The notes under the pieces are model-generated. The model made no database searches, was not told where the DNA came from, and saw nothing but the letters and a program-made list of their open reading frames with translations. A program made the translations under genes and the position numbers. This document shows positions 1 through 64,000 of a stretch of DNA of 64,000 nt, in pieces. The stretch's first letter is position 1. Every line of letters starts with the position of its first letter. The stretch comes from Actinomycetales bacterium (lineage in GTDB: Bacteria > Actinomycetota > Actinomycetes > S36-B12 > UBA5976), in the NCBI GenBank assembly GCA_027484085.1, contig JAIXQF010000010.1, positions 1-64,000 on the forward strand, read 5' to 3'.

Positions 1-183
1 ACTTCCATTTCTAGTGGCATGGGTTGCACCAAGATCAGTGGCGCATCCGGATCAAGTTACACAGTTAAGGCTGCAGACCAGGGCAAACACATAACGGCAT
101 TGGTAACCGCCAAGAACTCAGAAGGTAACGCTTCATCCAGCGCTGCTTCGGTCTTTGTCAAGGTTCCGCTAACTAAACCGTGA
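1..183 (+). CDS. C-terminal end of a secreted or surface protein with Ig-like repeat (partial)
   Basis: An open frame enters from the left edge and stops at TGA 181-183, giving 60 residues. The text resembles the end of the Ig-like repeat found in large actinobacterial surface proteins: a Gly/Ser-rich strand, then SYTVKAADQGKHITALVTA, then an NSEGNASS turn and a last beta strand. The tail after the domain is only about ten residues and carries no LPXTG or membrane anchor, so the protein is probably secreted or held by its missing N-terminal part. Function beyond an extracellular beta-sandwich cannot be given. Confidence 0.6.
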   Translation, partial: TSISSGMGCTKISGASGSSYTVKAADQGKHITALVTAKNSEGNASSSAASVFVKVPLTKP

Positions 184-256
184 CAAAGACAAGAGCTAGC
201 TGGCACCAAGTCAGCAAAGTCAAAATCGCAGCTAATTTCTTGTTGGTTCTCTAGAG

Positions 257-469
257 ATGCCTAATCCAAATGATGATGCGCCTAATCTAGGAATTTCTAG
301 AACCCTAGGGCTATCTGAAACGTTTGCGCTTTACGAAAAAACTTTGCCCGAGATCGGCAATGCGTTTTCGGAATTGATGTCTGGATTAGATAGCGCAATC
401 TCAACGCTATTAGAGGCCACGAGTGAGGTGTCACTAAATCTACTTGAGGGATTTAGTGACGAGAACTAA
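257..469 (+). CDS. Small acidic hypothetical protein, 70 aa
   Basis: ATG at 257 opens a 70-residue acidic frame rich in Leu, Glu and Ser, with one likely amphipathic helix in the second half. No family is recognised, and there is no clear Shine-Dalgarno site (CTAGAG precedes the ATG). Its stop overlaps the stop of the convergent biotinyl protein by four bases, the same arrangement seen for arsC/whiB1 nearby, which mildly favours a real gene. It could still be a chance frame. Confidence 0.4.
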   Translation: MPNPNDDAPNLGISRTLGLSETFALYEKTLPEIGNAFSELMSGLDSAISTLLEATSEVSLNLLEGFSDEN

Positions 470-678
470 TCGATAGAGACGATTAAGTCGCCTTCTTGCA
501 CGACGTCACCGATACTTACCGCGACTCTTGAGATGATTCCAGACTCTTCAGCGATCACGGGAATCTCCATTTTCATAGATTCCAGCAGGACAATGGTGTC
601 GCCCACATTTAGTGTGGCTCCTTCAGTGACATAGATTTCCATCACGTTTGCGACCATATCTGCACGCACATCTGACAT
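466..678 (-). CDS. Biotin/lipoyl attachment domain protein (TB7.3-like)
   Basis: A stand-alone 70-residue biotinyl domain. The modified lysine lies in ESMKMEIPV (about residue 36), the usual AMKM-type biotinylation motif with Ser for Ala, followed by the second beta hairpin ending in VVQEGDLIVSID. Size and sequence match the small biotinylated protein TB7.3 of mycobacteria, which lies close to whiB1 there; whiB1 is about 0.5 kb away here too. Such proteins are probably carrier subunits for biotin-dependent carboxylases, but the partner is unknown. Confidence 0.85.
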   Translation of the reverse strand: MSDVRADMVANVMEIYVTEGATLNVGDTIVLLESMKMEIPVIAEESGIISRVAVSIGDVVQEGDLIVSID

Positions 679-796
679 ACCTCAACGGTAACCCATGATG
701 ATTTGGGTGAGGCGAGTGACTAGCCAAAAAGTGAACTTTTGCTTAACAGGATTGAGTTAGGGGAGCGAGAAAATCGCTGTGTATTAGAGTCTGATT

Positions 797-1204
797 ATGA
801 GTGTAAAAGCATCAGTTTTATTCGTTTGCGTTCACAACGCCGGAAGATCCCAAATGGCTGCCGGTTATCTTCAGCATCTAGCTGGCGATCGCATCGCGGT
901 ACTTTCCGCAGGCACTGAACCTGGTGATCAAGTGAACCCAGCTGCCATTGCTGCGATGGCCGAAGAAGGCATTGACCTAACCACAGCGACACCTAAAGTT
1001 TTAACTGATGAAGCAGTGATCGCAAGCGACTATGTCATCACTATGGGATGTGGTGACAAGTGCCCATTCTTCCCAGGCAAGACATACCTCGACTGGAAAC
1101 TTGAAGATCCAGCCGGACAAGGCCTAGAAAGTGTTCGTCCAATCCGCGATGAAATTAAAGTGCTAATTACGAACTTGATTGCCGAGATCGACGAGAAGTT
1201 CTAA
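797..1204 (+). CDS. arsC: Low-molecular-weight phosphatase-fold arsenate reductase (mycothiol type)
   Basis: A 135-residue LMW-PTP-fold protein. The P-loop CVHNAGRS starts at Cys11 (CX5R), a second cysteine pair is present in MGCGDKC (Cys85, Cys89), and the general-acid loop reads LEDPAG (Asp104). This layout matches actinobacterial arsenate reductases, which reduce arsenate to arsenite using mycothiol/mycoredoxin or thioredoxin. No arsenite exporter or ArsR lies next to it, so detoxification is inferred from family alone; a protein phosphatase role is less likely given the extra cysteines. It converges on whiB1 with a four-base overlap. Confidence 0.85.
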   Translation: MSVKASVLFVCVHNAGRSQMAAGYLQHLAGDRIAVLSAGTEPGDQVNPAAIAAMAEEGIDLTTATPKVLTDEAVIASDYVITMGCGDKCPFFPGKTYLDWKLEDPAGQGLESVRPIRDEIKVLITNLIAEIDEKF

Positions 1205-1509
1205 GGATTAGGCAAGTCTGATTCAAAAACGTGCGGTGTTGGCTCTAGGCCACGCGCACGGGCACGCTGAGCTCGACGTTTGATGGCACGACGCTCATCT
1301 TCGCTAGTTCCGCCCCAAACGCCAGAGTCCTGACCGGTTTCCAATGCCCATTTCAGGCATGGTTCGATGACTTTACAGCGACGGCAGACTGCCTTCGCTT
1401 CTTCGATTTGTAAAATTGCAGGGCCTGTATTGCCAATGGGGAAGAAGAGTTCTGGATCTTCGTCACGGCAGGCTGCCTCATGGCGCCAGTCCACGCGATC
1501 CTCCAACAT
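1201..1509 (-). CDS. whiB1: WhiB-family iron-sulfur regulator, WhiB1-like
   Basis: A 102-residue WhiB protein with the four cluster cysteines at 14, 42, 45 and 51 (C-Xn-C-X2-C-X5-C), the GVWGG turn at 63-67 and a basic C-terminal DNA-contacting stretch. The segment from DWRHEAACRDEDPELFFP onward is very close to mycobacterial WhiB1, the essential nitric-oxide-sensitive [4Fe-4S] regulator that binds the primary sigma factor. Here the N-terminus is seven residues longer than in WhiB1. The nearby biotinyl protein repeats the mycobacterial neighbourhood. Confidence 0.92.
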   Translation of the reverse strand: MLEDRVDWRHEAACRDEDPELFFPIGNTGPAILQIEEAKAVCRRCKVIEPCLKWALETGQDSGVWGGTSEDERRAIKRRAQRARARGLEPTPHVFESDLPNP

Positions 1510-1706
1510 GTAGTTACGGATAAACGGTCAATTTTGCGATTTTTGGCCCTTAGGTTGCCCTTGGAACCGTTCCGCAGGCTCTAGTTTCTCACTTCGTGAC
1601 TGTTTTCACAAGGGTTTAGCCCATAAAATTGGGATTTTTTTGCGCTAAGTTCTTCGATTCGCTCGGTAAACGCCTAAATGATGTTGAATTTGATTTCTCA
1701 AGAAGG

Positions 1707-2645
1707 TTAATAAGCCAAAGTGCGCAGTGCGCGCGGCACGTGAGTTGCCGTAAGTTCCGTTGATTGTGTGACCACATCGCCATCAACTTGAATCCACAAT
1801 GGGCGCTCCGCTTGGATATGGACCTGATTCTGGTCAATTAGAGAAATCACATTGCGGTCCGCTACAGCTGACTTCCCAGCCAGTGCGTGAGAAGCGAGTC
1901 TAAAAATGGCTGGAATTGAAAGTGATGTGGGTGCATAAACATCTAGAGCTGTTTCGTGACTGGCAAGCGGCATTGGGTTTAGTGGCTTAGATCCCAGATA
2001 AGCCCAGGGCGCCAGATTCACAATGAGCGCAAAATACGCATCGCGGTGAACTTCACCAGATTCGGACGCCAAGCTAAGGCCGGCATGCTTGCGATCTGTT
2101 TTCGCGAATAACTCTTTAAGCGCCAGAGTCGCATATGCAAAGTCGCTAACAAGTTTTCCTTTTGCTCGCCTTGCTTCCATCTCTGCAATTACTGCAGCGT
2201 CCAATCCGATACCAGCATTAAATAAAAACCAGCGAGAAATGTTGTTGGTGGCAATCTTTCCAACTCCAATGTCTGTGAAATTCTTGGCATTAAGAGAATT
2301 CATTATTTGAGCTGTTGCTTCGAGTGGGTTCTCTGACAGTCCCATGTTTCTGGCAAACACATTTCCGTTTCCACCAGGGATTGCAACCAACATCGGACCT
2401 GAAGGATTTGGTCCGTTGGCCAGAAGTCCATTTGCAATCTCATTTATGGTGCCATCTCCACCGAGGCCAATTACAACTTCGAATCCTTGTTGCTGTGCTG
2501 CTTTAGCAATCTCCGTGGCATCATTTCGAGCCGAAGTATTGGCAACTGTGATGTCAAGAAACTTTGAAAGCTCACTTACCACCTGAGACTGAATTGAGCC
2601 ATCGGTTGTAGTTGCATAGGTATTTGCAACTAGGAGAGCGCGCAT
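1707..2645 (-). CDS. Diacylglycerol/lipid kinase family protein (DagK/YegS-like)
   Basis: A 312-residue lipid kinase. The N-terminal catalytic domain has the nucleotide-binding GLGGDGTINEIANGL (about residues 80-94) and the Gly-rich IPGGNGNVFARN, both typical of the DAGK catalytic fold; the C-terminal half is the beta-sandwich lipid-binding domain ending in WIQVDGDVV. The family phosphorylates diacylglycerol or related lipids at the membrane face. The exact substrate cannot be read from the sequence. The gene is transcribed alone. Confidence 0.85.
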   Translation of the reverse strand: MRALLVANTYATTTDGSIQSQVVSELSKFLDITVANTSARNDATEIAKAAQQQGFEVVIGLGGDGTINEIANGLLANGPNPSGPMLVAIPGGNGNVFARNMGLSENPLEATAQIMNSLNAKNFTDIGVGKIATNNISRWFLFNAGIGLDAAVIAEMEARRAKGKLVSDFAYATLALKELFAKTDRKHAGLSLASESGEVHRDAYFALIVNLAPWAYLGSKPLNPMPLASHETALDVYAPTSLSIPAIFRLASHALAGKSAVADRNVISLIDQNQVHIQAERPLWIQVDGDVVTQSTELTATHVPRALRTLAY

Positions 2646-2692
2646 AACTAAACCCTACCTGCGATTATTCAGGAATCCGATATGGTTAGAAG

Positions 2693-3040
2693 GTGAAGAA
2701 GTTAGCTTTAGCTATTGGCGCAGTTGAATCGTTGGCAATTTTTCTTTACGGACTCACCATTGTCATTCGTGGAACCGTAGAACATAGTTCAGTTGGTTCA
2801 CCATTGGTCCAATTCATTATTTATTCGATACTGGCTGGCTCTCTAGCTGCCTGCACTCGAGGAATTTCAATGAATCAAAACTGGGCTCGCACGCCTTACT
2901 TACTACTTCAACTCTTCATCGGTATTGCCGGCTACACGCTGTTTAGTGGCACCATCATGATCTATAAAGTCGCTGGAGTTGTCGTTGCAGGCGTGGGCAT
3001 GGTTGGGTTTGCGGCGCTAGTTAGAACCCCGCAAGATTAA
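2693..3040 (+). CDS. Small integral membrane protein, about four helices
   Basis: A 115-residue hydrophobic protein starting with GTG at 2693. About four membrane segments are visible (near residues 5-25, 38-56, 70-88 and 90-108), with a short loop containing Arg and Asn between the second and third. It resembles small uncharacterised actinobacterial membrane proteins and no function is known. It ends one base before the stop of the convergent sigma factor gene. Confidence 0.7.
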   Translation: MKKLALAIGAVESLAIFLYGLTIVIRGTVEHSSVGSPLVQFIIYSILAGSLAACTRGISMNQNWARTPYLLLQLFIGIAGYTLFSGTIMIYKVAGVVVAGVGMVGFAALVRTPQD

Positions 3041-3796
3041 TCAGTTATTGATCAAACCTTCTCTTAAGTGGCTCAATACCTTGTTAAGAATTCGCGATAC
3101 ATGCATTTGTGAAATGCCAAGTTCAGCTGCAATCTGACTCTGACTTAAGTTCTCAAAAAACCGCATCTGCAGAATTCGCTTTTCTCGGTCATCTAATTCC
3201 GCAAGTAATGGTTTAAGGGATTCTCGGTATTCAACACCTTCTAGGGCTTCGTCCAAAGCGCCAAAAGTATCTCCAATACTGGTTGAAGTATCCGAAGTTA
3301 CGTCAAGGCTGACTGTTGAATAGGCCGCATTGGACTCCAAGGCTTCGGCCACTTCATCAACTGTGATTCCTAAATGCTTAGCTATTTCTTTTGGAGTAGG
3401 AGATCGGTCTAATTTGTGAGTCAACTCATTGGTGGCCTTAGTTACTGAAGCTCCTAGTTCTTGCAGTCTTCGAGGAACTCGTACTGCCCAAGTCTTATCC
3501 CGGAAATGTCGTTTAATCTCACCAACAATCGTTGGTGTTGCAAACGTCGAGAATTCAAAACCTTTAGAAATCTCAAAGCGATCGATCGCCTTGATCAATC
3601 CAATGGTTCCAACTTGAATCAAGTCATCCAGAGGTTCGCCACGATCTGCGAATTTCCGAGCCATGAATGCAACTAGCGGTAAATGGCGCTCAATCAACAC
3701 AGCACGAATCTGCTCGTGTTCACTGGTACCTGCTTCTAGAGCTGCAAGCTGCTCGAACATCTCACGATCGGCGGATCGTAAGTCGTCTTTAGGCAC
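3041..3796 (-). CDS. Alternative sigma factor, SigB/SigF/SigG type
   Basis: A 251-residue sigma-70 family protein lacking region 1. Region 2 contains DDLIQVGTIGLIKAIDRFE and FSTFATPTIVGEIKRHFRD; region 3 follows with KATNELTHKLDRSPTPKEIA; region 4 has the helix-turn-helix LSQSQIAAELGISQMHVSR. This architecture is that of the general stress and sporulation sigma factors. The upstream gene encodes an RsbW-like kinase and overlaps it by eight bases, the usual arrangement in which the antagonist holds the sigma factor. No anti-anti-sigma factor (RsbV) is seen here. Confidence 0.9.
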   Translation of the reverse strand: MPKDDLRSADREMFEQLAALEAGTSEHEQIRAVLIERHLPLVAFMARKFADRGEPLDDLIQVGTIGLIKAIDRFEISKGFEFSTFATPTIVGEIKRHFRDKTWAVRVPRRLQELGASVTKATNELTHKLDRSPTPKEIAKHLGITVDEVAEALESNAAYSTVSLDVTSDTSTSIGDTFGALDEALEGVEYRESLKPLLAELDDREKRILQMRFFENLSQSQIAAELGISQMHVSRILNKVLSHLREGLINN

Positions 3797-4160
3797 TAGC
3801 CACCACTTTGGCAGTTAGTAACAAAGTCACTAATCCTGCCTGAGAGGTTTGAATGGACACTTCGTGCACCAGCGCACTCAATACAGTCCAGGCAAATGAC
3901 GTTGTGTCAGGGAGCGGGCTTCCAGCCGGAGCAGTTAACTCAATGTCCAATTGTTCAGCGTGAATAGTGAAGCGAATAGATACTGCGCCTGATTCTGGCT
4001 GGTGCGCAATTAGGACTGCGAAGGCCTCATCGACTGCTAATCGCAGATCGTCGATGGCTTCGATTGTTAAGTCAGCATGCGCAGCAATATGAGCAGCAGT
4101 GCTTCGGATCAAACCAACATATTCAGGTGCGGCCGGAACGGCTAAATCAATTGTGTTCAC
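3789..4160 (-). CDS. rsbW: RsbW-like anti-sigma factor (GHKL ATPase fold)
   Basis: A 123-residue HATPase_c-type protein. The N box is visible as IDDLRLAVDEAFAVLI (about residues 37-52), matching the E-x-x-x-N/A box of RsbW/SpoIIAB-like serine kinases, but the usual Asn is not obvious and the following G boxes are weak. It directly precedes and overlaps the sigma factor gene, so the likely role is to bind that sigma factor and release it on stress. Weak ATP-binding motifs leave open that it only sequesters. Confidence 0.75.
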   Translation of the reverse strand: MNTIDLAVPAAPEYVGLIRSTAAHIAAHADLTIEAIDDLRLAVDEAFAVLIAHQPESGAVSIRFTIHAEQLDIELTAPAGSPLPDTTSFAWTVLSALVHEVSIQTSQAGLVTLLLTAKVVASA

Positions 4161-4206
4161 GTTATGACGTTAACCTATTGCTGCGCTGCCACGGGTGATC
4201 GCCGAA

Positions 4207-4764
4207 CTATTCGCTGGCAAGATCCTTGAGTTCTTGACCGGATACTCGATAAACCGTCCATTCATCCATGGCCTTAGCCCCCATGGCTCGGTAAACCTCG
4301 ATAGCAGGCTGGTTCCAATCCAGAACCCACCATTGAAATCTTGAGTAGTCATTTTCAATGCAAACTTGGGCAAGTCTTTTCAGCAGGGCTTTACCCATGC
4401 CCTGGCCGCGGAATTGTGGTCGCACATAAAGGTCTTCGAGATAAACCCCGTGAGTTCCATCCCAAGTGCTGTAATTCAAAAACCAAATTGCCATCCCAGC
4501 AAGCTGTTCTGAGTCTGCTGGGTCCTCAACGACGAATGCATAAACTGCGGGTTGGCCATGAGGCGTATTAGCAATTCCAGAAGAAGCAATGCTGTCATGC
4601 TGATCATATTCTGGGGACGAAAAATCGCGACCGAACAATGCCTTCATCAGGTTATGTTCGGTCGCGATTACTTCTTCTGGAGCTTTTTCGTACTCGGCTA
4701 ACTCATTAATCATTTGGTGCATTTGGGCTACGTCTTCAGGCGTTGCCTCGCGCACCAAAATCAT
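4207..4764 (-). CDS. GNAT-family N-acetyltransferase, SAT2-like
   Basis: A 185-residue GNAT protein with the acetyl-CoA loop RPQFRGQGMGKALL, preceded by GVYLEDLYV and followed by FQWWVLDWNQPAIEVYRAMGA. The segment order (IREA-like start, ELAEYEKAPEEV, NYSTWDGTHGVYLEDLYVRP, MDEWTVYR) is that of the spermidine/thialysine acetyltransferase (SAT2-like) branch. Substrate could be a diamine or a lysine analogue; the family is known to be permissive. The window also encodes a polyamine importer, but far from this gene, so a link is speculative. Confidence 0.8.
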   Translation of the reverse strand: MILVREATPEDVAQMHQMINELAEYEKAPEEVIATEHNLMKALFGRDFSSPEYDQHDSIASSGIANTPHGQPAVYAFVVEDPADSEQLAGMAIWFLNYSTWDGTHGVYLEDLYVRPQFRGQGMGKALLKRLAQVCIENDYSRFQWWVLDWNQPAIEVYRAMGAKAMDEWTVYRVSGQELKDLASE

Positions 4765-4775
4765 AAGTTAGGTTT

Positions 4776-5168
4776 TTACTTCTTTGAGTCAGCGAAGATT
4801 GCGGCGATTTCGTCGATCTTTGCGATCAACTGGTCAGCAACGGCAACGTCATTAGTTCCCTTGGTGCCACCGGCGCCAGCAAGCTTTGTTGCTTCGTTGA
4901 ATAGTTCATTTAGATTTGGGTACTTCTCAAAATGTGGTGCCTTGAAGTAGTCAGTCCAAAGAACCCAAAGGTGTTCTTTTACCTGGTGTGAACGCTCTTC
5001 TTTAATTGCTACGGCACGTGCCTTGAAGTCAGCATCATCTGATGCGTGGTACTTCTCCATGCAGGCTTTTACTGAAAGTGCTTCGATTCGAGCCTGGGCT
5101 GGATCGTAGATGCCACAAGGTAGGTCGCAGTGAGCATTCACTGTGATGGTTGATGCGAAAAGCTTCAT
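4776..5168 (-). CDS. sodN: Nickel superoxide dismutase precursor
   Basis: A 130-residue NiSOD precursor. ATG at 5168 is chosen because GGAGG lies seven bases upstream; a longer in-frame start at 5207 lacks this. A 12-residue propeptide MKLFASTITVNA precedes the nickel hook HCDLPCGIYDP. Mature residues His1, Cys2 and Cys6, which ligate nickel and become free only after cleavage, are all present. The mature length of 118 is as expected. The enzyme dismutates superoxide in the cytoplasm. The maturation protease gene sodX lies divergently 90 bases away, so both are probably controlled from one short intergenic region. Confidence 0.97.
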   Translation of the reverse strand: MKLFASTITVNAHCDLPCGIYDPAQARIEALSVKACMEKYHASDDADFKARAVAIKEERSHQVKEHLWVLWTDYFKAPHFEKYPNLNELFNEATKLAGAGGTKGTNDVAVADQLIAKIDEIAAIFADSKK

Positions 5169-5258
5169 AATTCCTCCGAAGTTTATGCGGATACCCGCCT
5201 GATTCAAGATTACCGCCGCGAGTTCGGGTCTGCAGAATAGGGCTGGAACAATAGGGAA

Positions 5259-5558
5259 ATGCGTTACCGAATGGCAGTTGTTGCTGGATTAAGCATGATT
5301 CCTACGCTTGCCCCAGGCGAGCGCCTATTGGTTAGACACGATGGTCCAATTGTCCTTGGCGACATTGTTGTCTTTCGATACGAAACTCAATTCGACATCA
5401 AGCGGGTTTTGCGAATTGAAGCAGAAGGCATCGTTGTCAAAGGAGACAATGACCTGGTCAGCGACTTTTCACCAACTTATGGCGTGATTCCGTATGACGA
5501 CATTGTGGGGACCGTAACTTATCGACTTTGGCCGAAGCCAGGTCGAATTAAGGGATGA
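5259..5558 (+). CDS. sodX: Nickel superoxide dismutase maturation protease
   Basis: A 99-residue S26 signal-peptidase-like protein. The catalytic Ser12 sits in GLSMIPTLAPGE and the general-base Lys48 in FDIKRVLRI. It lacks the usual N-terminal membrane anchor, as expected for SodX proteins, which cut the propeptide from NiSOD to expose the nickel-binding His1. The neighbour, divergently transcribed, is sodN. Its 3' end overlaps the convergent heliorhodopsin gene by about ten bases. Confidence 0.92.
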   Translation: MRYRMAVVAGLSMIPTLAPGERLLVRHDGPIVLGDIVVFRYETQFDIKRVLRIEAEGIVVKGDNDLVSDFSPTYGVIPYDDIVGTVTYRLWPKPGRIKG

Positions 5559-6306
5559 GCGTATTGGCGAAAATCTGCCAAGCCAGTAACGACTTAGCAA
5601 CCAAGCTCAACACAATGTAGATGCGCTCGCCATGTAAGTAGTTACTCCACTTACCTTTGGCTTTGTATTGCTTGTACTGCACCCAAGCGAATGAATTGAA
5701 AAACAGGAAGATTGTGACAATGATTCCGATGACAAATCCAGGTGCACTCGTTTCTGGAGGACCGCCTGGCGACATCACATAAATCAAGACAGCAAGCCAA
5801 GGAACGATACCGGCAATGCAACCAAAGATAAATGGAATCCAGCCACCATTGCCTGGTTGCTCGTACTTTTCTTGCAACCAGCCAAAAAGAATCATCGATG
5901 CGTTAACGCCAAAAATTGCAACTAGTGCGGTGATGTCAGCAATGCCCGTGATTTGAGCAATTAACACGATCATTACTGATGAGCTAATTGAATACTCAAC
6001 CCAACGGAAGTAATTTCGCTTCTCTTCCAGGCCTTTACCGTAGCGACCAAAGAATTGGGGACTTGCAACGATGAAGTGTGCCAGAGCTGACAAACCTAGG
6101 AAAAGAGCAACTGCAAGTGCAAGTGGCGTTTCAAATACAACTACCGGATCAGCAAACGAAGACCCTGGCGGTCCAGCCATGTAAGTGGCGGTAACTGGCA
6201 GACTGAAATCTGTTGACAATGCAATTACGGCAGCCATTTGCAACAGGTGCACAACGCCGGCAATCAGGTTGAATCTACGAAGACCTGGGATAGTGAGTTT
6301 GCTCAT
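5548..6306 (-). CDS. Heliorhodopsin
   Basis: A 252-residue seven-helix retinal protein. The Schiff-base lysine is Lys238 in LSLVAKSLLAWQIFANTL, and the counterion Glu104 lies in RWVEYSISSSVMIVLIAQ; the buried histidines His20 and His77 match the paired histidines of heliorhodopsin 48C12. Proton-pump motifs of type-1 rhodopsins (DTE/DTK in helix C) are absent. Heliorhodopsins sit inverted in the membrane and act as slow-cycling light sensors or regulators rather than pumps. No retinal synthesis gene is present in the window. It lies tail to tail with sodX. Confidence 0.95.
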   Translation of the reverse strand: MSKLTIPGLRRFNLIAGVVHLLQMAAVIALSTDFSLPVTATYMAGPPGSSFADPVVVFETPLALAVALFLGLSALAHFIVASPQFFGRYGKGLEEKRNYFRWVEYSISSSVMIVLIAQITGIADITALVAIFGVNASMILFGWLQEKYEQPGNGGWIPFIFGCIAGIVPWLAVLIYVMSPGGPPETSAPGFVIGIIVTIFLFFNSFAWVQYKQYKAKGKWSNYLHGERIYIVLSLVAKSLLAWQIFANTLIP

Positions 6307-6378
6307 ATCTCAAGCGTACTTAGCGTTGATCGACTTTCACTCAATTGAATCCCAATTTTTATGCAGGAAAACAACGCC

Positions 6379-7341
6379 TTAAGGAACGATTACGAGTTTT
6401 CCTTGTATTTCGCCCTGATGCATAAGTTCGTAACCTTGCTTTGCATCCTCAAGCGCAAATACCTGTTGAATGTGTGGCCGCACACCAGTCTCACCAAGGA
6501 ACTTCAGAAGGGCTTCAAACTCGGCGCGAGTTCCCATAGTTGAACCAACTACCTCAAGCTGCAAGAAGAACAATCGATTTAAATCTGCTGGGGGATTGGC
6601 ACCACTAGTGGCACCACAAATTACGATTCTTCCGCCGGGACGAAGGCTTCGCATGGAGTGTGACCAAGTTGCTTCGCCAACACTTTCCATAACTGCATCA
6701 ACTTTGCCAGGCAGTCGGGCGCCAGATTCGAACACTTCGCTAGCGCCAATAGATTTTGCATACTCGCGCTTAGCTTCATCACGAGAAGTCACCCACGTAA
6801 CAAATCCCGCTGCACTCGCAAGCTGAATCAGCGCGGTGGCAACACCGCCACCTGCGCCTTGAATAAGTACTGTGTCACCTTTTTGTAATCCTGATTTTGT
6901 AAACAGCATTCGATAGGCCGTTAGCCAAGCAGTAGGCAAGCAAGCCGCCTCTTCGAATGTTAGGAAGTCAGGTTTTGGAATCACGTTGTAGGCAGGCACG
7001 GTAACGAACTCAGCATGGGTACCGTCGTGTACTTCGCTAAGCAGGGATCGCTTCGGATCTAAAGTCTCGTCACCTTTTGATGGATCGCCAAGTACGGCAT
7101 GCACAATTACTTCAGTGCCATCGTCTAAGACTCCAGCGGCGTCAGAACCAAGCACGATCGGTAAATTCTCCGGAGCTGTTGCCACACCACGTAACGTCCA
7201 AACGTCATGGTGATTGATTGCTGCAGCCTTGACCGCAACTCGCACCCAACCGTCGGCAATTACAGGATCCGGATGGTCACAAATCGAGAATCCTTCAAAT
7301 GGATTTTCTTGGTTACCGCTAACAGCGACTACAGCGCGCAT
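6379..7341 (-). CDS. Zinc-type alcohol dehydrogenase/quinone oxidoreductase-like protein (MDR)
   Basis: A 320-residue medium-chain dehydrogenase/reductase. The N-terminal GroES-like domain has INHHDVWTLRG and LGSDAAGVLDDG; the Rossmann domain has the nucleotide loop IQGAGGGVATALIQLA. Structural zinc cysteines are not visible, so it is closer to the quinone oxidoreductase branch, using NADPH on quinones, enones or similar. The start codon overlaps the stop of the small DUF6104 gene (TAATG), indicating co-translation. Confidence 0.82.
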   Translation of the reverse strand: MRAVVAVSGNQENPFEGFSICDHPDPVIADGWVRVAVKAAAINHHDVWTLRGVATAPENLPIVLGSDAAGVLDDGTEVIVHAVLGDPSKGDETLDPKRSLLSEVHDGTHAEFVTVPAYNVIPKPDFLTFEEAACLPTAWLTAYRMLFTKSGLQKGDTVLIQGAGGGVATALIQLASAAGFVTWVTSRDEAKREYAKSIGASEVFESGARLPGKVDAVMESVGEATWSHSMRSLRPGGRIVICGATSGANPPADLNRLFFLQLEVVGSTMGTRAEFEALLKFLGETGVRPHIQQVFALEDAKQGYELMHQGEIQGKLVIVP

Positions 7342-7523
7342 TAGACATCTTCCTCATCATCATCGAGGCGAGCTAGCCAAGTTGCTAGACGCTCTGTTGG
7401 TACTTCGAAGTCCGGAAAAGTATCGACAAATTCCCGCATGCGTTCAGCTAGCCATTCAAAGGTGACTTCTTCTTGGCCGCGCCGTTTTTCTAGTTCTTCG
7501 ATACCTCGGTCAGTAAAGTACAC
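7341..7523 (-). CDS. DUF6104 family small protein
   Basis: A 60-residue highly charged protein beginning MYFTDRGIEELEKRRG and ending WLARLDDDEEDV. It matches the short actinobacterial family DUF6104, conserved near the kgd gene in many high-GC relatives; its role is unknown. It is transcribed with the following oxidoreductase (TAATG overlap) and lies just upstream-side of kgd's 3' end with 24 bases between. Confidence 0.8.
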   Translation of the reverse strand: MYFTDRGIEELEKRRGQEEVTFEWLAERMREFVDTFPDFEVPTERLATWLARLDDDEEDV

Positions 7524-7547
7524 GGTTCGTCCTTTCCAGACTTTGGA

Positions 7548-10500
7548 TTAACTAAAGGCCTGTGCGACTAGGGCTTGCTGTTCTAATTCGCTGCGGTGAT
7601 GTGAGCCAACTGCAGGGGAGCTAGAAGCTGGGCGCGAAATGCCCGTGATCGCACGATTAATCAGTGCCGGCAGATTCATTGCCATAAAGCTCCAGGCCCC
7701 TTGATTAGCTGGCTCTTCTTGCACCCAACGAACATTGGCCAAGTTCTTGTAGCGCGCAAGTTCCGGCGGCAGTGTGATCGCTGGCAATGGATACAAACGC
7801 TCGAGGCGAACGATTGCCACATCCTTGCGTCCAAGCTTTTCGCGCTCAGCTGCTAAGTCGTAGTAAACCTTGCCGCTACACAGAAGCACTGAAGTTACGT
7901 CATCAGGATTCACTGTGGTGTCGCCAATGATTGCCTTGAAAGTTCCTTCAGTGAAGTCGCTAACTTTAGAAGTTGCAAACTTGGCACGAAGCAGTGACTT
8001 AGGCGTAAACACAACCAGCGGGCGAGTCAATGAAGACTTGACCTGCCAGCGCAACAAATGGAAGAAGCTTGCTGGAGTAGTTGGCATCGCAACGGTTATG
8101 TTGTCCTGAGCACACTGCTGTAAGAATCTTTCGACGCGAGCACTTGAGTGATCTGGACCCTGGCCTTCGTAGCCGTGTGGCAGCAACAAGACAACACTGC
8201 TCTTTTGCGCCCACTTCTGCTCGCCAGTAGTGATGTATTCGTCAATGATGGTTTGCGCACCGTTGGCAAAATCACCAAACTGGGCTTCCCAAATTGTTAA
8301 TGCTTCTGGGCGAATAACGGAATACCCATATTCAAATCCCATTGCTGCGTATTCGCTTAGCAAGGAATCGTAAACATCGAGTTTTGCGTTGCCTTCATAG
8401 CAAGTCTTAAGTGGCTTGTATTGCCATCCGGTTTGCTTATCAACAATTACGGCATGGCGATGTCCAAAGGTTCCGCGACGGCTATCTTGACCTGCGAGGC
8501 GAATGACGGTTCCTTCGGTGAGAAGTGAACCAATTGCGATTGCTTCACACATACCCCAGTCGATTGCATCTGTTGCGACCATCTCGGCCCGGCGGGCAAG
8601 CTGCGGCGCCAGTCGAGGATGCACAGTGAATCCTTCGGGCATGTTGGTTTGGCTAGCAACAACACGATCGATTACTTCGCGGGTTGTAGCTGTAGGAACT
8701 TCCCAAGTCGGCGTTTGTGGAGCCAAAGTTTGCTGTCCGTGGGAGATTACTTCGGATGCTGAAGAATTGAAGTGTTCTGCGGTTTCCGACTTGGTCGCCT
8801 GGAATACGCCTTCAAGTTCGTCTTGGTAGTGCTTAAGCGCTGCTTCAGCTTCTTCCAACGTAATGTCGCCACGACCAACAAGTGCTTCCGTGTACAACTT
8901 ACGGACGGAACGCTTTTGGTCAATGATGTCGTACATAAGTGGCTGGGTTAATGATGGATCATCAGCCTCATTGTGACCACGACGTCGGTAGCAAACTAAA
9001 TCGATGACAACGTCTTTATGGAATGCCTGACGGAAGTCATATGCAAGTTGCGCAACTCGCACAACTGCCTCCGGATCATCACCATTGACATGGAACACCG
9101 GTGCCTGAATTGTTCGGGCAACATCGGTTGAGTAAACACTGGTACGGCTGTATTTAGGTGATGTTGTGAAACCAACTTGGTTATTGATCACCAAGTGAAT
9201 AGTGCCACCAACTCGGTAGCCCTGTAGCTGACTCATCTGCAACGTTTCAGCGACCACGCCTTGACCAGCGAATGCCGCATCACCATGCATAAGCAATGGC
9301 AAAACAGAGTACTTCTCTTTACCACCGGTTTCAGACTGGGCAATGATGTCTTGCTTCGCGCGAACTATGCCTTCGAGAACTGGGTTTACGGCTTCCAGGT
9401 GTGATGGGTTGGCTGCGAGATAAACCTTTACTTCTTCGCCGCCAGCAGCCTTGTAGGTGCCCTTAGTTCCCAAGTGATACTTAACGTCTCCGGAACCTTG
9501 GACAGATTCTTCGCCGTAGTTGCCTTCAAATTCATTGAAGATTCGGCCATAACCCTTGCCGGCAATGTTGGCCAGCACATTTAAGCGGCCACGGTGCGGC
9601 ATGCCGATGCATACTTCGTCTAGTTGATCTTTAGCAGCTTCAATCAGAATCTGATCGACGAATGGAATTGCGCTTTCGCCACCCTCAAGACTGAATCGCT
9701 TTTGCCCAACGTACTTAGTCTGCAAGAAACTTTCGAATGCTTCCGCTTCATTCAACTTGCGAAGAATACGTAACTGTTCATCGCGATCTACTTTGTCTTG
9801 CTTGCGTTCTAGGCGATCCTGAATCCACTTACGTTGCTCTGGATCCTGTAGGTGCATGTACTCGATGCCGATGGTTCGACAGTATGCATCGCGAAGCGTT
9901 CCCAAGATATCGCGCAATTTGGCAAATGGTTTTCCACCAAATCCACCGGTAGCAAATTCTCGATCAAGGTCCCATAGCGTCATTGCATGATTAGCAATGT
10001 CCAGATCTGGGTGCGACCTTTGGTGGTATTCAAGCGGATCGATGTCAGCTAATAAATGTCCACGAACCCGGAAGGCGTGAATCATTTCTTGCACGCGAGC
10101 GGTCTTATCTAAATCAGCATCATGCGAAGTAGCAAGGTCTTGAGCCCAACGAATTGGCTCATAAGGAATCTGCAATGCGCGGAAAATGTCATCGTAAAAG
10201 CCGTCAGCACCTAGCAACAGTTCGTGAATGCGGCGAAGGAAGTCGCCAGATTGTGCGCCCTGAATGACTCGGTGATCGTATGTGCTGGTGAATGTCATGA
10301 TCTTGCTGACTGCATTCTTGGCTAAGGCATCCTCTGATGCACCTTGCCATTCAGCTGGGTAGTCCATTGCGCCAACGCCGATGATGACACCTTGTCCAGG
10401 CATCAAGCGGGGGACTGAGTGAACAGTTCCAATAGTTCCTGGGTTAGTCAGACTTGCGGTAGTTCCCTGGAAATCTTCAACAGCAAGTTTTCCAGAGCGT

Positions 10501-11222
10501 GCTTTACGAATTACATCTTCGTATCCAGCCCAAAAAGCGGCAAAGTCCATAGCATCTGCTGACTTAATGCAAGGAACAAGTAACTGACGCGTGCCATCTT
10601 CTTTAGCAAGATCGATTGCTAGTCCAAGACCAACTTGTTGGTGTCTGGCAATTGCCGGCTTGCCATCAACAGTTGTGTACGAAACATTCATGTCGGGCAT
10701 CTCGCGCATTGCCCGCACAATTGCAAAACCAATTATGTGAGTGAAACTAACTTTGCCACCGCGACCACGGGCCAAGTGATTATTAATCACAATGCGATTG
10801 TCAACCATAAGTTTTGCGGGAACAGCTCGCACGGAAGTAGCAGTTGGAATTTCTAGACTTGCTTCCATGTTGGTAACAACACGAGCAGATGTACCTTTAA
10901 GTTTTTCGATTATATCGTCAGCAAGAGATGCAGGTGCTGGTTTTGCACTTGGCTCAGCGGGAGCGCTGGCCGGTGTGGCTGCTTGAGCAACTGCTGGTGT
11001 GGAAGCAGGTGTCGTAACTGCTGGTTGAGCTAATGGAGCGGGAGCTGTAGAAGGTGTGGATTTAACGGAAGCCGCATGTGGGGAGTATTCGCTTGGCGAG
11101 TATCCAGCAAAAAAGTCCCACCAAGCTGGGTCAACTGATTGCTTATCTTCAAGGAACTGTTGATACAACTCGTCGACGAGCCAATCATTGGCTCCAAATG
11201 GACTATTGACTGGTCCGGACAC
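7548..11222 (-). CDS. kgd: Multifunctional 2-oxoglutarate dehydrogenase/decarboxylase E1 with fused E2 domain
   Basis: A 1224-residue fused enzyme of the actinobacterial Kgd (SucA/OdhA) type. Residues 1-40 form the N-terminal docking helix (DWLVDELYQQFLEDK), followed by a Pro/Ala linker to about 100 and the succinyltransferase (E2) catalytic domain containing YDHRVIQGAQSG. The rest is the thiamine diphosphate-dependent E1 with FVDQILIEAAK, GMPHRGRLNVLANI and VINNQVGFTTSP. There is no lipoyl domain, as usual for this fusion. It converts 2-oxoglutarate toward succinyl-CoA with separate E2/E3 partners. Confidence 0.95.
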   Translation of the reverse strand: MSGPVNSPFGANDWLVDELYQQFLEDKQSVDPAWWDFFAGYSPSEYSPHAASVKSTPSTAPAPLAQPAVTTPASTPAVAQAATPASAPAEPSAKPAPASLADDIIEKLKGTSARVVTNMEASLEIPTATSVRAVPAKLMVDNRIVINNHLARGRGGKVSFTHIIGFAIVRAMREMPDMNVSYTTVDGKPAIARHQQVGLGLAIDLAKEDGTRQLLVPCIKSADAMDFAAFWAGYEDVIRKARSGKLAVEDFQGTTASLTNPGTIGTVHSVPRLMPGQGVIIGVGAMDYPAEWQGASEDALAKNAVSKIMTFTSTYDHRVIQGAQSGDFLRRIHELLLGADGFYDDIFRALQIPYEPIRWAQDLATSHDADLDKTARVQEMIHAFRVRGHLLADIDPLEYHQRSHPDLDIANHAMTLWDLDREFATGGFGGKPFAKLRDILGTLRDAYCRTIGIEYMHLQDPEQRKWIQDRLERKQDKVDRDEQLRILRKLNEAEAFESFLQTKYVGQKRFSLEGGESAIPFVDQILIEAAKDQLDEVCIGMPHRGRLNVLANIAGKGYGRIFNEFEGNYGEESVQGSGDVKYHLGTKGTYKAAGGEEVKVYLAANPSHLEAVNPVLEGIVRAKQDIIAQSETGGKEKYSVLPLLMHGDAAFAGQGVVAETLQMSQLQGYRVGGTIHLVINNQVGFTTSPKYSRTSVYSTDVARTIQAPVFHVNGDDPEAVVRVAQLAYDFRQAFHKDVVIDLVCYRRRGHNEADDPSLTQPLMYDIIDQKRSVRKLYTEALVGRGDITLEEAEAALKHYQDELEGVFQATKSETAEHFNSSASEVISHGQQTLAPQTPTWEVPTATTREVIDRVVASQTNMPEGFTVHPRLAPQLARRAEMVATDAIDWGMCEAIAIGSLLTEGTVIRLAGQDSRRGTFGHRHAVIVDKQTGWQYKPLKTCYEGNAKLDVYDSLLSEYAAMGFEYGYSVIRPEALTIWEAQFGDFANGAQTIIDEYITTGEQKWAQKSSVVLLLPHGYEGQGPDHSSARVERFLQQCAQDNITVAMPTTPASFFHLLRWQVKSSLTRPLVVFTPKSLLRAKFATSKVSDFTEGTFKAIIGDTTVNPDDVTSVLLCSGKVYYDLAAEREKLGRKDVAIVRLERLYPLPAITLPPELARYKNLANVRWVQEEPANQGAWSFMAMNLPALINRAITGISRPASSSPAVGSHHRSELEQQALVAQAFS

Positions 11223-11335
11223 GGCTTGGGGCCTTCCTGATTGAACTAAAGGTATTGCTCTGTAAGGAAATCGTATCGCCCTTCAGCCGAGGGCTTCAAC
11301 GTGCATAAGCCTTGGACCTAAGGCAGGGTTGAGGC

Positions 11336-12091
11336 ATGACCTCATCATCTGACTCCTTGGAAACGCCATCTGGCCTTGCCGAAAAAGTCGTGGTGATTAC
11401 AGGTGGTTCGAGGGGCATTGGCTTTGCTGCTGCCAAAGAACTTGGGGCACTTGGTGCCACGGTAATCCTGCTTGGCCAAAGTCCAGAAAATCTGAAATCT
11501 GCAGTTTCTGACTTGATCGAGATAGGGGTAGATGCCGACAGCATCTGCGTCGATGCCTCTGATTATGAACAAGTGGCAGAGAAAATCAGTCAACATTCTT
11601 TGGCTCCACAAGCAGACATCTTGATCAATTCAGCTGGAGTAATGAGCGAAAAGATGGCTAAGACACTGCGGACCTCAAGCCAAGAATGGCAGCGCGTAAT
11701 GGGAATCAATTTAGACGGCACATTTAACTTGATTTCGGCGATTGGGCCACAAATGGCAGCGCGCAAATCAGGTCGCATTATTAATGTATCGGCCTGCCTT
11801 GGAAGATTTAGTGGTCCTGGTCTAGCTGGCGGTTTAGCGCCGTATCGAATTTCTAAAGCGGCTGTTAACGCATTAACTAAAAACTTGGCGGCGGAATTGG
11901 GTAACGGCACTCGCGGAGTATTGGTTGATGCGATGTGCCCGAATCACACTCGCACAGACATGGGTGGCCCAGATGCTCCACGAAGCCCAGAGGAAGCTGC
12001 CGACACAATCGTTTGGTTAGCAACACGTGAGCACACTACAGATACACAAACCGGATTGCTATGGGAAGACCGGACTATTGTCCCCTGGTAA
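11336..12091 (+). CDS. Short-chain dehydrogenase/reductase
   Basis: A 251-residue SDR. The cofactor loop is GGSRGIGFAAAKELG, the NSAG motif is ILINSAGVMS, and the catalytic region reads INVSACLGRFSG with Tyr in APYRISKAAVNALT (YxxxK). The first residue of the triad is Ser in NVSA. The substrate is not readable. It stands alone between kgd (divergent) and the kinase gene (convergent). Confidence 0.85.
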   Translation: MTSSSDSLETPSGLAEKVVVITGGSRGIGFAAAKELGALGATVILLGQSPENLKSAVSDLIEIGVDADSICVDASDYEQVAEKISQHSLAPQADILINSAGVMSEKMAKTLRTSSQEWQRVMGINLDGTFNLISAIGPQMAARKSGRIINVSACLGRFSGPGLAGGLAPYRISKAAVNALTKNLAAELGNGTRGVLVDAMCPNHTRTDMGGPDAPRSPEEAADTIVWLATREHTTDTQTGLLWEDRTIVPW

Positions 12092-12097
12092 TTGTTG

Positions 12098-12664
12098 TTA
12101 TTGACCAATTACTTGAAAGTTTGCTGCCTGCTTAACGTCATTTGCATCAAAGTAGCTTTGCTCGCGCACTTTCCAAATCAACATTTCATCTCGGATTGAT
12201 TCACCGTCACGCTTAACAACTCGATCTAACAGAATGTTCTCATCCGCCTCAACCCAAATTGCTTGGGAAACAAATTGTCGCAATGAAGCGTGGCCCGAAC
12301 CTACGCCTTCGATAATGACAACAGGAGTTCGCGGCACGTCTGACCAAGATGCGTATTTGCCTTGATGCCAGTCGTACTTTAAGTGCTTTGGAGTAAGGCC
12401 ATTTCTAAGTGGTGCAAGAATCCAAGAATCAATTCGCTGGAAAAGTTTTGCATCTAGCGCACCATCCCAGCCTTCATAGAGTTCATCAAGATGTATCACG
12501 CTCATTGGGCCAGAGGCATCTGCAAGTTTTATGGATAACTCATTTGCCAAAGTTGTTTTCCCTGATCCAGCAGGTCCATCTACGGTGACAATTTTGGTAT
12601 CACCGCATAGGGCGCTACTTGATTCGATCGCTAATTGAATTTTGGATAAATCAAAGAATGTCAT
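12098..12664 (-). CDS. P-loop kinase of the uridine kinase-like family, next to PnuC
   Basis: About 188 residues from ATG 12664; a longer frame reaches 12724 but would overlap pnuC by 53 bases. Walker A is VDGPAGSGKTTLA, followed by HLDELYEGWDG and VVIIEGVGSG, as in small nucleoside-kinase-like P-loop proteins. It follows pnuC directly (the pnuC stop ends eight bases before this ATG) and so lies under the same TPP riboswitch. Pairing with a thiamine-regulated transporter suggests that it phosphorylates the imported compound, thiamine or a precursor, but this is inference. Confidence 0.7.
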   Translation of the reverse strand: MTFFDLSKIQLAIESSSALCGDTKIVTVDGPAGSGKTTLANELSIKLADASGPMSVIHLDELYEGWDGALDAKLFQRIDSWILAPLRNGLTPKHLKYDWHQGKYASWSDVPRTPVVIIEGVGSGHASLRQFVSQAIWVEADENILLDRVVKRDGESIRDEMLIWKVREQSYFDANDVKQAANFQVIGQ

Positions 12665-12671
12665 TGCTGAT

Positions 12672-13277
12672 TTAGCTGACAGTCCGTTGGAGTTTTTTCC
12701 AATTAATCCAGCCGCGCAACGCAATCGCCGAAAACGCTACGTACAGCAATGATGTGAACTTTAAATCCTGCGACCAATAAAGGGCAACATAGGCAAGATC
12801 CACGACAAGCCAAACCATCCAGTTCTCACGAAACTGCAAAACCATGATCACTTGCGCGATGACGCTAAATACCAAGCCAAATGCATCCGGCAGAGCCGCA
12901 GCTGCACCCAGACTTATCAGGAATGGAGTTATCGCCAACCAAGTTAGCGTTCCACCAGCAAGTACTAATGCACGCATAGTCCATGACAGATTTCTGGAAT
13001 TAGCACCCTTAGGACCCCAACCGAACCATCCCCAAATAGCTGCCGCAATAAATGCCACCTGAAGCGCGGCGCTTGCATAGAGGTCGTAATTCAGAAACAG
13101 CCAACCGTAAAGTGCGCTACTCAAGCCCCACCATGGCCACATGATTCGTTTTCCAGTTGTGCCAAGCCAGACGCCGATTGCAGATGCAACGACTGCAACG
13201 AGTTCTAGAAGTGTTACTTGGTAACCCAGCACGGTGAACATCACGGTTGCGACTAATTCATTTAATTCTGAAAACAC
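12672..13277 (-). CDS. pnuC: PnuC-family transporter, predicted thiamine importer (PnuT)
   Basis: A 201-residue PnuC-fold membrane protein with about seven helices. Conserved signatures include WPWWGLSSALYGWLFL, AAIWGWFGWG and NWMVWLVVDLAYVALYW. Start GTG 13277 is supported by AGGAGG nine bases upstream. PnuC proteins move nicotinamide riboside, riboflavin (PnuX) or thiamine (PnuT) by facilitated diffusion, trapping the cargo by phosphorylation. The TPP riboswitch directly upstream points to thiamine or a pyrimidine precursor rather than nicotinamide riboside. Confidence 0.85.
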   Translation of the reverse strand: MFSELNELVATVMFTVLGYQVTLLELVAVVASAIGVWLGTTGKRIMWPWWGLSSALYGWLFLNYDLYASAALQVAFIAAAIWGWFGWGPKGANSRNLSWTMRALVLAGGTLTWLAITPFLISLGAAAALPDAFGLVFSVIAQVIMVLQFRENWMVWLVVDLAYVALYWSQDLKFTSLLYVAFSAIALRGWINWKKLQRTVS

Positions 13278-13285
13278 AATTACAT

Positions 13286-13386
13286 TCCTCCTGCAGTCCG
13301 CATTACCGGACTGGTTAAACGGTCGGTGTGATGATCAAAAGATCGGACACCCTCTCAGCCCACCTTGTTGTGGACTCCCGTGGCTT
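13286..13386 (-). promoter_or_regulatory. TPP (THI-box) riboswitch upstream of pnuC
   Basis: Read on the minus strand, the leader has CGGGAGTCC, then the hallmark GGGCTGAGAGGG, a variable hairpin (GATCTTTTGATC), CACCGACCG, and the stem AGTCCG-GTAATG-CGGACT that corresponds to P4 with its UAAUGC loop. These are the conserved pyrimidine- and pyrophosphate-sensor helices of the thiamine pyrophosphate aptamer, in the right order. The pnuC Shine-Dalgarno AGGAGG begins right at the 3' edge of the aptamer, so control is probably of translation initiation. Confidence 0.9.
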
Positions 13387-13496
13387 GCTGTTTTAACTGT
13401 ATGTCATTTTTGCCCGCACTGCCGATAAAGTGCCAAATCTGCCATTTACCTTGGCAATCTGCCGTCACTGATAAAGTCACTCAGGCAGATAGTTTT

Positions 13497-13569
13497 GCCC
13501 GCGTAGCTCAGTGGATAGAGCGTCTGCCTCCGGAGCAGAAGGTCGAAGGTTCGATTCCTTTCGCGGGCA
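13497..13569 (+). tRNA. tRNA-Arg (anticodon CCG)
   Basis: A 73-base cloverleaf. Acceptor GCCCGCG (13497-13503) pairs with CGCGGGC (13562-13568) with discriminator A. The D arm is GCTC-AGTGGATA-GAGC. The anticodon stem TCTGC/GCAGA holds loop CTCCGGA, so the anticodon is CCG, reading CGG. The T arm is GAAGG-TTCGATT-CCTTT. CCA is not encoded. Confidence 0.96.
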
Positions 13570-13603
13570 CGTGAGTGAGCAGCGCCCATCCCGAACCACA
13601 TTC

Positions 13604-14503
13604 ATGGTTCGTCGCATCATTGTGCTTGGCTCCGTTGCTTTGGCTCTGCTTCTGGTTCTGAAATTTGCGGCAGGGTTGTTGGCACCAACTTCGCTTGACA
13701 GTTCAGGTGCGCCAATCCCTGTCCCAGTGGAAACTCCGGAATTTGATTGCGAAGCTAATTCACCACTTTCGCAGAGTTTCATTGACACTTGGTCAGTTGA
13801 ATTTCAGCCAACTAGTTTTAATGTGACTGTGCTGGATTTAGTTGAAGGCTGCACCTACACCTTGGGTGACAGCGCACTTACTTTTCCAACCGCTTCTACT
13901 GGAAAAGTTATTGTTGCCACCGGCATTCTTGAAATGGTTGCAGCTGGCACCTTAGATTACGAAACTGTGGCACCCGACATGGAATTGATGATCACGCAGT
14001 CTGATAACAGTGCAGCAGATCGATTGTTCAAAAAAATTGGAAAGAATGATGCGGTCATTTCCATCGCAAGTCGCTACGGATTACTCAGTACTACAACCGG
14101 TGGTGCTTGGGGAACCATTATGACTAATTCAGGCGACCAAGTGCATTTATTGAATCAAGTCGTTGGTGCGGAAGTGAGTCCGCTCCCAGAAGCGCAACGA
14201 GTTGTTTTGCGTGACTTAATGTCTAGGGTTACTCCCGAACAAGCATGGGGTGCAGGTATCAGTGGTGGTATTCCAGACCTTTGGACGGCAGCTGTGAAAA
14301 ACGGTTGGTACCAATCGGTGGCAGGGGATCGTCCTCCAGTTGGACTATGGCGAATCAACACCATGGGATATGTGATGGATCAAAATACAAAACCACGCTG
14401 GATTTTTTCTGGCTATTCAAATTCTTGGGAAACTCAAGAGCGTGGAATTTCGGCGTGGAATGAAATCACCAAACAGCTCTCAGCTACTTTAGGAATTCGC
14501 TAG
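13604..14503 (+). CDS. Membrane-anchored serine hydrolase, class A beta-lactamase-like fold
   Basis: A 299-residue protein from ATG 13604. An in-frame GTG at 13571, just after the tRNA, is also possible; neither start has a clear Shine-Dalgarno. An N-terminal membrane segment (IIVLGSVALALLLVLKFAAG) leads to a periplasm-side domain with the nucleophile motif STGK (in PTASTGKVIVATG), the second motif SDN (ITQSDNSAADRL) and a likely third motif KNG. This is the serine beta-lactamase/penicillin-recognising fold. A D,D-peptidase or related cell-wall role is as likely as beta-lactam hydrolysis. Two cysteines (FDCEA, EGCTY) may form a disulfide. Confidence 0.75.
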   Translation: MVRRIIVLGSVALALLLVLKFAAGLLAPTSLDSSGAPIPVPVETPEFDCEANSPLSQSFIDTWSVEFQPTSFNVTVLDLVEGCTYTLGDSALTFPTASTGKVIVATGILEMVAAGTLDYETVAPDMELMITQSDNSAADRLFKKIGKNDAVISIASRYGLLSTTTGGAWGTIMTNSGDQVHLLNQVVGAEVSPLPEAQRVVLRDLMSRVTPEQAWGAGISGGIPDLWTAAVKNGWYQSVAGDRPPVGLWRINTMGYVMDQNTKPRWIFSGYSNSWETQERGISAWNEITKQLSATLGIR

Positions 14504-15096
14504 GAAGCGTAAGGCTCCATCGCTGGGCATTTTTGCCCAGGTGCAACGAGCGGTTCAAAGTGCCACCACTCATTTTTGTATCGACGGCACATTCCATATT
14601 TGTAGCCATTTTTTTCTAACCAAGCGGCAGCCTTCTTACCTTTAGCTCCTCCAACACCATAGTTAATGTCGATAGACAATCCCCATGGATGGTTAGATTT
14701 TTCAGGTGGCAAAACCCACTTGGATGCAGCCGACGCCGAACCATGTCGCTTAATTGCTTGTTCATACAAATACTTTTGCCTGGCAAGACTGCGATAACCG
14801 CTCGTTATAGCCAGGGTGTAACCATTTAGTTTGGCAGCAGCTTTTGCAGCCTCGTATCTGGCTTTGAATTTTGGAACTAAATCGGTAGGCCGCTTTTTCG
14901 GGCGAGAAATTGGCTGGGCACCAAGTGAAATTTCTTTTGAAGTGCAGGTGCCTTTGGTAACTTTCCTAACGGCGCCCGTGGCCTTGTTTGCACAATAGTC
15001 AAGGATCGCAGTTTCCTTGGCCCTAACTGGACTGGTAGGGAAAAGTAAAGCGAGAACTAGTAAACCGAATGCAAGCTTCGATCGTTTTATCCTCAT
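14500..15096 (-). CDS. Secreted D-alanyl-D-alanine carboxypeptidase, M15B (VanY) family
   Basis: A 198-residue protein with a signal peptide (residues 1-26, RIKRSKLAFGLLVLALLFP then SPVRA). The peptidase domain shows the zinc ligands in SNHPWGLSIDIN (His and Asp) and EWWHFE (the second His and the catalytic Glu), and the conserved ITSGYRSLARQKYLY. M15B enzymes cut the terminal D-Ala-D-Ala bond of peptidoglycan stems outside the cell. Four bases of overlap with the convergent hydrolase gene. Confidence 0.88.
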   Translation of the reverse strand: MRIKRSKLAFGLLVLALLFPTSPVRAKETAILDYCANKATGAVRKVTKGTCTSKEISLGAQPISRPKKRPTDLVPKFKARYEAAKAAAKLNGYTLAITSGYRSLARQKYLYEQAIKRHGSASAASKWVLPPEKSNHPWGLSIDINYGVGGAKGKKAAAWLEKNGYKYGMCRRYKNEWWHFEPLVAPGQKCPAMEPYAS

Positions 15097-15154
15097 AAAT
15101 ATCGAGCCTACTGCTCCCCAAGTGACCTGATATCAAGCAGATAGAGTTTTACCT

Positions 15155-15805
15155 GTGATTGAAGGTCGAGCTCTAGTCGAGTTAGTCATCGCATCGGTGG
15201 CAATTATTCTGATTCCAGGTCCCAGCGTTATGTTTGTAATCGCTCGGGCAGTTGCCTGGGGACGAGTCACAGCGGTGCTAACGGCACTCGGTAACGCACT
15301 TGGCATGCTTTTACTGTCCATATTCATTGCAGTAGGGCTTGGCCCATTACTGCAGCGCTCCGAACTGCTTTTGGTGATTGTGCAGGTGCTCGGTGGTCTT
15401 TACTTGATTCACCTTGGAATCGATGCCTATCGAAACCGGCAGGCTCATGCTGACGACATGGTAAAGATAGAAGAAATTAAGCCAAATGGTTTTCAAATTT
15501 TGCGCCAAGGATTCACGGTCGGTGCATTAAATCCAAAAGCTTTAGTTTTCTTCTCGGCCGTTTTCCCTCAGTTTGTCGATTCAACGGCCGGATCGATCAC
15601 GTTCCAACTTTTGATGTTTGGTGTGATCTTTGCAATCTTGAGTTTCCTTTTGGATGGCATGTGGGGCGTCTTAGTTGGTTCAAGTCGAGATTGGTTTGTA
15701 ACTTCCAAGAATCGATTGGTTGTGCTGCGCATGATTGGTGCCTTTGTGATGATGGCACTTGGTATCGGCGTTATCGTCCCAGTAGTTTTCAGTTACTTAA
15801 CCTAA
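15155..15805 (+). CDS. LysE/RhtB-family amino acid exporter
   Basis: A 216-residue membrane protein with about six helices. The family signature near the N-terminus is visible as IPGPSVMFVIARAVAWGR, followed by GGLYLIHLGIDAYR and GALNPKALVFFSAVFPQF. Members export lysine, threonine, homoserine or related amino acids. Start is GTG 15155 with TAGAGT eight bases before it, so the message may be leaderless. It ends at a strong hairpin shared with the convergent aminotransferase gene. Confidence 0.87.
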   Translation: MIEGRALVELVIASVAIILIPGPSVMFVIARAVAWGRVTAVLTALGNALGMLLLSIFIAVGLGPLLQRSELLLVIVQVLGGLYLIHLGIDAYRNRQAHADDMVKIEEIKPNGFQILRQGFTVGALNPKALVFFSAVFPQFVDSTAGSITFQLLMFGVIFAILSFLLDGMWGVLVGSSRDWFVTSKNRLVVLRMIGAFVMMALGIGVIVPVVFSYLT

Positions 15806-15842
15806 AACAGCAGCAACCCCAATTCGAAGTTGCTGCTGTTTT
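15804..15842. terminator. Bidirectional intrinsic terminator
   Basis: A 14-bp perfect stem AAAACAGCAGCAAC / GTTGCTGCTGTTTT with an 11-base loop. A/T tracts on both sides make it usable from either strand. It separates the LysE exporter from the convergent aminotransferase operon. Confidence 0.9.
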
Positions 15843-15853
15843 AATTATTAAAT

Positions 15854-17203
15854 TTAATGAATTACGCCATCTGGTGTTGTGCGTTCTAGCACCTTGCGCA
15901 TAGCTTCAACCATTCGATCTGCTTCCGCCTCAGTCATGATTAGGGGAGGAGATAGCACCAGGTTGTGTGCACAGTCACGAACAATCACACCTTCTTCGCG
16001 GCGGATTACATCCGGCAGCATTGGCTGCAGCATTGGTAGTGGCGTGCGGCTTTCCTTATCCGTAACAAGTTCTACGGCATGCATCATTCCCACAAAGCGA
16101 ACTTCGCCAACAATTGGCAGATCCAGAAGAGTTCGCAATCCTTCATGTAGGTATTGACCCATCTTCTTCGCCTTTTCGAGCAGGCCTTCCTGTTCGATGA
16201 TTTCAAGATTCTTAAGTGCTACTGCAGCTGCGGTTGGATGCCCGTTGTAGGTGAATCCCATCGGGAACCCAAAATCCTTTTCAAGTTCATGAGCCACGGC
16301 ATCTGTCGTCAATACTGCTCCTAGCGGGATGTAACCGGATGTGATTCCCTTGGCAGTAATGATGATGTCTGGCTGAACATTGAAGTGTTGAGCGGCAAAC
16401 CATTCACCTACGCGACCGTATGCAGTAACAACTTCATCAAAGATCAACAGGATTCCATGTTTGCGTAGCACTTCTTGCACTCGAGGCCAATAATCATCTG
16501 GTGGAACCAACATGCCGCCAACGCCCATAATTGGCTCGCCAACCATGGCAGCAATTTTGTCAGCGCCAATTCGAGCAATAGTTTCTTCCAGCTCATTGAT
16601 TAAGAAATCAGTTGGGTCTTGTCCGTTATAAAGTTCCTGGCGGTAAGGCCAAGGCGTAGTTAGATGCTGAACGTGCGGCATCGTTGGTCCAAAGCCATCG
16701 TGATAAACGTCGAAGCCGGATAACGAACCACCGCCATATGCGATTCCGTGATACGCACGCTCTCGGGCCAAAATCCAATCGCGACCAGTCTCACCTTTTC
16801 GATGATGGTAGTAGCGTGCCATCTTTATTGCTGCTTCGTTACCTTCTGATCCACCGCTAGTGAAATAGACATGATTGATGTTCTCTGGTGAGATTTCAAC
16901 CAATTTGGCAGCAAGTTCAATTGCGGGTTCGTTACTGAACTCCCAGAAGCTCGTGAAGTATTCCAAAGTAGAAATTTGTTCGGCGGCAACGGCGGCAACT
17001 TCATCGCGCCCATGTCCAATTTGCGCCAACCAAAGACCACCAGTGGCATCGAGATATTCCTTGCCATCAGTATCCCAGAGCGCACAGTCCTGACCGCGAG
17101 CCATGATGACTCGTTCCGTTGTGGACTTCGGCAAATAAGGATGGATTATGTGAGCACGGTCAATGTCAGCTAGTTCCTGCGTTGACTTCTTACTTGTTGC
17201 CAT
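15854..17203 (-). CDS. Class III omega-aminotransferase (putrescine/beta-alanine-pyruvate type)
   Basis: 449 residues from ATG 17203, chosen because AAGGAGAG precedes it; a longer frame to 17227 has no such site. PLP-fold landmarks are TSGGSEGNEAAIKMARYYH, LIFDEVVTAYGRVGEWF and the PLP lysine in ITAKGITSGYIPLGAVL. The closest known relatives by motif are putrescine-pyruvate and beta-alanine-pyruvate transaminases, which pass an amino group to pyruvate and leave an aldehyde. The next-upstream gene encodes an aldehyde dehydrogenase, so the pair would take an amine to a carboxylic acid. The Pot-type importer downstream on the same strand supports polyamines. Confidence 0.85.
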   Translation of the reverse strand: MATSKKSTQELADIDRAHIIHPYLPKSTTERVIMARGQDCALWDTDGKEYLDATGGLWLAQIGHGRDEVAAVAAEQISTLEYFTSFWEFSNEPAIELAAKLVEISPENINHVYFTSGGSEGNEAAIKMARYYHHRKGETGRDWILARERAYHGIAYGGGSLSGFDVYHDGFGPTMPHVQHLTTPWPYRQELYNGQDPTDFLINELEETIARIGADKIAAMVGEPIMGVGGMLVPPDDYWPRVQEVLRKHGILLIFDEVVTAYGRVGEWFAAQHFNVQPDIIITAKGITSGYIPLGAVLTTDAVAHELEKDFGFPMGFTYNGHPTAAAVALKNLEIIEQEGLLEKAKKMGQYLHEGLRTLLDLPIVGEVRFVGMMHAVELVTDKESRTPLPMLQPMLPDVIRREEGVIVRDCAHNLVLSPPLIMTEAEADRMVEAMRKVLERTTPDGVIH

Positions 17204-17230
17204 TTTCTCTCCTTGTTTTACTTTCAAGTG

Positions 17231-18709
17231 CTATTCGTAGCGAATCCAGGTTGTTTTCAAGCCGGTGAATTTTTCCAATGCGTGCAGTGACAGATCTCGG
17301 CCAAACCCAGATTGCTTAAACCCACCAAATGGAATGTTCATGCCTAACGCATCGACAGTATTGACCGAAACAGTTCCCGCATGTAACGCGTCAGAAACCC
17401 GATGTGCTCGACTTAAGTTTGAAGTCCACACCGAAGCTGCCAAGCCATAGATGCTGTTGTTAGCAATCGAAATTGCTTCAGCTTCCGTTTCAAATGAAAC
17501 AATTGAAAGCACAGGGCCAAATATTTCATCAGTTGCGATTGAACTTTGCAGTTGCACATTCTTGAACACTGTTGGTTCGATGTAGCAGTCTGAACCATCT
17601 ATTGTGATTCGCGAGCCACCATAAGCGAGGTCAGCAGAACTAGATCCACTTGCAATGAAGTCTGCTACCCGCCCGGTTTGATTTCGGTCAACCAGTGGTC
17701 CCATTGTCGTGGCTGGATCCAGTGGATTACCAAGCTGGATTTTCTTAGCCTGATTAATTACGAGTTCGGTGAATTGCTCGGCAATACTCTTTTCAACAAG
17801 CAGGCGAGAGTTGGCAGAACAGACTTCACCTTGATTAAAGAAAATTGCTCGGGCGGCAAACTCAGCGGCTTCTTCGAGATTTGTGGTGTCAGCAAAAACC
17901 AAGTTCGGGCTCTTGCCACCACATTCCAACCAAACTTGCTTCATGTTTGAGTCGCCCGAATATTTCATAAAGTACTTACCGACTTGAGTTGAGCCAGTGA
18001 AAGTCAAAACATCAATGTCATTGTGTACACCAATGGCCGCGCCAGTTGTTTCACCTTGACCAGTAACTACATTTAAAGTTCCCTCGGGCAAGCCAGCTTC
18101 CAGTGCTAGCTCAGCCAGGCGCAATGATGAAAGCGGAGATTGTTCTGCAGGCTTGAGCACTACGGTGTTGCCAGCAGCTAACGCCGGGCCAAGCTTCCAA
18201 ATAGCCATTTCAAGTGGGTAGTTCCATGGCACAACAGCGCCGACGACTCCGAGGGGGACTCGGCGGACTAGCGCAACATTGCCGGGGTCGGTAGTTGGGA
18301 TCTCTCCGCTGACTTTGTCGATCGCCTCTGCATAAAAATTCAGAATTGCTGCCGAGCCGGGAATGTCAATGGTGGTGGCATCTGAAATTGGCTTACCCAT
18401 ATCCAAAACATCAAGCAGCGCCAACTCATCTGCATTTGTCAGAATCAATTCAGAAAGTTTGTGAAGTGCGCCTTTGCGGGCACCTGGAGACATGCGTGAC
18501 CAACTGTTATCGAATGCAGCGCGAGAACTGGCAACAGCTTGGTCAACTTCGCGGGTTCCGCATTCAGAGACATCTGCGAGCGACTTTGCAGTAACTGGGC
18601 TGATGTCAGGAGATGTGGTTTCAGTAGATATGCGAGTGCCATTAATGACGGCCCGACCATCAAAGGTGAGGGACGAAGCGGCCTTTTCCCAATCTTCCCG
18701 AGTTTTCAT
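17231..18709 (-). CDS. NAD(P)-dependent aldehyde dehydrogenase
   Basis: 492 residues from ATG 18709 (GGAGA five bases upstream; the longer frame would use TTG at 18721). The active-site cysteine is in FNQGEVCSANSRLL, the general-base Glu in WLECGGKSPNLVF, and the cofactor loop in FTGSTQVGKYFMKYSG. It belongs to the classic ALDH superfamily branch that oxidises aminoaldehydes such as gamma-aminobutyraldehyde or betaine aldehyde. It lies 27 bases upstream of the aminotransferase on the same strand, and the two probably act in sequence. Confidence 0.88.
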   Translation of the reverse strand: MKTREDWEKAASSLTFDGRAVINGTRISTETTSPDISPVTAKSLADVSECGTREVDQAVASSRAAFDNSWSRMSPGARKGALHKLSELILTNADELALLDVLDMGKPISDATTIDIPGSAAILNFYAEAIDKVSGEIPTTDPGNVALVRRVPLGVVGAVVPWNYPLEMAIWKLGPALAAGNTVVLKPAEQSPLSSLRLAELALEAGLPEGTLNVVTGQGETTGAAIGVHNDIDVLTFTGSTQVGKYFMKYSGDSNMKQVWLECGGKSPNLVFADTTNLEEAAEFAARAIFFNQGEVCSANSRLLVEKSIAEQFTELVINQAKKIQLGNPLDPATTMGPLVDRNQTGRVADFIASGSSSADLAYGGSRITIDGSDCYIEPTVFKNVQLQSSIATDEIFGPVLSIVSFETEAEAISIANNSIYGLAASVWTSNLSRAHRVSDALHAGTVSVNTVDALGMNIPFGGFKQSGFGRDLSLHALEKFTGLKTTWIRYE

Positions 18710-18742
18710 TTGGGTCTCCAAGTTTTATCTGCCGGGCAAATT

Positions 18743-19909
18743 TTATGGTCTTGAATAACCCTTAACATACTCGCGAAGGGCTGGGTCTGAGGCAATATCG
18801 ACCAAAGTCATCGCCATTGCTTTGGCTGCATCCAGCACTGCCTGGTCTGCATCTGCAGTAATGCAGGCGGCCGCAAATTCTTTTTGATGGTTTACTGCGG
18901 TGCCACTATTCACGCCAATGTAAGGGTGAATACTTGCAATAACTTTTGAAATATTTCCTAAGTCGGTACTGGCTCGGTTCATTGTGACTTGAGGACTGTT
19001 GTCATCGAACACTCGTCCAAGTGCTTGGGCGTTTAACTTGTAAGCATCATTTAGATTCTGATGGTTAGTAAATTCCGAGTAAGGCTGACTTTCATCGTGT
19101 ATCTCAAGTTTGCAGCCAGTGGCAAGCGCCCCTGCTTCAAAACATTTAGCAATTCGATCAAAAGTCTCTTCCATCAACTTTGTTGATGTGGCTCGAACAT
19201 ACCAACGGCCTTCAGTGACTTCAGGAATTGCGTTCGGCGCCTCGCCACCACGAGTCATTACGCCGTGAACTCGAACCGTACTTGGCAACTGCTGGCGAAG
19301 TAATCCGATTGCCACTTGCGCAATCGTAAATGCATCAGCTGCGTTAACTCCTTGCTCAGGGTAAGCCGCGGCATGAGCGGCCTTGCCGGAAAACTTAACG
19401 GCGATGTGACGAACTGCGAACGGTTCAGCGAAAGCAACATCGACAGGACCTGGGTGCACCAAGGCCGCAACATCAATTCCATCAAAAGCTCCGCGTTCGA
19501 GCATCACAATCTTTCCACCGCCACCTTCTTCGGCAGGTGTGCCAAGAACTACAACCTTTAAGTTCAGTTCATTCGCGACTTTTGCCAAGGCAATCGCCGC
19601 TCCTACTGACGATGAGGCGATTATGTTGTGGCCACAGGCGTGACCTAATCCGGGAAGTGCATCGTATTCAGCACACAAGGCAACAGTTAAGTCGCCAGAG
19701 CCGTACTCCGCGCGAAACGCGGTTGCCAGTCCTGCTACTTGCTCAACTACATCAAAGCCATGATCACTAAGAGTTTTAGCAACGGCGGCGGAACTTTCGA
19801 ATTCTTGCCAGGCCGTTTCTGGATTCGCATGAATCTTGTGGCTCAGATCGAGGAGTACTTTGCTAACCTCATCGACACGATTAATTACCTCTTGCTTGTG
19901 ATTAGCCAT
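18743..19909 (-). CDS. M20-family amidohydrolase/peptidase
   Basis: A 388-residue M20D-type metallohydrolase. Metal and catalytic motifs are CAEYDALPGLGHACGHN, GTPAEEGGGGKIVM and LVHPG; a lid/dimerisation domain sits in the middle (FSGKAAHAAAYPEQGVNAADA). M20D proteins cleave N-acyl amino acids, aminobenzoyl-glutamate or other amides. It is transcribed with a DUF1028 protein and RidA, a gene set seen repeatedly in amide and amino-acid scavenging clusters. The substrate is unknown. Confidence 0.87.
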   Translation of the reverse strand: MANHKQEVINRVDEVSKVLLDLSHKIHANPETAWQEFESSAAVAKTLSDHGFDVVEQVAGLATAFRAEYGSGDLTVALCAEYDALPGLGHACGHNIIASSSVGAAIALAKVANELNLKVVVLGTPAEEGGGGKIVMLERGAFDGIDVAALVHPGPVDVAFAEPFAVRHIAVKFSGKAAHAAAYPEQGVNAADAFTIAQVAIGLLRQQLPSTVRVHGVMTRGGEAPNAIPEVTEGRWYVRATSTKLMEETFDRIAKCFEAGALATGCKLEIHDESQPYSEFTNHQNLNDAYKLNAQALGRVFDDNSPQVTMNRASTDLGNISKVIASIHPYIGVNSGTAVNHQKEFAAACITADADQAVLDAAKAMAMTLVDIASDPALREYVKGYSRP

Positions 19910-19911
19910 GA

Positions 19912-20586
19912 TTACTCATCTCCTGGCACACCATAAGAAGGTGCCGAGTTGGGATTAAGTGCGCGAGTTACATAATCCTGCGCTTGTGGTGCCCAAACTT
20001 TATATATCTCTCTTAGTTTTGCAATGGGGTTTTCATCCCAATCGACTCGAAGATTTGTTGTGGGCCAAGCAACATCAGTAGCAACTAGCACTGCTGCCGA
20101 ATGAACCGGTCCGGCCTCGCCACCAGCCTCAACTCCAGCCTCAAGAGCCAAAATCAACCTGTCTGCTAATTCTTTTTCAACATTTGCATTAAATGAGTCG
20201 ACCATAGCTTGAATTACATTTTCATTTGCCAACATGTTTCCGGCAGCTGCGACATTTTTAGAAGTTACCTCAGCATTAATGCCAAGTGACTTCTCGCCTG
20301 AGTACACAGCCGATTCTCCGGTCTTATCTACAACGGTAAGTTGTCGAAATTCTGGATGTGTTGCACTTGAACTAACTTTTGCTAAGGCATCACGTGCACT
20401 AAGTCCTGTTTGCAGGGCGTCCAATAAGGCTGGACCAAGACTTGGATCAGTCACATTTTGGCTTGACACTGCTCCGACATTTGCCCGAACATTCGGACAG
20501 CGGGAGCCAACTGCAGGGCTCGAGCTACTGATTGCAACTCCAAATGCCCCGGTGCGCTCGCAGCGTCCAGCAATGCTGATTGTCAT
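19912..20586 (-). CDS. DUF1028 protein (putative Ntn-hydrolase)
   Basis: A 224-residue DUF1028 protein. The family hallmark is visible as GVAISSSSPAVGSRCPNVRANVGAVSSQN near the start (given here by its key residues: Ser-Ser-Ser-Pro-Ala-Val-Gly-Ser), then a GNML segment in VAAAGNML. DUF1028 proteins have the Ntn-hydrolase fold and are usually found with M20 peptidases and RidA, as here (two bases upstream of the M20 gene, and one base overlap with ridA). Function is not established. Confidence 0.85.
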   Translation of the reverse strand: MTISIAGRCERTGAFGVAISSSSPAVGSRCPNVRANVGAVSSQNVTDPSLGPALLDALQTGLSARDALAKVSSSATHPEFRQLTVVDKTGESAVYSGEKSLGINAEVTSKNVAAAGNMLANENVIQAMVDSFNANVEKELADRLILALEAGVEAGGEAGPVHSAAVLVATDVAWPTTNLRVDWDENPIAKLREIYKVWAPQAQDYVTRALNPNSAPSYGVPGDE

Positions 20587-21005
20587 TAATCTCGAGTTTC
20601 TGGGATAACAGCGGTTGCATCAATTTCAACCAGCCACTCTGGACGAGCCAGAGCAGTTACGACTAAACCAGTTGAAACGTAATGAACACCCTTGAGCCAT
20701 TTGCCCATAACTCGATAAACCGGTTCACGATACCTGATGTCAACAAGGTAAATCGTAATTTTTGTTATATCGCCGAGTTCAGAACCACATTCCTCAAGCA
20801 GCATTTTGATGTTTGCCATAGCTTTCTCAGCTTGAGCTTCAACGTCGCCGATACCAACCGATTCGCGAGTATCTAAATCCTGACCAATTTGGCCTCGTAA
20901 ATAAACTGTGTTTCCAGCTACTACTGCTTGCGCCAAATCATTATCCAAATTTTGTTCTGGATAGGTGACCTTCGTGTTGAAAGGTCGGATTCTTTTGTGA
21001 GTCAT
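20586..21005 (-). CDS. ridA: RidA/YjgF family enamine/imine deaminase
   Basis: A 139-residue RidA-family protein with the conserved strand VYLRGQIGQD, the QAEKAMANIKMLLEECGS helix, ITIYLVDIRYR and the C-terminal RPEWLVEIDATAV. The conserved arginine that binds the substrate carboxylate in true RidA is not where expected (ALARPEWLVEI keeps Arg before Pro), so it may be one of the Rid subfamilies with other specificity. It would remove reactive enamine intermediates formed by PLP or flavin enzymes of this cluster. Confidence 0.82.
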   Translation of the reverse strand: MTHKRIRPFNTKVTYPEQNLDNDLAQAVVAGNTVYLRGQIGQDLDTRESVGIGDVEAQAEKAMANIKMLLEECGSELGDITKITIYLVDIRYREPVYRVMGKWLKGVHYVSTGLVVTALARPEWLVEIDATAVIPETRD

Positions 21006-21072
21006 CGGTTTCCTTCAGTAGGTGCAAGTTTTACGTTAGTCGAAAGCCAGGTTTGGAGAATGGTTATCTCAA

Positions 21073-22341
21073 TTATTGGACGATCCGCGCGGACCCAGAG
21101 TATTCCTTGTAACTGCGTTGGATTTGAATCTGATCCGCGAGGAATTTTGCATCGTGCCAGACGCCCCAAATGAATGCAGATCCGCGCCTAGAAAGCCACG
21201 GTTGCCCCAAAAAGTAAATGCCATGTGCGCTTGATACACCTCGTTGATGTGCGGGCTTACCGGCATCATTTACTGCGCCAGGAACCTGTAGCCAGGAGTA
21301 ATCAGTCAAGTAACCGGTAGCCCAAAGAATCGTGGTGATCCCTGCTTTTTCGAGATCTAATTCACGGATTGGATTAAGCGCTGAATCAGGCATTGGACCC
21401 AAGACGTGTGCCTCAGGTTCTAGAGGTAAGTCCAAATTATTTTGCGCAATAAATTCATCTGCTTCATTTAGTACAGATAGGTAGTTGGTGTCACCTCGAG
21501 TGATGTTGCGTTCCAAGTCATCAGCAAATTGCAGTACGCCATTGTCGTATGCCGACGTCAAGCCGAGTAATGTAATGCCGCTATTCGCAAGATCTCTAAA
21601 GTCCACAGTGCGGCCACCATCAAATCCACTAACTGCAATCGTGACATGTTCTGCGCCAGCAGGTGGTGTGGCGATGTCCCACTTGCCTAGGACGCCAAGC
21701 CACCAAACGTTATCGCGTCCGCGATATCTCCGAGGTGGTCGATCATGTTCACCAACTGATAAGAAAACTTCTCTTCCTGAATTTCGTAAGTCGGCTGCGA
21801 TCTGAACTCCAGATGAGCCAGCACCAACTACTAGAACCGCTCCGGCTGGAAGCTGTTCGGGATTATGGTAATCACTGGAGTGCAACTGATGGATGCTTGC
21901 AGATTCCGGAACTACTGGTGGAATTGCTGGTACTTGAAATGCACCAGTAGCAGCTACAACGTAATTCGCTTCAAGTTCACCGTTAGAAGTTGTGACCTTA
22001 AATCCTGAATCAGATGAACGTCGCGTTACCGACTTAACTTCAACCCCAGTCCTTATCGGTGCTTGGAACTTTTTTGCGTAAGCCTCGAAATAGTCAGCGA
22101 CAGCTTCCTTTGGAACAAATGCATCTGGGTCGTAGTCAGCAAACTCGAGTCCCGGAAAACGATCGTGCCAGGCTGGACCATTTGCAACCAAAGAGTCCCA
22201 GCGCTCAGATCTCCAGCGTTCTGCAATTCGAGCGCGCTCTAAAACAACGTGCGAGATTCCGGCATGAGTGAGATGTTCACTCATCGCAACACCAGCTTGA
22301 CCAGCGCCTACGACGACCACTTCAAATTGCTCCGAAGCCAT
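21073..22341 (-). CDS. FAD/NAD(P)-dependent flavoprotein monooxygenase-like protein
   Basis: A 422-residue flavoprotein. FAD-binding GAGQAGVAMSEHL is at the N-terminus, a second dinucleotide loop VGAGSSGVQIAADL near residue 172, and ATGYLTDYSW toward the C-terminus. This matches the CzcO/YlaJ-like branch of the flavin monooxygenase group, which hydroxylates N- or S-containing compounds or ketones. The FMO fingerprint FxGxxxHxxxY/F is only weakly represented, so actual oxygenation is not certain. It heads the amine module (ridA follows after 67 bases). Confidence 0.78.
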   Translation of the reverse strand: MASEQFEVVVVGAGQAGVAMSEHLTHAGISHVVLERARIAERWRSERWDSLVANGPAWHDRFPGLEFADYDPDAFVPKEAVADYFEAYAKKFQAPIRTGVEVKSVTRRSSDSGFKVTTSNGELEANYVVAATGAFQVPAIPPVVPESASIHQLHSSDYHNPEQLPAGAVLVVGAGSSGVQIAADLRNSGREVFLSVGEHDRPPRRYRGRDNVWWLGVLGKWDIATPPAGAEHVTIAVSGFDGGRTVDFRDLANSGITLLGLTSAYDNGVLQFADDLERNITRGDTNYLSVLNEADEFIAQNNLDLPLEPEAHVLGPMPDSALNPIRELDLEKAGITTILWATGYLTDYSWLQVPGAVNDAGKPAHQRGVSSAHGIYFLGQPWLSRRGSAFIWGVWHDAKFLADQIQIQRSYKEYSGSARIVQ

Positions 22342-22443
22342 TTATCTCCCTTGTTGAAGTGACAACTCTAACTGTGCTGAAGGAATCAGTTTCGGTCAAG
22401 CCGATCTGACTGATTGTAAGTTTTGCAGGTTTCGCAAGGCTAA

Positions 22444-22481
22444 AACAAAGCAGCCCCACCAATCGGTGAGGCTGCTTTGTT
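22444..22481 (-). terminator. Intrinsic terminator after the distal PotD-like gene
   Basis: Stem AACAAAGCAGCC / GGCTGCTTTGTT (12 bp), with an inner CACC/GGTG extension. It lies directly after the binding-protein gene ending at 22498, in the right place for minus-strand transcripts. Confidence 0.85.
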
Positions 22482-22497
22482 TGTTAGAGCTTGGTTA

Positions 22498-23619
22498 TCA
22501 CTGACTATCCAACCAAGTAGTGAATACCTGGGTGTATAGCTCGCGAGCTTCTTCGCCACAGTTTGGAATTGGGCTAAGAAGTGACTTGAACTCTTCCGGA
22601 ACAATTACGCCCGGATCGTTCTTTAGTTCGTCTGCCATTAACTCAGCAGTTCCAGTGATTGCGTTGTTGTAACCAGAGAAGTTACTTGCCGCAGCCATGT
22701 TTGCTGGGTCCATCATCCAGTTCATGAAGATCTTGGCGTTATCCAGGTTCGGAGCACCGACCGGGATAGCCATGTGATCTGACCAGAAGTTCAGACCTTC
22801 ACTTGGGTAGATAAAGATGATGTCAGGATTTTCCATCTTCATGCGATGGGTGTCACCATTCCATGAAGTACGGATACTTGCCTGTCCGGTGATCATGCGT
22901 TCGTTACCACCATCGTTGTCGATAACAGCAGGCTTGAATCCGGCAAGCAGTTCTTCAGCAGCAATGTATTTTGCAGTATCAGTAGTGCAGAGATCTGCAG
23001 CAGGAACACCTGTTGCACGAAGTGCAGCAGAAACAATCTCTACTTGATCCTTAAGGGCGTTTACATTCTTGTAGTTGCCAGTGAAAAGATCTTTCCAAGA
23101 TTTAATGTTTTCACAATCTGGCTCAAGTTTGGTGTTGCAAGCAATACCCGTTGTGCCATACATGTAAGGGGCAGTGTATTTACGACCTGAGTCGAAGTAC
23201 ACGTCCATGAATTCAGGAGCAATGTACTTTCCGTTAGGGAAAGATGCCACATCAACTTCCTGCAACATACCAAGGCCGATCATCTGCTCAACCATGTAAT
23301 CCGAAGGCATGATCACGTCGTAGCCAGTCGCACCTGACTGCAACTTAGCTAGCAATGTTTCGTTGCTATCAAAGACGTCAAGGATTACTTCAATGCCAGT
23401 CTCGGCAGTAAATTTTTCAAGTAGGGCTGGATCGATGTAGTCCGTCCAGTTGTACAAGTTGACTACGCCCGAGCCGGAAGTTGGAAATTCACCAGCAGGA
23501 GCAGTGCTCGTTGGTTCGTCAGTGGCAGTTGTTTCGCCACCACAAGCCGTAAGAAGTAAAGCACCGGCAGCTATCAACGCTGCAACGTACGTACCTTTGC
23601 GCTTATTCATAATCTTCAT
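22498..23619 (-). CDS. PotD-like polyamine-binding lipoprotein, distal copy
   Basis: A 373-residue extracytoplasmic solute-binding protein. The lipoprotein signal ends at the lipobox LLTACGG (Cys26). The mature part has VVNLYNWTDYIDPALLEKF, LLAKLQSGATGYDVIMPSDY and the DLNFWSDHMAIP-like region, all standard for spermidine/putrescine-binding proteins of ABC importers. It is a close paralogue of the protein encoded immediately upstream, but it is cut off from the potABC operon by a strong terminator and so is probably expressed from its own promoter. Ligand preference may differ from the other copy. Confidence 0.9.
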   Translation of the reverse strand: MKIMNKRKGTYVAALIAAGALLLTACGGETTATDEPTSTAPAGEFPTSGSGVVNLYNWTDYIDPALLEKFTAETGIEVILDVFDSNETLLAKLQSGATGYDVIMPSDYMVEQMIGLGMLQEVDVASFPNGKYIAPEFMDVYFDSGRKYTAPYMYGTTGIACNTKLEPDCENIKSWKDLFTGNYKNVNALKDQVEIVSAALRATGVPAADLCTTDTAKYIAAEELLAGFKPAVIDNDGGNERMITGQASIRTSWNGDTHRMKMENPDIIFIYPSEGLNFWSDHMAIPVGAPNLDNAKIFMNWMMDPANMAAASNFSGYNNAITGTAELMADELKNDPGVIVPEEFKSLLSPIPNCGEEARELYTQVFTTWLDSQ

Positions 23620-23728
23620 CGATCTCCCTTACACGTAGGAATGTATTAATAGAATGCCAGAGGAATCGGAGTCAAGGCCAACATTTCGGCGAAATTTGCG
23701 CAAATATTTGGTCAATCTGACAAAAAAT

Positions 23729-23763
23729 AACGCCTGCCTAACGGAAACCGTTAGGCAGGCGTT
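23729..23763 (-). terminator. Strong intrinsic terminator between the two PotD-like genes
   Basis: A perfect 16-bp stem AACGCCTGCCTAACGG / CCGTTAGGCAGGCGTT with loop AAA. On the minus strand it is followed by ATTTTTTG, so it ends transcripts coming from potABCD before the distal binding-protein gene. Confidence 0.95.
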
Positions 23764-23782
23764 ATGAATTAACCCGAAGGTT

Positions 23783-24895
23783 TTACTGACCTGTAGTCCA
23801 AGTTGTGAACACCTGGGTGTACAACTCGCGAGCTTCTTCATCACAGTTAGGCAGTGGTGAAATCAGCGCCTGCTTGTCGGCAGGAACCACAACTGCTGGA
23901 TCGGTCTTTAGCGATTCATTCATGAATGCATCGGAACCCTTGATTCCATTGTCGTAACCTGAGAAGTTGCTCTGGGCACCAGCTGCCTTAGCATCCATCA
24001 TCCAGTTGATGAAGATCTTGGCGTTATCCAAGTTAGGAGCACCTACTGGAACTGCCAAGTTGTCTGCCCAAAGGTTTAGACCTTCGCTTGGGTAGATGAA
24101 CTGAACGTCAGGATTCTCTTCAGTCATACGGTGGGTTGAACCATTCCAGGCATGGCGCACATTGGATGTGCCAGCCGTTACACGCTCGATACCACCATCT
24201 GATTCGATTACTGCTGGCTTGAAGCCGGCTAGCAATTCTTCAGCCGCAATGTACTTTGCCTTATCGGTTGTGCATAGGTCATCCGGGCCAACGCCTGTGG
24301 CGCGAAGTGCGGCAGAAACGACTTCAACCTGATCCTTTAGAGAATCCATCTTGTCTAGGCCTGCAGTGAAGTAGTCCTTCCAAGACTTAATGTTTGCGCA
24401 CTCTGGTTCAGCAGCGAAGTTACATGCAATGCCAGTAGTTCCATAGTTCCAAGGAGCTGTGTAGTTGCGGCCTGGATCCCAGTAGACATCCATTAAGTTG
24501 TCTTTAATGTTGCCACCGTTAGGGAAGCTGCTGACGCCAATGTTCTGAAGCAAGTTAAGTTCGATCATTTGCTCAACCATGTAGTCAGAAGGAACGATTA
24601 CGTCGTAACCTGTCGCACCTGACTGCAGCTTTGCCAACAATGTTTCATTGCTGTCGTAAGTATCCAAGATAACTTCGATGCCGGTTTCAGCAGTAAAGCG
24701 CTTTAACTCTTCAGGATCGATGTAATCGGTCCAGTTGTAGACGTTAACTACACCTGAGCCAGAAGTTGGGAATTCGCCTGAAGCTCCAATATCTTCGCCT
24801 TCAGTGCTTCCTCCGCCACATGCAGAAAGAAGTAGTGCGCCTGCCGCAGCAAGTGCAGCTACATAGGAGGCGCGGCGCCTCTTGTTGCTAGCCAT
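23783..24895 (-). CDS. potD: PotD-like polyamine-binding lipoprotein, operon copy
   Basis: A 370-residue binding protein with a lipobox LLLSACGGG (Cys26). It has the same mature layout as the distal copy (VVNVYNWTDYIDPEELKRF, GYDVIVPSDYMVEQM, LNLWADNLAVPVGAPNLDNA). The gene starts two bases after the permease gene, so it is the last gene of the potABC operon. It delivers putrescine, spermidine or a related cation to the PotBC permease outside the membrane. Confidence 0.92.
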   Translation of the reverse strand: MASNKRRRASYVAALAAAGALLLSACGGGSTEGEDIGASGEFPTSGSGVVNVYNWTDYIDPEELKRFTAETGIEVILDTYDSNETLLAKLQSGATGYDVIVPSDYMVEQMIELNLLQNIGVSSFPNGGNIKDNLMDVYWDPGRNYTAPWNYGTTGIACNFAAEPECANIKSWKDYFTAGLDKMDSLKDQVEVVSAALRATGVGPDDLCTTDKAKYIAAEELLAGFKPAVIESDGGIERVTAGTSNVRHAWNGSTHRMTEENPDVQFIYPSEGLNLWADNLAVPVGAPNLDNAKIFINWMMDAKAAGAQSNFSGYDNGIKGSDAFMNESLKTDPAVVVPADKQALISPLPNCDEEARELYTQVFTTWTTGQ

Positions 24896-24897
24896 TC

Positions 24898-25716
24898 TTA
24901 TCTCCTTTTTCTTTGGATCAAATACGATCCGATCAGCACGCTGCCCGAGAACAACAGAAGCAAGGTAGAAATTGCGTTCACCTCTGGAGTCACAGTCGAG
25001 CGAATCATGCCAAAAATGTATACCGGCAATGTCGTTGCACCTGGGCCAGCGACAAAGAAGGATGTAATGAAGTCATCAATCGAAATTGCAAATGCCAACA
25101 ATGCACCAGCGAAGATTGCAGGTGCAAGTAAAGGCAAAGTAATTCGACGCAAGATTTCGCGCTCATTTGCGCCAAGATCTGAGGCTGCTTCAAATGGAGC
25201 CATATCGAGTTGACTCAAGCGGGCTCGAATCGGCAAGAGCGCAAACGGAATACAGAACGCGGTGTGGGCAACAATAAGACCAACTTTGCCCAGCGGAACT
25301 CCAACGGCAATGAATAGTCCTAAGGTTCCAACTGCAAGCACGATTTCCGCAATGATTAGCGGTGCCCCAATCAAAGCCATAGCAACAGCCTTGCCAGCAC
25401 GCTGCATACGCAGCAATCCAAGGGCGGCCATTACGGCAAGAATCGTAGACAAAACAGTTGCTACAAATCCAACTTGAAGTGAGTTTTTCAAAGCTCGTTG
25501 AATGTCAGTGTTTTCAAATACTTTGCCGTACCACTTAACAGAGAAGCTTTCCCATACTGCGCCAATTCGACTTGAGTTGAACGAGTAAATAACCACATAT
25601 AGAAGGGGACTGTACAAAAAGAAAAGTACAAACCAAGCAGTCGGGTTGAACCCAGGGAAGTTGCGAAGGTTAACTAATTTGCCGCGCTTGCGAGAAGCGG
25701 TTTGCGAGTGACTCAT
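24898..25716 (-). CDS. potC: Polyamine ABC transporter permease, PotC-like
   Basis: A 272-residue permease with six predicted helices and the ATPase-coupling EAA loop EAASDLGANEREILRRITLPLL. N-terminal text is NPTAWFVLFFLYSPLLYVVIYSFN, typical of PotC. The start overlaps the end of potB by four bases. It forms the membrane channel with PotB. Confidence 0.92.
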   Translation of the reverse strand: MSHSQTASRKRGKLVNLRNFPGFNPTAWFVLFFLYSPLLYVVIYSFNSSRIGAVWESFSVKWYGKVFENTDIQRALKNSLQVGFVATVLSTILAVMAALGLLRMQRAGKAVAMALIGAPLIIAEIVLAVGTLGLFIAVGVPLGKVGLIVAHTAFCIPFALLPIRARLSQLDMAPFEAASDLGANEREILRRITLPLLAPAIFAGALLAFAISIDDFITSFFVAGPGATTLPVYIFGMIRSTVTPEVNAISTLLLLFSGSVLIGSYLIQRKRR

Positions 25717-26636
25717 ACTAATTCCACCTTGTCTCCACGCTTCTTAGCTGCACCTTGCATAATCAAAACAAACAACAAAGTAAGCACAATAAGCAATACG
25801 GCTAGAGCACTACCAAACGGCCAATTTCGCGCCTGACCAAAGTTGTTGGCGATAACGTTTGCCACCATGTTGGTCTTGCCACCACCCAACATGTCGGATT
25901 GCAGGAATGAACCAAGCGCTGGAATAAATACCAGGGCAATACCGGAAATCACACCAGGTCTAATCGAAGGCAAAATCACCCTGCGAACCACAGTCATTCG
26001 CTTAGCGCCTAGATCGTATGCCGCTTCAGCAAGTCGGAAATCGAAACGTTCGGCTGATGCATAGATCGGCAAAATCATAAACGGCAAGAACACATAAATA
26101 AGGCCAAGGATGGTGGCCGTTGGTGTGTAAAGAATGCTAAATGAAATGTCGAATAGACCAAGGAACTTCCCGATTGGACCTTCATCCGCAATGATCTGAC
26201 GCATACCGTAAGTGCGAATCAGAATGCTGATCCAGAAAGGAAGCGTTACCAAAGCAACTAATAGATTGCGCTTTCTGGCATCGCGAGTTGCAATCCACAT
26301 AGCTACTGGAATTGAAAGCACCAAAGTAACGACGGTTGTAATTATTGAGTAGTAAAATGAAGTCCAGAGAACCTTGATGTAGCGGGTATCTAAGACGGTA
26401 GTGCCATCAAGTTTTTCCTGGATGAACAATGCTTTGTAGTTCTCCAGAGTGAAGACCCACTTAACCCCAGTTCCTTGAGAAGGCTTCTCTAGGAATGAAT
26501 AGACAACAATGATTAGCAGCGGGATTCCAATGGCAAATGCCAAAAAGAGAATCGGCAAGTATGCAAGCTTTGGCGATGATTGGCCAGGCTGGCCGCGCTG
26601 GGCTTGCTTTTTTGGAGGAGTCGTTACTGCGGTCAT
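25713..26636 (-). CDS. potB: Polyamine ABC transporter permease, PotB-like
   Basis: A 307-residue permease with six predicted helices and the coupling motif [22 protein letters not shown] proline/glutamine-rich cytoplasmic N-terminus precedes helix one. It overlaps potA and potC by four bases on each side, so the three are translationally coupled. Confidence 0.92.
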
Positions 26637-27700
26637 GAAGCCACCGTGCGAGCTGCGCGATGCTCTGGATTTAGCGTGACGGAACTGCCTTGGGCTGGAA
26701 TTTCAGTTCCATATGAAGCTAGCGCGGCAATAACTTCTACATCGCCAACTCTGACATGAACTCGAACTGAATCGCCAGTGAAGATTACTTCAGAAACAGT
26801 TCCACCAATCACACCATTTGTAGCGAGCACTAGATCCTCTGGACGAATTGCAACAGTTACTTCGCCAGATGCCGGAATCACCGAATCGGCTGCAAGTTGA
26901 TCTGTTGGCAAAACATGTCCACCTGGAAGTGAAATACCACCAGCGACAACCGTTCCCTTGATCAAGTTAGTCTCACCGATGAAGTCAGCGACGTAGGCAT
27001 TTACTGGGCGACGGTAGACCTCAACTGGAGTATCAAGTTGAACGATCTTGCCTTGGCTAAACACAGCAATTCGGTCACCCATCGACATGGCTTCTTCTTG
27101 GTCGTGAGTTACGAATACGAAAGTGATACCTGTTTCTCGCTGCAGGCGCTTTAATTCCACCTGCATGCCACGGCGAAGCTTTAAGTCAAGTGCTGAAAGT
27201 GGTTCATCAAGTAGAAGAACCTTTGGCTTCTTTGCCAAAGCACGGGCCAGCGCCACGCGTTGTTGTTGGCCACCTGAAAGTTGAGATGGCATTCGCTTGT
27301 CGTAACCGGCAAGTTGGACTTGCTCAAGTGCTTCGTTGACTCGCTTTGTGACTTCGTCTTTTTCGACGTTTTCCATCTCCAAGCCAAAAGCAATGTTCTC
27401 GCCAACTGTCATGTGCGGGAACAGGGCATAGGACTGAAAAACGGTATTTACTGGGCGGTCATATGGAGGCTTATCGTCAATGCGTTCGCCCTGCAAAATG
27501 ATTTCTCCACTATCTGGATATTCCAGACCAGCAATGCTTCTTAGCAAAGTCGTTTTGCCACAACCGGAAGGACCTAACAAGATAAAGAATTCACCACTCG
27601 CGATGTCCAATGTCACGTCATCAAGTGCGCGAACTTCGCCACCTTCAGGAGTTTGGAAAACTTTTGTAATGTTGCGAATCTCGAGATACTTCTCGCTCAA
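26633..27700 (-). CDS. potA: Polyamine ABC transporter ATPase, PotA-like
   Basis: A 355-residue ABC ATPase: Walker [10 protein letters not shown], the Q loop [12 protein letters not shown], the signature [16 protein letters not shown], Walker [12 protein letters not shown] and the switch His in [10 protein letters not shown]-terminal TOBE-type regulatory domain is present (about residues 270-350). First gene of the potABCD operon; it powers polyamine import. Confidence 0.93.
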
Positions 27701-27829
27701 AGCTGCCTTCTTTCAATTGCTACCATTTCGGGCGAAACGACAAGGTTTCGCAACCGAACTTACAACGAAATGGCATTGAATAATGGCAATTTACTTAAAG
27801 TAACAGTTTGCTAACGCGGAAAAACCCAA

Positions 27830-29080
27830 CTAGAGACGGGGTCTTGCTGGCGAGAACTTTAAGACATCGCGTGAAACTTGGCGTCCAGCAACAAGGTCGG
27901 AAACGAATTTTCCAGTTCCTGGCGCCATCATCAAACCCAACATTCCATGACCAGTGGCCGCGATCACTCGCGGTGCCTTTGGAAGTGCGCCGATATATGG
28001 CATGCCATCAGGGCTAGCGGGGCGAAGTCCGGCTAGCTCGTTCTTAACTTCAAACTTTTCTGGGAGGTTTAAAGCCTGACGAGCAGTCGCAATCAATTTT
28101 TCAGTTGCTTTTGGATTGACCGACATGTCATTTGGTGATGTTAAGGCGAATCCAGTACTCATTCGGAATCCCCAATCCAGAGGATTTGTAGCAATCCGCT
28201 GATCGGCAAGCATCATGGTTCGTGACGGCATGTTAGTTATGCCTGGGAGGGTTACCGATTGTCCCTTTGCCGGCATAATCGGTAAGTTTTCACCAACGCT
28301 CTTTGCTAATTCCCGAGACCAAACGCCGGCGGCTAAAACTACGTAGTCACTAATCCATGAGTCAGTAGTAGTTACTACCGTTACATTGCGGCTCGTCGAT
28401 GACATCCCAGTAACTTTTTCATCGCGGAAAGTGACACCGATTGCTTCACAATTTCTGCGGTAGACCTCTACGAGTTTTCCTGGATCTAATCCGAAATCAG
28501 AACTGAACTCAACAACTGCTTTAACACTGTCCTTGAGCATAGGTTCTTTTTCGAGGCTTGTTGCCACGTCTAGTTGCTTAGCATCAACACCGAACTTTGT
28601 AACCAGGTCAACTTCATGTTCAGCTTCAGCCTCAGCTTTGTCCGAGGTGTACACGTACCACTGCGGCTGATTGGTCCGGGTTAAGTCTGTGGTTTCAGTT
28701 AGTCCTTCAATAACATCCATGCTGGTATCAAGAAGTTCCTTGAGTGCAGGAGCGCAATGATCAACATGTGCATCAGTGCAAGAGCGCGCAAACTTTAGAG
28801 TCCAAGGAGCTAGAAGTGAGCCAGCGCCAGGTGTCACTGCGAATGCACCAGTTCTTCCAATTAGATTTTGGAATCCGGTTTGGACCATGCCAGGAGCTGC
28901 AAACGGAATAATGTGACTTGGGCTAATCCAGCCTGCGTTTGCCAGTGAAGTTCCATAACTAGAGCCACCAGTCTCAACAACAATTACCGAGGCGCCATCT
29001 TTTGCTAACTCCCAAGCGCAAGCAAGACCAACGATGCCCCCACCGATTACCGTGACATTATTTTGTGAACTCATGTTCAT
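27830..29080 (-). CDS. D-amino-acid dehydrogenase-like FAD oxidoreductase (DadA family)
   Basis: A 416-residue DAO-family flavoprotein. The FAD loop VIGGGIVGLACAWELAKDG is at residues 11-29, and the C-terminal end has the second flavin contact ATGHGMLGLMMAPGTGKFVSDL. Members oxidise D-amino acids, glycine, sarcosine or similar amines. ATG 29080 is followed by a second ATG two codons on (29074), either of which may start. It lies 129 bases upstream of potA on the same strand, consistent with a role in amine or amino-acid catabolism. The substrate is open. Confidence 0.82.
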   Translation of the reverse strand: MNMSSQNNVTVIGGGIVGLACAWELAKDGASVIVVETGGSSYGTSLANAGWISPSHIIPFAAPGMVQTGFQNLIGRTGAFAVTPGAGSLLAPWTLKFARSCTDAHVDHCAPALKELLDTSMDVIEGLTETTDLTRTNQPQWYVYTSDKAEAEAEHEVDLVTKFGVDAKQLDVATSLEKEPMLKDSVKAVVEFSSDFGLDPGKLVEVYRRNCEAIGVTFRDEKVTGMSSTSRNVTVVTTTDSWISDYVVLAAGVWSRELAKSVGENLPIMPAKGQSVTLPGITNMPSRTMMLADQRIATNPLDWGFRMSTGFALTSPNDMSVNPKATEKLIATARQALNLPEKFEVKNELAGLRPASPDGMPYIGALPKAPRVIAATGHGMLGLMMAPGTGKFVSDLVAGRQVSRDVLKFSPARPRL

Positions 29081-29159
29081 AGCCTATGGACTTTGGCGAC
29101 TGGGTACATGTCAAGTCTCAAAAACAATGCTTTATCGAATTGATTGCACAGATTAAGAA

Positions 29160-30158
29160 TTAGAGGAAGTGGACTTCTTCAAAAGCGCCACCATAGGCTG
29201 GGGCCGCATTTACCCAAGCCTGTTTCGTTCTGGCATCGCCAACTAATCCCATAAACGAGTACATGTCTTCACGCCAGCGACCAAGCGTTATGCAAACCCC
29301 AGAATCCTTATCAAGCAACAGGTTCTTGATGTCTTCTGCAGTCTGCAAGCTTTCGCGATTGTCTTCGACTGCAGTCATGCGAGCGTAAGAACTTTCGGAT
29401 CCGGTGTACTCCCGAGTGAATGCATGGTTGGTGTGCCCGGAAACAACTGAATGCGTTGGTACATCAATTACTGCGTCGGCCGCCGCTTCCACCATGAACA
29501 AGTCTTTGTTATCCAACACCGTGTAGTTCTGACCAACCGCATGTGGAATCTCTCGGATGTATGCAATTGCATCAGCGGCAGTTGGTTGATGCAACGCACC
29601 GCGGGTTACAAAATCAACCGGCATGCCAGTCAAATTAATGGCAAGGTCTAATGCATTGACAACAACAATTACACCGTTTGAATTCATTCCCATGGTGGCA
29701 AGTGAGCCAGGATAAGTCGCTGCAACAACACTTAATCCAGATTTATCTTGTACATTTAAAACAGTTTGCAGTCCGTTGGTCCAATCGGGTAAATCCATGT
29801 TTTGCCCGGCAGATCGAGAACCTTCTCGAGTGATTGCAATCGCAGTGCATCCCATGCCACCGGTGAGCGCCCACGATTCATCCAACATGGAAAGAGCGGC
29901 TACCTGATACCAAGGCATGTTTGCTGCCTCGGCCATGGCTTCAAGTTCAGCAACTAAGTCTGGGCAATATCTTTCGGCTGTTTCCCAGCCACCAACTTCG
30001 GTTAAGCGATGAGCTAATTCTTCGGCGTCAACATCATTTTTACTGAAATGCAGCACCCATCGATTCCATGCAGTTTCAAGCAAACCTGAAAGCTGCTCGC
30101 CAATTTGGGATCCGCGTTGCGCGCCTGAACCAGATGCAGATACCAGGTTTAACGCCAT
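29160..30158 (-). CDS. C45-family Ntn hydrolase/acyltransferase-like protein
   Basis: A 332-residue protein of the acyl-CoA:6-aminopenicillanate acyltransferase (C45) family. The autoprocessing site is GMGCTAIAI, so Cys104 would become the new N-terminus after cleavage at Gly103-Cys104; AGQNMDLP and TMGMNSNGVIVVVNAL follow as expected. Relatives act on N-acyl amides or peptides. It starts ten bases after the urease-like alpha gene, so it is the last gene of that transcript, fitting an amide nitrogen role. The substrate cannot be told. Confidence 0.83.
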   Translation of the reverse strand: MALNLVSASGSGAQRGSQIGEQLSGLLETAWNRWVLHFSKNDVDAEELAHRLTEVGGWETAERYCPDLVAELEAMAEAANMPWYQVAALSMLDESWALTGGMGCTAIAITREGSRSAGQNMDLPDWTNGLQTVLNVQDKSGLSVVAATYPGSLATMGMNSNGVIVVVNALDLAINLTGMPVDFVTRGALHQPTAADAIAYIREIPHAVGQNYTVLDNKDLFMVEAAADAVIDVPTHSVVSGHTNHAFTREYTGSESSYARMTAVEDNRESLQTAEDIKNLLLDKDSGVCITLGRWREDMYSFMGLVGDARTKQAWVNAAPAYGGAFEEVHFL

Positions 30159-30167
30159 TGCGAACTC

Positions 30168-31859
30168 CTAAAGCAAGAAGGTGCGGGTTAGTGTCGCTGC
30201 GTTTTGGGGTTCGCTCGTAATGTGCTGACCATTAAACGTTACGACATTTCCGGTGTGGTCGACATGGATTTCGCCAAGAATCCCATGCCGAATCATGTCC
30301 GAACTTCTAATGTTTCTAGTGTTTTTGACTGGAACGCTGCGGCGACGAGATAACGAGACCTCGGAATTACCGTTGGTGAAGTGCACACCTAGATCCTCAG
30401 CAGTTTCTCCAAAGGCACCGAATTGCGGACCGATGACTAACGGCTGGGCACTTGAAACGGTGGCACCAGGATCGCCGACAACGCCCCAGGCCGGAAGACC
30501 ATTCTTAATAATCATGTTTGGCTTTGAAGCGAATGTTGCATACGGCCACAACACTATGTCGGCCATTAGTCCAACTTGTAGTGAGCCAATCTCATGAGAT
30601 AGGCCGTGCACAAGTGCAGGATTCGTAGTGATCTTTGCAACGTGCATCAAGACGCGTTCGTTATTGATTGCTACATCATCAGGCGCCACCGAGCCATCCA
30701 GAATTGCGTGATCTGCGAACATACTTGCCATTGCAAAAGTCTTTCGCCAAGTGTCATCAACCCTTCCCATACCAAGGGCATCGGAAGAAGTTACTGGAAT
30801 TACGCCCATGTCATGCAAGCGATTTTCGGCAGCCATCGTGGCATTGCGAACTCGGTTTCGGGCCATTTGAACATCGCTTGGCAACTCAGCATTCATTCCA
30901 TGGGCGGAAATAATCATCGCAACATGTTCTTCAGCTGCGTTAACGCCAAAAGCCAACGTTGGATTAGTTGATGATGCCAAAATGTTTTCCCGGCCAGCCA
31001 TAGTTAACACATCAGGGGAGTGACCGCCGCCGCATCCTTCAACGTGGAATGCGTGAACTGCTCTACCGGATATGACATCTAATGTGTCAGCAACGCTGAG
31101 CATTTCATTTAAGCCATCAGTGTGAAGCGCAACGGCAACATCAAATTCATCCGCAAAACTTAGCGTTGTGTCAATGGTGCGAGGATGTGCGCCAGTATCT
31201 TCGTGAATCTTAAATCCACAAACACCACCAGCCAGCGCCTCATGCAATGGGGAAGTAGTTGAACCGGCTGCCCGACCAAGGATGCCAACATTCAATGGCC
31301 AAGCACCATACATATTGTGAGCTTGTTCAAGTGCCCACTTAGAACTAACTCCAACACCCCAAAATGGCCCAAATTCTTGGGCAATTATTGTGGTTACTCC
31401 ACTGGCTAATGCGGCGTCACAAACCCGAGGTGACATGGCGTGGACGTGCGTATCCACACCGCCGGCGGTTGCGATCAAACCTTCCCCAGGGATCACAATT
31501 GAACCGCTGCCGATGATTACATCAACACCATCCATAGTGTCAGGATTTCCAGCTTTACCAATTGCGCTAATGCGGCCGCCGCGAATTCCAATCGAACTTA
31601 CGCGAATACCTTGAATGGCATCGATGATCAATACGTTGGTGATGACTACGTCACAGGATTCATTACTTGTCACCGATCGCATTCCGATGCCATCGCGCAA
31701 GTTCTTACCAAATCCAATTTGAACTTCGTTTCCAAATTCACGATCATCAGCTTCGACCCGAATAACTAATTGGGTGTCACCAAGGCGAACAAAGTCTCCC
31801 TTACGGGCGCCATGAACTGCAATATCTTGTTGACTTTCGGCTAGCTCTTGTGGATTCAT
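30168..31859 (-). CDS. Urease-like alpha subunit (UreC family) with altered flap cysteine
   Basis: A 563-residue UreC-family amidohydrolase. Nickel ligands and catalytic residues line up: His138/His140 (DTHVH), Lys217 (FKIHED, to be carbamylated), His219, His246 (LHTDGLNE), His272 (FHVEGCGGGH), His320 and Asp360 (SSDALGMGR). The flap residue that is Cys319 in Klebsiella urease is Ala here (MIISAHGMN instead of MVCHHLD). UreC catalyses urea hydrolysis with UreA and UreB, which lie fused just upstream. None of ureD, E, F or G is in the window. Activity and even the substrate are therefore uncertain. Confidence 0.85.
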   Translation of the reverse strand: MNPQELAESQQDIAVHGARKGDFVRLGDTQLVIRVEADDREFGNEVQIGFGKNLRDGIGMRSVTSNESCDVVITNVLIIDAIQGIRVSSIGIRGGRISAIGKAGNPDTMDGVDVIIGSGSIVIPGEGLIATAGGVDTHVHAMSPRVCDAALASGVTTIIAQEFGPFWGVGVSSKWALEQAHNMYGAWPLNVGILGRAAGSTTSPLHEALAGGVCGFKIHEDTGAHPRTIDTTLSFADEFDVAVALHTDGLNEMLSVADTLDVISGRAVHAFHVEGCGGGHSPDVLTMAGRENILASSTNPTLAFGVNAAEEHVAMIISAHGMNAELPSDVQMARNRVRNATMAAENRLHDMGVIPVTSSDALGMGRVDDTWRKTFAMASMFADHAILDGSVAPDDVAINNERVLMHVAKITTNPALVHGLSHEIGSLQVGLMADIVLWPYATFASKPNMIIKNGLPAWGVVGDPGATVSSAQPLVIGPQFGAFGETAEDLGVHFTNGNSEVSLSRRRSVPVKNTRNIRSSDMIRHGILGEIHVDHTGNVVTFNGQHITSEPQNAATLTRTFLL

Positions 31860-32533
31860 GATTCAAACCCCAAGTAGCCAAGCGAACGAGCCTTCGCAAT
31901 GGCAGATTCTTTTGCGCCCGGCGCATCTAGCGGTCCGTCAACCAATCCAGCAAAACCAATCAAGATGCGATTGCCTGTTATCGGAATCAAGTTCACAGAA
32001 ACTTCAACACCAGGTGGGAAGTCAACATGCTCACCAGCTGGAATGTAAAGATGTCGGCCGTACGATGCAGCACGATCAAATCGCAGTCGTGGATTAGCTT
32101 CAAAGAAATGCATATGGGTTGTAACAGATATTTGAATGTCGGATTGATTTACAACAGTTACCGTCACAAGGTCGGTCTTGGCTTCCTTGGCAAGTGGTAC
32201 TAATCGTGTAACTTGGCCTGGAACATCGTCATCCGTAGATTCAAAATCAACTACAACCAAGCGGCGGCCATCTGAAAACACTGCTTCGACCGCAATGCCA
32301 GTTAGCAGTGGGCCAACTCCGGGCAGCAACTCGTCACTTTTTACAGCAGTAAATCCTGCGTTAAGTGCAGTTGAGTGATCTGCGCCATCTCTGGCAGCTT
32401 CGATGACTGCATGAGAAATCAATGCAACGGCTTCTGGCTTATTGAGCTTTACACCGCGCAGTCGTCGCGACTGGGCAAGTTGTGCCACATTAAAAATCAG
32501 TAAGCGATCTAGTTCCGAAGGCGTTAACTCCAT
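31856..32533 (-). CDS. Fused urease gamma/beta-like subunit (UreAB)
   Basis: 225 residues joining both small urease subunits. Residues 1-100 are gamma (LTPSELDRLLIFNVAQLAQ, RGVKLNKPEAVALISHAV, VEAVFSDGRRLVVV); residues 105-210 are beta (VTVVNQSDIQISVTTHMHFF, EANPRLRFDRAA, GRHLYIPAGEHVDFPPG). The fusion is known from a second, orphan urease set in Streptomyces and some other bacteria. The stop overlaps the UreC-like start by four bases (ATGA), so they are translated together. Confidence 0.88.
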   Translation of the reverse strand: MELTPSELDRLLIFNVAQLAQSRRLRGVKLNKPEAVALISHAVIEAARDGADHSTALNAGFTAVKSDELLPGVGPLLTGIAVEAVFSDGRRLVVVDFESTDDDVPGQVTRLVPLAKEAKTDLVTVTVVNQSDIQISVTTHMHFFEANPRLRFDRAASYGRHLYIPAGEHVDFPPGVEVSVNLIPITGNRILIGFAGLVDGPLDAPGAKESAIAKARSLGYLGFES

Positions 32534-32592
32534 TGACCAAACCTACCTTGGCTCAATAACTACAGGGCTCGAAAATCACGTGACTCGAATAT

Positions 32593-34188
32593 CTAACCGA
32601 ATACCCGCACGCCACCCAGCCAAGTGCCAACAACTTTTGCCTTACGAACATGCATTGGTTCTAGAGCGTGAATGTCAGTTGCCATCATCACGATGTCAGC
32701 TCGCTTACCAATTGCAAGGTCACCCCAGAGGTGCTCTTCGCCAGCTTGTACGGCAGATCCCATTGTGTATGCAGTCAGGGCTTCATCCAGTGTGAGGCGT
32801 TCGCTTGGTACCCAGCCTTCAGGCGGGAACTCTTCATCGGTTTGGCGAGTGATTGCAACACCAATTCCTTCCATTGGAACTGGAGAAGTAACTGGCCAAT
32901 CGGATCCGAATGAAATTTTGGTTCCGCTATGAAGCAAGGTGGCCATTGGGTATTGCCGATCGGCACGTTCTTGACCAAGGCGTGGAACAGTAAGTACAAC
33001 TTGCTCGTTGGCTAGTTGTGCCCAAAGGGGTTCGAAGTTTGCAATCACATCTAATTCTTTAAAGCGCGGCAAATCAGCCGGGTCAATTAACTGGGAGTGT
33101 GCAATCACGGGGTTTATCAATTCCCCATGCAGATTGCGGGCGTACTCAAATGCATCTAACGCATTTCTAATTCCGGCATCACCAATTGCATGAATGTGGG
33201 CTTGAAACCCACTCTTTACGACTTCGGCAACAGCTTCGAATAGTTCTTCTCGGCGCCAGTTTGGGATTCCTTTACTCGGGCAGTCGCAGTAATCTTCCAG
33301 CACCGCCGCAGTGCCACCTTCTAAAATTCCATCCGCGAAGAACTTAACGGTGTTTCCAGTGATCCAACCGGCTGCCTCTTTATTGACGCGATCGCGACGA
33401 GCTAAGTTGCTCTCAAGCTTGGTACGCCAAACGCCTTCAGGTTCGGCAAGCCAAGCTAAATTCACGCGAAACTTTAAAGTGCCGGCCTTGGCGCCTTGCA
33501 ACCAAGTTTCTAATGTGTCGTCTTCAACCCAAGCATCTTGAGCCCAGGTAACTCCGCAGGCAGAATATTCTTCCGATGCCGCGCGCACAACTTGATCGCG
33601 CTGCTTCTCGTCAAGTTTCGGTAAGAGTTTGTAAACCATATTCCAGGCACCCCATTCGCGCAGGGTTCCAAGAACTGTGCCATCGGCGCGATGAACAATC
33701 TCACCATCAAGTGGTTGTGGTGTTTCTGGTGTGATGCCCGCCAACTCAAGAGCCTTGGTGTTGACCCAAGCGGTGTGGTAATCCATGGCGCGAAGTACAA
33801 CAGGACGATCAGGAACTATTTCATCCAACCACTTTGCGTCAAACTCTCCTCGGGGCGCCAAGCTCGGATCGTAACCTTCACCGCGAACCCAGGGAGCATC
33901 TGGATTTTCATCAGCCCAAGCTTTAATTGCTTCGAGCAGTTGTTCAAGTTTTTCAGGTCCGCGAACTGGTGCGAATAAAGTCTCAATGCCGCCAAAAACA
34001 GGATGCGCATGGCCATCACCAAAACCTGGCAACAAGGTCGCACCATTTAAGTCAATCGTTTCGTCCGCAGATAACGCGAGCGCATCATCGCCATGAGCAA
34101 CGATTACGCCATCTGAAACACCGAGTGCATGTGTGGTTTCATTTTGATTAATCCAGACTTTGCCGTTACGCCAAACAGTTGTAGTCAT
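32593..34188 (-). CDS. Amidohydrolase of the YtcJ-like family
   Basis: 531 residues from ATG 34188, supported by GGGAG seven bases upstream (a longer frame to 34218 is not). Metal-binding GFGDGHAHP is near residue 57, followed by an inserted YtcJ-type domain and the second site HIHAIGDAGIRNALDAFE; the C-terminus has the KRADIV motif of amidohydrolases. Relatives hydrolyse exocyclic amides or amidines. It sits between the diol dehydratase operon and the urease-like pair with short gaps on both sides, but its substrate is unknown. Confidence 0.82.
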   Translation of the reverse strand: MTTTVWRNGKVWINQNETTHALGVSDGVIVAHGDDALALSADETIDLNGATLLPGFGDGHAHPVFGGIETLFAPVRGPEKLEQLLEAIKAWADENPDAPWVRGEGYDPSLAPRGEFDAKWLDEIVPDRPVVLRAMDYHTAWVNTKALELAGITPETPQPLDGEIVHRADGTVLGTLREWGAWNMVYKLLPKLDEKQRDQVVRAASEEYSACGVTWAQDAWVEDDTLETWLQGAKAGTLKFRVNLAWLAEPEGVWRTKLESNLARRDRVNKEAAGWITGNTVKFFADGILEGGTAAVLEDYCDCPSKGIPNWRREELFEAVAEVVKSGFQAHIHAIGDAGIRNALDAFEYARNLHGELINPVIAHSQLIDPADLPRFKELDVIANFEPLWAQLANEQVVLTVPRLGQERADRQYPMATLLHSGTKISFGSDWPVTSPVPMEGIGVAITRQTDEEFPPEGWVPSERLTLDEALTAYTMGSAVQAGEEHLWGDLAIGKRADIVMMATDIHALEPMHVRKAKVVGTWLGGVRVFG

Positions 34189-34298
34189 TCTTTGCTCCCG
34201 TTGTTGAAGATTAACCATGTTTAAGTTCGATACCGAAGACCAAAACTTGTTATGAATACTTTTGCAGATTTTTCAAAATCTGGTGGGGATATGTTGAA

Positions 34299-35942
34299 TT
34301 AAAGTTGAGACAACCCATAGGCAACGGCGTACCTGTGACCAAGTTTTCCAGCCACATTGCCGCGACCAATTCCGTTTATGCCGGGCACTTGACTCAGGAT
34401 TGGGATTAGTTCATCGTCTGCGACGGGGCCGCCAACAACAACCAAATTAAAGCCCGTCGAAGATACTCCAGCAATGTCAACACTTCGAATCAAGCGCGAA
34501 ACATTTGCTCCGATTGCGACTTGCTTTAGTGCTTGACGCATGATGCGCCATTCCGCAGGTTGTAAGTTTTGCCCAAAAGTTAGGTACCCAGCTGGACCAG
34601 GAGCAACCAACGAACCCATCGCAGATGCTGGATAAGGCTTTGATTCATCCACAAAAGCTTTGCTGCCATCTTCGGCGAGCAGTAAATGCGGGGATTCCAA
34701 CCGCTGTGCCGGTCCACGCTTAATCCAATCGGCCGCACCACGTGATGTGTTCAACGCAAAGGCAACCGCAGCAGTTAGTAACTCACCAGCACCAGCAGCC
34801 GATAACTCAACGTTGCTGATGAAATCAATAGTGCCACCACCAATGTCTAAAACGGCCGCATCTTTTGCCAATCCAGGAGTGCTGTGCGCACCTAACTTGG
34901 CAGCCTGCGCTTCGGATTGCGCCACGACAACTGGTACACCAAAAATCTCTGACAGATTATTGGGAGTGGTAATCGTCGTGGCCGCGAGCTGGGCCAATGC
35001 TAAATCTCGAGTATGTCCAACTTTTCGTAAGCCACGCTCTGCCAAAACCTTTGTGACATCAAATGCCCAAACGTCAGATGTTAAAATCAACTCAGAGAGA
35101 TTAAGTTGTGCAATGTCGCCAACTTTAGAATTGGAAATCTTTGTCACGGCTTCGAATAAGTCTTCAGTATCTCCATCGTGCCAGGTAACAAAGCCATTTT
35201 GACTTTCCACGTGAATTGTTGAATTTGCAAACAGCCCAATTACAACGGTTCGATCATCTCTAACCCAACGAACTATCTCGGGTAGTGATGAAGCCTCTTC
35301 TTCAGTTAGGTCGAGCGCAGCCCGAAGTGCCCAGATGTCAGTGGCGGTCTGAACCGCTGCACCTTGTGGCCGCACTTCCAAAAAAAGTTTTCTGGCACTA
35401 AGTGCAAGATCAGTATCCGCGCCGTCTACTACCGGCAGATCTTTTTCCATACGTTTTGCAATCAGTACCGCTTCGTCATCAGCTACGACAACACCAACAA
35501 TCTGAGCTCCGCTGGAGATGGCTTTATTTATTCGGTTGGCTGCAACTTCATATCCGGTACCAGAGGGAACGATTGCAATTTCGGGAATGTCAGAAATACT
35601 TTCATTAGTAATTAGCCATGGATTTCCAACTGCCCAACCATCGCCAATCACACTTTGATGTGCAGTCTTAATGATCTGCAAGTTTCCAGTATTAGGAAGC
35701 GGCTCGTGAATTGTGGAAGTTGAAGTGAATACCGGACTCCATGGTGCAACTGAAACTTGCGAGACCATAATGCTGTGTTCGCGCTCAATGATTTGCAATA
35801 GCGAAAGAGCGGCTTTAACGGATGCCTCTGAGCCTTTGACGCCACGAGTCGGACGACGATCCCAAGCAATCGGTTCTGTTCCGTTTGAAATTACGATTTC
35901 AGTCGTTGAGTTTCCAATGTCTATCCCAGCGACAAGTTTCAT
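34299..35942 (-). CDS. Diol/glycerol dehydratase reactivase large subunit (DdrA-like)
   Basis: A 547-residue actin/Hsp70-fold ATPase starting MKLVAGIDIGNSTTEIVI, with a second nucleotide-binding segment DIGGGTIDFISN and the C-terminal VVVGGPVADDELIP. This is the DdrA/DhaF/PduG family, which swaps damaged B12 cofactor out of diol dehydratase at the cost of ATP. Only five bases separate it from the dehydratase small subunit. The small partner DdrB/PduH is not present in the window, so either it is elsewhere or this version works alone. Confidence 0.9.
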   Translation of the reverse strand: MKLVAGIDIGNSTTEIVISNGTEPIAWDRRPTRGVKGSEASVKAALSLLQIIEREHSIMVSQVSVAPWSPVFTSTSTIHEPLPNTGNLQIIKTAHQSVIGDGWAVGNPWLITNESISDIPEIAIVPSGTGYEVAANRINKAISSGAQIVGVVVADDEAVLIAKRMEKDLPVVDGADTDLALSARKLFLEVRPQGAAVQTATDIWALRAALDLTEEEASSLPEIVRWVRDDRTVVIGLFANSTIHVESQNGFVTWHDGDTEDLFEAVTKISNSKVGDIAQLNLSELILTSDVWAFDVTKVLAERGLRKVGHTRDLALAQLAATTITTPNNLSEIFGVPVVVAQSEAQAAKLGAHSTPGLAKDAAVLDIGGGTIDFISNVELSAAGAGELLTAAVAFALNTSRGAADWIKRGPAQRLESPHLLLAEDGSKAFVDESKPYPASAMGSLVAPGPAGYLTFGQNLQPAEWRIMRQALKQVAIGANVSRLIRSVDIAGVSSTGFNLVVVGGPVADDELIPILSQVPGINGIGRGNVAGKLGHRYAVAYGLSQL

Positions 35943-35947
35943 AAGGA

Positions 35948-36313
35948 CTATTTTGCGGTAAGTCCACGGCGAGCGTAGACATCTGCCGCCTGGCGAAACA
36001 ATTCAGCGTTCTTGATAGCGCCGATCGCCATCAAGTCGTCAGCTATCTGCATCAATTCTTGGGAACTTGATCTACCTGGGCGAAGTGCATCGTAATAACG
36101 CAAAACTTCATCATCGGATAAGCCGGTTAATTCGGCCGCTCGCAAAAAGTTTTCGGCTAACTGGGAATTTCCATTCGTGCGGGCCACTTCTGCCTGGTGG
36201 GCCAGAGTGTTTGGATGGATCCGAACATCATCTAGTGTTACGTCGCCGCGCCGAATTGATTCGACAGTAACTTCAGAGACATTCTTGCCTGAAAATCCGA
36301 CTTGTGAACTCAT
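35948..36313 (-). CDS. Diol/glycerol dehydratase small (gamma) subunit
   Basis: 121 residues matching PduE/DhaE: TVESIRRGDVTLDDVRIHP, NFLRAAELTGLSDDE and YDALRPGRSSSQELMQIADD. The N-terminus begins right at the conserved core and lacks the roughly 20-residue amphipathic leader with linker that targets PduE into Pdu microcompartments. ATGA overlap with the large/medium fusion gene. With it and the fusion it forms an adenosylcobalamin-dependent dehydratase. Confidence 0.92.
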   Translation of the reverse strand: MSSQVGFSGKNVSEVTVESIRRGDVTLDDVRIHPNTLAHQAEVARTNGNSQLAENFLRAAELTGLSDDEVLRYYDALRPGRSSSQELMQIADDLMAIGAIKNAELFRQAADVYARRGLTAK

Positions 36314-38559
36314 AATGATTTCAACTCCAATACTTCTGGGGCTGCGTCAGTTACACAGTTACGTTCAATGGCAACTAGTGACACAACCTTCGTGTGGTAG
36401 CGCGCCTCAATCGCTTCATCGGAGTATGGATTTCGAACTGGTTCAGGTGTGGCGCCTTTTGCATGACGTCCCGCATTAATTCCCATCATTCGATAAAGCT
36501 CGCGAGTGATTGTTGGGGCAACAGAATAAAGCTCAAGGTTCGCTAGCGGAGCTAAGTCCCTGCGATGAATTAATGCAGTGCCCTTCGCTTGCAACCCAAC
36601 GCTGACACCAGATCCGGAAAGGCGAGCAGCTGTCAATCCGATCATGCCTAAGTCAAGTGAATCGTTAACTCGAACGATTCGCCCTACGCAGCCTTCTTCT
36701 TCTAAGCCCGCAAGAACTTCCTTAATAGCGTCAGCTACACTTAGCCCAGATAGTGTCACCCAAATATCTTTGCCTGTCGCAGGCGAGACCCCGATGACAA
36801 CATCACGGGGGTCGTAACTTACTTCCGCCGGGCCAGCGACAACAATGTTTTTGTTTTCAAATCCTTGCTGTTCTACAAGTAGGTCAGCAACCGAGCGTTG
36901 TTGTCGGATGGTGTCGATTTGCGCCTGTCTTTCCGGCGTTGGTTGATACCCAGTTCCTGGCCCAGAGTATTCATTTGGATCTGTCACTAATGACAACACG
37001 TTCATTTCTTCATCGAAGATTGCAGACGTCTGTAAGTAGTCGCCTGCAACCCGAGCTTTCAGCATGTCTAAGCAGCGTTGTGCTTCTAAATCAAAACCAT
37101 TCTCGGCAAGTGCAGCTATGACATCAAGCATGGTGACGTTTGTTTCCATGATTGTTCGAGCTGCAGTTAGAGGCAGCATCAAGTCGCCAGAAGATATGTC
37201 CTTAGAACCAGCCGCGTCAACGGCTTGATCGGCCCACTCGGCTGAAAAGTCCCCAAGACCTAGCCATGAGTAAACAGCGCTTACTGCATCTGTTGCCCGC
37301 CGACGTAATCGAGCCACTTCGATCTCATCGGCAGTCCGAAGTCCACCGTCAACACCCCAGTCGCGTTGCATTGCCAAGAAATCATCGATGTCTTCGGAAT
37401 TCCATTGGCTGGGACCGAACATATTGTCGTAGCGCTGGATCGAACCAAACCCACTATTAATAAAGTCTGAGCCACCAATGAATATCGGATGTGTTCGCGA
37501 AGTCCTACGTACATCAGATTCGCTCATCAATGCGTCATTACCCGTGCATGCTTCGAGATTTCGCAACATAACCATCACGTTCTCGGCCATTAGCGAGCGA
37601 ACACCACCCGGTACTGCACCTGCAACTGCTGCGGAATCAATGCCACCGTTCTGTACCCCTTGGGCACCGATGGCCCGTGCAAGTGCAACGCATCGAGCCT
37701 CAAGATAAAACATGCTGCATTTTTCAGCACCACCCATCAAGGCTTCAGAGCCGCCACCAGAAGTAACGCGCATCTTTATACCGCGACTTGCATATGCACT
37801 AGTTAGAAAAGCCTTGGACCATGGGGTGTCATCACCGTCAATAAAGATTTGTTCGGTGCCATAAAGTGAAACGGTTTCGGCGTATGAAACTAATCCACGC
37901 ATACCTAAAGCCAGTTCAGCAGATTCTTCGACCGAACATTGAACTAGAACACCGGGAGATCCAACTGCAGCGCCGATTGAAACTGCAACTGCGTTTGATG
38001 GTGCGTCAGCAGCAACTGGAACGGTGGTTTCAAGTTCCCGAAATCCAAATGCGGCTGCCGTAGCGGCGTCTGCCGCAAGTAAAAGTGGGTCATCGGATCG
38101 ATTAGTTACGTGCGCTTGATTACTTGGAGTGCGACGCGCGCGCATCTTGGTCATAGCAATTACTAATTCGGAAGCACTAAGGAGTGAAAGTACTTCCGCC
38201 AGTTTTGCTGGAGTCATTCCAGAGGCAAGTCGCACAATACTTTTTCGCGAATGATTCGGATCAACCAGTCTCCGCGCGAAGTCAGCGCTTTCTATTTCCA
38301 TTGCTTCTTGCGCAACACTTAGATCAATTCCATGTCGAGCAATGAACTCATCGATGGAATCAAAGTCGGCTTCGCTCCGACCATCCATTTCAACAATTCG
38401 TCCGTCAGTTATTAGCAATGACGGAGCTGGGTCATTCAAGCCATTGAACGCAACCAGACCCAACTCAGGTGCAGGTGTTGCAAACCCGTCGAGGTTGACG
38501 CGCTGTTCGTTCATAAAACGAAAGCGGCCAATTGGCTCGTTTGTTGTCATGCCTGACAT
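36310..38559 (-). CDS. Fused large-medium subunit of B12-dependent diol/glycerol dehydratase
   Basis: A 749-residue fusion: residues 12-560 are PduC-like alpha and about 590-749 PduD-like beta. Active-site residues known from Klebsiella diol dehydratase are all found: QAHVTN (His), RELETTVPVA (Glu), YAETVSLYGTE (Glu), GVQNGGID (Gln), CTGNDALMSESD (Asp) and DFINSGF (Ser). The beta part has DVVIGVSPATGKD and SGSGVSVGLQAKG. The enzyme turns 1,2-diols or glycerol into aldehydes and water with adenosylcobalamin. No encapsulation peptide is seen at either the N-terminus or the junction. ATG 38550 (ATGA overlap with the upstream gene) is an alternative start. Confidence 0.93.
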   Translation of the reverse strand: MSGMTTNEPIGRFRFMNEQRVNLDGFATPAPELGLVAFNGLNDPAPSLLITDGRIVEMDGRSEADFDSIDEFIARHGIDLSVAQEAMEIESADFARRLVDPNHSRKSIVRLASGMTPAKLAEVLSLLSASELVIAMTKMRARRTPSNQAHVTNRSDDPLLLAADAATAAAFGFRELETTVPVAADAPSNAVAVSIGAAVGSPGVLVQCSVEESAELALGMRGLVSYAETVSLYGTEQIFIDGDDTPWSKAFLTSAYASRGIKMRVTSGGGSEALMGGAEKCSMFYLEARCVALARAIGAQGVQNGGIDSAAVAGAVPGGVRSLMAENVMVMLRNLEACTGNDALMSESDVRRTSRTHPIFIGGSDFINSGFGSIQRYDNMFGPSQWNSEDIDDFLAMQRDWGVDGGLRTADEIEVARLRRRATDAVSAVYSWLGLGDFSAEWADQAVDAAGSKDISSGDLMLPLTAARTIMETNVTMLDVIAALAENGFDLEAQRCLDMLKARVAGDYLQTSAIFDEEMNVLSLVTDPNEYSGPGTGYQPTPERQAQIDTIRQQRSVADLLVEQQGFENKNIVVAGPAEVSYDPRDVVIGVSPATGKDIWVTLSGLSVADAIKEVLAGLEEEGCVGRIVRVNDSLDLGMIGLTAARLSGSGVSVGLQAKGTALIHRRDLAPLANLELYSVAPTITRELYRMMGINAGRHAKGATPEPVRNPYSDEAIEARYHTKVVSLVAIERNCVTDAAPEVLELKSL

Positions 38560-38981
38560 GCTCGATTGAAGACTTCAATTCCAGCTTGGGCGCACACTTG
38601 ATCTTCATCCCATGATCCGCCACTCACCCCGATGGCTCCGACAACGCGATCGCCATCCCAGCATGGAATTCCGCCAGCAAATGCAATGTAGCGACCATTG
38701 CCGTTTGCGCTCATGCCCGGTAAATCTCCTTCTGGAGCAACGCGGGCTCGCAATTCGCCCGTCTCAATTCGATTTGTAACTGAGGTGTAGGCCTTATCAA
38801 CGGCCAGATTAGGCCCGGCAAGTTCGGCACCATCCATGCGCTGAAAACTTAACAAGTTTGCGCCGGCATCTAATACTGCGATTGACATCGGTGCATTGAT
38901 TTCAATTGCTTTAGCTTTAGCAGCATTTGTCATTTCGACCGCTAGGGCTAAATCAATTTCCATTCGCTCAACTCTTGGCAT
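38547..38981 (-). CDS. GlcG/HbpS-family (DUF336) protein, PduO C-terminal-like
   Basis: 144 residues from ATG 38981, chosen because AGAAGGG precedes it and the ATG overlaps the acetamidase stop (TAATG); a nine-residue longer frame exists. It matches DUF336: LALAVEMTNAAKAKAIEI, PMSIAVLDAGANLLSFQRMD, GIPCWDGDRVVGAIGVSGG. The same domain forms the C-terminal half of PduO and the haem-binding HbpS. Its place directly before the B12 dehydratase suggests a role in cofactor handling or redox sensing, but that is inference. Confidence 0.85.
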   Translation of the reverse strand: MPRVERMEIDLALAVEMTNAAKAKAIEINAPMSIAVLDAGANLLSFQRMDGAELAGPNLAVDKAYTSVTNRIETGELRARVAPEGDLPGMSANGNGRYIAFAGGIPCWDGDRVVGAIGVSGGSWDEDQVCAQAGIEVFNRACQA

Positions 38982-40024
38982 TACTTGCCCTTCTGGTATT
39001 CGCGCCACTGCTGGGCCCGAGCCTGCATCTTGCGGTGCATTCCTTGCATTACATTCACACTACCCAAGTATTCTTTTGCGACCTTAGCGACCATTGTGTA
39101 ATTAGTGTCAACCACGTTGGCGACCGGAGTCAGCGCAGTTTGAGAGACAAACTGGTAACTATCTAATGTTGACTGGCCCGTTAATTCGCTAACCCAATGA
39201 ACCATTTGCGAATGTGCGATTCGGAAGGCATCTTCGAGTGGCTTAGTTGAGCCAGTAGTAATGATGTAATCATCTGATTCGATTCTTGGCCAAGGAGTTG
39301 GGGTTCCTTTTATTAAATCTAAAATCAAAACAGTGTCCATTGCGGTTTCAACGGCAACGCCGCAAGTCTCACCTTCACCTTGGCGAGCATGACCATCGCC
39401 AAATGAAAACAGTGCACCTTCAACGTTGACGCCCAGATAACAAGTGACGCCGGCGCGCATTTCCGGAGTATCCATATTTCCGCCCCAGTCACCTGGAGTC
39501 AGAGACGATCGAACTTCGCCAAGCGCCGGTGCTACGCCAACCGTGCCATGCATTGGATCAAGTGGCAGTGCTGCCGTGAATTTTGTATCAGCTGCGGCAT
39601 AACGAACTAAACGTTCTTGTAAATCCAATTCGTAAATCCAGGTTCGTTCTAAAAGTGCTGGTTGCAAAGTTGCAGTTGTCGCGGTGGAAGTAAGCGCACC
39701 AAAGAATGGAACCGTAGTACTTACACCCCAAGCTTCACGTGGCTCAATTGAAATGAAGTGAACGGCTAACGTGTCTCCAGGCTCTGCGCCTTCAACATAG
39801 AAAGGCCCAGTTTGCGGATTGAGAAATCGTGGGTCACAAACTTGCGTTGACATGTCGCTGGCTGATTTAACGCGACCACCAAAGCAGTCGAATGACCAAG
39901 AGTCAATAATGGCCCCTGGCCTTACGCTGACAACACCTTCGCGGCCGCCAAAAGTAAAGGCATGAGTGGCAGGGTCAGCATCTTCATCTGGTGTCCAATT
40001 ACAAATCTCAAGGTCAAGTGTCAT
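38981..40024 (-). CDS. Acetamidase/formamidase family protein
   Basis: A 347-residue FmdA/AmdA-type amidase. Landmarks are VYVEGAEPGDTLAVHF-like (FYVEGAEPGDTLAVHFISI), DWGGNMDTPEMRAGVTCYLG and FSFGDGHARQGEGETCGVAVE. It hydrolyses short aliphatic amides such as formamide or acetamide to ammonia and the acid. First gene of the dehydratase operon, which is odd because an amidase has no role in known diol pathways. Together with the urease-like and C45 genes downstream it suggests scavenging of amide nitrogen. Confidence 0.9.
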   Translation of the reverse strand: MTLDLEICNWTPDEDADPATHAFTFGGREGVVSVRPGAIIDSWSFDCFGGRVKSASDMSTQVCDPRFLNPQTGPFYVEGAEPGDTLAVHFISIEPREAWGVSTTVPFFGALTSTATTATLQPALLERTWIYELDLQERLVRYAAADTKFTAALPLDPMHGTVGVAPALGEVRSSLTPGDWGGNMDTPEMRAGVTCYLGVNVEGALFSFGDGHARQGEGETCGVAVETAMDTVLILDLIKGTPTPWPRIESDDYIITTGSTKPLEDAFRIAHSQMVHWVSELTGQSTLDSYQFVSQTALTPVANVVDTNYTMVAKVAKEYLGSVNVMQGMHRKMQARAQQWREYQKGK

Positions 40025-40084
40025 GCCCTTATTCTTGCCGATTTAGCGAGGCATTTACTTAAGGTTTATGAAGTCTTTAGACAA

Positions 40085-40121
40085 AAAAACTGGGTGCCAG
40101 CAATGCTGACACCCAGTTTTT
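40085..40121 (-). terminator. Intrinsic terminator between the APC permease and the acetamidase operon
   Basis: Stem AAAAACTGGGTG / CACCCAGTTTTT with inner CAGCA/TGCTG pairing. On the minus strand the stem is followed by a T run. It ends the permease message and separates it from the acetamidase/dehydratase operon, whose promoter must lie in the remaining 60 bases. Confidence 0.9.
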
Positions 40122-40130
40122 ATTTGAACA

Positions 40131-41711
40131 CTATGCGCGTTCGTGAGCTTCTTCCAGAGTCGTACGACCGATTTCTTCGTAGATTTCTGGATGCTTTGAC
40201 TTGACCCATAGGGCGTAAAGCAGACCGAAGATCAGAGTACCTGCAATCTCATATGGCAAGTACTTGACCATTAATGAGTTTGACTGGTAACCAGCAGCGA
40301 AGCCTGAACCAACAGCACTGAATAGAAGTGTCAATGCGTAGATCATGCCTGCGGCGCCAGCAAGAGGAGCAACCAAAGTGGTTAGAACATTGCCCTTCTT
40401 CTTCTTTTTACCCCAGAAGTAACCGATTACTGCAAATGAGCAGATGACCTGTACCACCAGAATGAACGCAGTTCCAACAAGTGATGGAACGGTGTAGATA
40501 ACACCGTATGGCAACAATGCTGGGTCTGAAGTTGCACCTTCAACTGCTGGATCTGATGTCCATGCAGTTGAGAAGTTTGCAAACAGCAGAACCATAACGA
40601 TGTTAAGAACCGTTACGACTGTTGATGCCACAGCAGGTGACTGATGTGTTGGGTGAGTGCTCGATAGCTTGTTGCGGATACCAGCAAATGGAAGTTCACG
40701 ACCAAGTGCAAATACGTAGCGAGAAGCTGCATTGTGGAATGCCATGGCGCAAGCAAATGAACCAATTACCAGAAGCACGCGGTATGTTCCTTCTGCAAGC
40801 GAACCTAGGTTTGCTTCAACTGGGACCAACCAAAGGTCAACTGGGTTTCCAGTAGATCCGGAAGCAACTTCTACAGAAGTCTTTGCACCGTTAGCAACAA
40901 CTGCCATCCAAGAAACGAATGTGTAGAAAACACCAAGTCCGATAACTGCGATCATTGTGGCACGAGGAATCACGTTCTTAGGATCTTTGGATTCTTCACC
41001 GTAGGCAGCAGTGGTTTCAAAACCAATCCATGACCAGAAAGCAAAGAAGATACCAAGTGCAGCAGTACCCGCAGCAACGCTAGATCCGAAAGCTCCAGCT
41101 TCTAGATTTGCAAATGCAGCCATTGGCGAAATGGTTTCTGAAACCATGAAGCCATCAGGTCCACCCTTGAAAAGTACGCTGAATCCGAAAGCTGCAAGAA
41201 GTAGAACTTCTGCAACAAGTGTGACTCCGAGTACGACTGCAGCAACAGAGATGTCAAAGTAAGTCAAAACCCAAATTAGGATCATGCCGCCGATTGCAAG
41301 AATCAGCCAGTTGACATCGATGCCTGCCATCGAACTCAAGGTGTTCGAAGCGAAGAATGAGAAACCACCGATTAAGGTACCTTCGAAAAGAATGTACGAA
41401 ATGGTGGCAAGTAGACCTGCAGCCATACCCCAAACTTGTCCAAGTCCTTGAGAAATGAATCCGTAGAAGGCACCAGCAGTTGTAACGTGCTTCGCCATCG
41501 CAGAGAAACCAATTGCGAAAATCGATAGAACGATCGTTGCAAATAGGAAGCCGGCAGGAGCACCGATTCCGTTACCCCAACCAACACCAACAGGCATGTT
41601 GAAGCTCATCGCAGTGATCGGCGCAGCATTTGCTACCGCCATAAACAAAACTGCTGTTAAACCAACAGCACCTTTGCGAAGGCCTTTTTGGCTTTCGTTA
41701 TTTGTCGACAT
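40131..41711 (-). CDS. APC-superfamily amino acid/amine permease of the BMC locus
   Basis: A 526-residue permease with about 12-14 helices. The N-terminal APC signature is visible in GLTAVLFMAVANAAPITAMS and GAFYGFISQGLGQVWGMAAG; FWSWIGFETTAAYGEESKDP is the conserved helix 6-7 region. It belongs to the amino acid-polyamine-organocation family. It is transcribed away from the microcompartment genes across a 360-base divergent region; RMM loci are known to include such a permease, which would bring in the amino alcohol or amine. Confidence 0.88.
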   Translation of the reverse strand: MSTNNESQKGLRKGAVGLTAVLFMAVANAAPITAMSFNMPVGVGWGNGIGAPAGFLFATIVLSIFAIGFSAMAKHVTTAGAFYGFISQGLGQVWGMAAGLLATISYILFEGTLIGGFSFFASNTLSSMAGIDVNWLILAIGGMILIWVLTYFDISVAAVVLGVTLVAEVLLLAAFGFSVLFKGGPDGFMVSETISPMAAFANLEAGAFGSSVAAGTAALGIFFAFWSWIGFETTAAYGEESKDPKNVIPRATMIAVIGLGVFYTFVSWMAVVANGAKTSVEVASGSTGNPVDLWLVPVEANLGSLAEGTYRVLLVIGSFACAMAFHNAASRYVFALGRELPFAGIRNKLSSTHPTHQSPAVASTVVTVLNIVMVLLFANFSTAWTSDPAVEGATSDPALLPYGVIYTVPSLVGTAFILVVQVICSFAVIGYFWGKKKKKGNVLTTLVAPLAGAAGMIYALTLLFSAVGSGFAAGYQSNSLMVKYLPYEIAGTLIFGLLYALWVKSKHPEIYEEIGRTTLEEAHERA

Positions 41712-42071
41712 TCATTCGACCCTTTCGTTGTAATGCCGGGGAGCTCCCGGCATTTTCACTTAAGCCGTGGGTGACCTGAGTCACACGGTTGGAATGACTT
41801 TGCCAGAAGATGCACCCCAAAACAACGAAATTGAGATTGTTTTTGAAACTTTTTGGTTAACAGATTTTGATTTTTGGTCTAAATGAGGCCACAAATATCT
41901 CTAAAATTCAGCCCACAAGTCATAATTCCCAATGATTGCAAGGGTTTTATTGTTAAACCAAAATTCAACCAAAAGTTGCTAAAAGGTATGGTCATTTGGT
42001 CTAATTTTATGTAATCATTGAGATAGCGAATTAGGAATTTGATTCCACAAAGCACTCAGAAAGGGTTCGGG
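41712..42071. promoter_or_regulatory. Divergent promoter region of the permease and microcompartment operons
   Basis: A 360-base AT-rich intergenic region with no gene seen. The 10-base sequence TTTGGTCTAA occurs twice in direct orientation, at 41873-41882 and 41995-42004. TGGTCTA is the left half of the palindrome bound by several GntR regulators of the HutC type (TGGTCTAGACCA), and a HutC/UTRA-type GntR regulator is encoded at 49260. Nearby AACCAAAATTCAACCAAAA could provide further half-sites. These are candidate operators; promoters themselves could not be placed with confidence. Confidence 0.45.
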
Positions 42072-43382
42072 ATGACACAAGAAAATACAGCAGCACCCGA
42101 ATTTGATTACGGACTGTTTTCATATGACTCCAAAGAGCAGATGCTCGATAAGTCCAAAGAGTTTTGGAACCCAGGCAAAACCCAATTCTGGATTGACTCT
42201 GGAGTTCCGTTAGTAATCGATCGCCGTGAAGAGTACTTCATTTATGACATGTCAGGTAAGCGCCTAATTGATGCTCATTTAAATGGTGGAACATACAACT
42301 TAGGTCACCGAAATCCTGAAGTGGTTCAAGCCGTAACGATGGCTATGCAGCATTTTGATATTGGCAATCACCACTTTCCATCGCTGGCACGTACTGCACT
42401 GGCAGAAGCTTTAATCAAGACCGCACCTTCTGGATTAAGCAAAGTCATCTACGGCTCCGGTGGTGGCGAGGCAATCGACATTGCGCTAAAGACTGCGCGT
42501 CATGCTACGCAAAAGCGCAAAATCGTCTCGATTATCAAGGCCTATCACGGTCACACCGGACTTGCAGTTGGAACCGGTGACGATCGCTTCTCAAAGCTTT
42601 TCCTTTCTGATCGCCCAGAAGAATTTCCACATGTGCCATTCAATGACTTAGAAGCTATGGAAGATGCATTACGTGGCCGCGATGTGGCTGCAGTAATTAT
42701 GGAAACGATTCCAGCTACTTATGGCTTCCCACTTCCGAACCCAGGTTACTTAGAAGCAGTGAAGGCGCTATGTGAAAAATACGACGCTTTATATATTGCA
42801 GATGAAGTGCAAACCGGCTTAATGCGTACTGGCGAACTTTGGGGAATCACCAAGCATGGAATTACTCCAGACATACTTGTCACCGGCAAGGGCATCTCGG
42901 GTGGTTTGTACCCGATTGCCGCAGTACTAGCTACCGAAAAAGCCGCTGGTTGGTTAAACGAAGATGGCTTCGGACACATTTCAACTTTCGGGGGCGCCGA
43001 ACTTGGCTGTATTGCAGCACTAAAGACTTTGGAAATTTGCTCACGTGAAGAAACTCGTTCAATGGTTCACTACATCGCTGACTATGTAGGCAAGCGCCTT
43101 GCTGAGGTTCAGGCAACTTATCCAGATTGGTTTGTTGGCATCCGCCAAAATGGTGTGATTCTTGGTCTGGAATTTGCTCACCCACAAGGTGCCAAGTACG
43201 TAATGCGCCACTTGTATGAAAACGGTGTGTGGGCGATCTTCTCAACACTTGATCCGCGGGTACTCCAATACAAGCCGGGAATTTTGCTGAAACCTGAAGT
43301 TGCCGAAGAAATGCTGGACCGCACTGAGCTAGCAATCGGAAAAGCTTATGCAGAAATTCGTAACGAGCGGAGGTCAGCATGA
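42072..43382 (+). CDS. Class III aminotransferase/phospho-lyase of the RMM microcompartment
   Basis: 436 residues from ATG 42072, preceded by AGAAAGGG at good distance; a 33-base longer frame would need TTG. PLP-fold landmarks are YGSGGGEAIDIALKTARHA, IADEVQTGLMRTGELWG and the PLP lysine Lys273 in VTGKGISGGLYPIAAV. RMM loci always carry such an enzyme. Because a kinase is in the same operon, it may act as an amino-alcohol-phosphate phospho-lyase, as ethanolamine-phosphate phospho-lyase does, yielding an aldehyde, ammonia and phosphate. No encapsulation helix is seen at either end. ATGA overlap with the aldehyde dehydrogenase. Confidence 0.88.
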   Translation: MTQENTAAPEFDYGLFSYDSKEQMLDKSKEFWNPGKTQFWIDSGVPLVIDRREEYFIYDMSGKRLIDAHLNGGTYNLGHRNPEVVQAVTMAMQHFDIGNHHFPSLARTALAEALIKTAPSGLSKVIYGSGGGEAIDIALKTARHATQKRKIVSIIKAYHGHTGLAVGTGDDRFSKLFLSDRPEEFPHVPFNDLEAMEDALRGRDVAAVIMETIPATYGFPLPNPGYLEAVKALCEKYDALYIADEVQTGLMRTGELWGITKHGITPDILVTGKGISGGLYPIAAVLATEKAAGWLNEDGFGHISTFGGAELGCIAALKTLEICSREETRSMVHYIADYVGKRLAEVQATYPDWFVGIRQNGVILGLEFAHPQGAKYVMRHLYENGVWAIFSTLDPRVLQYKPGILLKPEVAEEMLDRTELAIGKAYAEIRNERRSA

Positions 43383-44950
43383 GCGAAATGACTTTTGAAC
43401 CATTAATGGTCGAGCCGGCTGGTGTACCACGCGGCCGAGCCATGGTCGAGCGCGCTGATTGGGCAGCTCGAGCATATGCAAAGTACGACGCCGCTACTGT
43501 TAATCGAATTGTTGATGCAACAGCTTCAGCGCTAGCCGCCAGAGCCCAAGAGTTTGCACGCGATGCAGTGACAGAGACTGGTTTTGGAGTCGTAGAGCAC
43601 AAGGTACTGAAAAACATCGCTTGCTCTACTGGAATCGTAGAGACGTACCGTGGACAAGATTTCGTTTCTCCAGAAATTGATGAAGTAAACAAGATTGTCG
43701 CAATCCCGCGACCAGCCGGTGTTGTTTTAGCCCTCACTCCATCAACTAATCCAGTAGCTACAGTTTCATTCAAAATCATTTTGGCGCTAATGACTCGAAA
43801 TGCAATCATCATTAGCCCTCACCCAATGGCAAAAAAGGTTTGCGTGGCCGCAGCAAAGGCGATGGCAGAAGCTGCAGTTGCTGCCGGTGCGCCAGATGGC
43901 ATTATTCAGATTGTCGAAGACCCTTCGATTCCTCTGATTAATGCATTAATGACAGACGAGCGAACTGACGTAATTGTTGCAACTGGCGGTAGTCCTGTTG
44001 TGCGCTCGGCATACCGAAGTGGAAATCCAGCAATTGGAGTTGGACCAGGTAACGTTCCGGTACTTGTCGATGCCACAGCTGACATTCAAAAAACTGCTGC
44101 CCGAATTATCGAAAGTAAGGCATTTGATAATTCCATTTTGTGCACAAATGAAAGCGTCGTAATTGCAGAAGAAGCGGTTGCGGATAAATTGCTGGCAGCC
44201 TTTGCTCGCGAAGGTGCCTATGTCCTCAAAGATGAAGAGCGCGATGCGATTCGTAACACCGTTTTCCCAGAGGGCCATTTCAATATCAAGATGGTTGGCA
44301 AGGATGCCGTTTGGATCGCAGAGCAAGCAGGTATCAAAGTTCCAGCCAAAACCAGAGTTTTGGTTGCACCGTTTGATTTAGTAGTTCCCGAAGAACCATT
44401 TGCACATGAAAAGTTGTGTCCAGTTTTGGGATTCGTTCGAGTGCCATCTGCCGATCGTGGCATTGATGTTGCCCGTGCGATTTTACGAATCACCGGAGCT
44501 GGACATTCAGCAGCAATCCATAGCGCTAACCCAAATCTAATTATGAAATTCAGCGCAGCCGTTCCGGTACTTCGAGTATCGGTAAATGTCGGCAACAGTC
44601 TTGGCTCCTCTGGTATCCAAACTAATTTGCCACCAACAATGACAATTGGCACTGGATTTGCTGGCCGCTCATCAGTTGGCGAGAACCTGCAACCTAAGCA
44701 TCTTCTTAACTACACGCGTTTGGCGTATAACGCAGATGTTCGTGAAGTAATGCCGTCATTTGCTGGTTTGAATCCTTGGGTCAGCCCAACTGGACCAGTT
44801 CCTGCTTACCCATTGGCTTCAAATGATCGGGCAAATACCCCTGCGCCTGCACCAATTCATCGCGAACCAATCTCACAAGATGTTGCAGAGCTAAGAGATG
44901 AAATACGCAAGTTGATAGTCGAAGAACTTCACGCATTGATTAAGAACTAA
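43379..44950 (+). CDS. Acylating aldehyde dehydrogenase with C-terminal encapsulation peptide
   Basis: A 523-residue CoA-acylating aldehyde dehydrogenase of the PduP/EutE/AdhE-N type. Active-site Cys255 lies in [14 protein letters not shown], and [13 protein letters not shown] and [12 protein letters not shown]-like segments mark the cofactor and CoA-binding core. After the core a Pro/Ala linker ([11 protein letters not shown]) leads to a final helix of about 22 residues, key text [19 protein letters not shown], with alternating hydrophobic and charged residues. That is a typical microcompartment encapsulation peptide, so this is the signature cargo enzyme. It would turn propionaldehyde or another aldehyde into acyl-CoA with NAD+. 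Confidence 0.93.
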
Positions 44951-44967
44951 TTAGAGAAGAGAGATTC

Positions 44968-45567
44968 ATGGCAGAGCTACGGTCGTTCATCTATATCGAC
45001 CAAATGCAACCTCAAACTATGTGCTACCTAGGCTCATGGGTTAAGGGCGCTTTGCCACGGGCAAATATGGCCGCACAAGTCATCGAAGTTGCGCCGGGCT
45101 TGGACATCGAAGCATTAACTGACGTTGCACTCAAGCATGCAAATGTGCAGGCGGGAATTCTGTTTGTTGAACGTACTTTCGGTTACTTAGAGATCCATGG
45201 ACCGACTGAAGAAGTCCGCGCAGCAGGACAAGCGGTGCTATCAGCGCTAGGAACTTCCGAGTCCGAAGCAACAAAGCCAAAGATTCTTGCATCCCGCGTG
45301 GTGCCATCTGTTGATCAGCAGCATGCATTTTTAATCAATCGAAACAAAGTTGGTTCGATGATTCTGCCTGGCGAATCGCTTTACATTTTGGAAGTGCAGC
45401 CAGCTTCTTACGCAATCTTGGCAACTAACGAAGCGGAAAAGGCAACTGACATCAAAGTTGTTGACTACCGCATGATTGGTGCAACTGGACGCGTTTATCT
45501 TTCTGGCAAAGAAGCAAATGTTCGAGCAGCAGCTGAAGTTGCTGAAAGAGTTTTGAGTGACCGCTGA
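44968..45567 (+). CDS. Tandem-domain shell protein BMC-T (first copy)
   Basis: 199 residues with two BMC domains in a row. Domain one contains QAGILFVERTFGYLEIHGP and domain two NRNKVGSMILPGESLYILEV and MIGATGRVYLSGKE. Such proteins form pseudohexameric trimers in the shell facet, often with larger or gated pores. A second, divergent BMC-T lies 1.1 kb downstream. RMM shells are known to have two BMC-T types with one BMC-H and one BMC-P, and this locus has exactly this set. A purine-rich AGAGAAGAGAG precedes the ATG. Confidence 0.92.
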   Translation: MAELRSFIYIDQMQPQTMCYLGSWVKGALPRANMAAQVIEVAPGLDIEALTDVALKHANVQAGILFVERTFGYLEIHGPTEEVRAAGQAVLSALGTSESEATKPKILASRVVPSVDQQHAFLINRNKVGSMILPGESLYILEVQPASYAILATNEAEKATDIKVVDYRMIGATGRVYLSGKEANVRAAAEVAERVLSDR

Positions 45568-46055
45568 TGTCTGCAGATAACGAAATGCTCCGAGCGCTCG
45601 TGCGAGAAGCCTTGCGCGATGCCTTAGGTGGTGCCAGTGGGGCAAGCGACATTGCTAAAGCCTTATCTGGAAGTGCAGTATCTGCACCAAAACCTGCTCA
45701 GGTTGTCGAAGTAGTTTCCTTGGCAAATGATGCGCAAGTGCAGTCTTTCGTGCATCGCATTCTTGATTTAGCTGCCGATGCGAAGACTTTGAGTGCGTTG
45801 CGCCAAGGTGAAATTGTTTTTCAGTTAAGCGAACAGTCAAAAGTGAGCGGTACAGCAAATCCGGGTACCACGCGCGTTGAAAAGGGAGCTGTTACCGAGT
45901 CAACAATCAGAAAAGCGGCCGAGTCTGGGTCTACTTTGATTGTGGGACGCAAAGTTGTCGTTACCTCTCTAGCTCGCGACAAAGCGCGCGACTTAGGAGT
46001 AACGATTGTTAGAGAAAGTCAACAAGATAATCAGAAGGGATCGGTGATGCGCTGA
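45567..46055 (+). CDS. Microcompartment-associated protein with N-terminal encapsulation-like helix
   Basis: 162 residues without an assigned function. Residues 6-20 (EMLRALVREALRDAL) form an amphipathic helix like those used for encapsulation, followed by a Gly/Ala/Ser linker (GGASGASD, SGSAVSAPKPAQV) and a compact domain (45-160). The domain ends in AVTESTIRKAAESGSTLIVG then VVVTSLARDKARDLGVTIVRE, a motif seen at the ends of several microcompartment accessory proteins. TGATG overlaps on both sides couple it to the BMC-T and BMC-P genes. It may organise the core or join cargo to shell. Confidence 0.8.
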   Translation: MSADNEMLRALVREALRDALGGASGASDIAKALSGSAVSAPKPAQVVEVVSLANDAQVQSFVHRILDLAADAKTLSALRQGEIVFQLSEQSKVSGTANPGTTRVEKGAVTESTIRKAAESGSTLIVGRKVVVTSLARDKARDLGVTIVRESQQDNQKGSVMR

Positions 46056-46324
46056 TGTTAAAAGCGCGAGTCATCGGCAATGTATGGGCGACACGTCGTC
46101 TAACCGAGATTCCCAATGGGGCCTTTCTCGAAGTCGAAGTTGAAGGTGGCGCACACTTGGTTGCTTTCGACGTCTTGGGTTCCGGAATTGGGGAAAGCGT
46201 CTTAGTTTCAACTGGCTCAGTAGCAGCAGCTTGGTTCTCAGATGTAACACCTCCAATTGATGCTCTCATTATTGGTTCGATTGATGAGAACTCTAAGAGT
46301 TCTGGGAAGCACAGCGCTTCTTAG
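46055..46324 (+). CDS. Pentameric vertex shell protein BMC-P (EutN/CcmL family)
   Basis: An 89-residue EutN/CcmL protein. It starts MLKARVIGNVWATRRL, matching the family's GxVxAT strand, with VLGSGIGESVLVSTGSVAA and the C-terminal DALIIGSID. Five copies cap each vertex of the polyhedral shell. Translation is coupled to the upstream gene (TGATG). The tail SKSSGKHSAS is disordered. Confidence 0.93.
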   Translation: MLKARVIGNVWATRRLTEIPNGAFLEVEVEGGAHLVAFDVLGSGIGESVLVSTGSVAAAWFSDVTPPIDALIIGSIDENSKSSGKHSAS

Positions 46325-46406
46325 TACATAGCTTGGGAAACCAGGCGAGTAATACGGCAATAACCGAAAGCAGACAACCGTTTGCAATCACAAATAGGAG
46401 AAAGAT
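46325..46406 (+). promoter_or_regulatory. 82-base leader ahead of the BMC-H gene with strong ribosome site
   Basis: This is the only clear gap among the shell genes; all others are coupled by 1-4 base overlaps. It ends in ATAGGAG (46394-46400), an excellent Shine-Dalgarno site six bases before the BMC-H ATG. A separate promoter or a message-processing site would let the major facet protein be made in excess, as shells need many hexamers per pentamer. No promoter element could be assigned with confidence. Confidence 0.4.
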
Positions 46407-46691
46407 ATGTCAAGCAACGCACTGGGCTTGATCGAAACTAAGGGATATGTTGCAGCAGTTGCTGCCGCAGATGCCATGGTTAAGGCAGCCAATGTAACTA
46501 TTGTTGCGCGTGAAGAAGTTGGCGACGGCCTTGTTGCTGTTGTCATCGTGGGTGACGTCGGCGCAGTTAAGGCTGCAACAGACGCAGGTGCAGAAGCAGT
46601 TAACCAAGTTGGCGAACTAGTTTCACAGCACGTAATTCCACGTCCACATGCAGAACTAAGTAAGTACTTCAAAGTAGGCGAGTCCGCGTGA
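46407..46691 (+). CDS. Hexameric shell protein BMC-H
   Basis: A 94-residue canonical BMC domain: ALGLIETKGYVAAVAAADAM, GDVGAVKAATDAGAEA and the edge motif HVIPRPHAEL. The pore loop reads EEVGDGLV; by direct alignment to PduA, Lys37 becomes Glu37 and Ser40 becomes Asp40, so six acidic residues line the pore. PduA-type hexamers tile the shell facets and let small substrates through. It has the best ribosome site of the operon. GTGA overlap with the next BMC-T gene. Confidence 0.96.
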   Translation: MSSNALGLIETKGYVAAVAAADAMVKAANVTIVAREEVGDGLVAVVIVGDVGAVKAATDAGAEAVNQVGELVSQHVIPRPHAELSKYFKVGESA

Positions 46692-47344
46692 GTGCGGGCC
46701 CGCTCGTAGCGGGGCCCGAACTTCGCGTCTACTTGCTTGTTGAAGATCTTCAGCAGCAATTTGCTGCTTACATGAGCACACCGACGCGAGCCCGGGGTTA
46801 CCCTCCTTATGGTGGACAGCATTCGCTGATCATTGAGGTGGCACCCGGGCTTGCGATCGAGCGAGTAATCGATTTGGCGTTGAAGTCGGTCCCTGAAGTT
46901 GAGCCTGGCATTTTGTTCGTGGAACGACAGTTTGGTGTTTTAGAAGTGCATGCTTCTGACATTGAACTAGTGAAACGAGCTGGACAGGCAATCCTTGATG
47001 GCATCAGTGCTTCTGCGGCCGATCAATTACGTCCACGGATTCTTTACAGCGACATCATCGAAAACATCACCGATCAGCACGCGATCATCCTTAATCGAAA
47101 TAGACAAGCCTCAATGGTTATGCCTGGTGAGTCTTTGTTGGTTTATGAAATGACCCCAGCACTATTTGCAACTGTGGCAGCTAATGAAGCTGAAAAAGTT
47201 GCTCCAGATGTGACTTTGGTTGATGTTCAAATGATTGGCGCAGCCGGACGTGTTTACATGAGCGGCACAACTGAAAGTGTCACTAAAGCTCGTGATGCAA
47301 TCACCACGGCACTTGAGTCTGTTGTTGGGCGAGATCAAGGTTAA
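46688..47344 (+). CDS. Tandem-domain shell protein BMC-T (second copy)
   Basis: A 218-residue tandem BMC protein, beginning GTG inside the TGA of BMC-H. Landmarks parallel the first copy: LIIEVAPGLAIERVIDLALK, PGILFVERQFGVLEVHAS, NRNRQASMVMPGESLLVYEM, MIGAAGRVYMSG. The N-terminal extension before domain one (residues 1-45, with PTRARGYPPYGG) is longer than in the first copy and may plug or line the pore. The two BMC-T copies differ enough to have separate roles. Confidence 0.92.
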   Translation: MSAGPLVAGPELRVYLLVEDLQQQFAAYMSTPTRARGYPPYGGQHSLIIEVAPGLAIERVIDLALKSVPEVEPGILFVERQFGVLEVHASDIELVKRAGQAILDGISASAADQLRPRILYSDIIENITDQHAIILNRNRQASMVMPGESLLVYEMTPALFATVAANEAEKVAPDVTLVDVQMIGAAGRVYMSGTTESVTKARDAITTALESVVGRDQG

Positions 47345-47418
47345 GCATTTTTCTTCCCCAAAAGTGACACAACCAATTGGCAGTTAAGCCAAAATAAAGG
47401 TGTTGGCAGGAGAGTTAA

Positions 47419-48408
47419 ATGAGTGGGTATTCGAACGAACCTGCAAAGTTGCATGAGTTCGCAGTTGATGCGGTGGCAAAATTTGGGTATCCAAGTGATT
47501 CCAAAATCTCGCTGCTAAACATTTCCGAGAATGCGACATTCAAGGTAACCGACAGTACTTCGGGGAATGATTCAATCCTCAGGATTCATCGGCCGTTTTA
47601 TCACACCAAACAGGCAATCCAGAGTGAATTGGATTGGGTTCAAGCTTTGCGCGAAATTCAACTGGTGCGAACTCCGGCGATCCTGCCATCAGGATCAGGC
47701 GAGCAAGTCATTCTTGCCGAAGATTCAGCTGGTGAGCAACGCCATGCCGTGATGTTTGAATTCATGCCTGGGGTTGAGCCAACCGAAGATCGCTTAGTTG
47801 ATGACTTTAAAACTCTTGGTGCAATTACTGCGCGATTACATGATCATGCAAAGCAGTGGAAAGTTCCCAGCAACTTCTCCAGATTTACTTGGGATTTTGA
47901 GACTGCACTTGGCCCGAATGGCCACTGGGGATCTTGGCGCGATGGCCTTGCAATGGGCCCAAGTGAACTCGAGATTCTCGGCAGACTTTCGGACACTTTG
48001 GGGATTCGTCTAGAGCGGTTTGGAAAAAGTAAAGAACGTTTTGGCTTAGTGCATGCCGATATGCGTTTGGCTAATTTATTGGTGGCCGGAAGTGACGTAA
48101 CCGTAATTGATTTTGATGATTGCGGATTTAGCTGGTTTATGTACGACTTGGGATCTTCAGTTTCGTTTATTGAAGACCATCCATTGATACCTGAAATGAC
48201 ATCCTCTTGGGTAGACGGTTACCGCAGCGTAGCCAATCTCAGTAAAGAAGAGGAAGACGAGCTGCCAACCTTCATAATGTTTCGTCGCCTGTTGTTGGTT
48301 GCTTGGGTTGGCTCCCATCAAGACACCGATACCGGTAAAGAAATGGGAGCCAATTTCACCAAAGTAAGTTGCGAATTGGCCGAAAACTATCTGTCAAAGT
48401 TTGCATAA
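47419..48408 (+). CDS. APH-family phosphotransferase, predicted amino alcohol kinase
   Basis: A 329-residue aminoglycoside phosphotransferase/choline kinase-fold protein. Catalytic loop is LVHADMRLANLLV (the HxDxxxxN motif), followed by the metal-binding IDFDDCG. The N-lobe has LLNISENATFKVT and LRIHRPFYH. In RMM loci this kinase is thought to phosphorylate 1-amino-2-propanol (or a similar amino alcohol), setting up the phospho-lyase reaction. It follows the shell genes after 74 bases with AGGAGAG ahead of the ATG. Confidence 0.85.
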   Translation: MSGYSNEPAKLHEFAVDAVAKFGYPSDSKISLLNISENATFKVTDSTSGNDSILRIHRPFYHTKQAIQSELDWVQALREIQLVRTPAILPSGSGEQVILAEDSAGEQRHAVMFEFMPGVEPTEDRLVDDFKTLGAITARLHDHAKQWKVPSNFSRFTWDFETALGPNGHWGSWRDGLAMGPSELEILGRLSDTLGIRLERFGKSKERFGLVHADMRLANLLVAGSDVTVIDFDDCGFSWFMYDLGSSVSFIEDHPLIPEMTSSWVDGYRSVANLSKEEEDELPTFIMFRRLLLVAWVGSHQDTDTGKEMGANFTKVSCELAENYLSKFA

Positions 48409-48452
48409 TTGTAAGGAAGCCTCAATAACTCGTTAGGTAACTAGGAGAAAAC

Positions 48453-49235
48453 ATGTTTACTTCAGTAAGTGGCTATTCCGTCGTGGTTACGGGTGGCACC
48501 AAGGGAATAGGTAAAGGCATCGCGCGAGTTTTCGCACGAGCTGGAGCAAACGTCCTAATTACCGGTCGAGATGAAGCCAGCGCAAAGTCTGCTTGTGCCG
48601 AACTCACTGGATTGGGCGGCGGCACTGTTACATATCTAATCGCTGAGGTAAGCAGTAAGTCAGATTGTGATCGTGTTGCAGCTACTGCAATCGAACGTAA
48701 TGGTGGCATTGACGTACTTTGCGCAAATGCAGGCATCTTCCCAGATTCGAAGTTAGCCACGATGTCCGAAGCAGATATGGATTTAGTATTTGGCACAAAC
48801 GTAAAGGGAACCATGCTTTCCGTGCAGGCATGTTTACCAGCATTAGAGAAGTCGGGGCATGGCCGAATCGTTCTCACTTCTTCGATCACTGGTCCATTTA
48901 CTGGTTTTCCTGGTTGGTCGCACTACGGTGCTAGCAAGGCAGCGCAGCTTGGATTTATGAGAACTGCAGCCATAGAACTTGCTCCTAAGGGCATAACGGT
49001 GAATGCAGTGTTGCCTGGAAACATCGCCACTGAAGGTTTAGCAGACATGGGACCGGAGTATCGCAAAGCGATGGAAGCTTCAGTTCCGCAGGGAAGACTC
49101 GGCGAAGTTGATGACATTGGTAATGCTGCTTTGTTTTTTGCAACTAAGGAAGCCGCATACGTAACCGGGCAAGCACTGGTTATTGACGGTGGTCAGATTC
49201 TGCCTGAATCGCTTGCGGCCCTTGAGGCAATGTAA
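48453..49235 (+). CDS. SDR-family amino alcohol dehydrogenase of the RMM type
   Basis: A 260-residue SDR: cofactor loop [22 protein letters not shown], catalytic Ser in [11 protein letters not shown] and [10 protein letters not shown] (YxxxK). RMM loci in Mycolicibacterium encode an SDR shown to be an S-(+)-1-amino-2-propanol dehydrogenase, making aminoacetone with NAD+. This gene is in the same position after the kinase, and has a strong site (AGGAGAAAAC) before ATG. It may provide an alternative branch or recycle NADH formed by the aldehyde dehydrogenase. Confidence 0.82.
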
Positions 49236-49259
49236 CTGCAATCTAGTTACTGTTGATTC

Positions 49260-50051
49260 GTGAGCACAAATGAAGCTGACTTAGGTCGCACTGCCGAAGA
49301 AGTTCGGCAACGAATATTGGCAGAAATTAATTCTGGCCAGTTGCGAGCTGGGCAAAAGCTCGGTGCCGAAAGAGATTTAGCAAACGAATATCAAGTAAGC
49401 CGTTCCACTTTGCGACTGGCACTTACGGCACTTGAAGAAACTGGCGTGGTTCGCCGTCTGCCTGGAAGAGGTGGCGGAACATTTGTTTCACCAGAAAAAA
49501 TTGATCGAGATCTTTCGCAAATTGTCGGCGTCCCATCATTGCTAAGAGGGCAAGGATTCACGGCTGGAACCCGATTGATCAGCGCTTCGGTGATACCAGC
49601 GGATGCAAAGACGCAGCGAGCATTAGATCTGAGTGAGGGTGAACACATCTTTGATGTAGTACGTATTCGCCTTGCTGACAGTGTCCCAATCTCACTTGAA
49701 CATGCAAGATTCCCTGCTGAAATGTTTCCAGGTTTGCTAGAACGACCACTTGGAGAATCTCTCTATGAACTCTTGAGCAAGCATTACGAGACCACTCCCG
49801 ACGAAGCTGTTGAGCAGATTGATTTAGTAAACGCGACTTTGGATGAAGCCAGAATTCTCGAAGTTTCGCTCGGTGCACCGCTGCTTGCGGTAACTCGAAC
49901 CACCATGGACACTAAGGGCAGAAAAATCGAATATTCCCACGACCTTTTCCGTGGCGATCGAACTCGAATCACGGTTCGCACCAAGGGACGGCCCGCAACC
50001 CAAGGCCAACCTGGGGAACGCGGCAGAACTGTTGAACTAAAAGAGATTTAA
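49260..50051 (+). CDS. GntR-family regulator, HutC/UTRA type
   Basis: A 263-residue regulator starting with GTG. The winged helix-turn-helix spans RAGQKLGAERDLANEYQVSR to GVVRRLPGRGGGTFVSPEK; from about residue 95 the UTRA ligand-binding domain follows (IFDVVRIRLADSVPISLEHA, LLERPLGESLYELL). Such proteins usually sense a small molecule from the pathway they control. It is the likely regulator of the microcompartment operon, with TTTGGTCTAA repeats in the divergent region as candidate sites. Confidence 0.87.
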   Translation: MSTNEADLGRTAEEVRQRILAEINSGQLRAGQKLGAERDLANEYQVSRSTLRLALTALEETGVVRRLPGRGGGTFVSPEKIDRDLSQIVGVPSLLRGQGFTAGTRLISASVIPADAKTQRALDLSEGEHIFDVVRIRLADSVPISLEHARFPAEMFPGLLERPLGESLYELLSKHYETTPDEAVEQIDLVNATLDEARILEVSLGAPLLAVTRTTMDTKGRKIEYSHDLFRGDRTRITVRTKGRPATQGQPGERGRTVELKEI

Positions 50052-50082
50052 ACAGGTAATTCACTAACAAAAGTCCCAGGCA

Positions 50083-50098
50083 AGATTGGATACAATCT
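50083..50098. promoter_or_regulatory. Palindrome overlapping a -10 element before the CoA-transferase gene
   Basis: AGATTG-GATA-CAATCT, a perfect 6+6 inverted repeat. It contains TACAAT, a good -10 element, placed so that transcription would start at or next to the ATG at 50103. The CoA-transferase message would then be leaderless, and a dimeric repressor at the palindrome would block it. The FadR-type GntR protein at 51209 is a candidate. Confidence 0.5.
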
Positions 50099-50102
50099 TC
50101 AT

Positions 50103-51212
50103 ATGGGCCCATTAGACGGAATAGTTGTTGCCGACTTCACGAGAGTTTTGGCGGGTCCTTACGCAACTATGTTGCTGGGCGATATGGGTGCGACCGTTAT
50201 AAAAGTGGAACGCCCTGAAGTTGGTGACGATACTCGCCACTGGGGTCCTCCGTTTGATGCGGCTGGACGAGCCACTTACTTTGAGTCAGTCAATCGAAAC
50301 AAAACATCGGTTGCAATAGATATGACAAACCCTGAGGGTTTAGCCGAAGCTCATGAGCTCATTAAGCGCTCAGACATAGTCATCCACAACTTCCCACCAA
50401 GCAATAGTGAAAAGTTTGGTTTGGATTATGACTCTGTTAAAGATCTAAAGGCTGATGTTATTTATTGCTCTATTACTGGCTTTGGGTCAGGTGCCGGTGC
50501 AACCATGCCAGGTTACGACTTATTGGTTCAAGCCATGGGTGGCCTGATGAGCGTCACTGGTCCTGCTCCCGGTGAGCCAACCAAAGTCGGAGTTGCCTTA
50601 GTTGATGTGATTACGGGAATGCACGCAACGATCGGATTACTTGCTGCACTAAATCATCGAAATGTTACGGGTGAAGGGCAGCAAATCGAAGTCAACCTTT
50701 TGTCATCTCTATTGTCAGCGATGGTGAATCAAGCAAGTGCATATGTTTCGGGTGGAGTTGTTCCTGGCATTCTCGGTAATGCCCATCCTTCGATTAGTCC
50801 GTATGAGGTTTATCAAACTTCAGATCGACCAATCGTTGTTGCAGTAGGCAATGATGGACAGTTTGCAAAACTTTGCCAAGAACTTGGAATTCCAGAAATT
50901 GCTGCCAATGCAAAGTTTGCAACCAACCCAGATCGTGTCGCCAATCGGGTTGAGTTAAACGAATTATTAGTGAATCAATTTCTAACCAACGGCGCAGATC
51001 ATTGGTGGAATCTACTTTCAGGCGCAGGTGTTCCTTGTGGTCCGATTAATTCCATCGCTGAAGCATTTGCCTTAGCTGAATCATTGAACTTGAATCCGAT
51101 CATCACCATCAATCAAGAAGGGGAAGAGCGGAAGCAAGTTGCAAACCCAATTACGTTTTCGCAAACCCCAGTTCGATATGCAGTAGCGCCACCAAGTTTG
51201 GATGAAGAATGA
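50103..51212 (+). CDS. Family III CoA-transferase (CaiB/BaiF)
   Basis: A 369-residue CaiB/BaiF CoA-transferase: DFTRVLAGPYATMLLGDMGA, GFGSGAGATMPGYDLLVQAM with the catalytic Asp in GYDLL, and NLLSSLLSAMVNQASAY. These enzymes move CoA between carboxylic acids. No Shine-Dalgarno site is seen, so the mRNA is probably leaderless. It follows the microcompartment operon and could pass CoA from the acyl-CoA product to another acid. This link is inferred from position only. It overlaps the next gene by four bases. Confidence 0.87.
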   Translation: MGPLDGIVVADFTRVLAGPYATMLLGDMGATVIKVERPEVGDDTRHWGPPFDAAGRATYFESVNRNKTSVAIDMTNPEGLAEAHELIKRSDIVIHNFPPSNSEKFGLDYDSVKDLKADVIYCSITGFGSGAGATMPGYDLLVQAMGGLMSVTGPAPGEPTKVGVALVDVITGMHATIGLLAALNHRNVTGEGQQIEVNLLSSLLSAMVNQASAYVSGGVVPGILGNAHPSISPYEVYQTSDRPIVVAVGNDGQFAKLCQELGIPEIAANAKFATNPDRVANRVELNELLVNQFLTNGADHWWNLLSGAGVPCGPINSIAEAFALAESLNLNPIITINQEGEERKQVANPITFSQTPVRYAVAPPSLDEE

Positions 51213-51856
51213 GCGAGTCAGTAACCGCACAAGAAACAGTGCTGCGCGAACTTCGATTGCTTATCGCCTCGGGAACGCTGGAACCTGGACAACAAGTTGT
51301 TCAAGATTCCCTTGCTTCCAGTCTTGGTGTTAGCCGCGTCCCGTTACGTGAGGCACTTAAGGTGCTTGAAGGTGAAGGCCAAGTCACGTATCACCCGCAT
51401 CGCGGCTATTTTGTTGCGGACTTGAGTATTGAAGATCTTGTAGAGGTCTATAGAATTCGGTCACTTCTCGAGGACGAAGCAATTCGAGTTGGCGTACCAC
51501 TGCTTACTGATGAAGACATCGAGTACCTGGAAGATATTTTGCATGATGTCGAAGCCGCGGCTCAATCCCAAGATGTATCTGCAGTTACAGCTGCGAACCG
51601 GAGATTTCACTTTGCATTATTTGAAGCAAGCAATATGCCAAGACTTGTGCGCTTGATCAAGAATCAATGGGATGCAACGGATGCCTACCGTGGTGTTTAC
51701 TTTGCAGCCCCAGCCAACCTTGACCACATGAACCAAGAACACCGAACGATGGTTCAGGCACTGAAGTCCAGAGACGTGGAAAAGTCCATTGCACTTCAAG
51801 CTGCTCATCGCGAGAACTCAGTTTCAGTCGTGAGTCAGGTAATCAAGAAACCTTAA
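51209..51856 (+). CDS. GntR-family regulator, FadR (FCD) type
   Basis: A 215-residue regulator: N-terminal winged helix LEPGQQVVQDSLASSLGVSR through LEGEGQVTYHPHRGYFV, then an all-helical FCD domain with VYRIRSLLEDEAI and NRRFHFALFEAS, and a His near the metal-binding position in HRTMVQALKSRD. It overlaps the CoA-transferase gene (ATGA) and probably controls its promoter. The effector would be an organic acid or acyl-CoA. Confidence 0.87.
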   Translation: MSESVTAQETVLRELRLLIASGTLEPGQQVVQDSLASSLGVSRVPLREALKVLEGEGQVTYHPHRGYFVADLSIEDLVEVYRIRSLLEDEAIRVGVPLLTDEDIEYLEDILHDVEAAAQSQDVSAVTAANRRFHFALFEASNMPRLVRLIKNQWDATDAYRGVYFAAPANLDHMNQEHRTMVQALKSRDVEKSIALQAAHRENSVSVVSQVIKKP

Positions 51857-51912
51857 CTGTTTACAGTGGGGGATTTCCTTAATTTGCAAGGCTTTCGCTA
51901 GTCTTACTTTGT

Positions 51913-53598
51913 ATGACCCCACAGGAATTAGCTGGCCACATCAAGGCCGCTTTGCAGAGTGCAATCTCTAGCGGTCAATTGGCTTTATCTAGCGAAGACA
52001 TTCCTACTGAAATCGTGGTTGAACGTCCCAAAAACCTAGATCACGGCGACTGGGCTACCAATGTGGCAATGCAAGTCGGCAAGAAAGCGGGATTAAATCC
52101 ACGCGCAGCTGCTGAGATTTTGCAAGTAATTCTGCAAGAACTTCCCGGTGTGGAAGCAGTTGAAATTGCTGGTCCCGGTTTTATAAACATTCGACTTTCA
52201 GCAGCCAGCCAAGGTGAAGTTGCCAGAGACATTATCGCTAAAGGCAAGAATTTTGGTCGGGGCGTGCAACTTGCTGGCAAGAAGATCAACGTGGAGTTTA
52301 TTTCCGCAAATCCAACCGGCCCGCTACATCTTGGACACACTCGTTGGGCAGCAGTTGGGGATGCAATCGCTCGCGTACTCGAAGCTGAAGGCGCAGAATC
52401 AGCGCGTGAGTTTTACATTAATGATCTTGGTGTCCAGATGGATAAATTTGGTGCCTCCGTCAAAGCTGCTGCACTTGGCGAACCAATTCCAGAAGATGGA
52501 TACCACGGCGCTTACATCCCAGAGTTAGCAGCGCAAGTTGTTTCCCAGAACCCTGCGATTGTCGACTTAGCAGAACCACAACGTAGCGAAGCATTCCGCG
52601 ATGCTGCATACGCGCTGCAACTAGCTGATCAAAAGCGAGTTCTAGATAACTTCAACACTCATTTTGATGTTTGGTATTCGGAAAAGTCACTTCACACTTC
52701 GGGAGCCGTTGATCGCGGTTTTGAAAAACTAAAGTCGCAAGGCCATATGTTCGTAGAAGAAGGCGCAACATGGCTACGCACAAGTGATTTTGATGACGAC
52801 AAAGATCGCGTGCTTATCAAAGCTGATGGCGCATTAACTTACTTCGCTTCGGATACTGCCTATTACGTTGACAAACGCAATCGTGGCTATGACCTATGCA
52901 TTTATTTGTTGGGCGCCGATCACCACGGTTACGTGAACCGACTTCGAGCTGTGGCTGCTTGTGCTGGCGATAACCCTGATGAAAACATTCAGATCCTGAT
53001 TGGGCAAATGGTAAAGATGCTCAAGAATGGCGAGGAAGTTCGCCTTTCCAAGCGTGCCGGAAACATCATCACGCTTGAAGATCTCGTTGATGAAGTAGGT
53101 GTAGATGCTGCGCGCTATTCATTGATCCGGTATCCAGTTGATTCCCCATTGGTTTTAGATCTTGATTTATTAGTCTCTAATACCAATGACAATCCGGTTT
53201 ACTACGTTCAATATGCGCACGCTCGGATTGCATCGGTAGTTAGAAATGCCGCCGAACTTGGACTTATTCCAGCTGATACTTCCAATTGGGATCCAGCAAC
53301 TTTTGATCCTTCGCAACTAACAGATGATCGCGAAGGCGCACTACTTGGACTTTTGGCAGATTATCCACGAGTGGTTGCCTCGGCCGCTGAACTTCGCGAA
53401 CCTCATCGAATCGCCAGATACATCGAAGAAGTTGCCACTAGTTACCACTCGTTTTATGCAGCCTGTCGAGTTCTGCCACAAGGTGATGAAGCAGTTACCG
53501 AGCTAAACATTGCTCGACTTTGGTTGTGTGCTGCAACGCGCCAAGTGATTTTCAATGGCCTCGAATTGCTGGGTGTTAGTGCACCCGACAGGATGTAA
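51913..53598 (+). CDS. argS: Arginyl-tRNA synthetase
   Basis: A 561-residue class I synthetase. The HIGH-type motif is in SANPTGPLHLGHTRWA, the KMSKS-like motif is RLSKRAGN, the N-terminal additional domain covers residues 1-90, and the C-terminal DALR anticodon-binding domain starts at about 445. It charges tRNA-Arg in the cytoplasm. It starts the plus-strand core block argS-lysA-hom-thrC-thrB. Confidence 0.96.
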   Translation: MTPQELAGHIKAALQSAISSGQLALSSEDIPTEIVVERPKNLDHGDWATNVAMQVGKKAGLNPRAAAEILQVILQELPGVEAVEIAGPGFINIRLSAASQGEVARDIIAKGKNFGRGVQLAGKKINVEFISANPTGPLHLGHTRWAAVGDAIARVLEAEGAESAREFYINDLGVQMDKFGASVKAAALGEPIPEDGYHGAYIPELAAQVVSQNPAIVDLAEPQRSEAFRDAAYALQLADQKRVLDNFNTHFDVWYSEKSLHTSGAVDRGFEKLKSQGHMFVEEGATWLRTSDFDDDKDRVLIKADGALTYFASDTAYYVDKRNRGYDLCIYLLGADHHGYVNRLRAVAACAGDNPDENIQILIGQMVKMLKNGEEVRLSKRAGNIITLEDLVDEVGVDAARYSLIRYPVDSPLVLDLDLLVSNTNDNPVYYVQYAHARIASVVRNAAELGLIPADTSNWDPATFDPSQLTDDREGALLGLLADYPRVVASAAELREPHRIARYIEEVATSYHSFYAACRVLPQGDEAVTELNIARLWLCAATRQVIFNGLELLGVSAPDRM

Positions 53599-53600
53599 GT

Positions 53601-54941
53601 ATGGCTTCCGACCTAAACCCGTTGATTTGGCCAGCATCTGCAAATCGCAATAGCCAGGGAGAAATCTCCGTCGGCGAAATCACGGTTACATCTCTTGCAG
53701 GTCAGTATGGAACTCCACTTTTTGTATTTGATGAAGCTGACGTAAGAAAACGGGCTCGAGATTATGTGACTGCATTTACAGTTTCAGACATCGAAACCAG
53801 CGTCCATTACGCAGGCAAAGCTTTCATTTCAACAAAGGTTGCCCAATGGGTAAATCAAGAAGGTCTCGGGATAGATGTCGCAAGCATTGGGGAATTAGAA
53901 GTTGCACTTCGAGCTGGGATTAATCCAAACCAAATCGTCATGCATGGGAACAACAAAAGCGTTCAGGATCTAGAACGCGCAGTTGAAGTTGGCGTTGGCC
54001 GTGTGGTGATTGACAGTCTGATCGAGATTGAACGCTTGAATGCAGTCGCCGCTAATGCGGGAATAGTTCAACAAGTTTTGCTGCGCCTCACTGTTGGCGT
54101 TGAAGCGCATACTCATGAAGCAATTTCTACAGCTCACGAAGATCAAAAGTTTGGCCTTTCGGTTGCATCCGGAATGGCAATGGCTGCTGTAGATAATGTT
54201 TTGGAATGCGATGCACTTTCATTAGCAGGGCTTCACTCGCATATTGGTTCTCAGATTTTTGATGCAACCGGCTTTGAATTAGCGACTCATCGCGTTGTGG
54301 ACTTTGCAGTGCAAGTTAAGGAACGACATGGAATTTCTGTTAGTGAATTAGATGTTGGTGGTGGCATGGGCATTGCCTATGTCGAAGGCGATGACCCGCT
54401 CGATGTAAATGCGATGGCGAAATCAATCCTCGACATCGTGCGCACCGAATGTGCCCGTGTGAATATTTCGGTTCCAAGAATCAGCGTTGAACCAGGTCGA
54501 GCAATTATTGGAAATCCTGGCATCACCCTTTACGAAGTTGGTACGGTCAAGCCAGTTGAGCTCGATAGTGGAATTACTCGTAATTACATTTCCATTGATG
54601 GTGGCATGAGTGACAATATTCGAACTGCGCTTTACGACGCTGAGTACACCGCAGTAATTGCTAATCGAGTTTCGTCCGCCAAGTTGGTGCCTTCTCGAAT
54701 AGTCGGTAAACACTGCGAAAGTGGCGACATCGTGGTGCGCGATATCGAACTGCCGGCAGATATCCGACCTGGAGACTTGATCGCAGTGGCAGCAACTGGC
54801 GCCTATTGCAGATCTATGGCCAGCAATTACAACCACATTCCGCGTCCAGCGGCAGTGAGTGTTTTAGCAGGATCGTCTCAAGTGCTGCTTCGCAGAGAAA
54901 CTATTGAAGACTTGCTTGCCCTAGATGCTGGAGTTAACTAA
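53601..54941 (+). CDS. lysA: Diaminopimelate decarboxylase
   Basis: A 446-residue fold-type III PLP enzyme. The PLP lysine is in VHYAGKAFISTK, with HSHIGSQIFDATGFE, VEPGRAIIG and the active-site Cys in HCESGD. It decarboxylates meso-diaminopimelate to lysine. It begins three bases after argS, the order found in many actinobacteria. Confidence 0.96.
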   Translation: MASDLNPLIWPASANRNSQGEISVGEITVTSLAGQYGTPLFVFDEADVRKRARDYVTAFTVSDIETSVHYAGKAFISTKVAQWVNQEGLGIDVASIGELEVALRAGINPNQIVMHGNNKSVQDLERAVEVGVGRVVIDSLIEIERLNAVAANAGIVQQVLLRLTVGVEAHTHEAISTAHEDQKFGLSVASGMAMAAVDNVLECDALSLAGLHSHIGSQIFDATGFELATHRVVDFAVQVKERHGISVSELDVGGGMGIAYVEGDDPLDVNAMAKSILDIVRTECARVNISVPRISVEPGRAIIGNPGITLYEVGTVKPVELDSGITRNYISIDGGMSDNIRTALYDAEYTAVIANRVSSAKLVPSRIVGKHCESGDIVVRDIELPADIRPGDLIAVAATGAYCRSMASNYNHIPRPAAVSVLAGSSQVLLRRETIEDLLALDAGVN

Positions 54942-55112
54942 CCCCTTTTGCGCAATTGTCAGGTTTTTCGAAACCACATCTTCAATAACTGGGGGACATG
55001 ATGTGAAGTTTGGCTTGTTTCAAGGGTTTCTGCCAGACTTAGAGCACATAGGAGTAGGGAAATTGCCCATCTCCGACACAGTATTAATACGCGCTATTAA
55101 TAAGGAGAAGAA

Positions 55113-56402
55113 ATGGGTTCCCCGCTAACCGTTGCACTACTTGGTGGCGGAACTGTTGGCGCATCAGTTGCCCAACTCATCTCGGAAAGCGCTGATGACT
55201 TAACCGCACGCATTGGTCGTGAACTTAAGCTAACTGGGATCGCAGTTCGGGATGCCTCAAAACCTCGCCCTGGAATTGACTCCAGTCTGCTAACTGAAGA
55301 TGCTGCTGGACTTGCGGCGTCTGGTGCCGACATTGTGATCGAAGTGATTGGTGGAATTGAACCTGCCAAATCACTAATTGAATCTGCAATTGCAAATGGG
55401 TCATCTATTGTTACGGCCAACAAAGCATTGCTTGCTGCGCATGGCGCCCACCTTCACAAGCTGGCCGAAGAAGCCGGCGTTGATCTTTATTACGAAGCTG
55501 CAGTTGCAGGTGCCATTCCATTACTTCGCCCATTACGCGAATCCCTTGCGGGCGACAAGGTAACCAAGATTCTCGGAATTGTTAATGGCACGACAAACTT
55601 CATTTTGTCCAAGATGTATAACGATGGTGCCGACTACTCTGCAGTACTAAAAGAAGCTCAAGACTTGGGTTATGCCGAAGCTGATCCAACTGCTGACGTT
55701 GAAGGTTTCGATAGTGCAGCAAAAGCCGCAATTCTTGCCGGCTTAGCTTTCCACACCAACGTGACTGCCGACGATGTTTATCGCGAAGGCATGACCAAGG
55801 TAACTGCCGATGACATCGCGGCGGCAAAGTCTCTTGGGTATGTAATCAAGTTGCTAGCGATTGCAGAACTAACGAATGACGACAAGGGTGTTATCGTTCG
55901 AGTCCATCCAGCAATGATTCCGGCAACACATCCTTTAGCCAGCGTGCGCGACGCGTTTAACGCAGTTTTCGTAGAAGCTGAAGCGGCCGGCCAAGTTATG
56001 TTCTACGGTCGTGGCGCCGGCGGAGCTCCAACTGCTAGTTCGGTTGTTGGTGACGTAGTAGCAGCAGCGCGTCATCGCGTGACTGGATCACTTGGCCCAG
56101 CCCAAAGTATTTATGCCGATCTGGAAGTTCGACCAATTGGTGAGGCACTCACTTCCTATTACTTGAATTTGAAAGTTTCGGATGAGTCAGGTGTACTTGC
56201 TGCGATTTCAAATGAATTTGCAAAACATGATGTTTCGATTCAGGCTGTCCGTCAGGATGGCGAAGGTGATGCTGCGAGTTTGATCATCCGCACTCACGAG
56301 GCACCAGAAAGTCGCCTACGCGCCACAGTTGAAGCCCTCGAAAACATGACAGCTGTTCGTGAAGTTCTAGGTGTTATGCGCGTTGAAGGTGCGGGCGCTT
56401 AA
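55113..56402 (+). CDS. hom: Homoserine dehydrogenase
   Basis: A 429-residue enzyme: N-terminal NAD(P) loop [15 protein letters not shown], catalytic [19 protein letters not shown] and [19 protein letters not shown], then a C-terminal ACT domain from about residue 350 ([19 protein letters not shown]), which binds threonine for feedback inhibition. It reduces aspartate semialdehyde to homoserine. AAGGAGA lies before the ATG. The 171 bases upstream hold an AT-rich promoter region but no clear attenuator. Confidence 0.95.
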
Positions 56403-56404
56403 CT

Positions 56405-57463
56405 ATGGCTCATATTTGGCGTGGGGTCATTGAGGAATATCGAGATAGATTGCCGATCGCACCCAATGATGTTGTTGTTTCATTGGGAGAGGGCGGCACT
56501 CCGCTGGTCTATGCCTGCACTTTGTCGGAACTAACCGGCGCCAAGGTTTATCTAAAGGTTGAAGGAATGAATCCAACTGGATCATTCAAAGACCGCGGCA
56601 TGACTATGGCCATCACGGATGCTGCGCGCAATGGCGCAAAAGCAGTGGTTTGCGCATCAACTGGAAACACCAGCGCCTCGGCTGCAGCTTATGCAACTAA
56701 AGCTGGAATGAAGAGTGCAGTTCTAGTGCCGCAAGGAAAAATTGCAATGGGCAAGTTGGCTCAGGCGGTAATTCACGGCGCGACCATTCTCCAAGTCGAT
56801 GGCAATTTTGATGACTGCTTGGACATCGCGCGCGACCTTGCCGAGAATTACCCAATTGCTCTAGTTAACTCAGTAAATCCAACTCGCTTGCAAGGCCAAA
56901 AGACGGCAGCCTTCGAAATCGTTGATGCTCTTGGTGATGCACCAGACATTCACTGTCTTCCCGTTGGTAATGCTGGCAATATCTCCGCTTACTGGATGGG
57001 CTTTACTGAGTATTACCACGACAAGATTTCAACTCAACTTCCACAGCTCTGGGGTTTTCAGGCGGCCGGTGCTGCACCGTTTGTCGCAGGACATCCAATT
57101 GAAAAACCAGAAACTATTGCAACGGCTATTCGGATTGGCAAACCTGCGTCTTGGGATTTAGCAGTTGCTGCGCGCGATGAATCCGGTGGCTTGATTGATG
57201 CTGTTACTGACGATCAAATTTTGGATGCCTACCGAATACTTGCTGACAAAGAAGGATTCTTTGTTGAGCCATCAAGTGCCGCCTCGGTTGCTGGATTGTT
57301 GCAACAAGCTAGCCGTGGGTTAGTAGATGCAGGCTCAACAATTGTTTGCACGGTTACTGGCAATGGCTTGAAAGATACGCAGTGGGCACTTGAAAGTGCC
57401 AAAGATCCGGTAGTTGTGCCAGTTGATGTAAAAGCCGCAGCTGCTGCATTAGGTCTTGCCTAA
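56405..57463 (+). CDS. thrC: Threonine synthase
   Basis: A 352-residue fold-type II PLP enzyme. The PLP lysine is in [15 protein letters not shown], followed by [15 protein letters not shown] and [12 protein letters not shown]. It makes threonine from O-phosphohomoserine. It starts two bases after hom, in the usual actinobacterial order hom-thrC-thrB. Confidence 0.96.
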
Positions 57464-58377
57464 TGAATCGGATTGTTTCAGTTTCGGTCCCAGCCACCAG
57501 CGCAAATTTAGGACCAGGTTATGACGCGCTTGGACTCGCATTAGAAATCCGTGATTTTGTAACTGCGCAATTGACTGAAGATAACAAAGTCACCGTTGAA
57601 GTTATTGGCCAAGGCGCCGGAAAACTTCCAACTGATGAATCGCATTTGATTGCAAAGACCATCATCGATGCATGCAAAGCATTTGGCACTGAAGTCACTG
57701 GTCTTCGCGTTGAATGCAAAAATGCGATCCCGCAGGGTCGGGGATTGGGGTCCAGCGCAGCTGCGATCGTGGCTGGCCTAGTTCTAGCAAGCGAATTAAC
57801 TTATGCCCGTGCCAGTGAAGATGAGTTACTTCAAATGGCAAATGCAATTGAAGGTCATCCTGACAATGTCGCAGCTTGCTTACTTGGTGCGATGACTATT
57901 GCTTGGCTTGAGGAAGATGGCAGAGCAAATTCAGTTTCCATGAACGTTCACCCGGACGTGTCTCCGGTTCTTGGCATTCCGCAAACTGAGCTAGACACCC
58001 ATAAAGCCCGTGGATTAATTCCAGAAATGATTCCGCACGTGGATGCCGCCTTTAATGCTGGAAGATCTGCACTACTCGTGGCTGCCATGATCGGCGACCC
58101 TGATTTCTTGCTCGAAGCAACAGAAGACAAATTGCACCAGCCGTTCCGAGCGCAGGCTTACTCGGAATCGATCGAGTTAATTGCCCAACTTAGAGAAGCT
58201 GAAATTGCGGCCTGCATCAGTGGTGCCGGACCAACTGTTATCGCGCTTTGCACGTCTGACCAGGTAGCGCAGGCCTCAGAAATCATTGCAAAATCAGGCT
58301 TTACAGCGGCTCCGGTTGCTGTTGCCGACCAAGGGGCAATTCCTGACAATAATGACCCAGAACCTGCAGAAGATTAA
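57463..58377 (+). CDS. thrB: Homoserine kinase
   Basis: A 304-residue GHMP kinase. The N-terminal VPATSANLGPGYDALGLAL and the ATP loop PQGRGLGSSAAAIVAG are typical of ThrB, and the third motif is ACISGAGPTVIAL. It phosphorylates homoserine for ThrC. The ATG overlaps the thrC stop (TAATG). Confidence 0.96.
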   Translation: MNRIVSVSVPATSANLGPGYDALGLALEIRDFVTAQLTEDNKVTVEVIGQGAGKLPTDESHLIAKTIIDACKAFGTEVTGLRVECKNAIPQGRGLGSSAAAIVAGLVLASELTYARASEDELLQMANAIEGHPDNVAACLLGAMTIAWLEEDGRANSVSMNVHPDVSPVLGIPQTELDTHKARGLIPEMIPHVDAAFNAGRSALLVAAMIGDPDFLLEATEDKLHQPFRAQAYSESIELIAQLREAEIAACISGAGPTVIALCTSDQVAQASEIIAKSGFTAAPVAVADQGAIPDNNDPEPAED

Positions 58378-58536
58378 AACCCAGGGTTCTCAAGGCAATT
58401 TCGCATCGCCGATCCCAACCTGCTAGTCTTAAGACATCGGTTGAATCTCTTTCACCGAAAATCCCGCAAAATTCTCACGATCCATTCGTGCATTACTGCT
58501 GGATAGAAAACCACTCAAAACATAAAGGACACATAC

Positions 58537-60171
58537 GTGACCGAGTCAACTGCTCAAGATAAAGGGCTGAACTCCAAGCTCCTTCCAGAATTAAAGGCCA
58601 TGGCTGCTGGATTAGGAATTGATGGCGCATCAGGAATGCGCAAAGCTGAACTTGTTAAGGCAATCGGAGCCAAGCAGGGTGGCGGCAAAGGCAGTCGATC
58701 TGCATCCCGTCCCGCTGGTGCCGCAAAGAAAGAAGCGGCAAGCGAAGAACGCGCACCACGTGAAGAACGCGCACCTCGCGAAGAGCGTGCACCTCGCAAC
58801 AACGATGGTGAAAGTGACAATAACGACCGTAACGACCGTAGTGAAGGTGGCGATCGTAATGATCGCGGTGACCGTGGCGATCGTAATGACCGCAATGGAC
58901 GCAATCGTCGTGGACGCGATCGCAATGATCGCAACAGCAATGGTCGCAACAATCGCGGTGGCCGCGGTGGCGACCGAGACTATGACTTAGAAGTTTCAGA
59001 TGACGACGTACTTCTGCCAGTTGCCGGAATCATCGACATTCTTGATAACTACGCATTCGTTCGCACGTCTGGTTACTTGCCAGGTCCTAACGATGTTTAT
59101 GTATCAATGGGATTGGTTAAGCGCTTCTCGCTTCGCAAGGGTGACGCGGTAACCGGTCAGGTTAAGCAACCTCGCGAAGGCGATCGCCCACAGAAGTTCA
59201 ATCCACTAGTGCGAATTGAATCCATTAACGGACTTGAACCAGATGAGGCAACTAAGCGCGTCGATTTTGGTAAGTTAACTCCGCTTTACCCACAGGATCG
59301 CTTACGTCTTGAGACCGTGCCAAACAACTTAGTTACCCGTGTGATTGATTTGGTTGCGCCAATTGGTAAGGGGCAGCGCGGTCTAATCGTTTCGCCACCC
59401 AAGGCGGGTAAGACCATGATTTTGCAGAACATTGCGAATGCGATTGCAGAAAACAACCCAGAGGTTCACTTGATGGTTGTTCTCGTTGATGAGCGACCTG
59501 AAGAAGTAACGGACATGCAGCGTTCGGTAAAGGGTGAAGTTATTGCTTCTACTTTCGACCGTCCAGCTGAAGACCACACCACAATTGCTGAACTTGCGAT
59601 TGAGCGTGCGAAGCGTTTAGTTGAAATGGGCCATGACGTTGTTGTGCTTCTTGACTCAATGACTCGTCTTGGACGCGCATACAACCTTTCAGCACCAGCC
59701 TCCGGCCGTATTCTTTCCGGTGGTGTTGACTCTGCTGCGTTATACCCACCAAAGAAGTTCTTTGGTGCTGCTCGCAACATCGAAGAAGGTGGCTCGCTAA
59801 CTATCTTGGCTACCGCCCTTGTCGACACCGGCTCTCGAATGGACGAAGTTATCTTCGAAGAATTCAAGGGAACCGGCAACATGGAACTCAAGCTTGACCG
59901 TCGCTTGGCAGATCGTCGTATCTTCCCAGCGGTTGATGTCGAAGCATCCGGTACCCGTCGCGAAGAAATTCTCCTGGCTGCTGACGAGCTAAAGGTTATT
60001 TGGAAGCTTCGTCGAGTTCTTCATGCCCTTGATTCTCAGCAGGCACTTGAACTATTGCTAACTAAGCTGCGCGAGACCAAGAGCAACCTTGATTTCTTGA
60101 TGCAGGTCCAAAAGACCACACCTGAAGCACCAGGCGGCATGGGGTCAGATTCCATGGATAACGCCGAGTAA
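58537..60171 (+). CDS. rho: Transcription termination factor Rho with disordered Arg/Asn/Asp-rich insert
   Basis: A 544-residue Rho starting with GTG 58537. The N-terminal SAP-like helix bundle ([20 protein letters not shown]) is followed at residues 48-150 by a charged low-complexity stretch: three EERAPR repeats, then many DRNDR, RGDRND and GRN units. The RNA-binding OSB domain, Walker [12 protein letters not shown], and [11 protein letters not shown] come next. Such inserts are known from high-GC actinobacterial Rho and increase RNA binding. It ends transcription in cooperation with RNA polymerase. Confidence 0.96.
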
Positions 60172-60180
60172 CAAATTACA

Positions 60181-60218
60181 AAAAAGGTCCGATACTCATC
60201 TGAGTGTCGGACCTTTTT
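60181..60218 (+). terminator. Intrinsic terminator after rho
   Basis: Stem AAAAAGGTCCGATACTC / GAGTGTCGGACCTTTTT (with one T-G wobble), ending in a T run. It sits ten bases past the rho stop codon. Confidence 0.9.
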
Positions 60219-60255
60219 ACTTTGGTTGAGAAGTTTGTCCAGATAGATTCATGTT

Positions 60256-61059
60256 GTGCGCCTCAAATTTTGGATGATTCTTATTGAAGGCGCGCTGTTA
60301 GTTTTGGCGATTTCGGCAATCATTGCGGCACTTAACATCTGGCAATCATCGGCAGATAAGAATATGGCGGGCGGATGCCAGGCAACTTTAGTTATTGGGC
60401 GCTCCGCAGAAGGAATCCCAATTGAGGCTTGCCAGTTAAATGGATCGGATCCACAAGCAGGTAACGTGCTGCTCGTTGTTGGGTCAATCCACGGTGATGA
60501 ACCCGACGGTAAACGAGTAGTTGATGCGTTGCTATCCAATGTTGCACCAGTTGGCTCCAACATTTGGCTGATCCGTGATGGAAATCCTGACGGTGCTTTG
60601 CTGGGAACCAGACGGAACGCAAATGAAGTCGACATTAATCGAAACTTTCCCGTTAAGTGGTTAGCCTCAGATCCTGCCGCGAGAACTTACAGCGGACCAA
60701 GCCCGGCAAGTGAACCCGAAACTATCGCATTGATGTCCGCCGTTGAAAAGATCGCCCCAACCCAGATTGTGGTTTTTCACCAGCCCTATGAGCTGATCGA
60801 TTGTCCGCCCGAGCGGCCATCAACAATTAGCGATCGATTGTCACAGTTAACCGGCTACAAGTCCGAATGCATTCCAGGCGAAAAATCTGGATCACCAACG
60901 AACTCTTACACCGGAACATTCACGATTTGGGTTAACTCAACGTTCCCGAATGCTACCGCGGTCACCTTTGAACTTGGTCAAACGACTATGGACGCAAAGA
61001 TTACAACAATTTCTCAAGCCCTACGTGTTCTGGCAGTAGAGAAGGCATACTTACCTTAA
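60256..61059 (+). CDS. Membrane-anchored M14-like zinc carboxypeptidase family protein
   Basis: A 267-residue protein starting with GTG 60256. A signal anchor (residues 4-28) is followed by the M14 core: the zinc motif HxxE in GSIHGDEPDGKRVV, RDGNPDGAL, NEVDINRNFP, a third zinc His in VVFHQPYE, and a possible general base Glu in TFELGQT. Likely a cell-surface peptidoglycan or peptide carboxypeptidase of the gamma-D-glutamyl-diaminopimelate type. Several cysteines (GGCQAT, EACQLN, DCPPE, ECIPG) suggest disulfides outside the cell. Confidence 0.82.
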   Translation: MRLKFWMILIEGALLVLAISAIIAALNIWQSSADKNMAGGCQATLVIGRSAEGIPIEACQLNGSDPQAGNVLLVVGSIHGDEPDGKRVVDALLSNVAPVGSNIWLIRDGNPDGALLGTRRNANEVDINRNFPVKWLASDPAARTYSGPSPASEPETIALMSAVEKIAPTQIVVFHQPYELIDCPPERPSTISDRLSQLTGYKSECIPGEKSGSPTNSYTGTFTIWVNSTFPNATAVTFELGQTTMDAKITTISQALRVLAVEKAYLP

Positions 61060-61069
61060 GAGGTGACTC

Positions 61070-62812
61070 GTGAAATTCATTAATGATTTGATTCCAGCAG
61101 GCGCGATTCCAAACGGTCGTGAACTGGTCGCTGAAGGAAAAAACTTTGGCAATGAAGTGTCAATGGGGGTTAGTGAATTTTGTCGCCATCATGGCGTAAC
61201 GTCTGAGCTTGAATACAAGCTGAAGATGGCACAAGCCGGTAGAACTATGACCGCCCTAACAATTGGCCTAACGGATTGGCCGGAAACCAAAAAGGGATTG
61301 CAAAAGATCTGTCAGGTATCGGCTGATCGCGGCTTTTATATAGACCGATTCATACTTGCGCTTGATCGTCGGATGGGTCTCCCTCCTGAATTTCGGGCGT
61401 CTGCCATTAAGGAAACGGGACCCATGCTGAGTTCAGACGTTGAGTGGTCTGAGGTCGCGCAGTCGATTCGAATCCAACCCCACATGGGAGACATGATGAT
61501 TGGTTCCCCGTCGTCTCTGGATAACACAAGGCGCGCACTTGAGGCCGGTGTAAATTACGTTGGCAATCTTTCACAGTTTGCGTGGAAATATCCAGGATGG
61601 CCAGGTAATGACGTTGAGCAAATGAGTGAAGTTATTAAAGCACTTGGGTTGATGGCGAGCAAAGCGTCGCATGGTGCCGTTGTGCATTCCTATCTAGATG
61701 ATGGGTTCCCAGCGCAATTTGGAGACTATGCATCATACGTAGGTTGGGCGAAATTCGAACGCTACATTGTCGAAGAATTGATTGGCGCAAAGTTAGCACA
61801 TGCGTATGGTGGCTTGACTCATAATCCAATTACCAAGACAACCGTAACCATGGCAGTAGAGACTCTCCGCCCAGAAGGAGTGTGCTCATCCTTCTATTTT
61901 GGCAACACTACTCGGTATACCGAAAACATCGAACAGAATTACGGAGTGCTCAGCGTAGATGTGTTGTATATGATGCTGGCTGATAAACACTTAAAGGCGG
62001 GCTCGTCAATCATGCCAGTTCCAGTTACAGAGGCAATTAGGGTGCCGACGCCGGAAGAAATCATTGATGTTCAAACAATTGCGCATCAAATAAAAGACAA
62101 ACTTGACTCCATTTATGAAGTTACAAATTGGGAATCACTCGAATGCAAGAGCCAGGATTTAGTGTCGAGTGGAAATAGATTTTTTGACAATTTAATAAAT
62201 GGACTATCCGAACTTGGAGTTGATGTTAACGATCCATTACAGCTCTTGCTGGCAACCCGAAGGCTGGGCCCAAGCGAAATTGAAGCAAGATTTGGAGTAG
62301 GCACTCCGTCTGAAGATCCACTTTTTGATGGATACGAACCACTTTTCCCCACAGATGTATTGAAAGATTTTCTCGCCGAGCGAGCGACAATCCGTTCCGC
62401 TGTTCGTCCAAAAAATTGGATTTTGAACAAGTCCCATAAGCCGGTTATTGCTTCAAGCGACGTTCACGAAATCGGGATGAGATTAGTAATAGATGCCGTC
62501 GAGAGTCTAGACATAAAGCCAATTGTTGGAACGGTGGGAATTGATCCTGATGAACTCGCGGAACTAGCCCTTATTGAGAACGCCACGGCTATCTTGTTAT
62601 CTACCCACAATGGTATGGCCCTCACTTTCGCCGAGAAATTACTCGCTGAGCTCAAGATTAGAAAAATTTCTCCGCAAGTAATAATCGGGGGCAGGCTAAA
62701 TCAAGAGATAGAGGGCCAGGACATGCCCGTTGATGTCACAGAGCAACTGACTGCATTAGGCATTGATGTATGCCTTGACCTAAAAGATCTAGCAGCCCTA
62801 ATTAGAAACTAA
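61070..62812 (+). CDS. B12-dependent mutase-like protein with fused C-terminal cobalamin domain, substrate unknown
   Basis: A 580-residue protein. From about residue 455 it is a cobalamin-binding domain: SSDVHEIGMRLVIDAVES carries the DxHxxG motif (His466 as lower axial ligand), then GTVGIDPDELAELALIENAT, LLSTHNGMALTFAEKL and VIIGGRLN. Residues 20-370 look like a TIM barrel catalytic domain, similar in layout to glutamate mutase E (QFGDYASYVGWAKFERYIVEE; HAYGGLTHNPITK). A fused barrel-plus-B12 order is unusual for glutamate mutase, whose two subunits are usually separate. Nothing nearby reveals the substrate. GAGGTG precedes the GTG start. Confidence 0.72.
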   Translation: MKFINDLIPAGAIPNGRELVAEGKNFGNEVSMGVSEFCRHHGVTSELEYKLKMAQAGRTMTALTIGLTDWPETKKGLQKICQVSADRGFYIDRFILALDRRMGLPPEFRASAIKETGPMLSSDVEWSEVAQSIRIQPHMGDMMIGSPSSLDNTRRALEAGVNYVGNLSQFAWKYPGWPGNDVEQMSEVIKALGLMASKASHGAVVHSYLDDGFPAQFGDYASYVGWAKFERYIVEELIGAKLAHAYGGLTHNPITKTTVTMAVETLRPEGVCSSFYFGNTTRYTENIEQNYGVLSVDVLYMMLADKHLKAGSSIMPVPVTEAIRVPTPEEIIDVQTIAHQIKDKLDSIYEVTNWESLECKSQDLVSSGNRFFDNLINGLSELGVDVNDPLQLLLATRRLGPSEIEARFGVGTPSEDPLFDGYEPLFPTDVLKDFLAERATIRSAVRPKNWILNKSHKPVIASSDVHEIGMRLVIDAVESLDIKPIVGTVGIDPDELAELALIENATAILLSTHNGMALTFAEKLLAELKIRKISPQVIIGGRLNQEIEGQDMPVDVTEQLTALGIDVCLDLKDLAALIRN

Positions 62813-63405
62813 AGCGAAAAGCTTGGGTACTCATCGGTAACAAGTAGAAATGCATATCCATAAACCCGATTCCAGTACTGAGTGATGCCCAATAGAACCT
62901 CAGCACTTGTTGCGGGCATCTTGCCAGTAGCCAAGATCGTGAACCAAGCAAAGACCAAAACAGCCAAGCCATAAATCACATACGCAATACCGACTATGTA
63001 AAGCGGAATTGCAAGCAACCATTTAACCAGTGGCAGATAAGGATTAAGTTTGGCTCCACCTTCTATCTCTGGAAAAGTGATTTTTACGTCTTCACTCTCT
63101 TCGATAGATGGGTAATTGTCGTTAAGCAAAAGAACGTAGGCAGCAACGCGGGTAGATAGCGCTAAAAGCGACCGATTGAAATCAAGAATGTATGAAGGAT
63201 ATTTTCCACGAAATACCAGTGCCAGTAGTACAGGCAAAAACAGTAGACCCGAGAGAAAAGTTGAGGTCTCAGTTGAGCCAGACCAAGCAGTAAAGGCAGA
63301 AATGAAAATTGCCATTGGAACTACGAGGAAAATTCGAAGCGCTACTGAATTGCGATCCCGATTTTCAAGTTGGACGGTTATTGTTGTTTCAATTTGATTG
63401 CTCAT
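62809..63405 (-). CDS. DUF4389 membrane protein
   Basis: About 198 residues from ATG 63405; a longer frame to 63444 would overlap the kynureninase gene. Four membrane segments: one pair near residues 25-68, another near 125-170. The text LVKWLLAIPLYIVGIAYVIY and ITQYWNRVYGYAFLLVTDEYPSFSL matches DUF4389, a family of small actinobacterial membrane proteins of unknown function. Its stop overlaps the convergent mutase gene. Confidence 0.8.
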   Translation of the reverse strand: MSNQIETTITVQLENRDRNSVALRIFLVVPMAIFISAFTAWSGSTETSTFLSGLLFLPVLLALVFRGKYPSYILDFNRSLLALSTRVAAYVLLLNDNYPSIEESEDVKITFPEIEGGAKLNPYLPLVKWLLAIPLYIVGIAYVIYGLAVLVFAWFTILATGKMPATSAEVLLGITQYWNRVYGYAFLLVTDEYPSFSL

Positions 63406-63427
63406 AATTACAGAGTAGACCTTGTGC

Positions 63428-64000
63428 TTAAGAAACTTTGACACCGCTTATGTCTAAGTCTTTTAATTTCTCAGAAATTGTGTAGTCTCGAATCCGTTCA
63501 AAACCCTCAAAAACTTCAACGTACGAAGTCGCCAGGGGTGAAATGGCCAAGCGAATACTGTTTGGCGCACGATAATCCGGAATGACTTTCATGTCATCAC
63601 GCAATCCGCGGGCAATCTGCGCCGCCGCAGGATGGTAAATGCTGATGTGTCCACCTCGACGAGTTGAATCTCGTGGTGTCACAAGTTCAAACCCAAGGGG
63701 AGCAAGCCATTGATCGAATAACTCAATCATCATCTCGGTGCCTTTGGATGCTTTTTTATTGATTGCTGAGATCGAAGCTTCTTCGATCATCCCAAAACCT
63801 TCGTCAATACAAAGCAGGCCAACTATTGAAGGGCTAGCTATTTGAAATCCACGCATGCCTTCGGTTTGCTCAAACTTTGATCCCATCAGGAATTGATTGC
63901 GTTGTGCAAACCAACCTTGAATTGGCATCTGAATTTCAGATTGAATCCGCTTGCTTACATAAAGCCAAGCTGGAGATCCTGGTCCAGAGTTTCCGTATTT
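63428..64000 (-). CDS. kynU: Kynureninase, C-terminal part (runs off the window)
   Basis: The frame is open to the right edge, giving 190 residues. The first residue is Lys of KYGNSGPGSPAW, the conserved KYxNxGPGSPA that holds the PLP lysine. Further matches are QMPIQGWFAQRNQF, RGFQIASPSIVGLLCI, FELVTPRDSTRRGGHIS and RAPNSIRLAISPLATSYVEV. The enzyme splits kynurenine to anthranilate and alanine, in tryptophan breakdown or NAD synthesis. The N-terminal half is outside the window. Confidence 0.92.
   Translation of the reverse strand, partial: KYGNSGPGSPAWLYVSKRIQSEIQMPIQGWFAQRNQFLMGSKFEQTEGMRGFQIASPSIVGLLCIDEGFGMIEEASISAINKKASKGTEMMIELFDQWLAPLGFELVTPRDSTRRGGHISIYHPAAAQIARGLRDDMKVIPDYRAPNSIRLAISPLATSYVEVFEGFERIRDYTISEKLKDLDISGVKVS

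Follow-up and report, generated by a model that had tools for sequence, protein, structure and literature searches.

The locus described here raises the question of what a B12-dependent diol dehydratase operon does beside the genes of an RMM microcompartment, that is, whether its enzyme works inside or outside the shell and on which substrate. The window analysed is a stretch of 64,000 nucleotides from an Actinomycetales bacterium. The pairing itself is not new, since RMM2 was defined by Axen et al. in 2014 (PMC4207490) as an RMM microcompartment locus that has, on the other strand, genes for a diol dehydratase. The first-pass annotation of the window, which held that no RMM locus was known to have such an enzyme, was mistaken on this point, and the idea of an unprecedented combination was discarded. 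Two uses of the enzyme were weighed by the same authors, namely that the microcompartment (BMC) does not use it or that the BMC is bifunctional, and whether it is left unused or is a second signature enzyme has been the question since then.

All five genes of the dehydratase operon (amidase, HbpS-like, PduCD, PduE and DdrA) were found on the minus strand (Table 1); they are real genes and correctly read. Their ends overlap or nearly so, which suggests that the five constitute a single operon. The full RMM core is also present: two BMC-T proteins, BMC-P, BMC-H, aldehyde dehydrogenase (AldDH), class III aminotransferase, APH-fold kinase, SDR, permease and GntR regulator. Between the start of FmdA and the aminotransferase gene, with which the RMM genes begin, there are 2.0 kb that hold the APC permease; the first shell gene (BMC-T) is at a distance of 4.9 kb. 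With the dehydratase genes on the strand opposite the RMM operon, the locus is by its gene content of the RMM2 type.

Table 1. Features of the dehydratase operon and the neighbouring RMM genes (positions in the window)
Feature	Position	Strand	Remarks
DdrA-like reactivase large subunit, 547 aa	34299..35942	-	DDR + DDR_swiveling domains; Klebsiella protein longer, 610 aa
PduE small subunit, 121 aa, without targeting leader	35948..36313	-	
Fused PduC-PduD dehydratase, 749 aa	36310..38559	-	Dehydratase_LU 768 bits, Dehydratase_MU 86 bits
HbpS-like/DUF336 protein	38547..39008	-	Relatives: PduO C-terminal domain (5cx7), EfgA (6bws)
FmdA/AmdA acetamidase/formamidase family protein	38981..40024	-	
Intrinsic terminator, hairpin + U-run, between APC permease and FmdA	40085..40121	-	Predicted
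APC-family amine/amino acid permease	40131..41711	-	Regular RMM neighbour, also according to Axen 2014
Class III aminotransferase-fold PLP enzyme (RMM)	42039..43382	+	
Acylating aldehyde dehydrogenase (RMM core)	43379..44950	+	Amphipathic C-terminal helix
BMC-T shell protein	44968..45567	+	
RMM hypothetical protein	45567..46055	+	Amphipathic N-terminal helix, possible encapsulation peptide
BMC-P vertex protein	46055..46324	+	
BMC-H shell protein	46407..46691	+	
Second BMC-T shell protein	46688..47344	+	
APH-fold kinase	47419..48408	+	Closest solved relative 6ef6, E 3e-89
SDR	48453..49235	+	Closest solved relatives 6ci8/6ci9, E 4e-99
GntR/UTRA regulator	49260..50051	+	

The kinase, SDR, aminotransferase, AldDH and shell proteins are shared with RMM1, which differs in having no dehydratase genes. 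Both the kinase and the SDR have solved relatives, which we take to be the RMM kinase (PDB 6ef6) and the RMM dehydrogenase (6ci8/6ci9) of M. smegmatis. RMM2 is further set apart by the absence of the hydrolases of RMM1; next to the window locus lie the FmdA amidase and an amidohydrolase-like gene, which may or may not be of that kind. With RMM2 as published, the locus has in common the RMM gene set, from the permease through the GntR regulator, and the opposite-strand dehydratase genes. On the other hand, it belongs to a small planktonic freshwater actinobacterium (relatives are titled Candidatus Nanopelagicales) and has genes for FmdA and an HbpS-like protein, a terminator that parts the permease from the dehydratase genes and, downstream, a urease-like/polyamine cluster. 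RMM2 was also sought on plasmids and none was found there, the plasmid matches being classical enzymes and two alphaproteobacterial fused ones.

The predicted terminator (RNA -27.1 kcal/mol, z -8.2) is strong and conserved in the window lineage, and its stem covaries in relatives. By this prediction the dehydratase operon is, in this lineage, a transcription unit separate from the APC permease, so that part of the co-regulation question is answered from sequence; the terminator may be leaky. In other clades the gaps between APC and FmdA are only 2-31 bp, which suggests co-transcription with the permease in those clades.

The large, medium and small subunit domains of B12-dependent diol/glycerol dehydratases are all present, and residue comparison confirmed the earlier claim that the catalytic residues are kept: the catalytic and metal residues Q141, H143, E170, E221, Q296, D335 and S362 are all found in the fused PduCD. 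The substrate pocket is a different matter. D308 of the window protein corresponds to Ser301 in Klebsiella oxytoca numbering, in a region (296-301) that aligns ungapped, and Gln336 is replaced by Ala. Asp occupies position 301 in 115/115 alignment rows of fused enzymes, which are related and partly redundant, and in two alphaproteobacterial fused enzymes, and in every one of these position 336 is Ala, Ser, Thr or Asn. Ser301 and Gln336 are kept in 10/10 unfused enzymes compared, a set that includes plasmid records (Kp, five actinobacterial, Citrobacter, Cetobacterium and two haloarchaeal). The acidic gains of the fused enzymes are S301D, N150D, Y178D and H340E, with no class-defining gain of Lys or Arg. 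The changed pocket residues had been missed at first reading, as had the lack of DdrB; judged by its residues and its fusion, the dehydratase is a form of its own in which the substrate pocket has changed.

A DdrB-like gene was sought across the organism's own genome and none was found, DdrA being present. DdrB occurs at 0/64 fused loci compared with 5/5 unfused actinobacterial loci. The classical 1,2-propanediol/glycerol subgroup is characterised by Ser301 and Gln336, separate alpha and beta subunits and a DdrA + DdrB reactivase pair, whereas the window locus has Asp and Ala at these positions, an alpha-beta fusion and DdrA without DdrB. What it shares with Klebsiella PduCDE/DhaB are the three domains, the catalytic and metal-ligand residues and a DdrA-type reactivase; its very short PduE is a further difference. 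The inactivated cofactor would be renewed by DdrA without DdrB, and with alpha and beta fused, the exchange that usually involves DdrB may be either superfluous or blocked. Neither the fusion nor the changed pocket nor the absence of DdrB is mentioned in the text of Axen et al. 2014 (PMC4207490). Regarding AdoCbl supply, a PduO-type adenosyltransferase is encoded in the genome, as is methylmalonyl-CoA mutase, and no cobalamin riboswitch was detected near the operon within the 64,000-nt window, one being located elsewhere in the genome.

The pairing is conserved in other genomes, as the first-pass annotation had proposed to check. Among 394 genomes of the class, a BMC vertex gene was found in 21/25 genomes with the fused dehydratase and in 9/369 others (table 21/4/9/360, p 4.5e-24), and the association with the RMM aminotransferase is similar (22/3/4/365, p 5e-29). 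Synteny with RMM genes is conserved through differing gene orders. The annotation would have given up the pairing if the operon were widespread in sister genomes without RMM genes and without co-regulation, and on this the outcome is mixed. Within the genus the two go together, as BMC-P is present in 12/13 dehydratase-positive genomes, but at 12 loci of a mycobacterial branch the fused enzyme is encoded and RMM genes are missing from the surrounding 10 kb. Neither kinase nor aminotransferase is near the fused enzyme in that branch, so the module is not obligatory. Three sister genomes, all incomplete, have BMC-P without the dehydratase (G022, G024 and G036).

Eight loci without shell genes (L068, L077, L082, L084, L086, L088, L185 and L186) contain APC, aminotransferase (AT3), APH, SDR and GntR together with PduCD and PduE, and BMC-P was not found anywhere in the genomes of L185 and L186. 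Such shell-free loci recur across several separate clades of the tree. The RMM AldDH is usually missing from them too, the dehydratase still being accompanied by kinase and aminotransferase; convergence of the two pathways on one acylating dehydrogenase, as proposed earlier, is therefore not something that all such loci require. Related to this, shell-free operons of alphaproteobacteria comprise PduCD, PduE, SDR, phosphotransferase, class III aminotransferase and GntR, all in one direction. By this gene content, the fused dehydratase tracks the amino-alcohol-degrading genes rather than the shell.

We regard as the most probable reading, with modest confidence, that this RMM2 locus combines an amino-alcohol shell operon with a cytosolic fused dehydratase belonging to the same catabolic module and not to the shell cargo. 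The plus-strand operon would break down an amino alcohol via kinase, PLP lyase/aminotransferase and acylating aldehyde dehydrogenase, and the minus-strand operon would provide the AdoCbl dehydratase of the same amine/amino-alcohol module. Going by its family and by the catalytic residues that it keeps, the enzyme would use AdoCbl to form a 5'-deoxyadenosyl radical that takes H from C1, after which the C2 hydroxyl would migrate and water be lost to give an aldehyde. Ser301 and Asp335 face the C3-OH of glycerol (PMC7674605). Asp301 and the small residue at 336 would stand in for the residues facing substrate C3, so the substrate is probably neither 1,2-propanediol nor glycerol. It is probably a vicinal diol that bears another polar group, perhaps a cationic one, and perhaps an amine-bearing 1,2-diol; glycerol or other polyols may still fit, by a hydrogen bond between Asp301 and one of their hydroxyls. 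A wider proposal, which we put forward tentatively, is that B12 dehydratases with the fusion and Asp301 make up a subfamily acting on an amine-bearing 1,2-diol (e.g. 3-amino-1,2-propanediol or a relative), a substrate that no member of the family has so far been assigned. In actinobacteria and alphaproteobacteria they would belong, together with amino-alcohol kinase and PLP lyase, to a module that does not depend on a shell and that gained or lost RMM shells several times.

It is rather unlikely, but worth weighing, that the enzyme is an ordinary diol/glycerol dehydratase that tolerates the changes at 301 and 336 and makes cytosolic aldehyde from 1,2-propanediol (or glycerol) for the RMM acylating dehydrogenase. 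The catalytic and metal-ligand residues would allow it, this use is among those considered by Axen et al. (PMC4207490), and propionaldehyde would be converted to propionyl-CoA in a genome that encodes methylmalonyl-CoA mutase. The Klebsiella S301A/Q336A enzyme keeps activity, but its Km for 1,2-propanediol rises about 40-fold (PMC7674605); furthermore, Asp301 is invariant, always goes with the fusion and is absent from all unfused enzymes compared, and the AldDH is usually missing where there is no shell. With the pocket changed, it is less certain that the product is propionaldehyde made from 1,2-propanediol. Paracoccus yeei TT13 has been cited, beside its RMM2 locus, as growing on 1,2-propanediol; this was rejected as proof of substrate, since the genome authors ascribe the growth to a lactate route and infer no pdu operon.

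Packaging of the dehydratase in the RMM2 shell, with the AldDH shared with the aminotransferase route, seems improbable. The strong physical linkage and co-occurrence would fit such a bifunctional microcompartment, which is the alternative put forward by Axen et al. (PMC4207490), and a leaderless enzyme can enter a shell by a binding partner. However, the PduE match begins at position 59 of 173 in the PduE model, which bears out the lack of an N-terminal leader noticed at first reading, and no leader is seen on the PduCD N-terminus or junction either. Dehydratase ends look alike with and without a shell. An encapsulation peptide hidden at the PduC/PduD junction was rejected, as that segment is conserved in shell-free loci and is not shell-specific. 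In addition, linkage to RMM-type genes persists without the shell, and in the window lineage the predicted terminator places the dehydratase in its own transcription unit. A PDU microcompartment likewise has a B12 dehydratase adjoining BMC genes, but the window locus lacks PDU-type leaders on PduD/PduE, has other shell and core genes and keeps the dehydratase in a separate divergent operon. The absent leaders and the conserved shell-free linkage thus support a cytosolic enzyme beside the compartment and not inside it, as the annotation had supposed.

Less probable still is a deaminating variant that, like ethanolamine ammonia-lyase, would take 1-amino-2-propanol or another vicinal amino alcohol of this kind as its immediate substrate and give the aldehyde without ATP. 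The amino-alcohol kinase, aminotransferase and APC permease that regularly accompany the enzyme are consistent with it, as are the acidic gains without Lys/Arg, but residue 301 faces C3 and not the C1/C2 groups bound by His143, Glu170, Asp335 and the metal, all unchanged, where a change for ammonia release would more likely be expected. That the genes are unrelated chance neighbours, as the mycobacterial branch and the three sister genomes might suggest, is hardly credible and is rejected at the level of gene association by the co-occurrence, the synteny and the alphaproteobacterial operons in which the dehydratase is also joined to module genes.

The pocket signature, the DdrB absence and the shell-free loci make the role of the RMM2 dehydratase directly testable. 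They are also a warning that it may be wrong to annotate the fused genes as propanediol/glycerol dehydratase and to read RMM2 as a pathway for 1,2-propanediol. Genes similar to the HbpS-like/DUF336 gene adjoin dehydratases in other phyla too.

The five genes of the dehydratase operon are found on the minus strand where the first-pass annotation had placed them, with neighbouring ends overlapping slightly. Pfam and NCBIfam assign FmdA/AmdA, an HbpS-like protein, Dehydratase_SU and DdrA (with DDR and swiveling domains), and Dehydratase_LU and Dehydratase_MU are united in a single 749-aa protein (fused PduCD). An APC permease lies between this operon and the divergent RMM operon, which encodes in order a class III aminotransferase, an acylating aldehyde dehydrogenase (AldDH), BMC-T, a small protein, BMC-P, BMC-H, BMC-T, an APH kinase, SDR and GntR. 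The locus matches RMM2, an RMM microcompartment type with diol dehydratase genes on the opposite strand (Axen et al. 2014, PMC4207490). The locus type is already known, and therefore the central surprise of the earlier annotation, a diol dehydratase without precedent at RMM loci, is none; its reading of an enzyme beside the microcompartment and not inside it is supported, and accords with the 2014 authors. The genome comprises 1.8 Mb in 12 contigs, and its nearest named relatives are metagenome-assembled genomes, mostly from lakes, titled Candidatus Nanopelagicales or Actinobacteria. The HbpS-like protein is near EfgA (6bws) and the PduO C-terminal domain alike; aldehyde sensing or cofactor handling are possible roles.

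Features of the dehydratase region and its flanks
Feature	Coordinates	Strand
C45-type, DAO-type and ABC transporter genes	22498-30158	minus
Urease-like UreAB fusion and UreC	30168-32533	
FmdA/AmdA, HbpS-like (DUF336), fused PduCD, PduE, DdrA	34299-40024	minus
HbpS-like protein	38547-39008	minus
Hairpin with U-run, between APC permease and FmdA	40085-40121	

The novelty appears to reside in the enzyme, judged from sequence comparison: a fused, Asp301, DdrB-free subfamily tied to amino-alcohol genes and not to the shell. No published description of it was found in the incomplete body of literature covered. An alignment with a Klebsiella enzyme obtained by PDB search shows every catalytic and metal-binding residue retained, as previously claimed, whereas Ser301 and Gln336, both facing substrate C3, are altered. 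All 115 fused rows, which are partly redundant, have Asp at position 301. At position 336 Ala predominates (94 rows), followed by Ser (12), Asn (5) and Thr (4); the two alphaproteobacterial fused enzymes combine Asp with Thr. Ser301 and Gln336 are present in all the unfused enzymes compared (Klebsiella, five actinobacterial, Citrobacter, Cetobacterium and two haloarchaeal). N150D, Y178D and H340E are among the other class-defining changes, none of which is a gain of Lys or Arg. Glycerol directs its C3-OH at Ser301 or Asp335 of the Klebsiella enzyme, whose Km for 1,2-propanediol goes up from 0.06 to 2.4 mM in the S301A/Q336A double mutant (PMC7674605). We infer that the fused enzyme would act on a changed substrate. 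That this substrate bears an amine is a guess, in keeping with the acidic residue and with neighbours related to amines (the APC permease; close to L042 and L048, two compared loci, also transporters of amine type and a GCV_T/DAO protein). The sugar-type ABC transporter of the alphaproteobacterial loci points to a polyol-like substrate, and an amino-polyol would be compatible with both.

DdrB is related to the dehydratase medium subunit, and in the accepted reactivation model both proteins exchange. A profile derived from two haloarchaeal sequences detected DdrB-like frames in each of the five unfused actinobacterial loci; the 64 fused loci, all with 5 kb or more of downstream sequence, had none. 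No DdrB was found in the own genome, where the sole PF02288 match is the fused protein. Given this kinship and exchange, fusion and DdrB loss would be one coherent change. A PduO-type adenosyltransferase is encoded 17 kb past the window end; it occurs in 20 of the 23 genus genomes, whether or not they carry the dehydratase. The genome has no CobA-type enzyme; methylmalonyl-CoA mutase is encoded, and a cobalamin riboswitch is on another contig. Salvaged cobalamin should thus provide AdoCbl, which is no specific evidence for the dehydratase.

The pairing with the shell is conserved elsewhere. Dehydratase and BMC-P occur together in 12 of the 23 genus genomes (BMC-P only 3, partial dehydratase only 1, neither 7; Fisher p 0.006), and neither was found in 20 genomes of the family's seven other genera. 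In the class (394 genomes, tallied by hand from search matches) the fused dehydratase and BMC-P are joint in 21, with 4 dehydratase only, 9 BMC-P only and 360 neither (p 4.5e-24). For the RMM-type aminotransferase, counted at E below 1e-200, the figures are 22 both, 3 dehydratase only, 4 aminotransferase only and 365 neither (p 5e-29).

BMC-P is absent from the entire genomes G321 and G359, two of four shell-free class genomes, in which permease, aminotransferase, kinase, SDR and GntR adjoin the dehydratase (L186 and L185); in a third, G303, a dehydratase fragment and the aminotransferase share one contig. Gene maps of about 80 loci, sorted by context, revealed shell genes in 36, kinase and/or aminotransferase without visible shell in 12 (some ending at contig ends) and in 5 more that are incomplete or have shorter flanks, and none of these genes within 10 kb in 12 mycobacterial loci. 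L068, L077, L082, L084, L086 and L088 are clear shell-free examples with full flanks. In a tree built from 113 large subunits these examples occupy separate clades and have shell-linked rows as relatives, and therefore shell and dehydratase parted several times, kinase and aminotransferase being retained. Plasmids of Agrobacterium cucumeris and Shinella zoogloeoides carry a fused dehydratase (48% identity) and PduE in a one-direction run with ABC transporter parts, SDR, phosphotransferase, class III aminotransferase and GntR, and no annotated shell gene. The pattern proposed earlier as refuting, a dehydratase widespread without RMM genes in sister genomes, gives a mixed picture: the genus is mostly paired, but the mycobacterial branch (12 loci) has the fused dehydratase unaccompanied by RMM genes nearby. 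In this branch (L094-L110), where RMM genes are absent within 10 kb, residue 336 is Ser or Thr throughout; L099 neighbours an APC permease and a PucR regulator.

The first-pass annotation was also right that PduE lacks a leader and PduCD a targeting peptide: in shell-linked and shell-free loci alike PduE is leaderless, and the PduCD N-termini and junction segment show no difference between the two kinds of locus. Amphipathic helices were detected at the AldDH C-terminus and the N-terminus of the small RMM protein by a crude moment scan in which PduE and SDR score too.

The hairpin upstream of FmdA is predicted as a strong intrinsic terminator (-27 kcal/mol) and should end permease transcription ahead of the operon. 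It is kept in planktonic relatives: across eight sequences, 4 of the 16 pairs have changes on both sides. In L065, L066, L072, L086, L088 and L192 the permease-FmdA gap is 2-31 bp, and no comparable hairpin was found there.

Downstream, the urease-like genes are kept in the genus; by eye the UreC flap has IISAHGMN where CHH is the usual motif, accessory genes were not noticed alongside, and the protein may not be a normal urease. The cluster goes on with a C45-type acyltransferase/hydrolase, a DAO-type oxidoreductase and an ABC transporter of polyamine type that has two binding proteins, all syntenic in relatives.

Dehydratases L042, L043 and L048, from contigs titled Gammaproteobacteria or marine bacterium, are nested on the tree within the planktonic actinobacterial clade, which suggests horizontal transfer or misbinning. 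L035, L049, L050 and L108, titled Bifidobacterium breve, are 75-92% identical to freshwater actinobacterial loci, and these names are probably wrong. L083, titled Spirochaetaceae, has an RMM2 locus among Nocardioidaceae-like rows, by transfer or misbinning.
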